From Polytrichum commune (Eukaryota > Streptophyta > Polytrichopsida > Polytrichales > Polytrichaceae), in contig OX485806.1 in assembly GCA_950295325.1 (NCBI GenBank), forward strand, positions 57,655,169 through 57,719,168: a stretch of 64,000 nt of DNA, written 5' to 3'. A program made the translations under genes and the position numbers. Below, piece after piece: positions 1 through 64,000 of this stretch; position 1 is the stretch's first letter, and each line of letters starts with the position of its first letter. A model generated the notes under the pieces. It saw only the letters and a list, made by a program, of their open reading frames with translations, was not told where the DNA came from and ran no database searches.

Positions 1-423
1 GAAGCGTGAACATCCTCGATTGGGCAGTGAGGGACTGTTGTGGTCGAGGGTCTTATTGTTTGTCCACCACAAAGGATGCACAACTGCTGCAGGATGGAAA
101 AGGCTGGCGGGCCTTACTCAACGATGGATGTTGATGCCACCTCCCCGAGTTTTTCTTTGGCCACCGTCCACTAGTTGATAAGCTCAAGATGCTTGCGATG
201 TGGTTGCCCCTGTCTGTGCGCCCAAGAATGGGTTCGGTCCCAACAACTTTTGCAGTGACTCTCGCCGGCAACCCAAATTCTTCTAGAGTAATGCCAAGTT
301 GTTCCTAGGCTTTGCAAGAATATGAAGCCAGGGCATCTAAGTATCGCTACCCTCTACCTCCCACTGTTGCATTAAGATAAAGACCACAATCTCTAGAAGA
401 AGAAGAAACTTCGATCTGCGGTA
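1..423. other. Unassigned left edge
   Basis: A 72-codon minus-strand frame (53-271) is open, but it resembles no family I know. The stretch may be flanking DNA into which the LINE on its right inserted. I see no repeat or RNA gene in it. Confidence 0.3.
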
Positions 424-691
424 GGGGACCGACGTGAATGAAGTGTCTGTTCGTTCCACCCCTTAACCTATGCCCACAGGGCATAGGAATAGAAGTATAG
501 AACTACTTCCCCCTTTCAAGAGTAGACACTATAGTCACAAGTAACCAGTGACAAATAGAAACCAATAACAGATAGACAGTATATAAATAAGGGTTGATTA
601 ATATAGAGTTTGTTTTGTGCAGAGTTGAACGTCAGACCATGAGCTCATTATTGTGTGGAGATAACGTTTTTCATATAAAGCTTTGATACAT

Positions 692-2283
692 CTAGGGGGG
701 GTTTTGTATTTGAGGTAGAGGTTGGTGATTTTCTAGTATTCTTTTGTGGAGGAGGATGGACATGGCATATTGTATGGCAATGGTATTGATGTTTTTGAAG
801 GTATTTCGGATGGATAGCATAGGTAGTTTAAATTTGTCTTCAAGTAGTTTCATTGATGGAATGTGCGCTGCGGCTCTGGCGCCTGCTGTAATAACAATGA
901 GTGGATCGATTTTCCAGCCTAGAGTAGCAATGTTTTCTATCGGTGGTTTATATTTGTTAGCTTTAGCTTCTAGTGTTTCTAGTGAAAATCTATCATTACA
1001 GTATGTGAATTCAATGAATTGTATGGTAAGTGTTTGGTCTATTTGTGGGGGGTTCATTTTGATATGGTAACCCTTTAACGCAAAGAATGTTGGGTCTAAA
1101 TCGAGAGTTACAGTGGCATCTTTGGGTTCCACATGTGCAGGGTACATTCTTGGGGGTTGTCATTAAAGGTACCAGCGTTCATAAGAATGTAGCATCGGGA
1201 TTTTTCAAAAGAAATTAGTAATTTTCTGATTTCCCATACTACTTTGTTATGTCTTTTGATGTGTAATGAGTGAATATGTTGTTGCCTACATGTGAGTAGT
1301 ACATGTAGCCATGTATCAGATTCGTATGAATTACAAATAGGACAGGTGATAGTGGGGAATCTTTGTCTACCAAAGAAGGTTTGTTTTCTGGCTTGGCCCA
1401 TGTAGGTTCCGGTGCAAAATTTGATAAGGCATGATTTTTGCTTGTCCGTAATAGTAGGGTTAATCCAAAATTCATTGGAAAGTTCTTTGTCAATGTCTTC
1501 ATTGCCTGTCCATTTACAAATATTGGGGGTTTGTATGGCCATAGTTTCTAAGTTGTTTATTCTGTCATTTTTTTTTTGTTTTTCTAGGAATCTAACGGGG
1601 CCTTTGTCTTGCGTGTCTATCATGGAGGGCCATTCGTCTTTTTGGTAGTAGTAAGGTGTGGCATGGGCGTGTTCCTATGGGTGTGTGGCACTTCTATGGG
1701 TAAGGTCCAATCTTTCTTTTGCTAATTTATCTGCTTGTTCGTTGCCGTCTATGTTGACATGTGCTTTGACTTTGTATAATGTGATTGGTTGGGAGCGATT
1801 TTGGAGCAATTGTACCATGGAGGCAAGCGTGACTTGGTCAGGGTGACTATTGTGTAGTGTGGGATGTTTAATTTGTGTGTTTAGTATATATAGTACATTT
1901 AGGCTATCGGTGAATATGTATGCGGGTTCATTTGGATATTGGGTATTGATAATTTGTAGTGTTTTATGGATGGCCATCAATTCTGCCCGTAGGATATTCT
2001 GGTGGCCATGTAGTCTTTTGGCTATGCTAAGCCTTTTAGGGCTATAAATGCCATATCATGCTGTTTATTTTCTCCATACTCCCGGAGAGATTAGTTTAGG
2101 TTTTTTAAATGAACCGTCAATGTAATAACTGAATTGTGGATGAAACTTTAATGTCAAGTTAGTTTGGTAGTCAGGTAGTTGAGGCATAGGTGTTTCATTG
2201 AGTGTGGGGATATTGGGATAAGTTAGTTTGGACCATTTTTTGTTGGGATTAACAGGGGTATTTGGGGAAGGTATGCATGGCAA
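692..2283 (-). pseudogene. LINE copy A ORF2 C-terminus: RNase H, CCHC motif, RLE-like domain
   Basis: The remnant is read in several frames. 2283-2065 gives the RNase H start (FSYYIDGSFKKP, first catalytic Asp). 1980-1675 gives its later part (IFTDSLNVLY, KAHVNIDGNEQADKLAK). 1623-1108 holds CPIC...WLHVLLTC, a Cx2C-x9-Hx4C pattern, followed by RHNKVV. 1147-692 holds a globular domain with FIEFTYCNDRF and DPLIVITAGAR. In RLE-type LINEs a CCHC motif sits directly upstream of a restriction-like nuclease, and the last domain fits that place. Breaks lie near 2065, 1650 and 1130. The CxC pairs present in copy B are lost in this copy. Confidence 0.8.
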
Positions 2284-2363
2284 TTTGTGTATATAGTTGT
2301 GATATTGAGAGAGTATTTACAATATGGGTGAGTTGATTTAGTTGTTCATAGGTTCCTATGTAG

Positions 2364-2366
2364 TTA
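2364..2366. repeat. TTA target-site duplication, left flank of Harbinger element
   Basis: TTA directly precedes the left terminal repeat and recurs at 6618-6620 directly after the right one. A 3-bp TWA duplication is the rule for the PIF/Harbinger superfamily. Confidence 0.9.
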
Positions 2367-2390
2367 GGGCGGTACCAGATTGGGGGCAGG
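2367..2390 (+). repeat. Left terminal inverted repeat of Harbinger element
   Basis: It begins GGGCGGTACCAGATTGGGGG and pairs with 6594-6617 read on the minus strand. Confidence 0.9.
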
Positions 2391-2879
2391 CAGTTGGAAT
2401 CCCCGCCCCCGATTGGCCCAGGCAGCCTCCTGACTACCACACCGGCGGCAGTTCCCATGGCGGGAATCCGGTGTGGCTTGTGCCAATCCTCCCTGCAACT
2501 TCCAGGGGGCGGAGGCTGGCTCTCTTACCCCCCTGGCGCCGGGCCTCGCCAGCTCAGGTACCCAGGTCACCAAACTTCACTCTCGCCGCTGCCTCAGGTA
2601 CCCAGGTCACCAAAATTCCACCTCGCCGCCCCCACAGTCCATAGGGTCTCTCGCCATGGCTGCTCCAGGGCCTCTTCGACCAGCAGCCTCCTCCCTATCT
2701 GTACTGTTGAACCTGTACCTGCTGCAGCTGGGGGTCGGCTTCGAGTGCAGCTGTAACTCGACATCGACATTTGGTGTTTTTTTTCGGTTTTTTTTCTTAT
2801 TGTTTTTGGGTTATTTGTGTGTTTTTTTGCTCCCTTTTCAACAAATTCCTATTCACTTGTAAATTGGGTTGTGCTTGGG

Positions 2880-4886
2880 ATGGAGTCACAACAAAATATG
2901 CGGGAAGCGGGTGGTGCCAATGCTAGTGTTGTGACAAGTGGAACCCCCCTTGTCGCAGGCACTGCAATTTCAGGACAACATCCTCCCATTCCTCCCACAC
3001 CTTTCTTTCATGGCTTTCCGTGGGCAGGGAATCAATTGCCGTTTCTATATTCCCATTCTTACATGCCTCCAATTCCAAGGTTTGGGTTTAGTGCTCCCGC
3101 CCAAGGCACTCCTAGCGCCACAATTGATCTCACGGAAGGTTCACAAAAACGAGGCCCCCAAGATAGCGTCATTGACCACTCCAACTCAACCAAGAAACGG
3201 AGAGCCCCCCGGAAGAAACCGGAAATTGTCTAATTGGACGATGACAAAGAGGATGTTGGGCTCTTGAAGAATGCTCACCATTGGAGGGACCACTGGGTCA
3301 TTCAACTCATCTCGGTTCAGGGGGAGATGCAAAACACATTCAACGCACCACCAAAGCAAGGTGTGCCTCTTGAATTTCCATAAGTTTTTCCTTTTTTTTG
3401 TATTTTTTCTTTTGATTCTGGTTCTTGGTGTGTGCATCCCAATTGCAACCTGCTTGCTTGTTGCCTCATTGCAAAAGTATTCACATTTATTGAATTCATG
3501 CTTTATTTTTTTGGGTGATCACATGGATCATGCAATCTATCACATGTAACCCTAAAATCACTATATTCGTTAATTTGAGATTTTTGCTTCTCTCAAATTA
3601 ATATATGGACCACAACAACATGGTCTAATGTCTGGGTAGTCCTACCTAAACCATCTTGAAATGTATTATCAATTGGGTTATTGATTTGAACACCCGCTTC
3701 AAAATATTTGCATCTTACAACATTCTCCAACATGTGTGTCATTTTATCCATGTTCTTGTATTTCTAAATGTCTCCAATTGCAGAAAAAGTCGCAAATTAA
3801 CGAATATATCGATTGAACCTGTAATCTCTCTGCAAATTTGTTCTGCCTATAATCTGTCTGCAGGTCTCTACTGACTGTAATCTGTCTGATGTATTCTGTC
3901 TGCTACATTCTGTCTGCAGACTATATTATGATGTATTATGTCTGCAGACTATATTCTGCTGTATTCAATCTACAGATTGTATTCTGCTGTATTCAGTCTG
4001 CAGACAATATTCTGTTATATTCAGTCTGCAGACAATATTTTGTAGTATTCAGTCTGCAGACAATATTCAGTTGTATTCAGTCTGCACACAGTATTCTATT
4101 GTATTCAGTCTGCATACTATATTCTGCACTCTGCTGCTACAGAATGTAATCTGGTCTGCAAGCAGTTGCAAACTAAAATGTTTTTTTTAGGTTTTGTATT
4201 AGGGTGCAGTGCAATTTGTTTTGTAGGTTGCACATTATGATATGAAAATGGTTATGCTTATAAGCTGCACCCTTTCATTTTAAGTGTTATGATTCGTTCA
4301 ATCTTCATATGAATTTTTTGTTTCGCAATTGTTTTGGAATTCAAAAGGCATTCACGGTGTGCGTATTCAAATTATGGCTTGTTGTTGGAAACGTTGTGTA
4401 GGTGTGGACAATTGGTCCCGGTTGCACACGAAACTTGTGTCCCTTTGTCCGGATTTTACAAAGGACAGCGAGGCTTGCAGGAAGAAATGGAGTTCCATAT
4501 ACAACGACTACAAGGAAGACAAGGCCATGAATATGCGGTCCGGTTCCGAACGTTCAGATAAATGTCGTTGGTACCAACTTGTGGATGAGTTCATGTCCGA
4601 CAGGGCGCATGTCGTTTCACATGCGCACGCGAGTGCAACGAATCCAGATGGTCCAAAGTCCGCAAGCCCATTGTTCACCAACACCACAGAATACAAGAGT
4701 GGTGAGAGCACATCAAAATCTCCCGAGCCTAAACGTAAGGATGACGTTTTTCTAGAGCGATGCCTTGGTAGGATTGAGGAGAGTAGCAATAATCTTATGG
4801 ATAGTTTGAAGGCAAGTGATGATATGAAAATGGCTTTATTGGTGAGCATGCAACAAACTATGCAGAAACTAGTAGAAAAACTTTGA
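2880..4886 (+). pseudogene. Harbinger ORF1: Myb/SANT-like DNA-binding protein (two exons)
   Basis: Exon 1 (2880-3360) starts MESQQNMREAG, has a proline-rich stretch and a basic KKRRAPRKK cluster, then HHWRDHWVIQLISVQGEM. Exon 2 (4402-4886) continues at VDNWSRLHTKLVSLCP and CRKKWSSIYNDYKEDK, and ends in a helical tail. The join AAG CAA G | GT GTG is phase-perfect with a GTGTGC donor and a TGTGTAG acceptor. The tryptophan spacing is typical of the Myb/trihelix-like partner that PIF/Harbinger elements use for nuclear import and end binding. One in-frame TAA (3231-3233) interrupts exon 1. The product would be about 321 residues. Confidence 0.85.
3884..4130. repeat. About 28-bp tandem repeat in the Harbinger ORF1 intron
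   Basis: About nine imperfect units containing TCTGCAGACAATATTCTG lie wholly inside the inferred intron (3361-4401). The period is not a multiple of three, so the open frame across it is a by-product. Confidence 0.85.
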
Positions 4887-4977
4887 AAATACAATGTCTC
4901 TATTCCTCGTCATCAATGAAAGTTTGAGCAATGTACGCCTTTGTCTTTGCCATCCAAAGAATTCTTGCAATGGTATT

Positions 4978-6300
4978 TCATCTTGCGGACAACTCTTTGA
5001 ATGATTTTCTTGTAGTGCTCATTGAGATTTCAAATGCCATAGCGTCTTTTTGCTTGATGTATTCTAGAGTTTCTCGTGATTCGTCGTCAATGCCGGCCAA
5101 GCTATACAATGCCAAGTTGGCCACGGCCATTTGCTCGCGCAAGGACGATCCCGACACTTGTGGGATTGCTAGTCCGTTGCGCACCTCATCAGTGGCCTCA
5201 CGCATCCATTCTTCTCTCCAAAAAGTGTTTCCGAAAATTATGCACATGTTGTGCAAAACCAAGCACGTGGAAACCAAATTGAGCACGTTCTTCAAATGCA
5301 CGTCCACCCTCTTCAAAAGAATTCGCCATCTGCCTTTGAGCATCCCGAATGCCCGTTCGAAGCACATGCGTGTGGAACTTTGGACGTTCCAATGGTATTC
5401 CTCTCGTGAAAGACCGTCTTTGTGGCCCTTGAATGGAGCCAACATCCAAGGACGACATGGGTAAGCAGCATCTCCAACCAAAGTATATGGCGAGAACTTG
5501 CCAGCCTCGCAGTATTGGCTGATTGCAGTCCTAGCCCACAGGTTGGCATCGTGCATCGAACTTGCCCACTCTATGTCGAAATCCCAAAACAAACATCTGG
5601 CTGACACCACGCCTTGCAAAAGGATTGAATGAAATCCTTTGCGGTTGTAATAGTCTGGAGCATGCAGTCAGGGTGCAACGATGGGGATGTGAGAGCCATC
5701 CATTGCCCCCACCACGTACGGAATTTGATGCAAGTCTTGGAACTCCTGTGCATATCTTTCCATAGTGGAAGGAGAGGGCCAGTTGATGAATTTCCTTAGC
5801 AAATTTTTTTTTATTGCATCACAAAATTGGGAGACTGCTAGTTGACTAAAAGATAGGCCAATTCTATACAAATCGGCAATGCACTGCATGGAATTACATG
5901 TGGCCAATCTAGAAATTGATACAACAACCTTCACCTGAACATGAATGGCCAAACGCAGCCTCGTGTCTCTTCTCTACAAATTGGGTACGAGAGTACTACA
6001 CAAGTACTCAAAAGTCGAGGCATCCATACGCATACGACCTTTGAACTCCCTCGCATTGAATGAGCCCAACAAGTTCTGATCGAAGAAATCTGGTTTATGC
6101 AGCCCTCAATCATGAGCCCACAAACGTCGTTGGTGTCTCCCACTCCACCCCTTCAACCCATGCAGTGCAAGTGTCAACCCTATTTGTTGGCAATGCCACA
6201 ACAAAATTGCCTCCTTTTCTCTCAATATACACTCCAGGGCTGAGAACAAAGAGAGCTGGAAGATTAGCAAAATAACCAGCTTATGGACATCGGTGTCCAT
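4978..6300 (-). pseudogene. PIF/Harbinger DDE transposase
   Basis: The frame runs from ATG at 6300 to a stop at 4978 (440 residues), a normal length for the family. N-terminal block: KPDFFDQNLLGSFNAREFKG. The catalytic residues are visible: first Asp in VVGAMDGSHIP, second in YTLVGDAAYPCRPWML, and Glu in RCFERAFGMLKGRWR-type sequence (here MCFERAFGMLKGRWRILLK). Three in-frame stops break it (6106-6104, 5976-5974, 5670-5668), but there is no frameshift and family similarity continues across each. It is convergent with the Myb-like gene; their stops are about 90 bp apart. Confidence 0.92.
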
Positions 6301-6593
6301 TTTGGCAACAACCCTAAATTGAAATCTTGGTGATATATGGGAGCTAAACCCTAAAGAGGCTTCTGAATAGAGGGAAAAAAAATATTCATGAGCCCAACTC
6401 TCGGCTCTGCAGACGCTCAAGTGAGAAAGAAGGCCCCTGGTCACAGCTCTCGGCTCTGTAGAGAGCCCGGAAACTTCACAGCAGCTGCGCTTCCTCATGT
6501 GCCGGTGCCGGCCAGGTGTGGTAGGTGGACCCCCTGCCTCCCACGTCGGCAGCTACTATACTAGCTTTTAGCCTAGCCTTTCGCCGCTAGTGC

Positions 6594-6617
6594 CCTGCCC
6601 CCAATCTGGGACTGGCC
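6594..6617 (-). repeat. Right terminal inverted repeat of Harbinger element
   Basis: On the minus strand it begins GGCCAGTCCCAGATTGGGGG, matching the left end. It is followed by TTA at 6618-6620. Confidence 0.9.
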
Positions 6618-6835
6618 TTAGTATCTGTTGGTCAACAATTGGATATTCCCACTAGCATCTATCTTTGCCTCTCATGCTACTACTACAGTAGCTCCTCACC
6701 CTTATTTTGGTGGTGTATGCAGAGTATTTGTAGTGTAGGAAGTTCTTTCCTAGGTATATTAAGTTCTGGTGGTATAGTGGGTTCTTCATATGTGATAGTA
6801 TCACCACAATCTCTACACCTAACCCTAGCCTAACA
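6618..6835 (-). mobile_element. LINE copy A, segment upstream of the Harbinger insertion
   Basis: The minus strand reads DTITYEEPTIPPELNIPR and then ILCIHHQN. LINE copy B has DTITYDEPTTPQNINKPR and IFCIHHQN at about 54500-54410. This shows that the LINE was present first and the Harbinger element landed in it. Similarity fades near 6835, the probable 5' truncation point. Confidence 0.8.
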
Positions 6836-6933
6836 TAGCTCTTGGCACTACATTGTGCTGCCGCACCGGAGCCCCCGCTCTCTTTTCCTGCTTCGAAGCA
6901 CTAGAAAATTCTCATTGTAGCAGAGTTTCCACC

Positions 6934-6996
6934 CTTTCTTTCTTTCTTTCTTTCTTTCTTTCTCTGTCTCTCTCTGTCTTTCTTTCTTTCTTTCTA
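6934..6996 (+). repeat. CTTT/CTCT microsatellite
   Basis: An interrupted run of CTTT tetranucleotides with a central CTCTGT block. Confidence 0.95.
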
Positions 6997-8289
6997 ATGA
7001 GCCTCTCCTCTCTGGACCCCCAAGACCTCTCCAACTCTCTCATTTTCTCATGCGTTGTCCGGCATCTTTGGGGCAACCCAAAGAAAAGAAAAGAAAAGCT
7101 AACCACTTGATGTTTTCTCTTTATCTCCTTTTTCTTTGCCTCTCAACTTAACTTAAGCGAACCTAGACTTAATTTTGGTCCCTCCTATCTTTTAAGTGTT
7201 ACTTCAGTCCTTCAATTGCTTCTCACACCAAGATTACGTTGCTTTTAAATTAACTACGCATGTGGGCATAATTTTTGGCTCACATATTCCATCTTGAAGC
7301 CTTTGAATACGCATAATCCCCTTGACCTATTAGCAAAGACATCAATTCTGAAGACTCAAATGATTTTCCAATTGTTAATCGCGAGGCTGTCAATCTATTT
7401 TGTGAGTAAGTTTTTTTTTTTTCTTCTTCAAATGCTTCATATGGTTGGTTTTTTTTCCTTGAGGCATATTTCACATATATTTCACTAAACTCATATGAAG
7501 TAAACAATAATTATTAATATATTTATGTGGTCATGTTCTAGCAATATGATACCACACTGTCGCCGACGTTGGTGACCATTTCTTGAAGATCCGAGATTTA
7601 AATCAAGTCCATCTCCCCCTCAAGGCCTTCCTATCTATGCTAAGAATAAGGCTTCCTTTCTTGGTGCTCAACCTTCCCTTTCAATTCATAGAAACATTAA
7701 ACATTATGATCAACGGGTTCTAGACTTCATAGATTTAAAGGCCAATTCATGTTCAGGATCCATCATAACAAGTTTCAATGATGGTTAATTCTTTGTTAGC
7801 ACTTGTTCAAGTACCATAACTAAGGTTTTTATTTTTGTCATCTTTTTTTTAATATACTTTCATTTATATCTTGGGGTTACACATATTTTCTATCTCATTT
7901 GATCTTCCTTGCATTTCCTATGTTTGAATTATATTATTGATTTATTGCAATACTAAGTATTTTTGTTGTAATATGTTGTGTTTCATTTTGAACGTTGGTC
8001 TTACTATGAATGTCAATGATAATTATTATTATCATGTCATAAGGGATGCAATACAAATATTAAAATTTGGATATCATACATATAAATGCCCATTATCATT
8101 TTCATTTCTCAATGTTCAATTCTCACTTCTCATAATCTAAGAGTCTATTGGTTATTATTCCCACCCTTTTTGTTTTTTAACCCTCCAATTGTGCCAAAAT
8201 ACCACGGTTATAGGACATAAGTGAGCCTATTACCATATTTTTTCCTTCCTCACCACTCACAAGATAGCACTCTCCAACTAGCCATTTGA
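6997..8289. other. AT-rich non-coding stretch
   Basis: I see no coding frame, RNA gene or clear repeat structure. The open frames at 7280-7507 and 7937-8140 have no family resemblance and low-complexity composition. Confidence 0.5.
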
Positions 8290-8800
8290 GCTCAAGAGGA
8301 GCAAACTAAAGTGTTTTAAGTAATTTGAGTGTTGGAAAAAATATTGGAGGCATAAGGCTAATCATTTGAGGTCAAAAATAGCATAATTGAGTGTTTTGAG
8401 TGTTCCCAATGCCATTTTAAAAAGAGGCTTGTCTTTTGACCTCAAGTACATCTAATTTCCTAGGTCTGAAGATAAGATTGATTTATTCATTTAGAATGTT
8501 GAGGTGCAATAATGCATTTTGAAAAATAAGATGACTTATTTAAGAGCACAAAGGTCCAATTTATATAAGTTAATGTGTAAACCAACATTTTAAGAAGAAG
8601 AGGCTAAAATTTGAATGAATTGAGGCATAAAAAGACCAAAATGTTTCATTTGATGATGAAAAACCTTCATTAAGCAAGGGCATAAGTTGAATATATTAAG
8701 GGTGCATTTTAGGTCCCAAAGGCATGATTTGAAAGTTTTGAGCATACAAACTCAATTTTTGAGTGTAAGATGGTATATCTTGAGAGTGAAGGGGCTAGAG
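8290..8800 (+). repeat. Degenerate tandem-repeat leader of Ty1/copia copy 1
   Basis: Irregular repeats built from TTTGAG, AAGGCAT and TTAAG words precede the copia gag. The reverse complement of the same kind of sequence precedes the minus-strand copia gag at about 25950-26760, so this appears to be the family's leader or LTR-proximal region. Confidence 0.6.
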
Positions 8801-10420
8801 TCATGGACAAGTTCCACGGAAAGAAATTTAGCATTTGGAATTTAAAGATGAAGATGATTTTGGCTTCCATAGAACTTTAAAACATTGTGGACATATCCGA
8901 GGAAGCTCCAACTTCCAATGCGGATCCCAAGGTCAAGAAATAACATCAAAGGCACGTCAAAAAGGCTATGTCCATCATCAACTTCAACTTGACGGACAAC
9001 CAACCTGCGCACATCAAGAGTTGGAAAGCACCAGTGGAGGCATGGACGATCCTTTGTAACATTCACAAGACAACAAAATTGTCCAACATTCTCTTTGTTC
9101 GTCGCAATTTCTTCACGTGCAAGAAGCAAAAAAATGACGACTTGTTGGACCACGTTAACAAGGTCAAAGCCCTTGCGGATTAACTCGCGTATTTGGAGGT
9201 ACCCGTGCGGGAGGAAGACATTGTCATGACTTTGCTCGAGAGTTTTCCGACCTCATATGAATACTTAATCACCGTTTTGGAATCAAAGGCAATGAAGGAG
9301 TTCACGATGAAATACATGATGGCATGTTTGATACACGAGATGTCGTAGCGCAATGAGAAAGAACCCCAAAGTGAACATGCAGCGATGATGTCGCATAAAT
9401 ACAAAATGAACAATCCACCTTCATGGCAAGGCGTAAGGACGTGCTACTAGTATGAAACATCAGGCCATATTGTACAATTTTGCTAGAGAACAAAGAAAAA
9501 GAAAAAGAAATGCCAAAAATGCAAATGATGTGGACGAAATCGCATTTGTGACACAACTCAAAAAACATTCGGAACTTTAACACCGCTGACTCGTACATTT
9601 GAACCTGATGAGCGTTTATGCACTCCAAAGCATGGTGAGGGACATGAACCTAGATAAAACCTCTCGTCCCACCTCTACAGTGGTTTGCAAAGCATGCACA
9701 GAGGGTAAGCAATATGCAACAAAGTTGGGCAACGATGCAGAGATGCAAGTAACAAAACCCTTGGAGATTGTGCATTCGGATATTTGTGGCCCCATGGAAA
9801 ACATGTATGTGGGAACAGTAGAATATTTTGTTACTTTCTTTGATGATTTTTGGAGGAAGGTGTGGGTTTACATGATGAAATTCAAAGGAGAGTGGTTTAA
9901 GAGGTTTAAGAAATTCCAAACATTTGTAGAAATACAATTAGAGCATGAAATCAAGGCATTTTGGTGAATTAACAAAAATGATTCCATTTCAAAAGATTTT
10001 GAAATATTTTTGATGGAACACGGCATTGACATCACACCTCAAGACATTGGATCAGCAGAACATGCAAATTGAATTGTTATTGCAATGACAAAGCATATGC
10101 TCAAAGCTCAAAAACTCGAGAAATCACTTTAGGCGAAAGCGGTGACAAATGCGGTTTATACACTAAACCAATGTTCGACGACAACCTTGCTCTCCATTAC
10201 ACATCAAGAAATGTGGAGTGGGAGGATGCCTTGCATTGCACACATGCATGTGTTCAAAAGCAATGTCTCCGGACAAAAAAAACGGGTAAATTCGATGCGA
10301 AAAAATGAAATGTGTGTTTCTTGGATATTGCGAGGGCATAAAGGCATATAGGTTGATGTGTTTGGAAACCATATATCATTATAGAAATCAAATAAGATAA
10401 ACAAAATCTTTATAGAAGAT
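8801..10420 (+). pseudogene. Ty1/copia copy 1: gag and integrase remnant
   Basis: Gag starts near 8803 (MDKFHGKKFSIWNLKMKM) and continues through SWKAPVEAWTILCNIHKT and RRNFFTCKKQKNDDLLDHVN, the UBN2-type gag of copia elements, with stops at about 8880, 8941, 9181 and 9346. The protease is missing. From 9599 the GAG-pre-integrase zinc region (CKACTEGKQYATK) leads into integrase (PLEIVHSDICGPMENMYVG, FFDDFWRKVWVYMMKF). Beyond 9965 the integrase is broken by frameshifts. It is a heavily decayed relic with an internal deletion. Confidence 0.85.
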
Positions 10421-10859
10421 AGTGAGAGCATTAGAAGCGATTTGGAAATGCGTCCAAGTGGGAGAAATGAAGGCCCTACGATGGTGGTGGTGGTGGACAA
10501 AATTTCCAAATCACCTTTGTTTGATGGCGGTGGATAATTTGTAGATGACAACGAGAAATTGGGAGGCAATGGAGTTGCAATTGAAGAGGCACGTGCAAAA
10601 CGACAAATGACGATATTATTGTTGAAGGATTCTGCAAGAAACAACAATACCCCACGAAGGAGCGGCAACCACTTGTAGACTGGTGGAAAAACCACATTTT
10701 GTCTCAACATGGTGAGGAACGTGCCAATGTGGCAATCTTTGAAGCTCCTTTGAGTTGGAGTGAAGCAATTAGGTATGATATGTGGAAACTTATGGTCCTC
10801 ACAATATAGGATTGAAAACTAAGAAATTTCATTATATTACAAGTCTTTGACTACTCACA

Positions 10860-11130
10860 AAGTGAGAGTGTTGAAGGTGGAGGAATAGATTGCTCGTAGT
10901 CATAGAAATGTAATTCTAGAAGGAATAAGGTTATAATAGACCTACAAGGTTGGTCCGTAGTAAGAGAAGAGTTATTTCATATTGTTTGCATGAAGCAAAT
11001 TGAAAATGAGCAACAAAAAAACAAAGCAAGGGGTGGAGGAGGTCATCTCATTTCAAACATTGTTCATATGCCTTTGTGTATGTGTATATGCTTGTGCAAT
11101 CCAATCTCTAGTCTTATTGACTTCCAATAA
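10860..11130 (+). repeat. Copia-family LTR-like segment, copy 1
   Basis: The run from TAGTCATAGAAATGTAATTC to ATATGCTTGTGCAATCCAAT matches, with divergence, the segment downstream of the copia RNase H at 29200-29460 and the minus-strand segment at 26765-26975. All three contain CATATGCC/CATGCC-TTTGTRTAGGTGT-like text. I infer an LTR; exact ends were not found. Confidence 0.55.
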
Positions 11131-11589
11131 TATAAACTTGTAAAATTTGGTTTCTTGTCCAATAACAAAATTTATATAGTGTGATCTCAATGTTTTAGTG
11201 TAAAGTGGCCTTTGGTAATATCCAGAAAGCCTAGTCCATTTTGCATGTATTCCCCCATAATGAATTGAAGGATATGTCCACATATTGGTGGTTAATTAGT
11301 CCTTTGAGAAGATGACTTTACGGAAGTGCAAAGTCAATTCATCATTTAACAATCCAAACCACTAATAGGTTCTAATAATTTCATTGGAATCATGAATCAA
11401 GTTCACTATATAGACAACCAATATAACTTGAACTTTCAACCAATTTCACTACATGTTGTGAACATATCCATGATTTGGTACTTATATTCACAACTTGACA
11501 AAATCAATTTCATGAACTATATAACTTTGTTTCACAAAGAATGGTATATGATGTCAAATATTCTACTCATCGCTACCTACAAGGAGCTC

Positions 11590-12402
11590 TACCAAAATTT
11601 CGATTGACCTTTGTTATCCAACCTTGGACCATTTTTGCAGTGATTGCTTGTATGTCATCATTGATGTGACCTTACAATATTGAATGATTTTGGAGAACAT
11701 TCCATCGGACATAGCTTTTGATGTGTCCGAATACCTATTTTACAACATTGAGATATGTACTATATGATGGCAAACAAAAGTAGAGGTGTCCAACGGCTTC
11801 AAACACTTGTTGCATTTTATGAGGTATGTGAATTGGGACATTGTTCATGAGGATGAACCTTTATCTATCTATGCTAGGAATGACCTTGGCTTGAATGAAT
11901 TCTAAGAACTTGTTTGTATTATAGGCACCAAATGTGACATCGTAACCAATGACTCCTTCACAACCAACTACAAGCACCAAAGATAAATTTTGACCCCTTG
12001 AGTTGGACGAATTTGTTGGCATCTTTGTCATCGACAAGCCATTCCAAATCGGCATGTCAAATGTAAATTGAAACCAACCTCATCCATGTATACAACATCA
12101 ACCACATTTCCACCATGCTCTAAATTTTTTTGACACCACTCTATGCGCTCTCTAAGACGTTCTTCATTATTATAATCATCTAATTCATAGCGCATGAACT
12201 TGAGGGTAAATTGAGCTGGACTTCGGATGGCTCTTGAAACACAACTGATGGATACAAGATGTGGGAATTGGAAAACTTCATTCAACTGACAATGAAGAGA
12301 TTCTACAATGATGTTTGGATCCACATGAAGCCTCTCTAGTAACCATTGCATGTGCTCATCTTGTAAAATTGGATCGCGAACATCACCTCTATGTTTGGGC
12401 AC
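11590..12402 (-). pseudogene. Tc1/mariner-IS630 type DDE transposase relic
   Basis: The N-terminus (12402 downward) has a paired-like helix-turn-helix region, GDVRDPILQDEHMQWLLERL. The DDE core follows: first Asp in VVYMDEVGFNLHL, central VVGCEGVIGYDVTFGAYNT, second Asp in the broken segment around 11850 (NVPIHIPHKMQQV), and LPSYSTYLNVV-K-stop-VFGHIKSY near 11720, where the family normally has Pro-Asp-Leu-Asn and a catalytic Glu. Several stops and shifts are present. Terminal repeats were not located. Confidence 0.8.
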
Positions 12403-14051
12403 TAATTGACCATTTTGTTTAAAAACTCTAGCTTTGCTCCTGATAGTTTCACAAGGATAACCATAACATTCAATATTGTCATCATAAGATAAGTCCTCAT
12501 TAAGAATTGAATGTATGATTCATGAACAAAGTGCATCATCTATACGATTACATCCATGTGGATGACTAGGCATAGTTATTGAACTGGACTAATTTAAGAA
12601 AAATAAACTATAACCCTAGTTGAACAAAAAACTAACTGTAACTCGTAACCAACACCAGTTATAACCTAAATCAACACAAAACAACGACAAGCAAATAGTT
12701 TCCAACATTTTCTAACTAATAAACAATTGCATAAACACAAACAAACACAAGTGAATGAAGCAAGAGAATCTGGAGAATTTTATCAAGTTCCACATAAGAT
12801 GTAGGAATAACCAAAAGGTACAGCAAAACAATATCATTGTTAGGCTTGTTTGAATAGATTCTAATTCTGCTAAATCGCATAGGATTTTGCATTGAGGATT
12901 TGTTCCCACACTCTTTGTTCTTAGATAGATGCAATCGATAAAAGGGTAATTTTGGTGACCCAATATATTTGAAGACACAAGCTCCAATAGATCATGGGCT
13001 CTTCTATTCTCATGTAGCACTTGAAGCACATGAGATTCGACTTTTGAAACATTCTGTTAAGCACCAACTTTCAATCTGAGCAAATAATCTTGTAAGCTTC
13101 AACATGGTCTGGGGATCCCAAGATACAATATTGTGTTACAGTGCAGCTTCAAGCACATACTATCACTTCTGTTGAGTTATGCAAAAGAGGCCTTGAGGCA
13201 AGAAACCATTACAAAACCTCATTAGAAGAACCTAAGCATGCTACAGAACTGATTCAACACACTAGAGAACTAGAGAGCTGTATGTGGGCACACAAAGTCA
13301 CTTTTGAATCAATTTTACTGCCATACCTAGAATGAAAACAATGTTTGGAGGCTCTCACCAACAACTAGATGTTGCAAAGCGAGAAGACAAAGGATGTGAA
13401 ATAAGATGAGACATTGAGAATTCAAAACCACTGGGTTTGGAAGATTTATGAAATTACTTTAGAAAGATTCATGAAGTTGCTAGAGGTGAAGGTCCACTAT
13501 CATGAATTTAAGGTGTGCCACATGTCAAGTCGGTTTGAAAGAATCATAAACTAATTTATAAGGTTCATGAAATTCGTAGAACTCTCCAATGACATGGGTT
13601 GGAAGGTTCATGTAGCTTGGAACCTTCATGAAATTGAGTTTACGTTTCCATAAAGTTATCATACCAAAGGAGTAACAACGCAACAAGTGTAAATACATAC
13701 ACAAAGCATAACTACCGAGTAGACCATTATTTACATAATGAGCAGCTAATGAGCCCTTTCTGGTGGGAGGGGCTACCCTAGACTCACAGTGGCCAAACTC
13801 GCACAATGCACCCACCTGCCTATAACATTGCATAACAGGTATAGAAAGGAAGTGCATAGCATAATGACCATTAGAACGTGGTACAAGATAATGTTGAATT
13901 TGGGCTTCTTGTGATGCTCATTCTCAATTTCTTCAACCATAAATCAGGGCTTACTTGCCACCTACTCCATTTAAGTTGGTGAGGAACACTAGAAGACAAG
14001 GATTTTTGATATTTTATACAAACAAAATATGTTTTTAGTGTGACACTCAGG
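12403..14051. other. Interval between transposase relic and ALF4; no supported gene
   Basis: A minus-strand frame at 13029-12712 (starting MLQVLHENRRAHDLLELV) is open but unrecognised and could be ALF4 3'-proximal sequence. The frames at 13141-13335 and 13525-13857 look like chance. No repeat array or RNA gene is seen. Confidence 0.4.
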
Positions 14052-17000
14052 TCACTCACTGAATTTTAGTGCTGCCTGTGTGAGTTCAACACAGCGCTTA
14101 AGGACACTTCCCAACCTATCCATAGCAAGATAACTGCAGAGTATATCCTCCTTCACAATGGACCCCAAGCTCACATCCCCAACAAGCTCAGAGAGAGGAA
14201 GCAACCATTGGGTTAGGGCTCTTGTCAGAGTTTTCTTTGAAATAATTCCTGTGTAATTTGTCCTTCCTGACATCCATAAAGAAGAAACATTGGTCAAAAC
14301 CTTTGTTCCTTGTACCACACTTGAGTAAAATTGAAGACCAGATCAAGAGGATGTGTACATTACAAGCACAGAAAAAACTGACAGTGACTACTTAGAGAGG
14401 TTCATGTTTGTGAACAGCAAGTCTACCTGAAGATTCTCTGATGAGGATAAATCGGTAGAGATTGAGGGCACTTTGTATCTGGTCCATATTTCCCATTGTG
14501 CACTCACATAACAGATTAGAAAACTTTTGAACTGGCCCAGAACAAATGTCTTCCCATTTATACTTTAGATCTTATCACACCTTGGGCTGACTTGAAGATT
14601 GATAATGACTAAAATTAGTCCTCTAATAACTGCATTCATAAGTATTCATAATGTCACTCTAGTGAAGGTTTAATAATGATCATGGGTTATGTGTAGCCTA
14701 AAATCCTCCATCGCACCCAATACAGGATGGGGCAATTGAGGTACTTGTAGCCTTGGGGTTTAACTAGATTCAAACAGCGCCCGAATTATTCTAATATCCT
14801 GGTAAATTAGGGCTACACTGTGGCCCCACATTCAATAAACTTAGACCTATGTTCAATTACAGGTGGCATAAATTTACCACCACCATGAGGGGCAATTGTG
14901 GCCTCATCACGGGAGAAGGCTCATGGTAATAAATGTGCCCATTCAGTGTGAATGCAGCATTAAAATAGGCGAAAATAGTCAGAAACCCCATTCAACCTTA
15001 AACTTCTTCCTGATGTGCAAAGCCATAAAAGTGTGCAACTAGTGAAAAAGAAGCTTACAGGGTCAATATGGGTGCAAAAATCAAGTGGGAGTCCAGCTGT
15101 TGGTCTTAACACAGTTCCAACCACTCGAAGCACCTCCTCACTTACAAAAGGGGATACCACAGCTTGAACTTGGTGGGCCTCTTCTGCACTATCCCCATCG
15201 TTGCTTAAAATGCCTCGGTGCTGGCTATTCGTAGGCCACACTCTAGCAACCTCATCTTTGATACAAATCAATAGGAGAGAGACCTGTGTACATGCTTTAT
15301 GTTGAATGAACACTTACAATATGAACAAAAAAATACCACAAGTACGGTGAATAACTTTCCTTCAGCAGCCTCATTGTCCAGATGGATGTCTGAAAAAGAA
15401 AAATAAGCAGAAAGACGACAATTGCAAAATGTGACTTTTCAATACCTTGCGCCATGAGGCAGACCTTGTTCCTTGAGAACATATCTGTTGAACTTTTTCT
15501 GACATTGTCCATATATATCAACACATCCACAGTAGTACAATGATGGAGACCAATTATCGTTGCCCACAAAGTGACAACAATATACTCAAATGAAAAAAAG
15601 ATAATTAATTTCAATAAGACATACCAATGCTGGAGAATGGCTGTTGTTGATGAGGACTTGCAGACTGTTAAACTTCGTAGCGTTGGGTAGTACTTCTTGA
15701 ATCACCTATTATTAGGTTCCAAATTAAGAAATACAGAGTTAGACCAATCTCTCTTAGATACAAGAATGTGCATATATATACTTACCCAATAAATCATTGC
15801 CTTCTTTATTCTAGGTCCACTAGGCTGCTCACCATCAACTTCAAGATACATGAGAATGATACGCTGACATCCAGGCCAAACACTTCAGGATCACACATAA
15901 GTCAATACATGAGCAGAGCTGTAAGATGAAAATAAAAAGCTGCTCTGGTATTAAGGATGACTCCTCTACAATGCAGGGGGAGGGCCAAATGTGACTTACT
16001 TTTCTAATGACTATGAATGCTTGGCGCCTTACAATTGTATCGGAAGCTTGGACAATGACATCTTGAAGACTCTAAGCCAGCACAAATCCATAAAACTTTG
16101 TTCAAGGTGCAGAAGTGAAAGTCTCAAGTGACTCATCAGGACTGCAAGTATCAAAAGCAGGATTTCAGCCTACAGTTCAACTGGCCTCTGACAAGTTTTT
16201 CACATTCCAAAGACTGCATGATACAAACAGACCAATTCTCCATCAAGGCTATTGATGTTGAGAAAATACGTCCCACTTAAAGATTCAAACAGCTGTGTCG
16301 GGTTCTAGAAAACCTAGACATCCAGTACAATCTGAATTTGATGAGATTTTGGGCAGATTATAACCTCAAGAAAAGGCATGATTTTCATCGTCAAAGCAAG
16401 CCAGTCATCACCATCACTAGATGTGATCATTGGACATGATATTTCAACAATCAATTGCACAAGGGCCATTCCTGTTGATAGGCCTGTAGGTGACCAGGTT
16501 GAAAGCAGAGAGGATGCAACACTCAGGGCATTAATGACCCCTTTCCTTCCCAAAAGCTCAAGTTGTTTCTGGAGGATGTCTACGGATACTTCAACAGCTG
16601 CTGCAACTCGAGGGTTGTTTAGTGCCCAGTACACTGTTCTGGCCACAACGGAGCAAGATCAAAACTACCCCCTTCATTGGGCCTCAGATGTGCACCGTGA
16701 ATAAACAAGTTAAATCTGCATTGTATGAAACTGCACTAGAAGTCGACTCATAACATTATAATCGACAATGCAACTCTAATCACATCCATGATTATCATAC
16801 ATCAAAATCATCTATTCATGCAACATCGTAAACATGGCATGTGGAACATACTAAAAACTGAAGAAAAACTGTTAAATAATCTAGCACCCAATCCTTGAAC
16901 ACAAAAGTGCCAGGGGAGAATCCTACTGGGGTTTAATACACCACTACTTCAATATTGCAAGGCACAAGGGTGGAGGATATATTTCATGAGACATTTAAGC

Positions 17001-20000
17001 ATACCTTTGGCACATTCAACCACCTGCATAGATTTTTGTAGGCAACAAGACTGACTTCCGAGAGTAAATTATACTAGTATCAAAATTTGCAAAATCATGC
17101 TTGAAAGCAGAGATTCATGGTGGAACTCTTATTCAACTTTACATATGGAAGTACCATAGGTGATAAGCAGGTTGGCAGGTCCTCGCCAAAGTCCTTGCCA
17201 ATATAATTGATGGAAGTGATAAAAGTAGGTTTGACAGTTACAATATAATTTTCAGAAATTCAGCAATTTCTGTTTCAATGTTTCACTTTTCAGCTCAATC
17301 ATTTCCAAAACCATTTAATGCAATAATCATACAAATCAACAATATTGCTTTGAGGGAATGTCATGTAATATTTAGGAGGAAAGTCCTACCATTTATACAA
17401 ATGTAGATGAAGAGGTACTGTCCACAATGCATGTGGGACAACAAACTTGATGTGAAGCCTCTACCTAGTTATGGATAATCCTCTTGTATGTATTTGTGCA
17501 CAACTCATGCAAAAACACTTCAAACCGCAAAATTCTTTTTCAAGGTGCAAGAGTACTTGATTATCTCAATTTTGTTTAATTTTACAACATTCTTCAGGTT
17601 AGTGTTCCTTGCTCAATTGAGCTCCGAAACACTATTTATAATGCATTTTGTTTTTTCTTTGGACCTTCTGCAAGTCTTGGACAAGCCTGATGAAATCTGC
17701 TCATATGTCATGCATTAGGACTTCAAATCACAAAATTCTTTTTGAAGGTCATAGATTGCTTCAATCAGTAGACTTTCTAACTTGCACACAACTCAAAATA
17801 AATTGACCTTCTATATGCAATTGAGCTCTGAAAAATCTGTCGAGGCCATAATCTTGGAAGTTCCATGTAGTCTTGAGTGTCGATCTGAACCCATATTCTT
17901 TAAAGATGAGTTGAGTTGAACTTGATTACAAGACCAGCTCTTTTCCACTCCACTTCTAGAATGACTCATTTATCAAACAATGCCATGGACTTGTGGAAAG
18001 TGGTAGTTTTCACAAGTTTCAGCAACTGTTTTTAGGAAATAAATTTTACAGAACCTGCTTTCACCTACAGTACTTTCTGCAAGGACCATTGCAAATATGT
18101 TTGATCAACCTACCAAGTCACCCTGCATACAAAAATGACAATACTGAAGAAACAATTGAGCAGTATAAAGTTTGTGGTTCTGACCTGCAAGTGCAACACC
18201 TTTTGTAGCTTCTAACTTGCTAATGTACAATTCAGCAATATCCTGAGCAGATTCTGTCCATGTTGAAAACAGGTAGTGGTCCAAAGTGCATATCAGAAGC
18301 AGACAAGAATCAACCTTAGAGCTCCCCTCCTAGATTTTTACATGGAAGGTTAAATGTATTTAAACTTCCCTTGCTTTAATTTGACATCAAGCATCCATAA
18401 TTGCACATATTGTAAATTGAACCTCAAAAGAGTCGAGCTGGATTCTTGACGCTCATGTTCATCTGGTTGAGAAGACAGACCAGTTCGAGAAAAATTGGAA
18501 CACTATCATAACTTAAAAGACAAAATTTCCATGCAGGTTACCCATCATGTTGGACCATCCCCATTACCTCCATTGAGAGAAATGCTGTCATAAATTGACC
18601 TCAATAGATACACCCAACAAATATTCATGTAGAGATAAAAAGCAATTACAATTTAATAGCAAAGAACCATTTAAAAGATCAAGGCAACTACACCTTTCAA
18701 TTCAATTAATGTTGACAATCAATTCGTGTGCACACTAATTAGAGTGGACCTCACTAATATGAAAGTAGCTTGGAATTGAGATGGACCACATGATCCGACC
18801 AGTTGTCACTACGCATGTTTACTATCAACGACTCAACAACCGCTAAGTGTATGAAGTTGACATTCTCCTTGTACCCCCAATGCTTGCTATGAGCACAAAA
18901 AAATTATGACCGAGTAGGTACTGAAAAGTCAACACTACTTCACCACAGATTATCTTGTATGCAAAAAAATTCATGTGTGGTCAATACACATTGAAATTCT
19001 TAATATCGGAATCAATGTTGACTTCAAAGTACTCTGGACCACACCAATTTCAAAAATGCGGACACTCCAGAATTAGTGTTGTGCACACTAATTGGAATGA
19101 CAGGTGTAATTTCCTTATTAATTCTCAAGCAGCAGAACACTCAGCTATAATGCTTAAGTCCACCAAAAAAGTTATTCTCTACAATATCCTCAACTTCAAA
19201 TTTTCAAAAGAGGTTTCCAACAGCTGTATCCCTTAAAAAGAAGCCCATCAATAAGCAAGCTGACGTGAATCTCCTAGGGGGAATCATAGATGGGTCAGTG
19301 CATATATCAATTTTTAACATTGGTTACAGGCAAAAAGAGGTTAGAGCTTTGTGGTGTCTACGTAAACTGGTCCATTGGGAAGACAGAAAGTGCAGTGGGC
19401 TACTCTATTCCCTGATATTCAGTTTTGAAATGATTTATCTCCAGTCAAACTGAATTGACCCTCAACCTAGTTGAACCCCCTAGTTGAGCAAGAGAACCCC
19501 CTACTAGAACAACAAGAACAACAAGCCCCCTAGGGCAACAGATCCCCCTAGTAGAAGCTTGTTGTTGCTAAAGGCCCTTCATCCAAGATGGATGAGTTTA
19601 CCTGGACATGACAAAGCCCAAGCCAGCAGAAAATCACCACAAAGACCAGTACAAATACAGTACAAAGCTTTTAGTGTCAAAAGGAGAATTGAGTAACAAC
19701 TCTATCATCCATAGTAACAAAGGCCAAAGTAATTTCTGATAACTAACCTAGGACAGATTAACGTATTGCTAATACTGTAAACTCAGGTTCACACAATCTA
19801 ACAACAACACCTTCATGAGTCCTTTAGCTAAACTTAACAAGCTCACACAGTCCAATATCTGAAATCCATGATTGGACAGATATTTGTAGATATCCAATCA
19901 GGTAAGCTCAATCTTTACCCAGCCCTACCACAATATTCATTTGCTTCAAAATGAAGCCCTAATTGTAGTAATAAGTTTGACAACAATGAATAGACAGCAG

Positions 20001-23000
20001 GACTCGCAAGGGCTAATGACTCAGGGCTGAACCAATCAGGTAAGCTCATCCTTTAGACAACTTTGCTGCAATTTTCATTCACTTTAAAGCAAGCAATATT
20101 GCACCTAAGGTATCTTGGTATGAATTCACAATCTCTAAATCCTCATACTGATCTACAGACAAATTGAAATGTTGAAAATTATAAACTCTATGAAGTATAT
20201 AAAGTAGTGCTTACCAATGGCTGTACTCTCTATCAGAGAGTCAATGTGGTCACCAGTAAGTAACCACAATAAAGAGAGGCCACAAAGGGGTAGCAGTTCC
20301 ACAAGCTCGACAACAACCGAAGTAATGTGCCTCTCAGCAGGATGTGCAATCCTTCCACCTGCAGAGGCCTACTCTACAGTAGGACAGTCCTTGCATGTCA
20401 TTACGTTCTCCCAAGCAGTGAGCAAACTTACATATAAATAACACATTCATGAATAGAGAAATTAAATATCAAAATACCAAGTGCAAAATACCCCAAAAGC
20501 AGAGACTTGGAATTTGCTTGGTAGTACTTCAAAGACTCAAGACAACACAAATGAGCAATATTATTGAAGTGATATTAAAAAGATAATTAATGAATCGATA
20601 AGAAGCCAACAACTGGTGCTACTGACATCATTTCCACCTACAAAGAAAAACATATTGAAGGAAAAGAAAGCCACCACAGAGAGGATAGGATAAACAGATA
20701 AAAGATGGTTGGCTCAATTACTTGGCCTAACATGGAGTTTTAGAAGAACAGAACATAGTAAGCCAAATTTTCAGCTATTGTGCCACTTTTAAAAAAAATT
20801 ATGTAATAAGGTAAGTCCATTCATGAAACACCAATTGGCACTCACCAACAATTCAAGTGCAAACCGTCCAAGTTTTAGCTGCAAGTCCTCTCGTTCTGCT
20901 GCAACCTGCAGTACCTTCAACTATGGTTGATACACAATATGACCACACTAATGGAAAACATATCATCATGTGCTCTGGAGATGCTTCAGAAAGCTGTTGT
21001 GGTGTACAGGAGATACTTCATGATAAGTGCATATTTGAACCTTGTAATCAAGAATGTTCAAGAAATTCCAATCACTTTTGCAGAAATAGAAACACACAAG
21101 AGCCAAGATCTTGAGGAGCTAATCCTATTCTAGATATGTGCTCTGTTGTGAAATTTGACAATGATGAGAATAAGGGATCCGAAAAGAGACCGACCAGTAG
21201 AGTGTCACAGGTTACTTTAACAGTATGTGCGACTTGCACAACTTCGTTCACAATTGTAGCCTGCAATTCCCCACCACTGATAACCATGTTGCCATGTACC
21301 GTCTCAACAAATTCTGCAAGTGTCTCTTCCCCCTTCAGATGGACTTCCTCATCTTGCATTGTGAGCCTTACTACCAAGAGCAAACCTGGACTTGCCTCCA
21401 TGAAAAATTGCATCTGGCGCCTTTGAAGGCGTGAGAACACTATACAAGGGACACAGGGACAAGTTAATCCGTTTCCTTGTAAAAATACAAATACATGCAC
21501 TCAGAAGGTGGCTTGAGCAGATACCATGTCTCACAAAAATTCAGCCAGACCCTACAAAACAAACCAAGAAGGAAAAGCCCAAACCCCAAGAGTTATACTG
21601 TTAAAAGAACACATTGTACAGCTCAATCAGGTTGACTTTGATACTAGAACAAGGAGGGCAGTGCAAACAAATCACAGCAAAGCAAAACAATTCAACTTAC
21701 CCAATGCAAGTCCTTTTAGCAATGGGATACAATAAAGTAAGGTTTGACATGTTGTGTACATATTTAATGCCTGCAAACAACCATACTCAGGCCCTCAGGT
21801 CTTGCACACTAACAACCCGAATCTAACATTTGCATACATGAAATAGTTGTTAATATTAGATGCTGGACAATTATGCATAATTGTTTGAAAGCATATTGCT
21901 CATATATGTCCATAAATGATCATAAAAGTATTACTATTCTGAACACTTAACCCCGAGGACAAGGTGTTTGGCTTGAAATACCTCCATAAAGGCTGTAAAC
22001 ATCTCACGAGGGCCGCAAACCTCAACCAAAGCCTCGATAATGTTAAGGCAGAGAGTTTGGCAGGCTTGAGAGAGACCCACAAATTTTACAACCACTCGTG
22101 GAAGCTCGAGACCTAATTTCTCGCAGAGAACCTATGAATAACCACGACATGTTTGCTCATATCAGGACTACAGACATCCAGCCAAAGCACCTTTCGTTTT
22201 TGAATGTGACTGAAAATTTTCTGACACTTCATCGATGTCCATTCAGACACCACATTATGTTTAATATGTACTGCATTTGCACAGCTGTTCACATGTGCAA
22301 AACTTTCACCTTCATGTGTGGCTCTATGAGGAAATAGACAAATACAAGTAGATAGGCTTCTCTATGTGTATTTGCAACTTGAACATCTAAGGATCAATCC
22401 AAGAAATAAAACAGTTCCTCTTTTGATTAAACTGATTCAAAACTCCATTTGCAATGACAAAAGTAGTATACCAGGCTACAAGAGGTAGATGATTTCAACA
22501 AATTCATGGCTTGCTGGAGCATCTCCTCACAATGGGCCAGCCAATCTCGTCTTGCTGATCCTTTCAGCACCACATCATGTAATGGGCTCTCTAAAATTTC
22601 GAGAAACTTGCGATACATCTGTGCAGCATCCTTGCTTTCTTCATTCTGAACCACGTTTAGTCGAGTAAAGGATGGGTACAAATATGGCAATCTAATTATA
22701 ACATTTAAGCCCCTGTCCAAGTAAGGATTCATTGCAGATTTTTGAGACAATTTCTATGTATCTACAATATGTGCGAGGTTATCTCTGGCCTCTTGCCAAC
22801 TTGATACAACCTCATCCAGGTAACCATTACACATGCTGAGGAGCAACAACCGTCAAAAAAGATCAAACAAAAGAAATTTCTCAAGCAAGGCAAGAGATAC
22901 AACGGACAAGTAAACTCTTAAGAAGAAGCAATGAAGAAGTTTTCGTATTCTAGTTAGTGGTCAATGAATCCGCAAGATAGGCGTATAAAGAATAATATTA

Positions 23001-23160
23001 CGTTTGAATGAACTAAACCGGTGCACTCGCTATCTAATATTGCTGAAGGGGTTTGTAAACGGGAAAGCAATGACAGTTATTGAACCGCAGCATGATCAGC
23101 AAGTACCTCGCAGCAACGAAGGGCAGCATCGTGTAAACTTCTCTGATAGAAAAGAGCCAT
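14052..23160 (-). CDS. ALF4: ALF4 (aberrant lateral root formation 4), glomulin-like protein, 16 inferred exons
   Basis: ALF4/glomulin binds RBX1 and restrains cullin-RING ubiquitin ligases; in Arabidopsis its loss blocks lateral root formation. Inferred exons on the minus strand: 23160-23107, 22810-22766, 22645-22472, 22131-21982, 21770-21701, 21439-21216, 20920-20846, 20368-20215, 18253-18185, 16633-16329, 16071-16000, 15863-15786, 15705-15625, 15283-15059, 14502-14427, 14266-14052. All junctions are GT-AG and phase-consistent, giving about 688 residues without an internal stop, against roughly 600-650 for seed-plant ALF4 as I recall. Diagnostic blocks are VEVCGPREMFTAFME, FSRLQRRQMQFF, QSALNLYRFILIRESSG and TNYTGIISKKTL followed by WLLPL near the C-terminus. 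Helical ARM/HEAT-like composition is seen throughout. The 5' end is the weakest part: an alternative start is ATG at 22834 in a longer second exon. Confidence 0.85.
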
Positions 23161-24395
23161 AGCTCCAATCACCTCAAATTTCTATCTCCTTGAAGAGCAT
23201 ACTCAGGTCCCTGCGCTGCAGACCAAACGCTTAAACATTGAGGCAGATAATACTTCTACCATAATCTCTATCATTTTCACGCCATGCCCCAACTATCTTC
23301 TTCATTTTATTCCTCTCCCAATGCAACTGAACGCTTCACCTTGTGTATGCAGGAAATTACGTTACCTAAACTTCCAACTAGAAGATAAAGACGAGAATTC
23401 TATGAAAAGCATGCAAACAATAATACTCGAAAATCTCATACAGAGCAAGTCACCAATCCACTTCATGTTCCACGCACTCCATAAAATAAAACAGATCGTG
23501 CGAAAATGATTGTGATACCCTTACTCTCTTGTATACTTCTACACGGCCACTTTATACACGGCTTTGGGCCGGCCCAAGCACCGGCCCAATTCATGTGCAA
23601 TTAAGCTCTCAATTTGGTCCAACCTTTTTAAATGTAAAGTGATGAGGCCCGATTTTAGGTCTTGATGTTCTTAAGGGGAAGTGTAATGAAGAGAATTGAC
23701 ATGTCACTAACAAATGATAAAGATGTTCATTATCCAACGATGAGCCCAATTCGATTCATGTTAAAAATTCAAGTGGAGGAAAAACTCGCCCCAATTTCAT
23801 CAAGTTGGTCCAAAGGTTTGACGCCAAACTTGTGCCACTTAGGACACCACATGGGATGAGTGAGTATTTGGGCCGAATTTGATAAAACCGAGCGATCATG
23901 TTGGGCCAAGTTTTTAGAATTCAAACCAGCCCTCAATCCGGCCCCAAGTATAAACTAGCCATTAAGGTTAGTTTCCATGTCCACCACTTGTTCATTAGAT
24001 ACAAGATAATATTGGGTTGGAGGTGTTTGCATGTGTTTAAGCACAAGTTGGCGTCCAACCACATTTTGGTGGTTCGCTAGAATGTGGAGGGCCATAGACA
24101 CGGACCACTAGACTTCCATGCATTCACTAAAGAATCTTAAACCAACAAATGTCAGTCATTGAAGCATTGATCATTTTTAAAATGAAAATAAGGTTTTTAA
24201 CATGGATGAGGAGGTTAGTACGTGAGCTCAAATTAGCGAAGATGGGAGTAGCTAGTTGGCACATACAAACCCTAACCCACTAAATTCCTTCTACATTTGG
24301 ACAGGTTTTTTCTTACTCACACTAGAACTTGGTGGGCAAGTAACTTACATGGGAACTCACCCTACGTCATCCATATAACTTACACCCCTTCCCCA
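23161..24395. other. Upstream of ALF4: presumed promoter side, no gene
   Basis: This is the 5' flank of ALF4. Around 23560-23600 there is a short GC-rich block (GGGCCGGCCCAAGCACCGGC); GGGCC-type words are common near plant housekeeping promoters. From about 23640 the text is probably old repeat DNA without a supported coding frame. Confidence 0.35.
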
Positions 24396-24399
24396 TCTA

Positions 24400-24640
24400 G
24401 CATTAGATTAAATTTGGTCCCAAGCCTAAAACATTGTAGTTGGAAGCTATGTTTTTCACACCGCGGTATGGGGAGCAAGCCGTTCGCATGGTGGAATGCG
24501 AAGGATTAGTGTTCGTGACCCTTGCTAGAAATGAAAAATGGTCAAGATAATTAAGGGTAGCTAACAAAGGTTGCGACAAGTGTTTTTTATCCATTGCAAT
24601 CCATTGTAATTCTCTCCATAATGTTTTCCATCCATTGTAG
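24400..24640 (+). repeat. Dispersed repeat family D, copy 1 (3' part)
   Basis: It contains GGTGGAATGCGAAGGATTAG and CTTGCTAGAAATGAAAAATG. Close relatives lie at 35080-35215 and 49880-50000 in the same orientation. Confidence 0.7.
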
Positions 24641-24834
24641 TTTTTTTTATCGCGTTTATTATCCATTGCAGACTCTAATCATTGCATTTTTCATCCATTA
24701 AATGTGGTCTCATACTTAATATTTATTCAAATCATTATAAAAACATCTATTAAATATTTTATTTGAGAAAAAAATCTTCAAGTGCTCTAACAAGCCTCTT
24801 CCATTGGAGATTGCACCAAGTTGGTTGTTTTTCT

Positions 24835-25950
24835 TTAGTCTACTTTTACAAAATTGATTTTATACAAGTGGCGATTGCATGGCGCAATTGCAATGGCTTC
24901 ACCATCGTAAGATTTGATAATGTATTTGTTTAGGTTGAATTGGATTTTTAAACCGTTCAACACAAGTTTGCTCACCAATAGCAAATTGGCATGCAATTTG
25001 GATACGTGGAGCATATCTTTGATACGAATTTGGTTGATTTTGCCTTTCAAAATTGCTTCTGCGACAATTGATCCCATTTCGATAACTTGGACAATATTAT
25101 TATCATCCAAATGCACATTACGTAGATTGATTACCTCATACGTGTCAAATGCGGCCTTATATAAAATTATATGTTTGAAGGCATCTGAATCCATGATCCA
25201 CTTGCATATGTTCTTAGAATGTCATTCATTACGCATTACAAAAGTGTAGTCGTCATTGTCCTTTGTATTCTTTGATTGTTTTCACTCTTTGTATTTTGCT
25301 TTGTAGCAAAAACACGCAGTGTGGTCTGGTTTATCACAATAGAAACACGAATTTGCACCTTGGCGCGAAAATGAGTTGTCACATTTGTCTTGTCGCAACA
25401 CCATGACGACATCCTCACCTTGAGGTTCATTCTTCTAACACTTTGATATCTCGTGCATCAAACGTGCCGTCATGTTGTAAGTTCCTTCATTGGCATTGTC
25501 TCTCATAAGTTTGCTCGTTAGCATCGTCTCCATGACGGTGATTAAGTATTTGAACGACACTGGCAAACTCTCGAGAAAGATCATGACAATGTCTTCGTTT
25601 CTCACGGGTGCCTCCAAACAAGTGAGTTGATCCGTAAGTACCTTGACCTTGTTGACGTGGTCCAATAAGTGGTTGCCCTTTTGCATCTTGCACGTAAAAC
25701 AATTGCGGCGCATAAAAAGGATGTTAGATAAAATCTTTGTTTTTTGAATGTTGCAAAGGTTCTTCCATGCCTCCGCGGGTCTCTTGGAATCCTTGATTTG
25801 CGCAAGTTAGTTGTCTGTCAAGTTGAGGTTGATGATGGACATTATCTTCTTGACACGTCTTTGGTATTCCTCCAATACTTTGGAATCCGCATTGAAAAAT
25901 GGAGGTTCCTCGAATCCGTCCACAATATCCCAAACATTTATGAATGCCTA
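24835..25950 (-). pseudogene. Ty1/copia copy 2: gag, zinc knuckle, protease remnant
   Basis: Minus strand. A frameshifted gag start lies at 25933-25724. 25713-25435 reads RRNCFTCKMQKGNHLLDHVN and is clearly the same gag as copy 1. A broken zinc knuckle follows at 25430-25236. The protease region is 25194-24835 (MDSDAFKHIILYKAAFDTYE), where the usual Asp-Ser-Gly active site reads DSD. Sequence stops before integrase. Confidence 0.85.
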
Positions 25951-26760
25951 CAACATTTCGATTTTAATTTTTTTTTCATTGAATTTGTCAATAATTCTAG
26001 TGGCATCGCTTTCATATAATACCACCATACGCTTGGATATATACTCAAAACATTCAAAAAATATATATTTAAGACACCCAAATCAATCACATAAGATCTT
26101 TTTCTCCTCAAATGCCTTATATTCTCAAATCATTCAAATAAGAATTTCTACACCTCGAAAAAGTTCAAAAAACACTCAAATAAGTCAAATAAGATCTTTT
26201 TCACCTCAAATATCTAACATTATGAAATCATTTAAATAAAAATTTCCACACCTTAAGAGAGTTTGGCAAACATTCAAATAAGATCTCATTCACCTTAAAT
26301 GTCGTACACTTTCAAATCATTTGAATAAAAAATTTTACACCTCAAGACAGTTCTAGGGACATTCAAATCAATCAAATATAATCTCTCTAATTCAAATGCG
26401 TCTTATACTCTTGCATAATCTTCTTAAAATTCATATTTTCGAGCCATGTGCTATTAGAATTTAAAAACCTTCAAAGCTCTCAAAGAAACTCTTAAATTCT
26501 CAAAACATTCAAATCAAATGCTTTAGAATTTAAACACCTCCAAACCTCTCAAATAAAATTTTCAACCCTCAAGTCTTTCCAGTCATGTCCTAATGAAGTC
26601 TAAACACCTTCAAAGCTTTCACAAGACACCTTTAAACACTCTAAACACTCAAGTCAAATGCTTGAAGGCTAAACACCTCCAAACCTCTCAACGCTCAATA
26701 AACTCAAATCACATGCTCTTGCATCAAACATACATTCATGTAAAAACAAAAAAACAAAAA
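25951..26760 (-). repeat. Copia copy 2 leader with degenerate tandem repeats
   Basis: On the plus strand many imperfect units of the form CACCTC-AAATNNC...CTCAAATCATTCAAATAAGA repeat at very roughly 70 bp. This mirrors the leader of copy 1 (8290-8800) on the opposite strand. Confidence 0.6.
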
Positions 26761-26764
26761 AAAT

Positions 26765-26975
26765 ATTTATAACAACAAAATGCGCCTTCGGACCCCCCTA
26801 ATGCTCCGAAGCGCCAATTCCTCAAGCTCCGCAAACTCAAATGCAATCAAATCTCTAGGTATTTCACTTACATGGTGGATCCATAACCTATTAGAATCAA
26901 TAAGAGATAAAATTGCACAAGTATAGACACCCATACAAAGGCATATGAACAATGCTTGGAATGAGGTGGTTTCAT
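26765..26975 (-). repeat. Copia-family LTR-like segment, copy 2
   Basis: Read on the minus strand it matches the 29200-29460 segment (GCCTTTGTATGGGTGTCTAT, then CTTATTGATTC). It stands upstream of the minus-strand gag, as a 5' LTR would. Confidence 0.55.
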
Positions 26976-27559
26976 GCTCTCATTCTTTTGTCTTTTATTG
27001 TTTTTCTTCTCTTCATTGGTTCATACAAACAATATGATATAACTTGTATTCTTCTTCAACCTAGCATGGTAGTTTTTTCTAACCTCATTCTTTCTCATAT
27101 TTCTTCTTTTATATTTATATTGACTACGAGCAATCTAATGCTCTATTTTATGCACCATCAACAAAGATGTATAATTTGCATGCAACATCAATTGTCATTC
27201 ATGCAACAATGATAAAATGAAAATAGTTGTGAGTTGTGCCATATTGATATTAATGGCAAAAACAATGAACCATGACAACTGGAGATTGCCCTATAAAGAA
27301 TACATAGAAAATTGAAGATTAAATGGAGAAACAACAATCATTCAAAGGCAACAAATTGCTATTAGATACAAGCCATATTTGTTAAGAAAATAAAACCTTG
27401 ATGAGAAAAAAATTAGATGGCATCCAAATAAAATGCATAGCGAGACTGCCAACCACCGCAATCACAGTAGAAACACATGATGGGGTTATGGAAAGATATT
27501 TGTTTGCTAGCCTTACTCTATACAAAATTTTGACTTCACTTTATTGATGGCCGACAATG

Positions 27560-29020
27560 AAGAATGATGTGTACTTATATTGCACATATGACATATGTAA
27601 AAAAATAAGACCCAATGTATTAAAAGGGGTACGACTGATAAATTTGTGCGAAGCATTGAGATCCAAAGGTGCAAGCAAATGGGAGGCCGTAATGCAAGAG
27701 GAGTATGACTTGCTCATGGCCAATGGTAAATGGGAATTGACCAAGCTTCCAAAGGATCACAAGAATGTAGGATGCAAATGGGTATTCTACACCAAGAAAT
27801 ATGCATTGGGTGAAATTATTAGGTATAAGGCATAATTAATAGCAAAGGGATATTTTCAAGTAGTTGGAGTGGATTTTAATGAGACCTTTGCTCATGTGGA
27901 TAAGTTTATCATCATAAGATGCATTCTCGCATTAGAAGGTGCGATGAATTGGCAGATCCACCAAATGGATGTTAAAACAATGTTTTTGAATGGAATATTG
28001 GAGGTGGAGATTTATATGGATCAACCAAAGGATTTTGTACAAGAGGGGAAAGAAGATCTTGTGTGCAAAATCAATAAAACTTTGTACAGGCTCAAACAAT
28101 CACCGAAGGCGTGGTACCACCGTATCGACTCATTTTTATTAACGAGGGCATTTGTAGCAGCCAATCGGATCATTCATTGTGCGTCATACAAACGGGTAAA
28201 CATTTGTTGGTGGCAATCCTCTATGTGGATGATATGATCATATTGGCAAGCAATGTAACCCAATTGAAGTGGTTTAAATCGGAGCTTGAGATGAATGATC
28301 TCGGAAAATTGTATTATTTCTTAGGAGTGGAATTTGAGAGGAATAGAGAAGCCCGTACCATTATCACGGACCAAAAAAACTAGATTGAAGTGGTCCTCAA
28401 GCATTTTAACATGAAAGAATGTAAACATGTTGGAATTCCGTTCAATGTGAATTCAAAATTATTGAAACTTTCGTATGAAGAATTTGTGAATGTGCAAAGG
28501 GAAATGGAAGGTGTTCTATACAAGGCCGGAGCAAGATCTCTCATGTATGTAATGATGGCCACGAGGGCCGATATTGCATTTGCGGTAAGTACGGTGAGCC
28601 AATTCATGTCGAAGGCCGGTCCACCGCATTGGATGGCCATAAAACATATCATGAGGTATTTGAAAGGTACTTTAGACTTCAAATTATGCCTTGGAGGCAA
28701 GGATATTATCTTAAGAGGTTTTTGTAATGCGGATCGGACGGGAGATGCAAACAACCATCGATCTACCACGAAATATATGTTTTTGTGTTGGAGTTGGAGT
28801 CAGTTCATGGAAATGCAAGAAACAACCAACCATTTCATTGTCTACAACAAAGAAAAAGTACATGGCTATTAGCCATTGTACTAAGGAAACGGTTTGGCTT
28901 AGGCAACTTTTGACGGATGTAGGATATATGGAAGAATGACCGACATTTATCATGTGTGACAATGAATGATGCGTAGCATTTGTAAAGAATCCCACACACC
29001 ATTCTTGCACCAAACATATC
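27560..29020 (+). pseudogene. Ty1/copia copy 3: reverse transcriptase and RNase H remnant
   Basis: Reverse transcriptase begins with WEAVMQEEYDLLMANGKWEL and continues through QIHQMDVKTMFLNGILEVEI, EDLVCKINKTLYRLKQSPKA and the catalytic LYVDDMIIL (near 28220). RNase H follows from 28390 (RGFCNADRTGDANNHRSTTK), where the usual catalytic CDAD reads CNAD. Stops or shifts occur near 27833, 28150, 28381 and 28790. It is oriented opposite to copy 2, which ends about 600 bp away, so the two are not one element. Confidence 0.88.
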
Positions 29021-29199
29021 AATGTACAACATCACTTCATTAAAGAAAAACTAAAAAACTAAAAAATATGTTTCAAAATATTGTCCTACGGGGGATATGA
29101 TAGCGGACATGCTAATCAAACCACTTGCAAAGGATAAGTATCATGCATTAACAAAGGCAATGGATTTAGAAGCCTTTGACTACTCGCAAATTGGGAGCG

Positions 29200-29460
29200 T
29201 AGAGAATAGATCATTAGATTGCTTGTAGTGAATAGAAATATAAAAGAATAAACATGAGTAAGAAAAATATTAGAATAAGGCTACCATGCTAGTTTGAAAA
29301 AAAATATGAGTTATCCCATATTATTTTTGTGAACCAATGAAGAAAAAAAAATCCAAAGCATGAGACCATCTCACATAAAACATTGTTTACATGCCTTTGT
29401 ATAGGTGTCTATGCTTGTGCAGTCTTATCTCTTATTGATTCTTCTAGATGGTAGGTCATT
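29200..29460 (+). repeat. Copia-family LTR-like segment, copy 3 (3' LTR position)
   Basis: It lies just after the copia RNase H and shares text with 10860-11130, with 31047-31200 and with 26765-26975 (reverse). Confidence 0.55.
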
Positions 29461-30049
29461 AATAAACGCCAATGACTATTAGTTGCCATGTTTGATTTGT
29501 ATCCAAATGTTTCTCTTCATGATCATGTAGCATTGTTACTAAGGTTTTACTTCTCTTTCGTTGATGCATATCTTTATTTTCCCATTTGGAATTATCTTTT
29601 TCCAATCACATTCTTCTATGAAGAATGTTTTATTCCAATAAACCATTTTTTCAAATTTTTCTTAGATTTTCCATTTCCGGTGAAGTTCTTGCAAGTCAAA
29701 TTTTGAATGTTAGGAATTTTCCCATTTTTGTGTGCTTTGGAACCTCTATTTATAAGCATTTTTTTATTTTTTTAATATTTTTTTTACTTTCTAAATCTTC
29801 TTTCCATTCATGTTTTTCATCTGGATCTTTTTACTCTTTGATTTTTTTTCATTCCTATCTAAACATACTAGGCATTCTTAGCAATATTTCCACACATCCT
29901 TTTTCTGTTGTGGCCACCAATAAGGTGTTGCTAATGCTTGGTGCTAGGTTTGTTGAAAAAGATGGTGTATTTTTTCTTGCTCATGAGCTTCAATATAAAC
30001 ATATTCTATGATATCTTCGGATATGCATATATTGACTTGCCCACCCTAG
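29461..30049. other. T-rich non-coding stretch
   Basis: Strongly T-rich. The open frames at 29488-29706 and 29625-30011 are phenylalanine-rich consequences of this and match no family. Confidence 0.5.
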
Positions 30050-31017
30050 CAAATTTTCATTAATCTCCCATCATTTACTGCGTATGGTTCGCTCAATTTT
30101 TAAATCTTAGTTTGATTATTTTTTTAGTTGCCCTTGGCGAGGGTAAACTTTCATGGGTTAGGTATTCCACAAATGGTAAATTCCAATATTCTTTGGGTTG
30201 AATGTGCATCATAAACAAACTAACATCCTGGAATTGATTGACAATTATTTTTGTTGGTTTGTCATCACATGTTTATCTTCCCAGACAAAAAACTACTTTG
30301 AAATCATATTCTTATATGAAGAGCAACAATATCACAATTTTCCTTGACATTATTGGCTGATTAACTCGGGGGGGGGGGGGCAGTGTGTTAAAAAGTTAAG
30401 GATATAGGTGCGAACAACCACTATTTTATAGGGGGGTATTACTTTCAATTCTCTACTTTTTTTCACATGCTATCATTATGTAAATTTCTACTTTGGGTTA
30501 ATAGAAAAATGGCTTGCATTACTTATAAATTCAAATTACCTATTACTTATTATTCCATACCCTATAGTACTTTAAAGATGTCCAGTGCCATTTTTGATAC
30601 CCTATATTACTCTTAAGCCCAATTATAAATTTTTGCTCCCATGTTTTTAAAATACCCTATCATTTGTTCGCACGTATATTGCTACTCCAACCAATGACTA
30701 CCCCCCCCCCCCCGAGCTGATTAATCAAGCTCAACAAGGCTTTGTGGTTGAAATAGAAGACAAATTGATTAGCTAAAAAAATAATAACAGAGTTTTTGTA
30801 TTGAATAAACCATTGCTAAGGTTTTTCTCTTGTTGGTGATAGAATGGTTTTCGACTTTAACATAGTAGATTAAATAATCCATTTTTCTATGAATGTTTTG
30901 TCGTAATACTGCGCCTATGGGTATGTTTGACGCATCACAATGTATATGGAACTCCAAATGTCTAAGATATTCAACCTTGCTTCCATAGATATTAAAGTCG
31001 TCAAGAAACACCTTCAT
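30050..31017 (-). pseudogene. Ty3/gypsy reverse transcriptase-RNase H remnant, split by a MITE
   Basis: Minus strand. 31017 downward reads MKVFLDDFNIYGSK and then, after a deletion, EFHIHCDASNIPIGAVLRQN and KTLAMVYSIQKLCYYF, the RNase H of Ty3/gypsy elements. The frame goes on to FNHKALLSLINQ at about 30725, is interrupted by the G-tract element, and resumes at about 30360 with NQPIMSRKIVILLLF and EYDFKVVFCLGR, the normal continuation of gypsy RNase H. Stops mark it as a relic. Confidence 0.82.
30365..30716. mobile_element. G-tract MITE 1 (352 bp) with 8-bp target duplication
   Basis: It begins CTCGGGGGGG and ends in the inverse CCCCCCCGAG, with a further shared inner word GTGCGAACAA on both arms. 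The flanks CTGATTAA (30357-30364 and 30717-30724) are identical. The insertion splits a Ty3/gypsy RNase H frame, which proves it is an insertion. No coding capacity. An 8-bp duplication is typical of hAT-type transposition, but the terminus is not a standard hAT end. Confidence 0.88.
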
Positions 31018-31046
31018 GAATCCAAATATTCTGCAAGTTGGAAAAT

Positions 31047-31495
31047 ATAGAGCATTAGATTGTTTGTCGTCAATAGAAATGTAATGGAAAATGCATGAAA
31101 AACAATAAAATTAGACTAAGACTACAACATTAATCTGAAGAAAAAAAATTTATCCCATATTGTTTGTATGAACCAATGAAAGGAAAAAATATAATAAGAA
31201 CAATGAAAAAAACCTACACATTTGTAATGCGTAATGGAACATATTCCAAGAGCATGTGCAAGTGGATCATGAATTTGGGAGCCTCCAAACACATGACTTT
31301 GTTGAAGGTGGCATTCAATACATATGAGGTAGTCGTTTCACACAACGTAGATTGGATGATAATAGTGTTGACAAAGCCATTGAAGTGGGATCCATCTTTG
31401 TACAAGCAGTCGTGTAAGATAATATCAACCAAATTTGTATCAAAAATGCGTTCCACGTGCCCAAGTTGCATGCCAATTTGCTTTCAATGAGCAAA
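31047..31495 (+). pseudogene. Ty1/copia copy 4: LTR-like piece and protease fragment
   Basis: 31047-31200 resembles the copia LTR-like segments. From 31206 the frame reads TYSKSMCKWIMNLGASKHMT and VAFNTYEVVVSHNVDW, the protease region seen in copy 2. The catalytic Asp-Ser-Gly is NLG here. The order and missing gag show rearrangement. Confidence 0.75.
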
Positions 31496-31499
31496 TTTG

Positions 31500-33060
31500 T
31501 GTCGAACCTTCTTACACATGCATTCATGACTCTTTCCTTAGTAGGTAACCAATGGTTAGATTGATTACCAATTGTAATCAAATGGCATGGCATCCATGGA
31601 CTACCAGTGGTTTCCATCAAATGAGCTCAATACACTCAAATGTGTACAATTTACATTCCACATCCTCAAATTAGGTTTAATTACACTCAAATGACCACAA
31701 TACCCTCAAATGTGCACATTTGCACTCCACATCTTCAAATAGAACCTTTTACACTCAAATGACATTCAATACACTAAAAACATAACTTAAATGCCTCAAA
31801 CAATTCAAATCAACACTTGCAACCTCCAATGTTCCAATCTGTGTAACTCTGAGCCCCCAAACACCAACCAATTCATTGAACATGCTCCAATGCACTCCCA
31901 ACATGAAGCACCCAAAACGTTCTTTCGAACAATAAAATCTCTCATTAAATATTCCCTATGTAACAAACAATCAAATTTCTAACTCTAGAAATTGCGTAAG
32001 TGGGCCCATAACCTTGAAGCAAAAAACTCAGAGATCAGATTGCATAAGAAAATATGCACACACCCAAAGGCACATGAACAATCTTATGCAAGAAGGATTC
32101 ATATGAGTGATATCAACTACACTCGAGGTACTTCATTTTTGTGAGGTTGTTGGTTACATAGTAGATTTGCAATTTTTTTGAAATTGAAATTGTCCTCACT
32201 TGTTGATGCCTATATTAGTTAAAACTTATTGCATCTTGCAAGTGTGTTGAGGGCAACATATGTGTAAAACTCAAACCATTACTTGAACATATTAATGTAA
32301 ATTGTCACTTTTGTTTGTTTGACATTGAGAATGGATGTAAAATTAACTACAAACTTAAGGGGCTAAATAAAGTTTTTTTAGATGCATATGTTCACCCGCT
32401 AGTTGATGCCAACCTTGAATCTAGAAAACACATACATGTGGTTGACCTAGATTTTGTTATAGACTCCCAACAAACTCTAGATTACATAGCAAAGCAAGGT
32501 AACAATCCAAGATCTAACCCCATGTTATGATTTTGAATAGCCATTGCTTCCACCTATTGGTTCTAGAGTTAGTGGTGAGAGCACTCACAAATGTGGCATT
32601 TGACATGACATCCACATTGGTGAGTGTCAATGTTATGGCTGGACATTTTCTCACCAAAATAAAATTAATGAAAGATCTAAACCTAATAACCTTGGAGGCT
32701 CACCATTGGCATTTGAGATCTTTGGACTAGAATTTTGTATGTGTTGTAAAAATGTACTATGTGGTAAAGTGTTTCGATCCACCATTGGATATCATCCCAA
32801 TAATACAATCCAAAATTTCTTTGCCTTTTTTTTACAATGTCACATTTTGTCATATATATATATTCAAAATTGGCGCCAAAAATCTAGATTAATGATCATC
32901 TCCAATTACAAGCCTCAATATATATATATAGTCTTGAACGACTCTGACCATTAAGATCTATTGGATGAATGCATTGAGATACTAAGTGCAATGAACAAAG
33001 CTAGTGCCACGCCACGTGGAGACTCAAGTCTCGTGTTCGCAATTGATATCAAACACGAGT
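31500..33060. other. Copia debris and AT-rich sequence without a gene
   Basis: 31620-31800 resembles the copia leader repeats (ACTCAAATG words), and 32040-32110 looks like a reversed LTR edge. 31500-31560 on the minus strand matches part of dispersed repeat D (AACCATTGGTTACCTACTAA). Beyond 32110 nothing is recognised. Confidence 0.4.
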
Positions 33061-33978
33061 TCAACCGTTTTGCAGGCTTACTATCCACGCATATGCCCTG
33101 ATATTATGTTTGTGACATATGGCCCGGAATTGGACTAGATTCACATATCAAGTTTGTTATTCTCATCTTTCCTTATGCTTCATCGAAGCATCCTAGTGAG
33201 GGCAGTCTTTATGTTTTGTGAATTTCACATGATGCTTTCGGGGCAACCTTACTGCTAAGGATGCCCCACTTGTGTAGCTCATATCCCAACAATAGCCAGT
33301 TTGAGTAGATGTGGCAAAGTTGGAGCAGAGCTCTACAACCGTGATGATATCTCTAGGCGCATTTAATTATTCTTTGCATCATAGGTGTTGTTGCGTCTTG
33401 AAATCCTAATTGCTAAGGTGTTGCAACATCACAATGAGCAATTGGAAATAACCATGTGTTTTTCAAGATCATTTGGTATATTCATGTTTTTCTCATAACT
33501 TCTTCAACCTTTCAAGAGGTTCAACCGTTTTGCAGGCTTACTATCCACGCATATGCCCTGATATTTTGCTTGTGACATATGGCCCGGAATTGGACTAGAT
33601 TCACATGTCAATTTTGTTATTCTCATCTTTCCTTATGCTTCATTGAAGCATCCTAGTGAGGGCAGTCTTTATGTTATGCGAATTTCACATGATGCTTTTG
33701 GGGCAACCTTAATGCTAAGGATGCCCCACATGTGTAGCTCACATCCTAGCAATAGCCAGTTTGAGTAGATATGGCAAAGTTGGAGCAGAGCTCTACAACC
33801 GTGATGATATCTCTAGGCATATTCAATTATTCTTTGCATCATAGGTGTTGTTGCGTCTTGAAATCCTAATTGCTAAGGTGTCAAACATTACAATAAGCAA
33901 TTGGAAATAGACATGTGTTTTTCAAGATCATTTGGTATATTATTGTTTTTCTCATAACTTCTTCAACCCTTCAAGAGG
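33061..33978. repeat. 459-bp tandem duplication
   Basis: 33061-33519 and 33520-33978 are near-identical direct copies, both starting TTCAACCGTTTTGCAGGCTT. The second ends CCCTTCAAGAGG, and differences are scattered substitutions. Neither copy has a convincing coding frame. Confidence 0.93.
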
Positions 33979-34499
33979 CCCAAGCTAGCCAACAAATAAA
34001 AAATTCCGGATGACAAGAAAAACCATTTGCTCTAGTTGGGGATCTTGAATCGATGAAAGTCAAATCTTGTTGAGAATCTGGCAAAGTGTTGAGGGGCATT
34101 CTGGGTGACAACAATTAAATTTGTAAACAACCAATATGTGCAAAATGTGGGTTGGTTCAAGAAAAACCATCACTTATCAAAATACCTCAAATTTGCGGTT
34201 TTTGGCTAAGCCATTAGCTCATTTGAATGTCATTAAGTTGAAGTTCTTTTGGGATGTCCTAAGTAGTTCAGCCTGTGATATGGAGGTGAACTACAAAATT
34301 GGTTTGTTTGAAAATATGCAAGAGTAGAAACCTCCAACTACTCATTGAATTATGGCAATGAGTTGCAATTTAGGCGAGATTGTGGTCAGAATTGTATAGT
34401 TTCGAGCGTCAAGGTTAGAATTAAGGTTTGGACTTTTGATCTTGAGCACAAAATTTGGAAAGTTGTGTATTAAATGTTTTTAACCACTTGAACCATGTT

Positions 34500-35215
34500 G
34501 TGCACCTCTCCATGAGGACTGCCTACAACACCATGGGCACAAAAAAAACCCCAAAATGATGCCTGGGCCTTGTGGCACCATAGGTGTGAGAGCCCAAGTG
34601 ATCATAACTTTCTTAATACTTGCCTAAATTGGGCAAGTGAAGGGTTCATGGGCATCTATGGAAAATGTAGACATCGATAGAGTAATTGCTTGATAGCATC
34701 TAAAATCATAAGAAGAAATTATGATGGTCTGAAGCGGCTAAGGAAAAATGTCTACTTGGCCCCAATCTTTAGGAGAGAGACAAAAAATTACTTGACAGTG
34801 GGGGTGGGGACCTTGCCCAAATTCCTAGAGGCTTATATGGGTGAGGCAGCATTGCCGACTAATCCCACCCAAGGCAAGACGGCTTGGTCTTCATGGTCAT
34901 TGGCCCAACGTGGGGGTATAGTTGCCAAAGATGCTTTGGGTTGTTATTGTGTGGTTTCGGCAATGCAATGATCAACTCAAGATTGGACCTCCATGAATGG
35001 AAGTTCACATCTAACCATTGGCTACCTACTAAAGGGAGAGTCCCAAATGCATGTATAGGTGGACTAGTCACCAAGCTATGAGCTTGGAGGTCCAAGGTGT
35101 GGGGAGCTAACTATGTGCGTGTGTGGGATACGCAAGGTTAACGCTCATGACACTTGCTAGAGTTGAGAAATGGTCAAAATAAATTAAGGGGAGTTAGCAA
35201 GGGTTGCGAGAAACA
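34500..35215 (+). repeat. Dispersed repeat family D, longest copy
   Basis: Its first part (34500-34720, with CCATGAGGACTGCCTACAAC) resembles 45950-46345. Its middle and last parts (34744-35215, with AAATGTCTACTTGGCCCCAA, GAGGCTTATATGG and TGGCCCAACGTGGG) resemble 49556-50000; the last part also resembles 24400-24640. No coding region. It could be an LTR or a non-autonomous retroelement body. Confidence 0.7.
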
Positions 35216-36618
35216 ATGACAAAAATGTTTCATAGTTGAATGTGTAAACCATGTGTTGTTGGATGAATGTGTTTTGGTGCTACATGTATATATGCAATTG
35301 TGTTTTTAAACAAAACTTCTAGAAGCATTTGCATGTGCTTATAAATGCAAACATTTTGTCACCATTTTCATTTGTGTATGTTTTGAATGAATAGAATGCA
35401 TATTAGGAAACTAAATTGTATGCATATTGTGTTTATGTGTGAATTAAGATCTTGTATGTATAAGTGTTAGATTGTACACGAAATCAACTAAAACTAAAAT
35501 TTATAACTACTATATGATAATGTGAAAATGAATGATAACCAAGTTAACCTACCCACAAGGCTTTTAAAAATAATGAATGTTAGAAAATTACATAATAATG
35601 TGGTCCACAATATTAACGTTTTCCAATGTAACACCCTTTAATATAATATCTTTATGTTCTCACATGTTCCTGCTAAATATAAGGGAGTGAACCCCTTGAA
35701 CTCATCATAGGATTTCAGCAATTGTGACCCTCCCCATTTTTTGGTTGAATTTGTGCCACTGGACCCAAATGCCCACCCGACTTCCTAATTTGCAAAGACA
35801 ATGTGTTGTAATCTAGCAACGTAGATGACAAAAACAAATGGGAGAGTGCCAAACTCATGAATGGATATTATGTTGTTGGAGACAATACCATTTCATATCT
35901 AGAATTTGGAATGATAATCTTTGGGGAGCACATATTTAAGTAAACTACATTAAGTTCAAGTCCAAAATGATAACATGCTGAATTCTATCATGCACATGTA
36001 ATGGAAACATTATCATGTTAAATAATGAGTATAAATGTACAAGTCCATTTTTTAGCATGTCGTTAGTACATATATATTTGGGTTTTTTTTATAAATTTCT
36101 TGTATATAGGGGGTTTAGTTTCATAGTGACCCACACACATCATTTAGTTTTCCAATGAAAAATCCATCAAAAGGTGGTTATCAACATCATCCCCCAAAAA
36201 ACATTTTGTATTGTATTACAACTAGCGGCATTCCGCATTGCCCATTCCCATACTGCACAAAAACATTTTCTCATGCTTTGGGAAAGAAAATAGTGGGTGC
36301 ACTACAAACATATTTATTTTTTATTTAGATTTCTACTCAAGGTGGATTATTTTCATTCACGCTCCTATATATACCTACAAGGTCATGCAACTACTTGAAT
36401 TTGTTGGTGTTGTAGAGTGTGAGTAATGTTACGAGTATTGTTTTCAATTGCATGTATAATAATGTCAGCAAATGATATGTATTGGTTTGGTTAGACTTAA
36501 TAAAAATCAATAATGGGCTGATTTTTTTTAATTAATCCATGGCCACAAGCCCCTTTGACTATTGTTTGAGCAAAATGTTGGTACTTTAGACTAAATATAT
36601 GTAATGAATATAGTGTCA
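35216..36618. other. AT-rich non-coding stretch
   Basis: No supported frame, repeat array or RNA gene. The frame at 36238-36426 has no family resemblance. Confidence 0.5.
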
Positions 36619-36621
36619 CAT

Positions 36622-36645
36622 CACTACAACAAAACATGTCTTTTA
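36622..36645 (+). repeat. CACTA left terminal inverted repeat
   Basis: It begins CACTACAACAAAAC and pairs with 43538-43561. Confidence 0.9.
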
Positions 36646-37003
36646 TTCCCGCACCCACTTCACTGCATGTCTTTTATTACCATAAACAGTGAACGGTTGA
36701 AATTGTTGAAATCCACCTTTACTGTCCTCATGTCTGAGTTTACTTCGGAAAGTCATGGTAGTCATGTGGGACAAGAATGTGCTTGGGAACGCACTTGAGA
36801 ACGTGTTCGGGAACGTCAGAGAACGTTCATTACTACGGATAGTAAAGTGGTCGACTTCACTATGTCACTTCAAAATGTTATGTGTTTTTGGGTTTTCCAT
36901 AGAATGCTCACAAAATAATGGCCCATTTATTTTTGCACACATATAATGAAATACACATATTCGACCACAATATGAGATTATCACATACTCAAGATATTAG
37001 TAT

Positions 37004-38684
37004 TTATTCTAGAGGAGCATGACCATCTTCTTCAAGAGCAGTTTCATCATCGTCTTCAGAAGACGGTTCATGGTCGTATGTGTTCAAAGCTGCGAGCACT
37101 TCATCACTGCTTAGAGCTACAACCTCATCTAATATTGGGTTAGTTGGGGTTGCATCATTCTCTAATGATGGCGGTTTCAATCCACAATGGTTTCCCATAT
37201 TGCCTAAAGATAGGCACCCTATGTCTGGTATAGAATCTTTTGTAGAAATGACTCTTGCTCCCCTTGGCTCTTTTCGTAGAACCACCTTCCATTCATGATT
37301 GTTCAAATCGTCCGCAAAGAATACCTGCTCGACGTGTAGTGGAAATGCGAAATATTTGGTTGATAGTGACACTAATCTATCAAAATTCACTAGGCTAAAG
37401 CCATAATCGTCTCGCTTCATGGTAGCATTATGCCCAACCATGTTTGCCATCACCCAATTGCAATACAACACAACTAGTTCATACCTACCATAGTCCACGG
37501 CCAATATTTCCTCCACCTATCCCACATACTCCAAGTTTGCCGCCTTGAAGTTCCTGGCATGTATACTGGACCGGCAATGTTGGGAGAATGTGGCGGTTAC
37601 GCCAGAATCAACCGTGGTCAAAGTTCCTTCCGCACTATGCACGCGGATATGATTTCCGAAGGCATACATGGAGCGGTACGATGTTGCTTGGCTGGAGGGT
37701 GGAAGAGACAATACCAGCACATCTTCATCAATCGCCTCTCCCGCTTTTTTGGCGCGAGAAACAATTGATTTGAACCACTTGGGGAACCCTTCATCTCGAA
37801 GATCTTCATGATAAACAATCAGGCCATTTCGTTTTCTCCTCCGATATTCTTCACGTTCCAGTTTGCGTTGTGCCATACTTGCAGTGTGACGCATGTACAA
37901 TAAAACGTTTATGTGATGCCTTACATGTTTACGCGAAACACTAACTCAGTGCGTACATAAGGGGCTCGTTCAGTTACTACGTAGAGTTATGATTCTCATT
38001 CGTTATTGCCAAAGAATACTAAAGGCAGTAATGTTTTGTAATATGACTTTGTCATGTTATTGCATAGAATTTAAAATTTAACTATTGTGATATGACATGT
38101 ACAGTTACTACGTACAGTTAGGGATATACTGAGTTTTTAATCGAGATTATTAGAGGCAGTGATCTTCTTGTAAGTTGACTTTGTGTAGTGAGGTGCAAAT
38201 GTTTGTAAGTGCAAGAATTTCACAATTGTAATGTGATGCCTGTAAAATAAAACAATTTGTTCGTGTCTTACACTTTCTTTGTTGACACATACTCTGAGCA
38301 TTAATAAGTGACCTACATTGGTGGCACAATATTTTTTTTTTTCCTCTCAGATGACATTCAATTCCTATGGGCATAACAAACAATTAGATCACATTCATTT
38401 GGTGTGGACTCTTTATTTGTAAGTATCAATGCATTATACATGTGTGATGAAGTAACTTACTCTCTCCACGGCTCTAAGGGAGCCACATTATTGACTACAA
38501 ATTCGTGTATCCAGTCGTGTATCTTTGGTGTTAGTATCCTTGGTCGCCCAACATCTTCGAGTATTTCGTCGTTCATTGTAGGGTCCTCTTTATCATCCCA
38601 TACCCTGCAACTTGTAACGGTATATGATTGCATGTACTCCGTGCAAAAGCCAATCGTTTCATCTATGGCATATCCTTCAGCCAT
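37004..38684 (-). pseudogene. CACTA transposase-associated protein (DUF4218/DUF4216-type) remnant
   Basis: Minus strand, two exons. The first (38684 to about 38460) reads EGYAIDETIGFCTEYM and then GRPRILTPKIHDWIHEFVVN, the tail of the DUF4218-type region, and ends at a GTAAGT donor. The second runs from about 37890 with FPKWFKSIV, then the DUF4216-type block GRYELVVLYCNWV, DDYGFSLVNFDRLV and HVEQVFFADDLNNHEWKVVL, and an acidic tail. A single in-frame TAG at 37519-37517 lies between the two blocks; the frame is otherwise continuous to 37004. The catalytic transposase (Tnp2-like) that should lie upstream is absent. Confidence 0.85.
37970..38240. repeat. CACTA subterminal-type repeats inside the intron
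   Basis: Units with GTTACTACGTA..AGTTA, GATTATTAGAGGCAGTGAT and TTGACTTTGTGTAGTGAGGT occur here and again at 42880-43300 near the right end. Confidence 0.75.
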
Positions 38685-39884
38685 ACTAGCTTCGGGTGTT
38701 GTGCGATTCAGGCCATACCGGCTAATTCGAAGAATAAATCATGTAAGGTGGAGGTGCCTGTCCGATTATCAATCTTAATATGACACTTGTATTTGAGTGG
38801 TATGTCATTAGGTAAGACTCCAAGAATGGGTACCAAAAGACATGTGTTCAAAAGAGATTGGACTATATGCAAAAATAATTACGATAACAATTATAGACTC
38901 AATAATGAACATTAATGGGGGGGGGAACATGTACACCAACCATTAAACAAGTGCGAGAGGTTTGATAATGAATAAGATATTCACATGAGCTTGACTTGAA
39001 TATGCTGACCATCTTGTACTAATCGCATGTTTCATATCTTAGGAGAAGTGGCCTAGTTGGAGGGAAAAAAACAACAATTATTGAAGATCCATCTACAATA
39101 GAACCCCTCTAACTTACTTTAACTTCCCAAAGCCTATCATAACCAGTGTTGGTTTGGTATCATTTTTTTATTTTTTTATTTTTTATTTATACTAGTTGGG
39201 TATCTATAACGAGGATTTCACCTTTTTGATGCCATCAAGGTCCATATATTTGACAATTATTTTGTTTTCAACACCATTACATACAAAAACCTTCACACCT
39301 AGAAAAATTGTCTTAGTATCTGTATGGTTTAGAATGGTGTTGACCTAAACATCATAATTTTATACAAAGGATCCCACACCTTGACATACCCACCAAAGAT
39401 TAATATTTGATTGGAATTACCAATTTGATAATTCTTTGTTACCATTATTAATATTAGTTATTGATACCCATGTATTCAGTAGATACCAGACCAACACTGA
39501 TCATAACCCCAAACAGCACAGCCAATGCGTGACGTGGATAGTGGGCCCCACGGACCTGATCCAGGGGGACTACGAACCCGTGACCGCCCGTCATCTATGT
39601 TCCACCATCCTTCCTCACAGACCAAAAAGATTAGGACAGCTCGCTCTCCGAACATCGACAATCAGAGCTTCCCGGCGATGCCGCAGGATTGCGGAGGTTT
39701 CTCTGCTGGGAGCAACCTTAATTAAGCTATGTGATGATGTACAACTGCTCATCAGCAGCTATGTGAGGACGCATGGTCATGGTTGTCGGAATGTGAGGGC
39801 GGGAATGAGTTATTGCGAGTCGGATTGAACCTCGGAGATGCCTGCACCTTTCAGATGATTCGGACTAACTTGTGTCGGAGCACA

Positions 39885-40250
39885 CCGCATTGGTGTGAGA
39901 GAAATAAAAGAAAGACGTATGCGTTGAGGTGAATTTGTCCTTCCACCATGGCTCTATCTGCTCTCTGCATGTGCTGAGGATTCTGATTTCCGAATTGAGG
40001 ATTGAGGATAGATAGAGGATTTGGCCGAGTTTTCACATTGAATGTCGAGGCCTGGCGCATGAATTAGGGTTATAGGATGGTAGGTGAAGGCTTCGATGCC
40101 TTCACTGGAGCTTTTGAAAGGGTTCAGGGTTTGGGTTTCTGGAGTAAATAGCATTGGTGTGAGAAAATTATGTAGGTGGAGGTGAACTCTTCGCTCACCA
40201 CAGATTTTATCTGCTGTGCATGTGCTCCGAATTTTGGGTTGGGATTGCAA
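39885..40250 (+). repeat. Imperfect direct duplication, about 260-bp period
   Basis: GCATTGGTGTGAGA...GAGGTGAA..., then a CACCA/CCACC...ATCTGCT.T.CATGTGCT block, occurs at about 39892-40000 and again at about 40152-40250. It lies upstream of the exon-like segments and could be a duplicated 5' region of the captured gene. Confidence 0.6.
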
Positions 40251-41270
40251 TACCGGTTTGGGAGGGATTGTATGTGGAGGGTAAGGGTAAATGTCAGAGG
40301 TGCATCTGCAAAAAACGTTTGTACTTGCTTGTGTGCAGATTTTGGGTTTTGCTCCATATGTGAAGTGGGTAAGGCTGTGAGAGAGTCCGAGCTGAATTCC
40401 AAACAATGGGATTGCATCTCTCAGAGGAATGTTTGGCCCTCTATTGAAACTTGATTCATCATTACTAGTATCCCTCTCTCATGTCAGAAATATTTAGCAG
40501 AAGGAAAACAAAAGCAAGAAGGGATTCACGTCATGACAATAGTAAATTATGCCCCAGCCACACGACTCAAGTGCAAATTTGTGATCACACAATTGCAAAG
40601 GAGAATTCCACTTGAATAAGGCTGCTCTATTTTCCGTAGTCGCTACGGGTAACTATCCATGTGTTGGCCAGATTCCCTTGCAAGTGGTGCTTCCTCCCTG
40701 TGGTTCACATGGTTAAGTGAACCAACTAACAATAGGAGATTGTTTGTTTCTCCTTCTCTAGTTTGCTCCCATTACAAGAAATCTCATCTCACATTGGCGA
40801 CCCCTATTTGCAGGGAGCTTTTGGTATTGTGGCAATTGGGCGGTCTGTGGCAGCAGACAAATGGCGACATGGACTCTGAATGGAGCCCATATTTTGGTAT
40901 CTCAAAGGATTCATATTTTGGTATCTCAAAGAAGCACCACCATAATTCATGTTGATGGCAACATTGTAGTCATCTCTTTCTTTGATTTGAATGTCGGTTT
41001 GTTTCAGTTTCAATGTGTTCTCTGGACACTGTACATTTGTCAGCTTACATTTTGATGTTTGAACAGTCTCACATCTACAGAACATGCTTTGTGTTTCAGG
41101 TTTAAGTTTCAGATCACCTTCAAGCTGTACATATTACTGATTGTCGATCTAGATATGCTGATATCTCTTGCTTTAAGGGTGTTAATAATCAATCTGCTTC
41201 CTGTGGATTTGTCCTCACTTAACTGTTTTGATAGTCCCTTTTAACACCATAAGTTTTTCTCTCAATGCAG

Positions 41271-42119
41271 TGACTCCATGAGGACAAGGGAGACTTTAGA
41301 TATAATGCAAGCACATGCTGGGGATTTATCAGATGCGGAAGTGCGCTTTTTAGGCAGCTTTTATTCTGTGGCTGCTATGGATGGGCAGACAGCGCAACAC
41401 ATTCAAGAGAATGTCCTCAAATACTCTCGCGATGATGTTACTACCATTATGTATGTGTCTTGTGGAGGATTGTCAAATCACTTGCAACAGAAAACTGATC
41501 ATCACATCATGTTGGACCTTGTGTGTTTTAATCTGCAACTCGTGATTGTCTGCAGAGGTGATGTGAGGAAATTCTCAAAGTTGTTCCTGTCCCTGTTTTG
41601 AAACGAGTGACCTTCACTTTGTGCATGTGTATGGGACACAATAGAGGGTGGGAAGAGGCTACGAGCACACTTTGTGGTGTCAGTGTTGAATTGAAGACTG
41701 CAAATACTGCTCTACTTGAAGCACCTGGTGGCTCTTGGCAAGAGGTGTGCAATTTCATCTCCAAATGATTACCCTCAACTTTGTGAACTTGAGAATGAAT
41801 GAACTTGTGCCTCAATCTTGTTCCTAGATGAAATTCTTGAGTGGGGATTTCATCAAAGCAGATGCTTTTGGTTACTTTAATAAGTCACGCAGATGATGGT
41901 GTGCTAGATATGGATCACCTAATCCATAGTCACTTTTTTGCATTGAGGTTGTTAATAATCAATCTAGGTTCATAAGCCTAGCATGGTGCAATAATTTTCT
42001 GGATGTGCACATCTTGACTGCTGGTTTATTTTGGGATTATCAGGCATTTGATAAGGCAGGAATGGGAGGCTGGAAACTGGTAGGGATCATGAAGCCAGAT
42101 ACTGTTGATGTAGAAGGAG
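41271..42119 (+). pseudogene. Three exon-like segments of an unidentified gene inside the CACTA element
   Basis: Segments 41271-41450, 41645-41744 and 42044-42119 have canonical junctions (CTCAATGCAG|...|GTATGTG, CACAATAG|...|GTGTGC, GATTATCAG|...|GTGTGG). They join in phase into an open frame of over 110 residues with normal amino-acid composition: ETLDIMQAHAGDLSDAEVRF, then GWEEATSTLCGVSVELKTAN, then KAGMGGWKLVGIMKPDTVD. I do not recognise the protein. The plus-strand orientation is opposite to the transposase. Most likely a host gene fragment captured by the CACTA element; alternatively a resident gene lying between two element ends. Confidence 0.6.
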
Positions 42120-42879
42120 GTGTGGTATAAGCTCAAGCTTCTCTACATCTACTGATCGTCAACTGCCAAGAGAGAAAGCTTACTAACTCTGCCGAGCATG
42201 GCACACAACTCGACCAAGCCTTAGGCATGTCTGAAGGAAAGTCCCCATAGAGTTTTCAAGTGAGGAGTTTGGTACTTGTGTTCAACCCGGTTATACATTT
42301 ATGACTTGTTTGTTTCTCCTTCTCTAGATTGGCCAAATGATTGTGTTAGGTTGTATGCACCTGCGTGAGTGTAGTGTGGACTTGTAGAGCAATGTTGATA
42401 TTCAGACTTATAGAACCTCGGAGTGTAGTATTTATCATTGCTAGTAGTGAAATGTGGAACATGAATGACATACTATTTGTACCCTTATGAATTTGGTAGT
42501 AGAACATTGGAACCATGTTTGTGTGACTGCACTTGGTGGAGGAATGTATTATGCACTTCATTGTATGTCGTAAATGAATGTTAGTTTATAGAATCAACTT
42601 GCATCTCAAAGTGAAGAGACCATCCATTAGATGACTCAGCATAGTATTGTTAGTATGACTAAGCAGATTATTTTGTGCATGCCATTAACATCTAACTGTG
42701 ATGAGTTGACCTCATGTTACTAGTTGTAGTAAGTACAATCATATGCATCCAGAACATGTCACTTTGCAAAGCCATATAAAGTTCACTACCAGTTATACAC
42801 AATAATGACATATGACAACCATATGACTCCACAAAGTAAGCCAAATACTAATTGTTGACATAGAAGTTACTACACATAG

Positions 42880-43500
42880 TAAAGTAGGTCCATCCGCCAA
42901 ACAACGAGAAATATATGCTATTACCGGAGATGTTTACTAAAACCAGTCATATGCATTTACTATACCGAGTTATGGATGTCATGCATTACTGTCCGTGATT
43001 ACTAAGGGCACTGACGCGGAGAATTCAATTTATTACCCGTAAGATGACTTTGTGTAGTGAATAGTAAAATGGATATTACGCCATAAAGTGAGAATTCTAT
43101 GTCATTGCCGGATTTGTTTACTATAATAAGTCACACGCACTTACTACGTAAAGTTATGGATCTCCTTCGTTATTGTCCGAGATTACTAGAGGGAGTGATA
43201 TGGAGATTTTTTTTCATTTCACATGTATGACTTTGTGTAGTGAAGTGCAAAAGTTAGTACACACCTACATGACTTGTCCGAGATTACTAGATAGAGTTAT
43301 ATGGTGACGTGTATTATGTTGCTTATATTGACGAGGCATAGTGAAGTAGGACATGACTTTATGAAGTGAAGCACGCGGAGCACCCCAAACTTCACTGCCA
43401 TTGGGAACGTGTCCATTGGGAACGTCTTGTCCGACATTACTATGACCAGACTTTACTGCTTGTCCGAAGCGACTGGTCATTTTTTACGTCAGTAAAATCT
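42880..43500. repeat. CACTA right subterminal repeat array
   Basis: Several units with TTACTACGTAAAGTTATGGA, TTGTCCGAGATTACTAGA and TATGACTTTGTGTAGTGAAG are spaced through this region, as expected for transposase-binding subterminal repeats. Confidence 0.7.
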
Positions 43501-43537
43501 GGGTTTTCTCACTCGTAGGAGTGAAAAAACCCAGTTG

Positions 43538-43561
43538 TAAAAGACGTGTTTTGTTGTAGTG
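43538..43561 (-). repeat. CACTA right terminal inverted repeat
   Basis: It ends TTTTGTTGTAGTG on the plus strand, the complement of the left end. Confidence 0.9.
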
Positions 43562-44358
43562 TTCAACCAGATGGCGGATATAAAAAAATGGCACTGGCCT
43601 TCAGCTTTAACCCCTCCCACTCTACCTGTAGAGCGCATCAAAACAAATTCTTTCCCAATCTTTTCTGTACATGAAATTAGCCAGCCTTGTCAAACCTGTC
43701 TAGCCAATAGAAAACGCCAGTGATCTTTAGGAATTTGCAAAATGTAGTTGGAATCCCTCCAAGGGGATCCACTCACCCTCAACCTACAAGAACTAATGGA
43801 GTAGACATAATCATGATGCTTAATTTGTAGACATAATCAAGGCATTTATCACATTAAATTGAAAAGGTTAGTATAAGTACATATATCCATTTTTTAGCAT
43901 GTCATTAGTAAGTATACATCTATTTTTCTCTGTAAATTTTTCAAATACACAGGTTTAAATTAATAATGATCCACACATTTCATTTAGGTTTCCAACGAAG
44001 AGTCCACCCCCTAGGGCTCGAATAACCAAATGCCATCCTTGCTATGACCAAGAACCTATACCACAAAGCTTGTTAAGAGTCCATGGCATGGTTTTTGAAT
44101 TTAGCATTTAGGAGTTTTGTAGATACATCTATATCTGCATAATTGTGACCAACTGTCAAGATTTACTTGATACAAAAATGTAATCTATACAGGTGAGATA
44201 ATACTTGGATCCTTCAAATCTAAATCGTGCTACAGGGCAATCTGGACCTGACGTTTTAAAATACAGGTGTACATCACATGCCATTGGTTTTTTTAACATT
44301 TCAAGAAAACGAATGGTCAGCAACTGAAATGCAAAGTTTCTTGTTAAAACATCAAAGG

Positions 44359-45019
44359 CAGGCCTCCTTAAATGTGGGATTCTAAAAACAGACCCCACTT
44401 TTACCACATTTAAGCCTCGCCAGACCCCACTTTTAAGAGAGTGAGACCAAAGCATTGTTCAAAGCATTTTTAAGAGAGCATTGTCCAAAGGTGCAAAACG
44501 ATGCACTTGGGGTCGATTGCAGTTACAGGTACACTTGCAGACCTTGTTGCGGACCTCCGCGTCACTATAGTGATCATGCCGAAGAAAAAGTCGAGCCCCT
44601 GGCAGCCGGCCTACAAACAGAAACTCGGGTTGCACGTGACGAACCGCGATGTCAAGACATCCGCAGTTATCAAGGCGGTCTGCTCGTTTTGAATCAGATT
44701 TTTCTGTTCTCAAATGGGAAAAGGACCCGTACCGCGACAATTTTCTTGACCTGTCGCTGGAGGGTGTCTTCCAGAGCAAGCAGTTTGACGTACTAGCCAT
44801 CATTTAAATCATGTTTTGTATTTGACTTCGCTATCATGAATAAAACAAACACAATTTGAGGTGCCAATTTGACTCTAAATTCTAAAATGGCCCACATGGA
44901 CCCCATTTTTAGCTGCTAAAAGTTGCTAAAAGTGGGGTTTACCACTCTGGACCCCCAATCGACCCCACTTTTAGCTTAAGAGGGCTAAAAGTGGGGTTTA
45001 CCACTCTTAAGGAGGCCTG
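44359..45019. mobile_element. Short hAT element (661 bp) with perfect 8-bp target duplication
   Basis: Both ends carry CAGGCCTCCTTAA as an inverted repeat. The flanks ATCAAAGG (44351-44358 and 45020-45027) are identical 8-mers, the hAT signature. GACCCCACTTTTA and its complement recur several times next to the ends as subterminal repeats. Too short for a transposase; it carries only an N-terminal coding fragment. Confidence 0.9.
44576..44807 (+). pseudogene. N-terminal BED-type zinc-finger fragment of a hAT-like transposase
   Basis: The frame starts MPKKKSSPWQPAYKQKLGLH and runs to VIKAVCSF, where a TGA stands at the place a second zinc-binding Cys would be expected. After a shift, another frame continues KWEKDPYRDNFLDLSLEGVF to a stop at 44805-44807. 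The N-terminus resembles a BED-finger leader common in hAT-like proteins of plants. Assignment rests on general pattern and on the hAT ends around it. Confidence 0.6.
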
Positions 45020-45949
45020 ATCAAAGGTCAAGCTATCATCATCTCTAGAAACCCTTTGTTTCTAGCTATCTTATGTTACAACCAGATAAAAGATAGCCTC
45101 AAATTCTATAATGGCAACCAACCTTTGACTATAGCTATCAACAAGTCTTATCCAACGCATGTCCATTGTAAGCTTGAGCACACATATTTTTGTTAGACCA
45201 TTTTCTATCGTTGATTCAAGTCATTTCTTCCTTCTAGTAGACATCAACCCTTCTCTCATGTCATCGCTCAACACCGGGGGACGTTAAATTCCCCCCTTAA
45301 ACTTTCAGAGGTAGATTAGGGTAGGGACAGTCGTCCATCCAGAAAATCCAATGTTTTAGGATCCAACTGAAAATTGTTGCGCGCCCACACGACTTCAAAA
45401 AAACCATTGCCCTTACAATTTTGAAGGTCATTTATCCACAAATCCTATATTGAGTACACTTCACCTTCAAGGTCTAGAATCCAATATATATGTTTACTTC
45501 CACTGAGTAAATAATCAATTTTGGAATCTCATTTTCAAACTGAAACCGCCAAAAAAACATGTAATTAACTTGGAAGTCAAAACTACTAAGAAACCCTCAT
45601 TAGCCCTGAGGTTATAATTTTTGTGACTTGAAAGGATCTTTGTCATTCTAAAATGGAACTAGAATTGATTATTTATTTTTAATATGCTAAATATTATAGT
45701 CTAGTTAATACATTCTACTTTCACAAAATAATCATAGGCATTCAAACTAATTAAGTGTGATTGAATGTAACTAAGTTTAACTAATTCTCATAATTCTAAT
45801 TAAACCCAATAAAATAAAAAATATGCTTATTAAATTGATGAAGACTAACTAATTATAAATTATATTTATTTTAAGGTCGTTAAGGTCCATTCGTGATCTT
45901 CCAAGGATATATGTTGGAATTCTTTACGGAGTTTTTTTTTTCATCGCAC
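45020..45949. other. Non-coding stretch
   Basis: AT-rich, with no supported gene or repeat array. Confidence 0.45.
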
Positions 45950-46345
45950 ACTTTTCCATGAGGAGTGCCTGAAACGTCATGGGCACAAAGGGGACCCTGG
46001 AGTGGCACCCGGGACTTGTGGTGCCATTGATGAGAGGGCCACGGGCGTTGGAAATGCCTCCCACCTAGGAGTAAAGAGGGTAAGGCCATAGGCTATGAGT
46101 ATCTTATGGCGTCAAGGTTTTAGAATGCTCAACATTTCAATCGGTGGTGTGAGCTATGAGATATGGCAATTTGAGTGGGTTGTTGCCCACGGACAATAGT
46201 GACCTGGGAGTGGCGTCCAAGACTGCCATAAATTCCTTAGTTCTTGCCTGAATGAGGCAAGTGAGGGGTCCATTGCCATGTACGCAAAGAGTAGATGTCA
46301 ATAAAGTTTCTTGCTTGGTAGCATTAGTATCAAGGTCACCTTCAA
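45950..46345 (+). repeat. Dispersed repeat family D, 5' part
   Basis: It shares CCATGAGGA-TGCCT, GGCACAAA, TTGTGGTGCCAT and TTGCCT.AAT..GGCAAGTGA with 34500-34720. Confidence 0.6.
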
Positions 46346-46871
46346 CCCTCAGCCTCATTGGGTGTAGCCCGTTTGCTAACGAGTTTACACAAACATCATT
46401 CCCACCAAAATTAGATTTTTATTGCTTTCCATTTCTATTGGTGGTCACATGCATATTAGTATTGGTATCCAATTTCATATAATATTGGGTTTTTTATGAA
46501 ACATCCAGCACTTCATATTCCTTATTTTTGAATGATGGTTTCCATCCATGTCAACTCGATTTCATCCATCCATCTTGAATTATCTTAAGATTTTGATTAT
46601 GTTACTAAGTGTTTTGTTGGTAGGTTATGGTTGTGAAGTTTCCACATTTCTACCTTATGTGAGGTTTGGCATTATTTTGATTCCTTGATATATTTGGTTT
46701 TCTTTCATTCTTAACTTTCGATGGTTTTGTTTTAGATGTTGATGAGTTAAATGTTTTTAATTGTGTAATTGTAGTACATTTCATCATTTCTCTTGTCTTC
46801 CTAAATTGGTATTGCTATGGGTAAATCTTTTGTTTGGTTTCCTTCTCTTTACCTAAATTGTATTTCTAGTC

Positions 46872-48122
46872 CTCGGGGGGGACACTTAGGAAAATTAGTA
46901 AACATGGTGCGTTAAAATATAGGGTGTGTTTTATTCATGAGCAATAAAATTTAGAAAATTATTGGATATAACGATGGACTATTTAAATTGAAAATCCATA
47001 TTATAAATAATATTGGGGTATACTAAGTATTGAAATTTATTTAGATTTTAGATATTATATAGCATAGGGATTTTGATAGAATGAAAAATAATATTACAGG
47101 GGATGTTGGATGTCAAATGGATGGCAGACTTACTGTGACTTGCATTTTTGTAACTAGCGGGTTAGGGTTTGAAGGTTCTTCCTGGGTGCTTTGTCTTGTG
47201 CCTCCTCTTTCTTGTTTTTGCGCTTCTCACTTTGAGTTTACGGTAACGTTGTTATGCTCGGTTTGTAAAAGACAGTGGTTGGTTTTGTGAGGGTGCTTGT
47301 TGCATTTTGTGAGGGCGTTTGTTGCATTTCGTAAGGGCGCTTGTGGTATAGGGTTTGGGGTCATTCTGTAAGGGCACTTGCGGCATTTTTTGAGGACGCT
47401 TGTGCCATCGCTTGTGCTTGCGCAACTCTGAGACATCCTTGAAGATCCATGGTCGTATTTGTTCATGACACGAGATGAAGCACGTGATAATGCCGGCCTC
47501 ATGTTTTGCTCACTCCCACTGACCGTCTCGCTAACTAAACCTGCCTAATTGTCCTTGATGTTGAGGTTGTGTAGTTTGTTTCTGAAGTTCTTCCTTCCAT
47601 TTGTGTGCAACAGACTAAAGTGTTGATTTTGGAAAACAACATTGTTGTTTAGACTTTGTTTTCTCAACAATAGATTGCAGCCAACTTCGTTCACCCTATG
47701 GACCCTAAAGTTCTAAATTTGTTGGTCTGCTTGTGACTGCAGTGCACAGACTTGTGATTCTAAACACAAACATTGTTGTAGTTCATGCTAGTAATTCAAG
47801 TTCATAGTTCATTGATTCTCATGGTGGTGATGCTTGTTCATGCTAGTTCTCATTGCATGTCAAATGAATTTTGTAATGAACATAGGCAATCCTTAAACAC
47901 AAATTAGGGTGAGCTAATTTTTTATAATGAACATAGGGTTCAAAAAAAACTTTTGTGAGTTATAACTATAGTAAGACATCATAATAATACACCATATTAG
48001 GGAATTATATAATTAAACGGTGTGTTCAAATCTAACATCTAGACATAATACCCCTACATTAAATACCCCTTTAACGCACGTGGTCACACAAAGTATAGTG
48101 AAGTGTCCCCCCCCCCCCCGAG
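46872..48122. mobile_element. G-tract element 2 (1,251 bp)
   Basis: It starts CTCGGGGGGGACACTT and ends AAGTGTCCCCCC...CGAG, so the terminal repeats include the G tract plus ACACTT. Further in, TGCGTTAAA appears on both arms. The flanks TTCTAGTC and TTCCAATC agree at 6 of 8 positions, a decayed 8-bp duplication. It shares the CTCGGGGGG terminus, the target size and an inner TGCG word with G-tract MITE 1. No transposase is encoded. Confidence 0.75.
47285..47405 (+). repeat. GC-rich minisatellite inside G-tract element 2
   Basis: Four to five degenerate units of the form GAGGGCGCTTGTTGCATTTTGT, each roughly 23-32 bp long. Confidence 0.7.
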
Positions 48123-49550
48123 TTCCAATCATTATGGCCAATTTGAAATCCTAGATCATTTTATCGTTTCTCGTTTGATGAATTTTCTATTCATCGGAGT
48201 ATCCTTTACTCAATATTTGGTACCTACCTCAAATCCTACATGTGTAACTTCCGCATAAGTGATTTGATCCTACATGTGGCTTGATAAAATTCCCTTGATA
48301 TGTTAGCATGTCCCTTTATCCTTTTTGATGAGATTTCTCGCGGCATTCTTTGGTATGAATGGTATAATTATAGGCTAAATTCCTTTTATATGCCATTTTG
48401 GGAAATACACCTGCAAGGCCTTTTGATTGCACACTTTGTTACCTTTGGGTACCCATTTTGGAAGTTATATACTTGAGTGTAGTTTCCCCTTTATAATGCG
48501 GAAGGGTATTTCTTTCAACTTTGTGTGGTAACACATGTCCAACAACTTTGAGCGTTTTTGTAAGCCATGAGTAATTTTTTTAATTTCCTAAGTTCTTCTG
48601 AGAATCCCCTCCGGAAATTATTTGAAGTCACCTAAGTATATTGATTCCCGAGCTAAATGATTTGGTTGACCAATTCCTAAGTTGATTGGATCCACAGTTT
48701 ACTACCTTGTAAGAGTCCCTTTTTGAGCTCCTAAATGTAATTCTTGATTCCTTAAGTACAAGTCTAATGCCCTAAGTAATGAGTCATAAGTAAAGTGCCT
48801 TGATTGGCAAGTAAATTCATTACACCCAAAGGTGGCCATCTGAAGATAACATTTTTTCCAAATTAACCTTGAGACATTTCATGTAAATTTTTGCAGGGCC
48901 AAATGAAGTGCTTTAGGGGCTTCAAGTTCCCCTTTTAAATATTCTTTAAAATCTAATTTAAACCTTAATTACCCATAATTCCCGATTACACTAAAAATAG
49001 CCTAAAATGTTGATGTTGTCTAATTTTAATAACTAAATCTACCAAAATAAAAAATAGTGTCCAACCGTACCCATTATCTAGTTTTTGTAGCTAATTAAAC
49101 GGTTTCAGTGGTTTCAAATTCCTTTTAAGTCCCCCCCTTGACCCTCGAGTCTTAAGTCCAAGGTCTTTAATTGATTTCCAAGTCTAAGGGACTTCAACCA
49201 TATCCTACGCCTAAGGATATCGCCGCTCCTGAGACTCGGGTCTTCTCCGTTTCCCCCCAATACTCGGGAGTTTTGATGCTCCAGATACTAGGGTTTTCCC
49301 GGTTCTTCCCCAAGACTTGGGATCTTCACTGCTCTAGAAGGAAATGCAACAATATGAAGAAGGAGAGTTGCCTCTCTTTCTAGCCACAGTTTTTTTCTCG
49401 CCGTAGGCTATCTTGTCGCAACTTCCTAATTGTCGAAAACTCCTGATTTTTATAGACTCTTGACCTTTGCCCCTTGGATGCCCCTACAAACTAAAGTCAT
49501 AGGAAAAAAAATGGGAGTGTGAAGATGCTAGGGGATTTTAGCCCTAGTGG
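48123..49550. other. Non-coding stretch
   Basis: No family-like frame. Around 49130-49400 there are degenerate CTCGGG/CTTGGGATCTTC-like repeats (ACTCGGGTCTTCTCC, ACTCGGGAGTTTTGATGC, ACTTGGGATCTTCAC), a small imperfect array. Confidence 0.45.
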
Positions 49551-49555
49551 CTAAG

Positions 49556-50000
49556 GGAAAATGTCTACTTGGCCCCAACCCTTGGAAGAAAAACACAAGG
49601 TTTCTTGATGGCGGGGTAAGGGCCCTGCACAATGTCCTAGAGGCTTATATGGATGAGGCGGCATGGCCGGCCAAACCCACTCGAGGCCAAACAATACGGC
49701 CTTCATAGGCGTTGGCCCAACGTGGGAGCATAGTTGCGGGTTGTTGCGATGTTGCTTTAGCAACGCAATGATCAACTTACGATTGGATTTTCATGGATGG
49801 ATGTCCACATCTAACCATCCGTTATCGATTAGGAAAAGAGTCCCAAATGCAAGTGCATCGAGGTTGGTCCCCCACCTATGAGCTAAAAAGGACTGCGGTA
49901 TTGGGGGCTAATCATTTGCATGGTGGAATGTGAAGGGTTAGTGCTCGTGACCTTTGCTAGAATTGAAAAATGGTCAAGATAGTTAAGGAGCGCTACCCCG
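49556..50000 (+). repeat. Dispersed repeat family D, copy near 49.6 kb
   Basis: It shares AAATGTCTACTTGGCCCCAA, CCTAGAGGCTTATATGG, TTGGCCCAACGTGGGA and the end with GGTGGAATG and TTGCTAGAATTGAAAAATGG with the 34.7-35.2 kb copy. Confidence 0.75.
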
Positions 50001-50689
50001 GACCTTATAGTTCAACCATCCATTCTACTTTGTTTTTTTAGGACTCGCCCATTAATCAAAAACCGATTCTTAGATATGGACTTCCATCAATGGAAGTCCA
50101 ATCTTATGTTGATCATCGCGTTGCCGGAGCAACACTACAACAACCCGAACCAAATTGTATGCAAACAACTATTGCATGAAAACTAACCTCCACATAATTC
50201 TCCTAATTTTATCTATCTCATAATTATCTTAATACAAGAAAATTGCTTGGTAATTGATAATTTGAAAGAACCCTATGATCAAATCATTTCAATTAGAAGT
50301 GTATTACTATTGTACGATATAAGCGGCTATCACTAACTATCAATGAACTCTATATACCTTACAATATCTAAGAGGTTAATGAATCATAACTTGAATGTTT
50401 TTGGAATATAATACGGGAAGTTATGAACAAGGAATGAAGTGTGATGAGTTATTTATTCACTTTGATTTGACTACATGATGATATTATTTTCATCATTGTT
50501 CGGTTATGTTATGACTATGCTAAAATAAAATAAATCATATATATATGCTAAAAATAAAATATGATTGGGATATATTATTAATGTCCTAAAAATACACTAC
50601 ATATGAAATAATGGCGAATCCATAATGGTTGTGAGATTGACAATTCAAGATATAGAATAAAGGAATTTTATTGGAAAGAAACACAAAAC

Positions 50690-51455
50690 AATTACTTGGT
50701 TGTTTGAAGAAGGACACTTGGACATTCGTAGGAGGTTATTTAGTTATATTGAAGACGGTCACTTGGCCACTTGAGGAAGATTATTTGAATACTTGAAGAA
50801 AACTACATGTGACTTGGATACTTGTCACTTGAAGAAAAAATTACTTGTTATTCGGTACTCGATGACTTGAAGAAACTTACGACCATTTGGATACTCGAAG
50901 AAATATCATTAAGAGGTTGTATTATGAATATACTGTAATTTATATCATTGACAAACCAAAGGACACACGAGGATAAGAGGATTATTATAAGAGGAATGAC
51001 TAAGTTGAATTAATAACTCAAGGATGCGTCCTCAAAAGTTGATAAGAAAATAGAAGATTAGTAGAGGCATTGCTACACATGTGAAAGAAAAATCTTCTTT
51101 ACATGGAAGAGAGTATCTAACAACAACTTCATTATTGTTAAAATACTATCCACACATGTTTCAACGGAAAGAAATTCCGGTAATGGAAACTGACAATTAA
51201 GTGACTAAAGATAAGATTTGCAATAGTGGAAGTTTTTTTGGAACGAAAGGTAACTTGGCTTTATTGAAGACGGTTACTTGGCTACTTACCGAATGTAAAA
51301 GAGATGACAACCGCAAGATGATAATAACGCAGGACAAGGAAATTAGGTAGTTAGGTCGTCATAATCCGGACGATGCTCTAAGTCACTACGATATGGTCAA
51401 CTCTAGGAACAAATGGAGGTAGTTGAGCTCTACATTTTGGCGACCATGCTAGGGA
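50690..51455 (+). repeat. LTR-like leader with degenerate repeats and a PBS-like site
   Basis: Imperfect units built on ACTTGGATACTTGTCACTTG and TTGAAGACGGTYACTTGGCY recur at 50690-50900 and again at 51250-51290. At 51437-51455 TTGGCGACCATGCTAGGGA resembles the primer-binding-site region of plant Ty3/gypsy elements (TTGGCGCCGTTGCCGGGGA type). A gag-like frame starts 66 bp further on. Confidence 0.45.
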
Positions 51456-51520
51456 TTTCAAAGTGACTAAGAGAAAAAAAAAATATTATGGTGATTAGAG
51501 AATGAAGAGAAGTTTCAACC

Positions 51521-52480
51521 ATGAGTGAACAAACTAGGCGCAACGCTAAAGAAACTTACTTACAATTTGAACAAGAGATTGAAAGAGAAGAGAAAGAAAT
51601 CACATTAAATCCGTTATGGCCGTGGGAACATTCGGCATATAGCAATGACAACAACAAATATCATCGAACATGGGCAAGTGCAAGCAAGTTCCAGACTCTA
51701 ATGAAAAATATGAATACAATATATGGTGAACAAACTCGGAAATAATTTGAAGAGAAGAAGTTTAGTTTTACTTATAGATCGGAATTTGAACAAAGATTAA
51801 AAGAGCTACCGGAAGGGTTACAATCAATTATAATTGTTGAAGAGTGGAATGAAGGAAAATACACCTTGTGGGAGTGCATGCTCGGAATGACAAAACAAAC
51901 CAGATACCACTACAACCAAAAAGGATTCCTTTACGACCTATACAATGAAAAAATCATGATTCCTATGTATGAAGGGAGTGATGGAGATTAGTCTAGAATG
52001 ACCGTGGATGGAATACTCCGGATAACAAATAGAGAAACAATAGATGGAAAATGTTTTATAGGATCGAGGAATATATCTTGGCAAGATCAAGAGATCCAAT
52101 GGACGATTGAAGAGTTGAACTTGAAAAGTTTATTTGTACAAGATTTTGAAGACGAGACCGTGATCACCAAGAGGGCAGATCATTAGCCGTGGGAATTTCC
52201 TAAGTATGACAAAGAAACTCACACCGAGAGAACATGACGAAGCACCTATAGATTTTTTGAATTGATGGTGTCTATGAACAAAGTATACAAAGGAAGAACG
52301 TGGCAACAATTCAAAGAGAAAACCATAGGATTTAGATATAGATTGGAATTGGAGAAGAGAATTTTTAAGTTAACGGAAGAACTACAAATCAAGATTGTTT
52401 CAAAACTTTGGAATAACGGACGAAATGGAATGGGGTTTTTTTTTATCAAAGAGCCACTCAACATCAAGGATTTCAGATAG
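51521..52480 (+). pseudogene. Unidentified gag-like ORF with a duplicated domain
   Basis: The frame begins MSEQTRRNAKETYLQFEQEI and stays readable to about 52480 despite stops near 51740, 51990, 52183, 52235 and 52262. Two related segments are visible. Repeat 1 has LWPWEHSAY, KFQTLMKNMNTIYG, FTYRSEFEQRLKELPEGLQ and EEWNEG. Repeat 2 has PWEFPKYDK, ELMVSMNKVYKG, FRYRLELEKRIFKLTEELQ and KLWNNGRNG. The second is about 80 residues. No zinc knuckle or catalytic motif is seen. Position after an LTR-like leader suggests a structural gag protein, but the family is unknown to me. Confidence 0.45.
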
Positions 52481-52504
52481 ATAGATAGAAACTCCGGTCC
52501 CTAA

Positions 52505-52640
52505 TTAAAGGGGCCGGCGTGAATGAAGTGTCCGTTCGTACTGTCAAATGACCCGATGCCTACCAGACAAGGGGAAATTTGGGCAATACTACTCTCCCCT
52601 TCCGGGGATGGATACTATAGTAACCGGAAAACAAAATAGA
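52505..52640 (-). repeat. LINE family 3' tail, copy B
   Basis: On the plus strand GGCGTGAATGAAGTGTCCGT and the later GATACTATAGTAACCGG match 430-450 and 525-550 beside copy A, with intervening similarity. It lies downstream of ORF2 in both copies. Confidence 0.7.
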
Positions 52641-52659
52641 GGTAACCCTCCTTAGTTGT

Positions 52660-52990
52660 TTGGCACGTAGTTGCGTCAATGTTATAGTATAAGCTGTAAT
52701 TTGTTGTGTTTGGTGGACGCCAAATCATGTTTCCTTGGTTGGTTGAGGGAGGATGTTTAACTACATGTAGACGGTCCGGGTTCGATTCCCGTTGAGTCTG
52801 TCTGAGTGTTTAGTGTGTTATTCATGACTTGGTGCTGCTAGTGATTTAAGGCAGGAAAATTATACCAACCAGCCGGTTCCTACCCGTCTTCCTGAGCTAT
52901 TGGAGTTTATATTGTTCAATCAATAAAGGACTACTTTATGATCCTTTTCTTATTCTTTTTATTTTGTTTGTTTGTTTGTTCCTTTATTAT
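52660..52990 (+). repeat. tRNA-like/SINE-like segment with a consensus B box
   Basis: GGTTCGATTCC at 52779-52789 matches the RNA polymerase III B box exactly and sits in a short CGGG/CCCG stem. A weak A-box-like TGGTTGGTTGAGG lies about 45 bp upstream. The acceptor arms do not pair, so it is not a functional tRNA gene. It stands between the LINE ORF2 end and its tail. Confidence 0.35.
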
Positions 52991-53216
52991 TCTGTTGGTA
53001 TTGCTTGGTTATTTTCAATTCGTCTTTTATGTAGAAGGATTGAACTAGCATATTGTATGGCAATGATGTTTATTTCGGGTACCTTATGATGATTTATATA
53101 TATATAAATTATTATTATTATTATTGTTATTCTGTTGGTATTGCTTGGTTATTTTCAATACGTCTTTTATGTAGAAGGATTGAACTGGCATATTGTATGG
53201 CGATGGTGTTTATTTC
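52987..53216 (-). repeat. 90-bp direct duplication of the LINE ORF2 end (140-bp period)
   Basis: 52987-53076 and 53127-53216 are about 95 percent identical (both contain TTATTCTGTTGGTATTGCTT and TAGAAGGATTGAACT). The sequence between holds ATT trinucleotides and a TATATATATA run. Confidence 0.92.
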
Positions 53217-53627
53217 TTTGAATGTATGGTTTATAGAATTTTGAGGTAGTTTAAGTGTTTGTTCAAGTTGTTTCATTGACGGGGTGTGCGTGGTTCCTCT
53301 AGCTCCAGCCAAGATGACTATAAGTGGGTCTACTTTCCAGCCTTGTTGAGTGATGTCATTAATTAGTGGTTGATATTTTTGAATTTTATTGTCAATTGTA
53401 TCTTGTGAGAATCTATCATTTGTGTATGTGAATTCAATAAATTGTACCGTGAGGTTGTTTGTTGGGTGTGGTGGTGGGGTGCTTTGGTGTGGAAGTTCTT
53501 TGATACACAGGAGGTCGGGATTAAATCGTGCGTTGCAGTGGCATCTTTGTTGTTCACATGTACATGGTAGGAGCCATGTGGGGATTGTATTCTCTTGTGG
53601 GTTGTTGTCGAATGTCCCTGCATTCAT
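53127..53627 (-). pseudogene. LINE copy B ORF2 C-terminus: RLE-like domain
   Basis: It reads PCTCEQQRCHCNARFNPDLL, then LTVQFIEFTYTNDRFSQDT, KVDPLIVILAGARG and INTIAIQYASSILLHKRRIE. A CxC-x5-CxC cluster, an RFNPDLL motif and a later FIEFT could be the Pro-Asp and acidic residues of a restriction-like endonuclease; in RLE LINEs a basic-PD pair precedes an Asp/Glu. Copy A keeps the last two thirds closely, which indicates selection on the domain when the family was active. The upstream CCHC lies near 53800. Confidence 0.65.
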
Positions 53628-53649
53628 GAGAATGTAGCATCTTGATTTT

Positions 53650-54080
53650 TGCGATGATAGGATTAGTTTTCTTAGTTCCCATACTGCTCTGTTATGCCTT
53701 TTGGTTCTTAGGGCATGTATATGGTGTTAATTGCATTTTAGCAGTACATGTAGCCATGTATCTGCATCAGAGGAATTACAGATTGGGCATGTGATAGATG
53801 AGAATCTTTCTATGCCAAAAAATAGTTGTTTTCAGGCATTACCCATGTATTGTCTAGTTCGGAATTTTAGTATGCATGTTTTTTATGAGTATGATATTAC
53901 AGGGTTAGACCAGAAATTGTTAGATATTTCATTTTCAATGTCAGGGTTCATTGTCCATTTGCTAATGTTGGGGAATTGTTCTGACATGATTTTTAGGTTG
54001 TTAACTCGGTCATGTTTAGTTATGTATGTTTCGAGGCATCTGACAGGGCCTTTGTCAGGTCGCTTGTTGGGTCCCGGCTA
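53650..54080 (-). pseudogene. LINE copy B CCHC region, frameshifted
   Basis: On the minus strand around 53800-53730 the broken text corresponds to the CPIC...H...C block of copy A (spaced CPICNSSDADTWLHVLLKC-like). Stops separate it from the RNase H remnant upstream and the RLE-like frame downstream. Confidence 0.55.
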
Positions 54081-54860
54081 GATATCTTTTTGGAAGTAGT
54101 ATGGTGTGGTGTGTGCAAATTCGTATGATTTGGCAACGAATCTGTATTTATTTTTGGCGCCGTGTTTTGCTAATTGGTCTGCTTGCTCATTCCCATCAAT
54201 GTTTGTGTGTGTTTTTACCTTATATATCGTAGTAGGTTGCATTTGGCTTTTTAGTATTTCTACCATAGATGTTAATATTTCTATAATATTTTTATTTACT
54301 GGAGTATTGCGAGGTGTGGGGGGAGCTTTTTGTATGTGGTATTGTGCTATTTGTATATTTGCGATTATTGTTTTAATTGTGTCTATTTGGTCGGGTGTGC
54401 CAATGTTGTGGTTTTGGTGGTGGATACAAAAGATGTGTAATGCTAATGGTTCTATTCGAGGTTTGTTTATGTTTTGGGGGGTTGTTGGTTCGTCATATGT
54501 AATGGTGTCCGCATTAAAATGGGTTAATACATGTGTGTCCGGAAATGGTCCGGTGTGTGGTGAGTAGTTTTGGTACCAATTAATGTCTGGTGTGACTAGT
54601 AGTGAGATGTTGTTTGGATCGTTTTTGGCTGCTAGTCTTGCCCAGTGTATTGCTTGTTGGGTTGTTTCTTCATTGTGTGGATGGGCATACCCCATTCCCT
54701 TCCATTTATATTGGAAGGCAGTGCCTAGTGAACCAAAGACTTTGTCTCTTGCAAATGGGGAGTAAAATTTGGTAATATGTGTAGAACATGTTACTGGTGT
54801 GTTATATTGAATGTTTCGGTGATGGAATCAAGGAGATTTTTTGGGAGAGTGTGTTGTGAT
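54078..54860 (-). pseudogene. LINE copy B methyltransferase-like segment and internally deleted RNase H
   Basis: From about 54770 the frame reads ITKFYSPFARDKVFGSLGTA, FQYKWKGMGYAHPHN, QAIHWARLAAKND and ISLLVTPDINWYQN. The layout (W-G-x-NPPY-like, then an amphipathic helix, then a hydrophobic strand ending in W-Y) recalls Dam-type adenine methyltransferases; the catalytic NPPY would be AHPHN here, so it is probably inactive. Farther on, APPTPRNTPVNKN joins directly to LTSMVEILKSQ and KTHTNIDGNEQADQLAKHG, so the catalytic half of RNase H seen in copy A is missing while the frame stays open (54695-54078). Confidence 0.6.
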
Positions 54861-55842
54861 GTTTTTAATGGGTCCTTTTTCGATTTTTTAGAGTTATATC
54901 TTTGGTAGAGCCATACTACTTCTGTTTCAAATGATTGTGGGGGAGGTACTAGTCTGTGTGTGTTGTATTGTTGCCATAGCCATTTTAGTCTTGTGGTTGG
55001 GATGGTAGTGAGGTGTCTTCCGGTGTCTTCGTATATATGTGTTAATTCGTTTTGTGTGTGTATCGTGCTTTCTACAGTGGCAATGTCTTTTTTCTGGGTT
55101 GCATTCTATTACTGATATTTGGATATGTGGTATTATCGTAGGTGGTGGTATAAATCTTGGATCTTTGGTTTGTATGGGGGCTAAGTGTGTTTGTACGATG
55201 TTTTTATAGTAGTTGTGTTGATGTCTTGTGTAGTATTCTTTTAGTAATTAATTTGATGTTGTGTACGATTATTGGAGGTTGGTTTAGTGGGAAGAGTTCG
55301 CATTGTAGTAGCCATTTGTTATATGTGGTGTTGTTTTGGAGTGACCATTGGCATAGGTATGTGTTGAATTTTTTTGTTATTTTATATTTATCTTTGGTTT
55401 TGTTTGATTTGTGGTTCAGTATAATGTGGATGGGGAATTTGAGTGGGTTATTTTTTATATTGGGGGGTGGATTAGGTTGCTAGGGTTGTTGTGGTAGTGG
55501 TAGGTGTAAGGGGTTTTCTTGCATTCTGGGTGTTAGTTCTCTATTTTCTTATATATATCTTGTTTTTAGTGTACGGGCTTGTGGGTGTCTGTTACATGGG
55601 TTTGGGCAGTTTTGGTTGCAGCTTTCTTGGTAAAAGAGTTGTACTGCTATGCGTAGTGTAATTTTTTTGAGTTTTGTCGATGTTTTATAGTATATTTGGA
55701 AGTCTTTTGGGGTCATTAAGTGTGTGTCATTGGGGAGGGAGATGTGTTTTACTTTATGTATGTTCTGAGTTAGGAGTTTATGAAGTAGTTTTAGGGATAT
55801 CTCGGGGTTTAGTTGTGGTAGTTCGGCTGTGGCTTGTGTTGT
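54861..55842 (-). pseudogene. LINE copy B linker between reverse transcriptase and methyltransferase-like segment
   Basis: Frameshifted text includes RFIPPPTIIPHIQISVIECN, then after a shift TTIPTTRLKWLWQQYN and RLVPPPQSFETEVVWLYQRY. It is unlike any domain I know, but its composition is that of coding sequence. Confidence 0.5.
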
Positions 55843-57250
55843 CTATTCTTGTTCTAGTTCTGTTGTGTGGAGTTGGAAGTTTGCCTCTATGCTTTTGAGG
55901 TGAGCTCCTCCTTTTTTTTTCATTAGAAATAATGTTCGTGTTGTAGGTGATCTTATACAATCTTGGTATTTGATTATTTGTATGTCCTCTGCCCCACCGT
56001 GTTTGGCTACTATATGTTGTATGAGCCCTTTGTATACTTTTCCTAATCTATCGGAGTCGTTTAGTGCGTTTCTAAGTTGTTTACTAATACATCTTAGGTA
56101 GGCATTTTTAAATGAGAATGCTTCTAGTCCAAATAGATCATGTGGTAGTTGGGTTATTATATTTGATGTGCATTTGGGTAGACCACAGATTATTTTTTGG
56201 ATTCCAATTATTTTTTTGTCTAATTTTTTTATGGTTGGTAATGAATATGGGACTGCGTAGAAGCTATAGGCTATATCAGCTCTGATGACGGTATCCACCA
56301 TGCTTATTTTTTGTTTAATAATAGCTGGACATTTTGTTAGTTCTTTACATTGGTTTATTATTTTGGTCAACGTGATGTGTGTTTGGAGCTTCCATTTTAG
56401 TGAAGATACTAGTTGTATGTCTAAATAGACGTAGGGTTTGTTTTGGTGTAGGATAGGTAATGGTTGGTTCCTGTAGTTGATGTTTTGGGCTTGGATTTTG
56501 GCTTTGAATGTTTCCGGTTTTGTTTCTGATTTATTTGGGCATCTTGTGATGGCACATTTTGGAACTCCCAAATCCATTCCGGCCCATTCACAGTATTTGT
56601 CTAATTTGCTTAGTTGTGTTTGTATTGATTGGAGATTGCTTGTGATAGCATCCAGATCGTCTGCATATGCTGCCGAGCTGATTGTTAATTTGGACATACC
56701 AAATGTGTACCCATTCTTTCCTCTTTGTAGCCATCTTAGTAGAGGTTCTAGGAATATTAAGAAGAGGTATGGGCTGAGTGTGTCGCCTTGTATTATGCCT
56801 CTTTGTATTGGTATAGGTTTTGTCTTTCCAAAGTGTTCACAAGTGAATATGGTATTGGAGTTTGAGTAATTGTTTCCTATTAGGGTCACCGCATCTTCTG
56901 GGTATCCTATGTCTTTTGTTATCGCTAGCAGCCTTGCGTGATCGAGGGTACCGAAGGCATTTTTAAAGTCAATATATAGTAGGTATATATCTTAGTTTGT
57001 AAATCTTGCATCTTCTAGTGCTGCTATGAGGATTTGGAGTTGTCTGGACGTGTTTCTTTCTGCTCTAAATCCTTCTTGGCTACCGTGTAGGATTTGGTGT
57101 TTTTCCCCATATGTTGATAGTATGAATATTAGGGTACTTGTAAAGAATTTGTATATTGTGTTTGCAAGTGCAATTGGTCTATGATATGATAATTTTGAGG
57201 GGTGTCTTTTTTTATATAAGAGTATGATTAAGCTTATTTTTCATGATGTT
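55843..57250 (-). pseudogene. LINE copy B reverse transcriptase
   Basis: Motifs in order on the minus strand: SYHRPIALANTIYKFFTSTL, GSQEGFRAERNTSRQLQIL, motif A YIDFKNAFGTLDHARLL, motif B GIIQGDTLSPYLFLIFLEPL, motif C SSAAYADDLDAI with both catalytic Asp, motif D WAGMDLGVPKCAITRCPN, and motif E KPYVYLDIQL. The last 348 codons (56889-55843) are one open frame. A stop near 56995 and a shift near 57235 interrupt the N-terminal part. The fingers, palm and thumb are otherwise complete. Confidence 0.9.
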
Positions 57251-58299
57251 GGAATTTGTTTTTGTTTGTAACAGTGGGAGAAGAATAGGAAGTATAGTTT
57301 GTGGAAGCTTTCGGGCATAATTTTTTATAATTATATTAGGAATTCTATCGGGATATGGTGTTTTGTTGTTTGCTAGGTTTTTAAGGCAAATGTCGTATAT
57401 TTCTTTGTCAAAGTATTCATGTAGTGGAATTTGTCGGTTTCCTCTCTTGTCGATGACAAATCCATCGAGGTCATGCCAGGGGTATTGTCTTACATCGCAT
57501 GTACAATATAGTATGTGTTCTAGTTGGTGGTAACATGTTGGTACTGTGGGTCTGTTGCTAATGGATTGTTGTTTGTGGATTTCGTTGGCTAAATCTATAG
57601 GGCTTGTTAGTATATTGTTGTCTTCGTCTGTAATGCAGTCGAGTGGGGGTGTTTCTTGGTTTTTGAAGACTCTTTTGTTAATTTTCTTTGGACTTTTTTC
57701 ATATAGTTGTCTGTATTTGGATATGGTTTTTTTGATGCATTCTTGGGTGTATTTTGTGGTAATTTTACGGGCATGTTTATTTGCGGTTTTGGCTATTTGG
57801 GCTAGTGTTTTTATCCATTCATGTTGGTTAGGTTCTTGGTTTGGGGGGGTGGGATAACCACTTGGGTATGATTACTTAGTTCTTCTATGATTGGGTGTGT
57901 TGACCAGTTTGGTGAGTTTTTTATTTGGTAGATTGCTTTCCTAATTAAATGGTAGGTGGAGAGATGGTTTTTCCATTTTGTTTGTAGTTTTCTTGGTAGG
58001 AAACCTTCTTTTTGTGATGTTCGGTTTGTGAGGTCTGGGAGGGGTGGTGCGCTACACGTGTCTTGGATTTTTTCATAAATTTGTTGAATTAAGTGGTCTA
58101 ACTTAGTGCAAGATGTTTACCATTGTTCATTTGTTATTTGGTTGTTATTTAATGTGTTTGTGAGTTTGTTTATTTGGAGTGCATTTTCTTCAAAAAAATT
58201 TGTTTTGAATATTTCTATATTTGCTTGTGGGATGGGGTTTAGTAGCCTTGGTGGTTTTTTTGTTGTTGGTGGTGTACAACAAGCTATTAGTACATTTGG
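57251..58299 (-). pseudogene. LINE copy B linker between endonuclease and reverse transcriptase
   Basis: The minus strand is coding-like in composition but frameshifted. It corresponds to the usual roughly 250-350-residue spacer ahead of RT in LINE ORF2. No distinct domain recognised. Confidence 0.5.
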
Positions 58300-59132
58300 T
58301 GGTATCTGTAGTGTTACTGGGGAGTGGTCTAAATTTAGGTTATGGTCATTATTTGTTGTCGATGAGTATAGAGCATTGTTGGTTGTTTTAATGTAATATC
58401 CATCTATTAAGCTAGTTTGATTGTAGTCTTGATCCCCTTGTCTAGAGTATGAGCTATTTGTAGGGATATATGTGAGTTGGAGGTTATTCATAAATGTGTG
58501 TCATTCTATATCTTCAACTTGTGGTGGAGTTGTTACGTATTCATTTTGTCGTCCAATTAGGGCTATGTCTCTGTTAAAGTATCCGCATAGGATAAGTGTG
58601 TGGTTTGGGTGGTTAGTGTGTTGTTGTATGATGCTTTGTTGTATTATTGGTATAAGTCGTATGTCCTCTTCGTGTGATGGCATGTAGATGTGTATTATTA
58701 ACCATGGTTGTAGGGGTTGGTTGTAGGGGTTGGTTGTAGGGGTTGGTTGTTTATTTTTATTATTTGTAAGTATGGTGATATTGTAGCTTGAGTGGGGATT
58801 TTGGTGATGTTACCGGGATATGCGTATGATTTGTTTATGAGTATGAGGAGTCCACCTCTTGCAGGTGTATATGGCATTCTTTGTTGTATACATCTTGTTA
58901 ATGTATGTGTGTTGTTAAATATTAGTTTGTATTGTGGGAATAGGTTTTGTATGTACTTTGTGGATTTTGTTGCGGTTAATTTGGTTTCTTGTATAGTGAT
59001 GATTGCGGGGTTATTTGGTGTATATGATGTAAGTTGCTGGATGTTTGGTAGGGCTGTGTTTAATGACGAAGCGTTCCATGTAATTAAGTGTGTGTTGTGA
59101 TTTGTTGTTTGATTTTCTAGGGGGTACAACAT
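58300..59132 (-). pseudogene. LINE copy B apurinic/apyrimidinic-type endonuclease
   Basis: Minus strand. NTHLITWNASSLNTALPNIQ (metal-binding Asn region), PAIITIQETKLTAT (catalytic Glu), GGLLILINKSY, then after a frameshift YMPSHEEDIRL, LCGYFNRD (family consensus GDFN, so the Asp is lost), and after another break NLDHSPVTLQIP (the His of the SDH motif). The domain order and spacing are typical of the EEP-fold endonuclease that nicks target DNA in LINEs. The ATG of this frame overlaps the end of the preceding ORF by 16 nt. Confidence 0.88.
58706..58744 (+). repeat. 13-bp unit, three tandem copies, inside the endonuclease frame
   Basis: GGTTGTAGGGGTT is repeated three times without interruption. 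The net extra 26 bp explains the frameshift between the two endonuclease blocks. Confidence 0.92.
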
Positions 59133-59725
59133 GGGTGTGTCGGGTAGTGGTGGGGGTGGGAATATTCATGTATCGGGTCTTTGCATTTTAAGGTTTTTGT
59201 GAGTAATTCTTCTCGTAAAAAGGGAAATTTGTTTGTTATTAGTTGTATATTTAAGGGTGCATTACTTTGTTTGATGTAGTTATATAGTTCTTTGTGGATG
59301 GTATTGGGTGGGTTGATAATGTCTTGATTTGTTTGTAAGAATTGGGTGTATGGGTGTGGGGTTGTGATGTGTCTTTCGGGTTGGTTTTGGAGTGCGTTCA
59401 TGCGTTCTAAAACTATTGTTGTCCAATCAGGTTCCGGGGTTTGTATTAATAAATGGTTGCATGTTTTTATTACTGGGCTAATTGTGGTAATTAGTGCGTA
59501 TAGTATACGTTGTGGTGGATGGTGTTGGTTTCTATAGATGTATCTTGATAGGTACGGGTAATTTATAATTGCTTCGTGGTGTTTGGGGTGTGTTAGGTTT
59601 ATGATAGGGAATAATTGTTTCGCTAGATGTTGGTATTCAGATTGTAATTTGATTGTGCATTCTATAAAATACCTTTTATATCTATTTTTGTGTGTGGTTG
59701 GGTGTGTTTGTAGGATGTTGGGCAT
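59117..59725 (-). CDS. LINE copy B 202-residue ORF upstream of the endonuclease
   Basis: A single open frame, MPNILQTHPTTHKNRYKRYF to HYPTHPCCTP, largely helical and rich in His, Pro and Ile, with EPDWTTIVLERMNALQN in the middle. It ends with TAG at 59119-59117, inside the first codons of the endonuclease frame. It could be the N-terminal domain of ORF2 split by a frameshift, or the end of a separate ORF. No known domain recognised. Confidence 0.55.
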   Translation of the reverse strand: MPNILQTHPTTHKNRYKRYFIECTIKLQSEYQHLAKQLFPIINLTHPKHHEAIINYPYLSRYIYRNQHHPPQRILYALITTISPVIKTCNHLLIQTPEPDWTTIVLERMNALQNQPERHITTPHPYTQFLQTNQDIINPPNTIHKELYNYIKQSNAPLNIQLITNKFPFLREELLTKTLKCKDPIHEYSHPHHYPTHPCCTP

Positions 59726-59868
59726 GGGTCCCGGGTTGGTTTCAATGTCCCCACTTCGTAGTATTAGTAAGTGTAAGGAAAATGTTTGGATTATGAGAAG
59801 GTTTTTTCGTTCTTTATGTGGTGTGTATTGTTGTTTTTTATTTTTCTTTATTTTAGTGTCTACGTTTG

Positions 59869-61491
59869 TTATGTAGCTTGGGTGTTTAGTGGTTCTTTTT
59901 TGTGATTTTTTGGGATGCGTAATTCTGTATTTTTTTCTTTTTTTTTCTTTTTGTTCTTTATTTTGTTATTTTGCTTTTGGGCGAGGCCGGTAGGCCAAGC
60001 CCGTCTAAGGTGTTTTTTGTGGTTTGTGTTTTGTGTTTTTTTGTTTTGGTGTTTTGGGGGATTTCTTGAGGGGAGTGGGGTGATGTTGTGGGTTGTTGGT
60101 TTTGTAGTGATATGGTGTGCGTTTGTTTGTTTTCTTATTGTCATTGATATTTGATATGGTTTTGGTTTTGTATATGTGTTTTATTTATTTTGAGGGTGTG
60201 CTTTGGTTATGTTTATTTGTTTCTTATATTTGTTCGTAGGGTTTATGTTTACTTTTGTTAAGATTTTGCGTATATCATTTTGGTTTTTTGTTTGTTTGTT
60301 TTTGTTTGTTTTATTTGGTCATTGGTTTGGAGAGATGTTTTGTTTTTATTGTTGTGGTTGTTTTTTATAATTTTGGTTGTGTGTGTTTGTTTATGGTTTT
60401 GTTGGTTTTTGTTGGTTTCTTGGCTTGGTTTTATTTATTTTTTGGTTTTTTATGTGTGCATGTTTGGTTGCAGTGAGAGGCTTGGCTGTGGTGGGTATTA
60501 TGTTTCCTAATTGTTTGGATAAGAAGTATGTGTTTTTTGGGTTCGCTTTGTATGTTGGATGGAATCCGTATTTTTGGTGGAATTTGCATTTTTGGTGAGG
60601 TCTATATTTTGGATGGAATATGAGTCTTGGATGGGGTTTGCCTTTTGGGTGCGTGTAGTATTTCGTTTGATTATTGTTTTTGTGCGTGTGTAAGGTAAGG
60701 TAATTGTACTTGTATTCTATATGGTATTTTGGGCATTGTAGGGTATCATGTTTAGTATGATGGTATCTAGTATTATAGAGTATGGGCTTTGTTGTAGGTG
60801 TGTATATGATATTAGGGTGTTGTCGGGTTTCTTTGTTTTTTGGTGGTATATCTTTTTTTGCATGAGAGGTGTATTGTGGTTGTAGAGCGGCGTAGATGTT
60901 TTTATTAGAGAAATACATCGTGAGCTCTAATCTCATAGGTGATGGAGTAATTGAGTTGATGGGCCTTTGTTGATAATAGGTGTTAGATGGTCTATGTCTT
61001 GGTATGTTAATTGTGGTTTTGGTTTTTTGGTATGTTTTTGCTTTGTTGTTCTTTTCTTTTATCTTTATTTGTTTTTTATTTTCTGTATTGGCGAGGCCGG
61101 TAGGCCGAGTTCGTTTTATTTTAATGTGGTTCTTGTTAGTTTTTTGCATGGTATTTGTGTTTTGGTTTGTAGCAAAGTTTTGGGTGGGTTTGAGATTTGG
61201 GCGGGGTTTAAGTGTGTTTGGTTTAGTCGTATCTATTTTTTGATATTTTGTGAGTACATATTTGGTTGCGACAAAGGGGTTGATTGTGGTGGGTGTTATG
61301 TTTTCTAATTGTTTGGATAGGAAGTATGTGTATTTTGGATGTGCTTTGTATGTTGGATGGGGTTTGTATTTTTTGTGGAGTCTATATTTTTGATGAGGAC
61401 TATATTTTGGATGCAATATGTATTTTGTGTGGGGTTTGTATTTTGGATGTGCATAGTATTTCTTTTGAGTTTTGTCTTTGATAAACACCAA
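59869..61491 (-). pseudogene. LINE copy B ORF1 C-terminal part with hexapeptide repeats
   Basis: A 366-codon frame (61491-60391) carries two arrays of a Lys-Tyr-x-x-His-Pro hexapeptide: YAHPKYKPHTKYILHPKY at the start and FHPKYRPHQKCKFHQKYG about 265 residues on. Each is followed by TYFLSKQL.NI. A basic segment with RPTGLA occurs near 61100 and again, in the frame 60144-59869, near 59990 (WPTGLAQKQN then KKKKK). So one unit of roughly 0.8-1.1 kb is duplicated in tandem. The repeats are low in complexity but the frame is kept. Confidence 0.6.
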
Positions 61492-62902
61492 TTTTTTCCT
61501 TTTTTCCTACAAATTTTTTGTATACAAAGGGGTTGAGGCATTCAACATTTGCACTACCATTGTGTCTAGTTCCATCTTGCTTATGGAACCAAATGGAGAC
61601 AACATTCTTGGTTCCAATTATCTTGCAAATTTCAAGAGATGTGTCATCTATGCTCATCAAGATGGGAAGGTTGTAGAAGGTGAGAGTTAAAGCTTCTTTC
61701 CTTTGTTTTTGCTCCAAGGTGAGAGAAGGCCATTTCTTCACTTGTCCTTCCAAAATTTCATGGTGTGTTGCAACTTGAAGTGCTTGAATTTTCTTGGCTT
61801 GTGAGGGGGTTGATGCAACAATGTAAGCATGGTTGTTGGGAGTGCCTTTTTGCACCTCTACAATCTCAAATTCATGACCTCTCCTAAAACTATTATCTTA
61901 AACATCTTTGAAGAGCATGTGTGAAGAGACATCAATCAAAGTTTCGCTAGTGATTTTGATTGAAAGGTTGTTGTTCCTAGCTATGGAGTGGTAAGTCTTA
62001 CATACCTTTCCAAGAGTACCTTGGGTTGATTTGGGGTCCAATTGTAGAATGAATGGTCTAAGTCCTTTCAACAAGGCCACATCATCAATTTCGGGGTGGA
62101 GAAAATGGAGTTTGGCAATTCCCGCCCAAACTCCTTTCTCCCCACCTCTCTTGACACTCATGCACATGATAGATATGGGCTCAATAAGGTTAGTGCCAAG
62201 TGGTATTTGCATAAACTCAAGTCTTTTCCTTACTAGTTCTTTCACATAGTTGTGTAGGAGAGGGGTGTTAGGTAATTGGAATTCAATAGCAACATGGAAG
62301 TCCAAAGCGAGACATATATTGGGATCAATTGGGATATCATATGGGATTTGTGTTAGGTTTAGGTGTTGTCCAAGGACACCATCCTCTCTCTTACCTGGGT
62401 AATAGATTTGGGATATCCTTGGGAAGGATATTGCGACCCCCTCAATTTCTTCCGCTTCCTTCCTTGGTACTCCCTTAAGTACCCTATCTTCAATGGATTC
62501 ACCATCGAAGAGCTCTTCCAACCCCTCTTCCATAGCCAATTTCTCCATGTTAGTGAAACCATACCAAAAATTTTGACGGAACCTTTGTTCCGGAACAATA
62601 GAATTTACCTGTGAGGCTTGTGGGCGTCGTTGTGGAGTTTGGTGTAGAGATTTATTCGGTGTTGTCTTCTCCCGGCTCCTCTTGGTGTCTATTTGCTTCG
62701 CAGCTTGATTCTCCTTTGCCTTCTCCGCTAAGAGCCGCATGAGGTTTTGTGAGGGTGTGTCTACCTCCATGTTGTCATCATCTCCAAAGATGGGTCGATA
62801 TGTGGAAGGTGATGCCATGTTTTGGTTGCGGTCATAGTGGGCAGCAGCTCCTTCTTTGTTAGTTGGTGTTGCCTCTGCACCGGCTCTGAATGGGTCAGAC
62901 AA
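61400..62902 (-). pseudogene. LINE copy B ORF1-like protein, N-terminal part
   Basis: The frame starts MSDPFRAGAEATPTNKEGAA at 62902 and is open for 334 codons, with an in-frame TAA at 61900-61898, then 165 further codons in the same frame to 61400. It has a charged, probably disordered first 110 residues (KRSREKTTPNKS) and then a folded region (LALDFHVAIEFQLPN, EKGVWAGIAKLHFLHPEIDD, ILEGQVKKWPSLTLEQKQRK, NVVSIWFHKQDGTRHNG). A frameshift near 61480 leads into the hexapeptide-repeat frame. Nucleic-acid-binding ORF1 is inferred from position only; no RRM or CCHC is visible. Confidence 0.5.
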
Positions 62903-62950
62903 CAGTAGTACACAACAGCAGACATGTGCGGTAATTTCTGGAGTTTTTTG

Positions 62951-63300
62951 GATTTACCAGACTCTTGTGACTTGGGTCAGGGTTTTTCTGGGATGGGATT
63001 TCGGAGACTTCTGAGATGAGGTTTGGAGACTTCTGCGGTGTTGGGGACTCTAGGGTGAGGTAATTCCAGCAGCTAGGTGTGGGGGATTCTAATTTTTTTT
63101 CCTGGTGGTTTCGGGATTCTTCTAATTTCTGGTTTCGGAGCCTCTAGAGTGGGATTTTGAAGACTCTAATACTCTAATGTGAAATTTCAGGGACTCTAAG
63201 GCTCTGAGATTTTGTACACTCTCAGATGAATCTCTGTTGAGTAGCAACATTGTAGAGATAAAGGAAGTTATACACATCAACACTCAAACGGCACTTAAAT
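62951..63300 (-). other. Probable 5' untranslated region of LINE copy B
   Basis: Upstream of the ORF1 start, with degenerate repeats on the plus strand (GGAGACTTCTG, GGGACTCTAGGG, AAGACTCTAATACTC). No coding frame. Confidence 0.4.
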
Positions 63301-63379
63301 CGACAAGCATGCAACTTGGGAGGAAGGATTCATGAAGAGGAAGGAGAGCAACACCGAAGAGGAACGCCGAAGGAAGCTC

Positions 63380-63480
63380 GGCCATGGAGTTCGACCACGG
63401 CAATAGGGCCCTTTGCCACGGCATTACGTACCTTACGCGCGGTATTAGGCGCCCTTACCCACGGTAGTAGGGTGCCGACA
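63380..63480 (+). repeat. GC-rich imperfect short tandem array
   Basis: Four units of about 20-26 bp: CCACGGCAATAGGGCCC, CCACGGCATTACGTACC, GCGGTATTAGGCGCCC, CCACGGTAGTAGGGTGCC. Confidence 0.65.
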
Positions 63481-64000
63481 GCTTACAAAGGAATTCTAGT
63501 GTTAATCAAAGGACTTTAAAGGGATATATAGTAGGGGCATATTAAGGGGAGTATTAGGGATGTATTAGGAGTATATTAAGGGTGAATTAAGAGGGTTATA
63601 AAAATATATTAGAATATAAGATTTTGAGCATGAAGGGATATCAAAGAGACATAATTATGTATTTAGGATTGCATTGAGGATGAATGAATATCCAATGAAG
63701 CATGATTATGGAATAGGTAGAATATAGGATTTTGAGGAAGCACGATGATGGAATATATGGGAAATTGAGTTATTAAACTCAAGGAGACATTATGAAGACA
63801 TTAAGAGGAATATGGTACATTCTATTGGCATGATCATCAATCAATCAACATGAAGAATTGAGTGATCTCCAAAAAGAGTTTAGAATGTAGCCACAACAAG
63901 GAGTTAGGGAAATCTTGGAATTATGAACATCAAGGTGACGAAACGGTTGTAACCGTTTAGGATAAGAATCATCTACATATATCAAAGATAGTAAGTATCT
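63481..64000. other. Right edge, purine-rich non-coding
   Basis: Purine-rich text with repeated ATTAAGGG/TATTAGG words, in style like the leader at 50.7-51.3 kb. Possibly an LTR or leader of another retroelement running off the window. No gene seen. Confidence 0.35.

Follow-up and report, generated by a model that had tools for sequence, protein, structure and literature searches.

Dualen elements carry an APE-type endonuclease before the reverse transcriptase (RT) and an RNase H and an RLE-type endonuclease after it, and their RT branches between the early (RLE) and the late (APE) groups of LINEs; the Dualen of Chlamydomonas also has a cysteine protease. What defines the group is that APE and RLE occur together (PMC4640811, PMC3636483), and it has been suggested as the form through which LINEs passed from RLE to APE (PMC4640811). 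Table 3 of a 2015 survey lists Dualen for green algae only (PMC4438587), a 2025 paper has LINE/Dualen in cryptophytes (PMC12747079), and all eight green-algal RandI families in Table 3 of PMC3747384 end in a simple-repeat 3' tail. The signature of a LINE RLE is RH, PD, D/E and KX2KY as given in PMC5678591, and plant L1 elements are known to carry an RNase H (PMC4640811).

The window analyzed here, 64 kb of a moss genome, contains a decayed LINE on the minus strand at approximately 62950-52475 (Table 1). Read 5' to 3', it is made up of ORF1, a 2A peptide, an APE, an RT, a PCIF1-like domain, the remnant of an RNase H, a CCHC knuckle, an RLE-like domain and a (TATC)n tail. An earlier note on this DNA had placed the element at 52490..62950, a span that is correct with ORF1 included. 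Because its base composition differs, ORF1 was also considered as an unrelated neighbor, an idea dropped when homologues with 28-41% identity were found to precede ORF2 in other copies (11 fetched loci: L022, L024, L025, L027, L029, L031, L033, L037, L039, L041 and L042). The PCIF1-like domain, the 2A peptide and the (TATC)n tail are features beyond those the note described.

Table 1. Features of the element (copy B) and of a second copy (copy A) in the window.
Feature	Coordinates	Strand	Remarks
ORF1	61400..62953	-	open frames; Met codon 62818-62816; single in-frame stop near 61900
A/C-rich region between ORF1 and 2A	59930..61490	-	two diverged tandem blocks, 60420-60682 and 61218-61480, 79%
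2A (StopGo) peptide	59726..59770	-	LLILRSGDIETNPGP; match to [DGCN][VI]ExNPGP
ORF2 N-terminal part, 2A to APE	59165..59725	-	similar sequence in relatives
APE/EEP endonuclease	58291..59087	-	frame break near 58750; stop 58503-58501; GDFN reads GYFN
Reverse transcriptase	55843..57240	-	Pfam RVT_1 E 2.6e-23; one internal stop, TAA; YADD
PCIF1-like domain	54390..55105	-	two frames, 55105-54794 and 54827-54390; E 0.015, weak
RNase H, C-terminal third	54156..54308	-	Pfam RNase_H E 4.8e-5; profile 92-140 of 141; just below cut-off
CCHC zinc knuckle	53733..53789	-	C-x2-C-x9-H-x4-C; invariant, 13/13 aligned rows
RLE-like C-terminal endonuclease (predicted)	53130..53702	-	RH, PD, E, KIQKY; D-27-E-16-K
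3' UTR	52475..53126	-	ends GGAGTTTC(TATC)n
Copy A, 3' part	395..2346	-	RNase H ~2130-1675, CCHC, RLE to 692, 3' UTR, (TTC)n 405-395
Copy A, extra PCIF1-like-region piece	6704..6805	-	lies beyond nested insertion

The window copy is broken in its APE and RT, and four further in-frame stops fall across 54827-53127. A decayed L1-type element in which motifs arose by chance would suit a copy this damaged and A/C-rich, but that explanation deserves hardly any credence, being already refuted by intact relatives that carry the motifs, by at least 151 RLE matches in the genome, and by purifying selection. In all 13 fetched long-RT loci, RT, PCIF1-like domain, RNase H and RLE follow one another in the same order, and the window APE used as a query matched in 12 of them. 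Two loci, L023 (2372 codons) and L042 (2924 codons), hold APE, RT, PCIF1-like domain, RNase H and RLE in one uninterrupted frame, with complete APE, RT and RLE motifs. At 40 of 150 PCIF1-like places, an RLE place follows 1.64-1.96 kb onward (start to start, same strand), whereas none of 200 random shifts gave more than 2. The family is abundant in this genome, which is 408 Mb in size and marked as a plant's by its LFY and Ovate genes; its copy number is a lower bound. Two endonuclease domains in one plant LINE, as the earlier note proposed, are supported both in the window and in undecayed relatives from the same genome. A scan of viral contigs returned no close relatives, and Rfam gave nothing at gathering score.

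Upstream of the endonuclease, the 2A peptide is the sole match to its motif in six frames of the window, and shuffling the element 300 times, with three frames read each time, produced none; related motifs are present in genomic relatives. The stretch of ORF2 between 2A and APE had no notable match in a Pfam search. For the APE itself, the motifs WNASSL, IQETKL and LDHSP named in the earlier note all lie on the minus strand inside the APE interval. With its frames joined, the window APE matched Pfam Exo_endo_phos at E 3.8e-4, scoring 20.7 bits and thus falling below the curated cut-off of 24.5, and matched exonuclease III in the PDB at E 0.02 across 40 residues. Two results count against the assignment: Pfam gave no APE family in L042, and a profile from four CR1-like APE domains missed the window APE (E 5.2). 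The domain can be aligned with nine genomic relatives, and in L023 it exceeds the cut-off of Exo_endo_phos_2. The ratio dN/dS was 0.10-0.28 in eight of ten pairs, the remaining pairs being saturated; the APE domain is under purifying selection, and it sits upstream of the RT as in Dualen/RandI.

The RT, which the earlier note had also recognized, has R2 as its best PDB match, at 83 bits versus 41 for L1 ORF2p. In an unrooted 22-taxon tree, which samples few LINE clades (R2, L1 and CR1-like LINEs among them), the family forms a clade of its own (100/100), as do R2 (92.7/97) and L1 plus others (88.1/87). The L1 clade, consisting of the PDB L1 and five L1-like LINEs from the same genome, is separate from the family, so that the position inside L1 that the earlier note had held against a Dualen-like lineage was not found. 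Neither the L1 nor the CR1-like LINEs include the family RT, whose place is between R2 on one side and L1 with the APE LINEs on the other. This is the position of Dualen between the RLE and APE groups, though with few clades sampled and neighboring placements left unrejected by the AU test. In that test, on 10 taxa, placement next to R2 was best (p 0.949), and the alternatives were sister to all APE LINEs except L1 (p 0.253), to L001_plus or to CR1-like LINEs (p 0.115 each), none of them rejected, and sister to L1 (p 0.053, only just unrejected). Four of the five loci that a genome contig scan found in prokaryote records served as RT and APE references.

The stronger match to R2 and the best AU placement would also be expected of a member of an early RLE branch (R2/R4/NeSL/Utopia-like) that acquired an APE and is not kin to Dualen. 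In an unrooted tree, however, a place adjacent to R2 is the same as a midpoint between R2 and the APE LINEs, and the RNase H and the joint APE and RLE fit Dualen as described in PMC4640811 and PMC3636483; we regard this origin as unlikely. The moss element shares with R2 (Bombyx mori and others) its RT-knuckle-RLE layout, the residues RH, PD, D/E and KX2KY, and the best PDB match of the RT. R2 is, however, a single ORF (PMC5678591) and is not known to have APE, RNase H, 2A or PCIF1-like parts, whereas an APE and an ORF1 are present here. Three plant L1 elements of the same genome (L016, L018 and L021) resemble the family in having APE and RT, in a group where RNase H is known, but at E<=1e-4 none of them matched the family's queries for APE, PCIF1-like domain, RNase H and RLE, and they fall in a separate RT clade.

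The C-terminal domain is predicted from its sequence to be an RLE-like endonuclease. The motifs NPDLL and FIEFT, cited in the earlier note together with the knuckle, are found with KIQKY at 53522-53373 on the minus strand, and the signature residues are RH at 53699-53694, PD at 53519-53514, E at 53435-53433 and KIQKY at 53387-53373. Shuffling the domain 200,000 times reproduced the order RH-PD-[D/E]-KX2KY only five times. The D-27-E-16-K spacing is constant in the window, L023 and L042, with 16 residues from E to K compared to 17 in R2Bm. Among 13 aligned rows, IEFTY, KX2KY and the E are invariant, PD is kept in 10 and its D in 11, and copy A reads PN. Finger and RLE together gave dN/dS of 0.08-0.17 in 7 of 10 pairs (the other pairs were saturated), and the RLE-like domain is under purifying selection.

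Some of these data would also suit a plant LINE that relies on APE alone, with a C-terminal domain that derives from or resembles an RLE but only binds DNA or RNA and no longer cuts. PD is altered in some copies, the GXW motif was not seen in the domain, and the x9 knuckle spacing falls outside the published x7-8, both of the latter unlike R2. The AlphaFold model of the C-terminal domain was poor (pLDDT 39.9); its better-modeled stretch (pLDDT blocks 52-73) shows an IEFT strand, a KIQKY helix and a LIVI strand that weakly resemble an RLE core. In PDB searches, a profile of 11 RLE copies matched only R2Bm chains, at a nonsignificant E of 0.31, and single sequences or shallow profiles gave no match or chance matches. 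Against a noncutting domain stand the invariant E and KX2KY, the constant spacing, the low dN/dS, and an RT apart from the sampled APE-only LINEs, which together make it quite improbable.

Between RT and knuckle lie two further domains. The PCIF1-like domain exceeds the Pfam cut-off in L042 (1.3e-10) and at all 150 scored genomic places, although Pfam on single domains matched only 2 of 9 at E<=1, far more weakly than on longer frames. A PDB search with this part returned chance matches only, and searches of phages, PHROGs and NCBIfam returned none. PCIF1, the cap-adenosine methyltransferase (PF12237), has the methyltransferase motif NPPF, whereas the aligned position in the LINE domain reads AHPH in the window and AHPH, LAFP, LAYP or IAHP across copies. 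A binding module for RNA or cap is thus more likely than a methylase. Of the RNase H, another Dualen/RandI trait, the window copy is missing the N-terminal part; the domain was matched in L023 (1.3e-14), L042 (3.6e-12) and copy A (7e-13, profile 28-139).

The terminal part of the 3' UTR is common to the window copy, copy A, L036, L038 and L040, and the flanks of the last three diverge beyond the tail repeat. All of these tails are simple repeats and not poly(A): (TATC)n in the window, L036, L038 and L040, and (TTC)n in copy A. Target-site duplications were looked for and not found, which counts against the explanation we favor. Copies A and B share the C-terminal domain, as first noticed in the earlier note, at 52-68% amino acid identity; between them, linker, finger and RLE, taken in two halves, gave dN/dS of 0.13 (first half, synonymous sites near saturation) and 0.27.

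Domain order, RLE signature, selection, and an RT between R2 and the APE LINEs lead us to conclude that the element in the window is very probably the degraded remains of an autonomous LINE with two ORFs and of Dualen/RandI-like type, a LINE present in abundance in this plant genome. Since the Dualen group is defined by APE plus RLE, we call the element Dualen-like and not a proven member. Compared by description, it matches green-algal Dualen/RandI in its order of APE, RT, RNase H and predicted RLE, its RT position and its simple-repeat tail, and differs by its plant host, PCIF1-like domain and 2A and in that no cysteine protease was found; neither L023 nor L042 matched a Pfam protease family at E<=1, which counts against kinship. 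To our knowledge, neither a PCIF1-like domain nor a 2A peptide is known in Dualen, and a limited literature search found no report of a PCIF1-like domain in a LINE. The evidence supports a predicted plant LINE of Dualen/RandI-like type whose PCIF1-like domain lacks NPPF.

Such an element would most likely move by target-primed reverse transcription. The 2A would separate the ORF2 protein from the peptide that precedes it, the 3' UTR and TATC tail may serve to recognize the RNA, an endonuclease would nick the target, the RT would prime on the nick, and RNase H would remove the template RNA. As both nucleases are kept, they probably serve different cuts or target choices; by analogy with R2, we would guess that the RLE beside the RT makes the first nick and that the APE acts on the second strand or in chromatin choice. 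More tentatively, and less likely than not, the family may still be active in a land plant, drawing on APE and RLE within a single insertion cycle and reading the cap region of its own RNA with a captured, noncatalytic PCIF1; it would then be an RLE/APE intermediate kept alive in plants.

LINEs with two nuclease types are known chiefly from green algae, and one is predicted here in a plant; the PCIF1-like domain is a further surprise in such an element. A family in a plant genome that has intact and near-identical copies would let the roles of two endonucleases within a single element be tested in a plant.

Everything that an earlier note had picked out in one LINE, namely an EEP-type endonuclease (APE), a reverse transcriptase (RT), a CCHC knuckle and, at the C terminus, a domain that might be a second endonuclease, could be read on the minus strand of a single decayed element, copy B, whose layout runs ORF1, 2A peptide, APE, RT, an extra domain, RNase H, CCHC knuckle and C-terminal domain. 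The APE of copy B has one frame break and one stop, with GDFN changed to GYFN, its RT has one stop, and its RNase H matches the profile over positions 92-140 of 141. The C-terminal domain does recur in a second copy, as the same note had claimed: the more diverged copy A, near the window's left edge, matches copy B in its C terminus and in the last part of the 3' UTR. Between these copies, dN/dS over the linker-finger-RLE region was 0.13 and 0.27 in its two halves, ratios that are rough because synonymous sites in the first half are near saturation (dS 1.9) and that indicate selection on the C-terminal domain before both copies died.

Features of the window, with positions in nucleotides
Feature	Positions	Strand	Description
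Copy B	62953-52475	minus	Decayed LINE
Part of copy B	54827-53127	minus	Four internal stops
CxC-x4-CxC pair	53564-53535	minus	In the RLE of copy B, before PD
Tandem repeat	58705-58750		Perfect 13-bp unit, 3.5 copies, at the APE frame break of copy B
Duplication	52984-53216		93 nt (95%); end of the RLE coding region recurs in the 3' UTR
Copy A	2346-395, 6805-6704	minus	Second family copy
Interruption of copy A	2346-6700		Inserted sequence carrying open frames
Frame in the insertion	5667-4978	minus	Presumably resembles PIF/Harbinger transposase
Frame in the insertion	4293-4886	plus	Presumably resembles a Myb-like partner
Polyprotein fragments	9590-9967, 28384-28872		Taken by us to be Copia-like

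The 408-Mb genome that contains the window has four matches to LFY and six to Ovate, both domains of plant families, and neither domain matched in any of 14 control genomes. Relatives were sought there with the RVT_1 profile, and all 13 matches 801-807 bases long among the best 150 of 2620 candidates were taken, a choice prompted by two of them first found to be relatives. Window queries for the RT, the extra (PCIF1-like) domain, RNase H and the RLE matched in that order in all 13 loci, and the APE query matched in 12, the exception being L029; of the same queries, three L1-like loci from this genome matched just the RT. Locus L023 holds a single 2372-codon frame in which Pfam matched RVT_1 (1.4e-32), RNase_H (1.3e-14) and, above cut-off, Exo_endo_phos_2 (9.7e-8); its PCIF1_WW match (3e-6) stayed below cut-off. 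A further copy, L042, is a single 2924-codon frame matching RVT_1 (1.5e-29), RNase_H (3.6e-12) and PCIF1_WW (1.3e-10, above cut-off); the Pfam search of this frame named no APE family, yet its APE motifs are complete. When the window APE was aligned with those of nine loci, WN, QETK, IDG and DH were present in all 10 rows and GDFN in eight, the others being the window and L025 (GHFN), and dN/dS was 0.10-0.28 in the 8 of 10 pairs with estimable dS.

Published criteria for a LINE RLE ask for a CCHC knuckle of the form CX2-3CX7-8HX4C, together with RH (first helix), PD, D/E, KX2KY (second helix) and GXW (following strand 4) (PMC5678591). Across 13 aligned rows, the window and 12 loci (L034 was excluded, its RLE running off the end of its stretch), the knuckle, with x9 spacing, RH, IEFTY and KX2KY were invariant; PD was present in 10 rows and its D in 11, copy A reads PN at that site, and no GXW was seen in the 13 rows. 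The D-27-E-16-K spacing is identical in the window, L023 and L042, whereas R2Bm, with RLE residues D996, D1009 and K1026 (PMC10499050), has 13 and 17. Shuffling the domain produced the RH-PD-[D/E]-KX2KY order in 5 of 200,000 trials. A profile of 11 copies had two matches at E<=10 among 177,635 PDB sequences, both R2Bm (E 0.31, not significant), with an alignment spanning the knuckle into the RH helix; an AlphaFold model from a four-row alignment was poor (pLDDT 39.9). Finger and RLE together gave dN/dS of 0.08-0.17 (7 of 10 pairs). From signature and selection, not fold, we conclude that the C-terminal domain is probably an RLE. Its CxC-x4-CxC pair, invariant in 13 of 13 rows, may bind zinc and has no known R2 counterpart.

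The window RT scored higher against R2 (83 bits) than L1 (41 bits) in the PDB, a ranking reversed in both APE-type/L1-like controls, L001 (L1 120, R2 76) and L002 (L1 56, R2 32). The reference loci L001-L004 are LINE frames from prokaryote assemblies that bear the labels Sulfurimonas, Poribacteria and Thermocrinis, where they are probably eukaryotic contamination; clade names for these and for the plant L1s were assigned in this analysis. A 10-taxon tree placed the window RT between R2 (92.5/92) and L1 plus APE LINEs (91.4/87), a position stable under other trimming and models and given p 0.949 in the AU test. Dualen, the green-algal LINE with both endonucleases, was reportedly placed at this same midpoint by Kojima and Fujiwara in 2005. 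Every placement inside the CR1-like group was rejected (p<=0.0052), and those sister to parts of R2 (p 0.098), to L001_plus or the CR1-like group (both p 0.115) or to L001_plus and the CR1-like group together, all but L1 (p 0.253), were not. An RT within L1 was one of the outcomes that the earlier note had set against its reading; a 22-taxon tree, whose taxa included 7 of the 13 relatives and, from the same genome, five L1-like LINEs, separates the family (100/100) from the L1 clade (90.4/94), although a position sister to L1 was not rejected by the AU test (p 0.053), whose values come from the 10-taxon set.

The extra domain between RT and RNase H is a conserved block that reads FGSxG...WxGxGxAxP...AxHWARMAAK. 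Pfam PF12237 was above cut-off at all 150 places scored in the genome (best 150 of 697 candidates) and had no match in 14 control genomes. For at least 40 of these 150 places, among the matches listed, the same strand carries an RLE match whose start is 1.64-1.96 kb beyond that of the PF12237 match; the distance allowed was 1.0-2.6 kb, and 200 random shifts gave at most 2 pairings. The methylase motif of PCIF1 is NPPF, and the site that we align with it reads AHPH in the window and L042 and LAFP (nine), LAYP (three) or IAHP (one) in the 13 loci. With NPPF replaced and dN/dS low (0.09-0.25, 8 of 10 pairs), the block is conserved, but probably not as a methylase.

Across all six reading frames of the window, DIETNPGP is the sole match to the 2A core. 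Among the 13 loci, seven carry 2A-like motifs (four longest frames of >300 codons searched), with two in one frame upstream of the APE in L028, L032 and L034; DIHPNPGP accounts for 5 of these 10 motifs, and L042 has DIKPNPGP. Because both forms depart from the canonical core, (D/G/C/N)(V/I)ExNPGP (PMC12846837), their 2A activity is uncertain; 2A peptides in LINEs are already known (PMC4981915). The 3' end, GGAGTTTC(TATC)n, recurs between unrelated flanks in the window and three further copies (L036, L038 and L040), a simple repeat as in algal RandI (8 of 8 families) rather than the poly(A) of most flowering-plant L1 families (224 of 233) (PMC3747384).

Going by the kind of element, integration would proceed by target-primed reverse transcription, and that RLE and APE divide the labour is our guess. 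LINE/Dualen has been reported in cryptophytes (PMC12747079). No Dualen/RandI from a land plant was recognised in titles and abstract openings among the matches listed, and we claim no priority because Repbase and most subscription papers lay outside the literature search. The RLE query had at least 151 matches in the genome (best 150 of 4983 candidates scored), and six of those listed lie in open frames of 2625-2924 codons. Three of these copies share 99.1-99.7% identity across 2.8-3.5 kb in the 5' part but 95.2-98.0% across ~0.7 kb at the 3' end, values that suggest a fairly recent amplification of the family.
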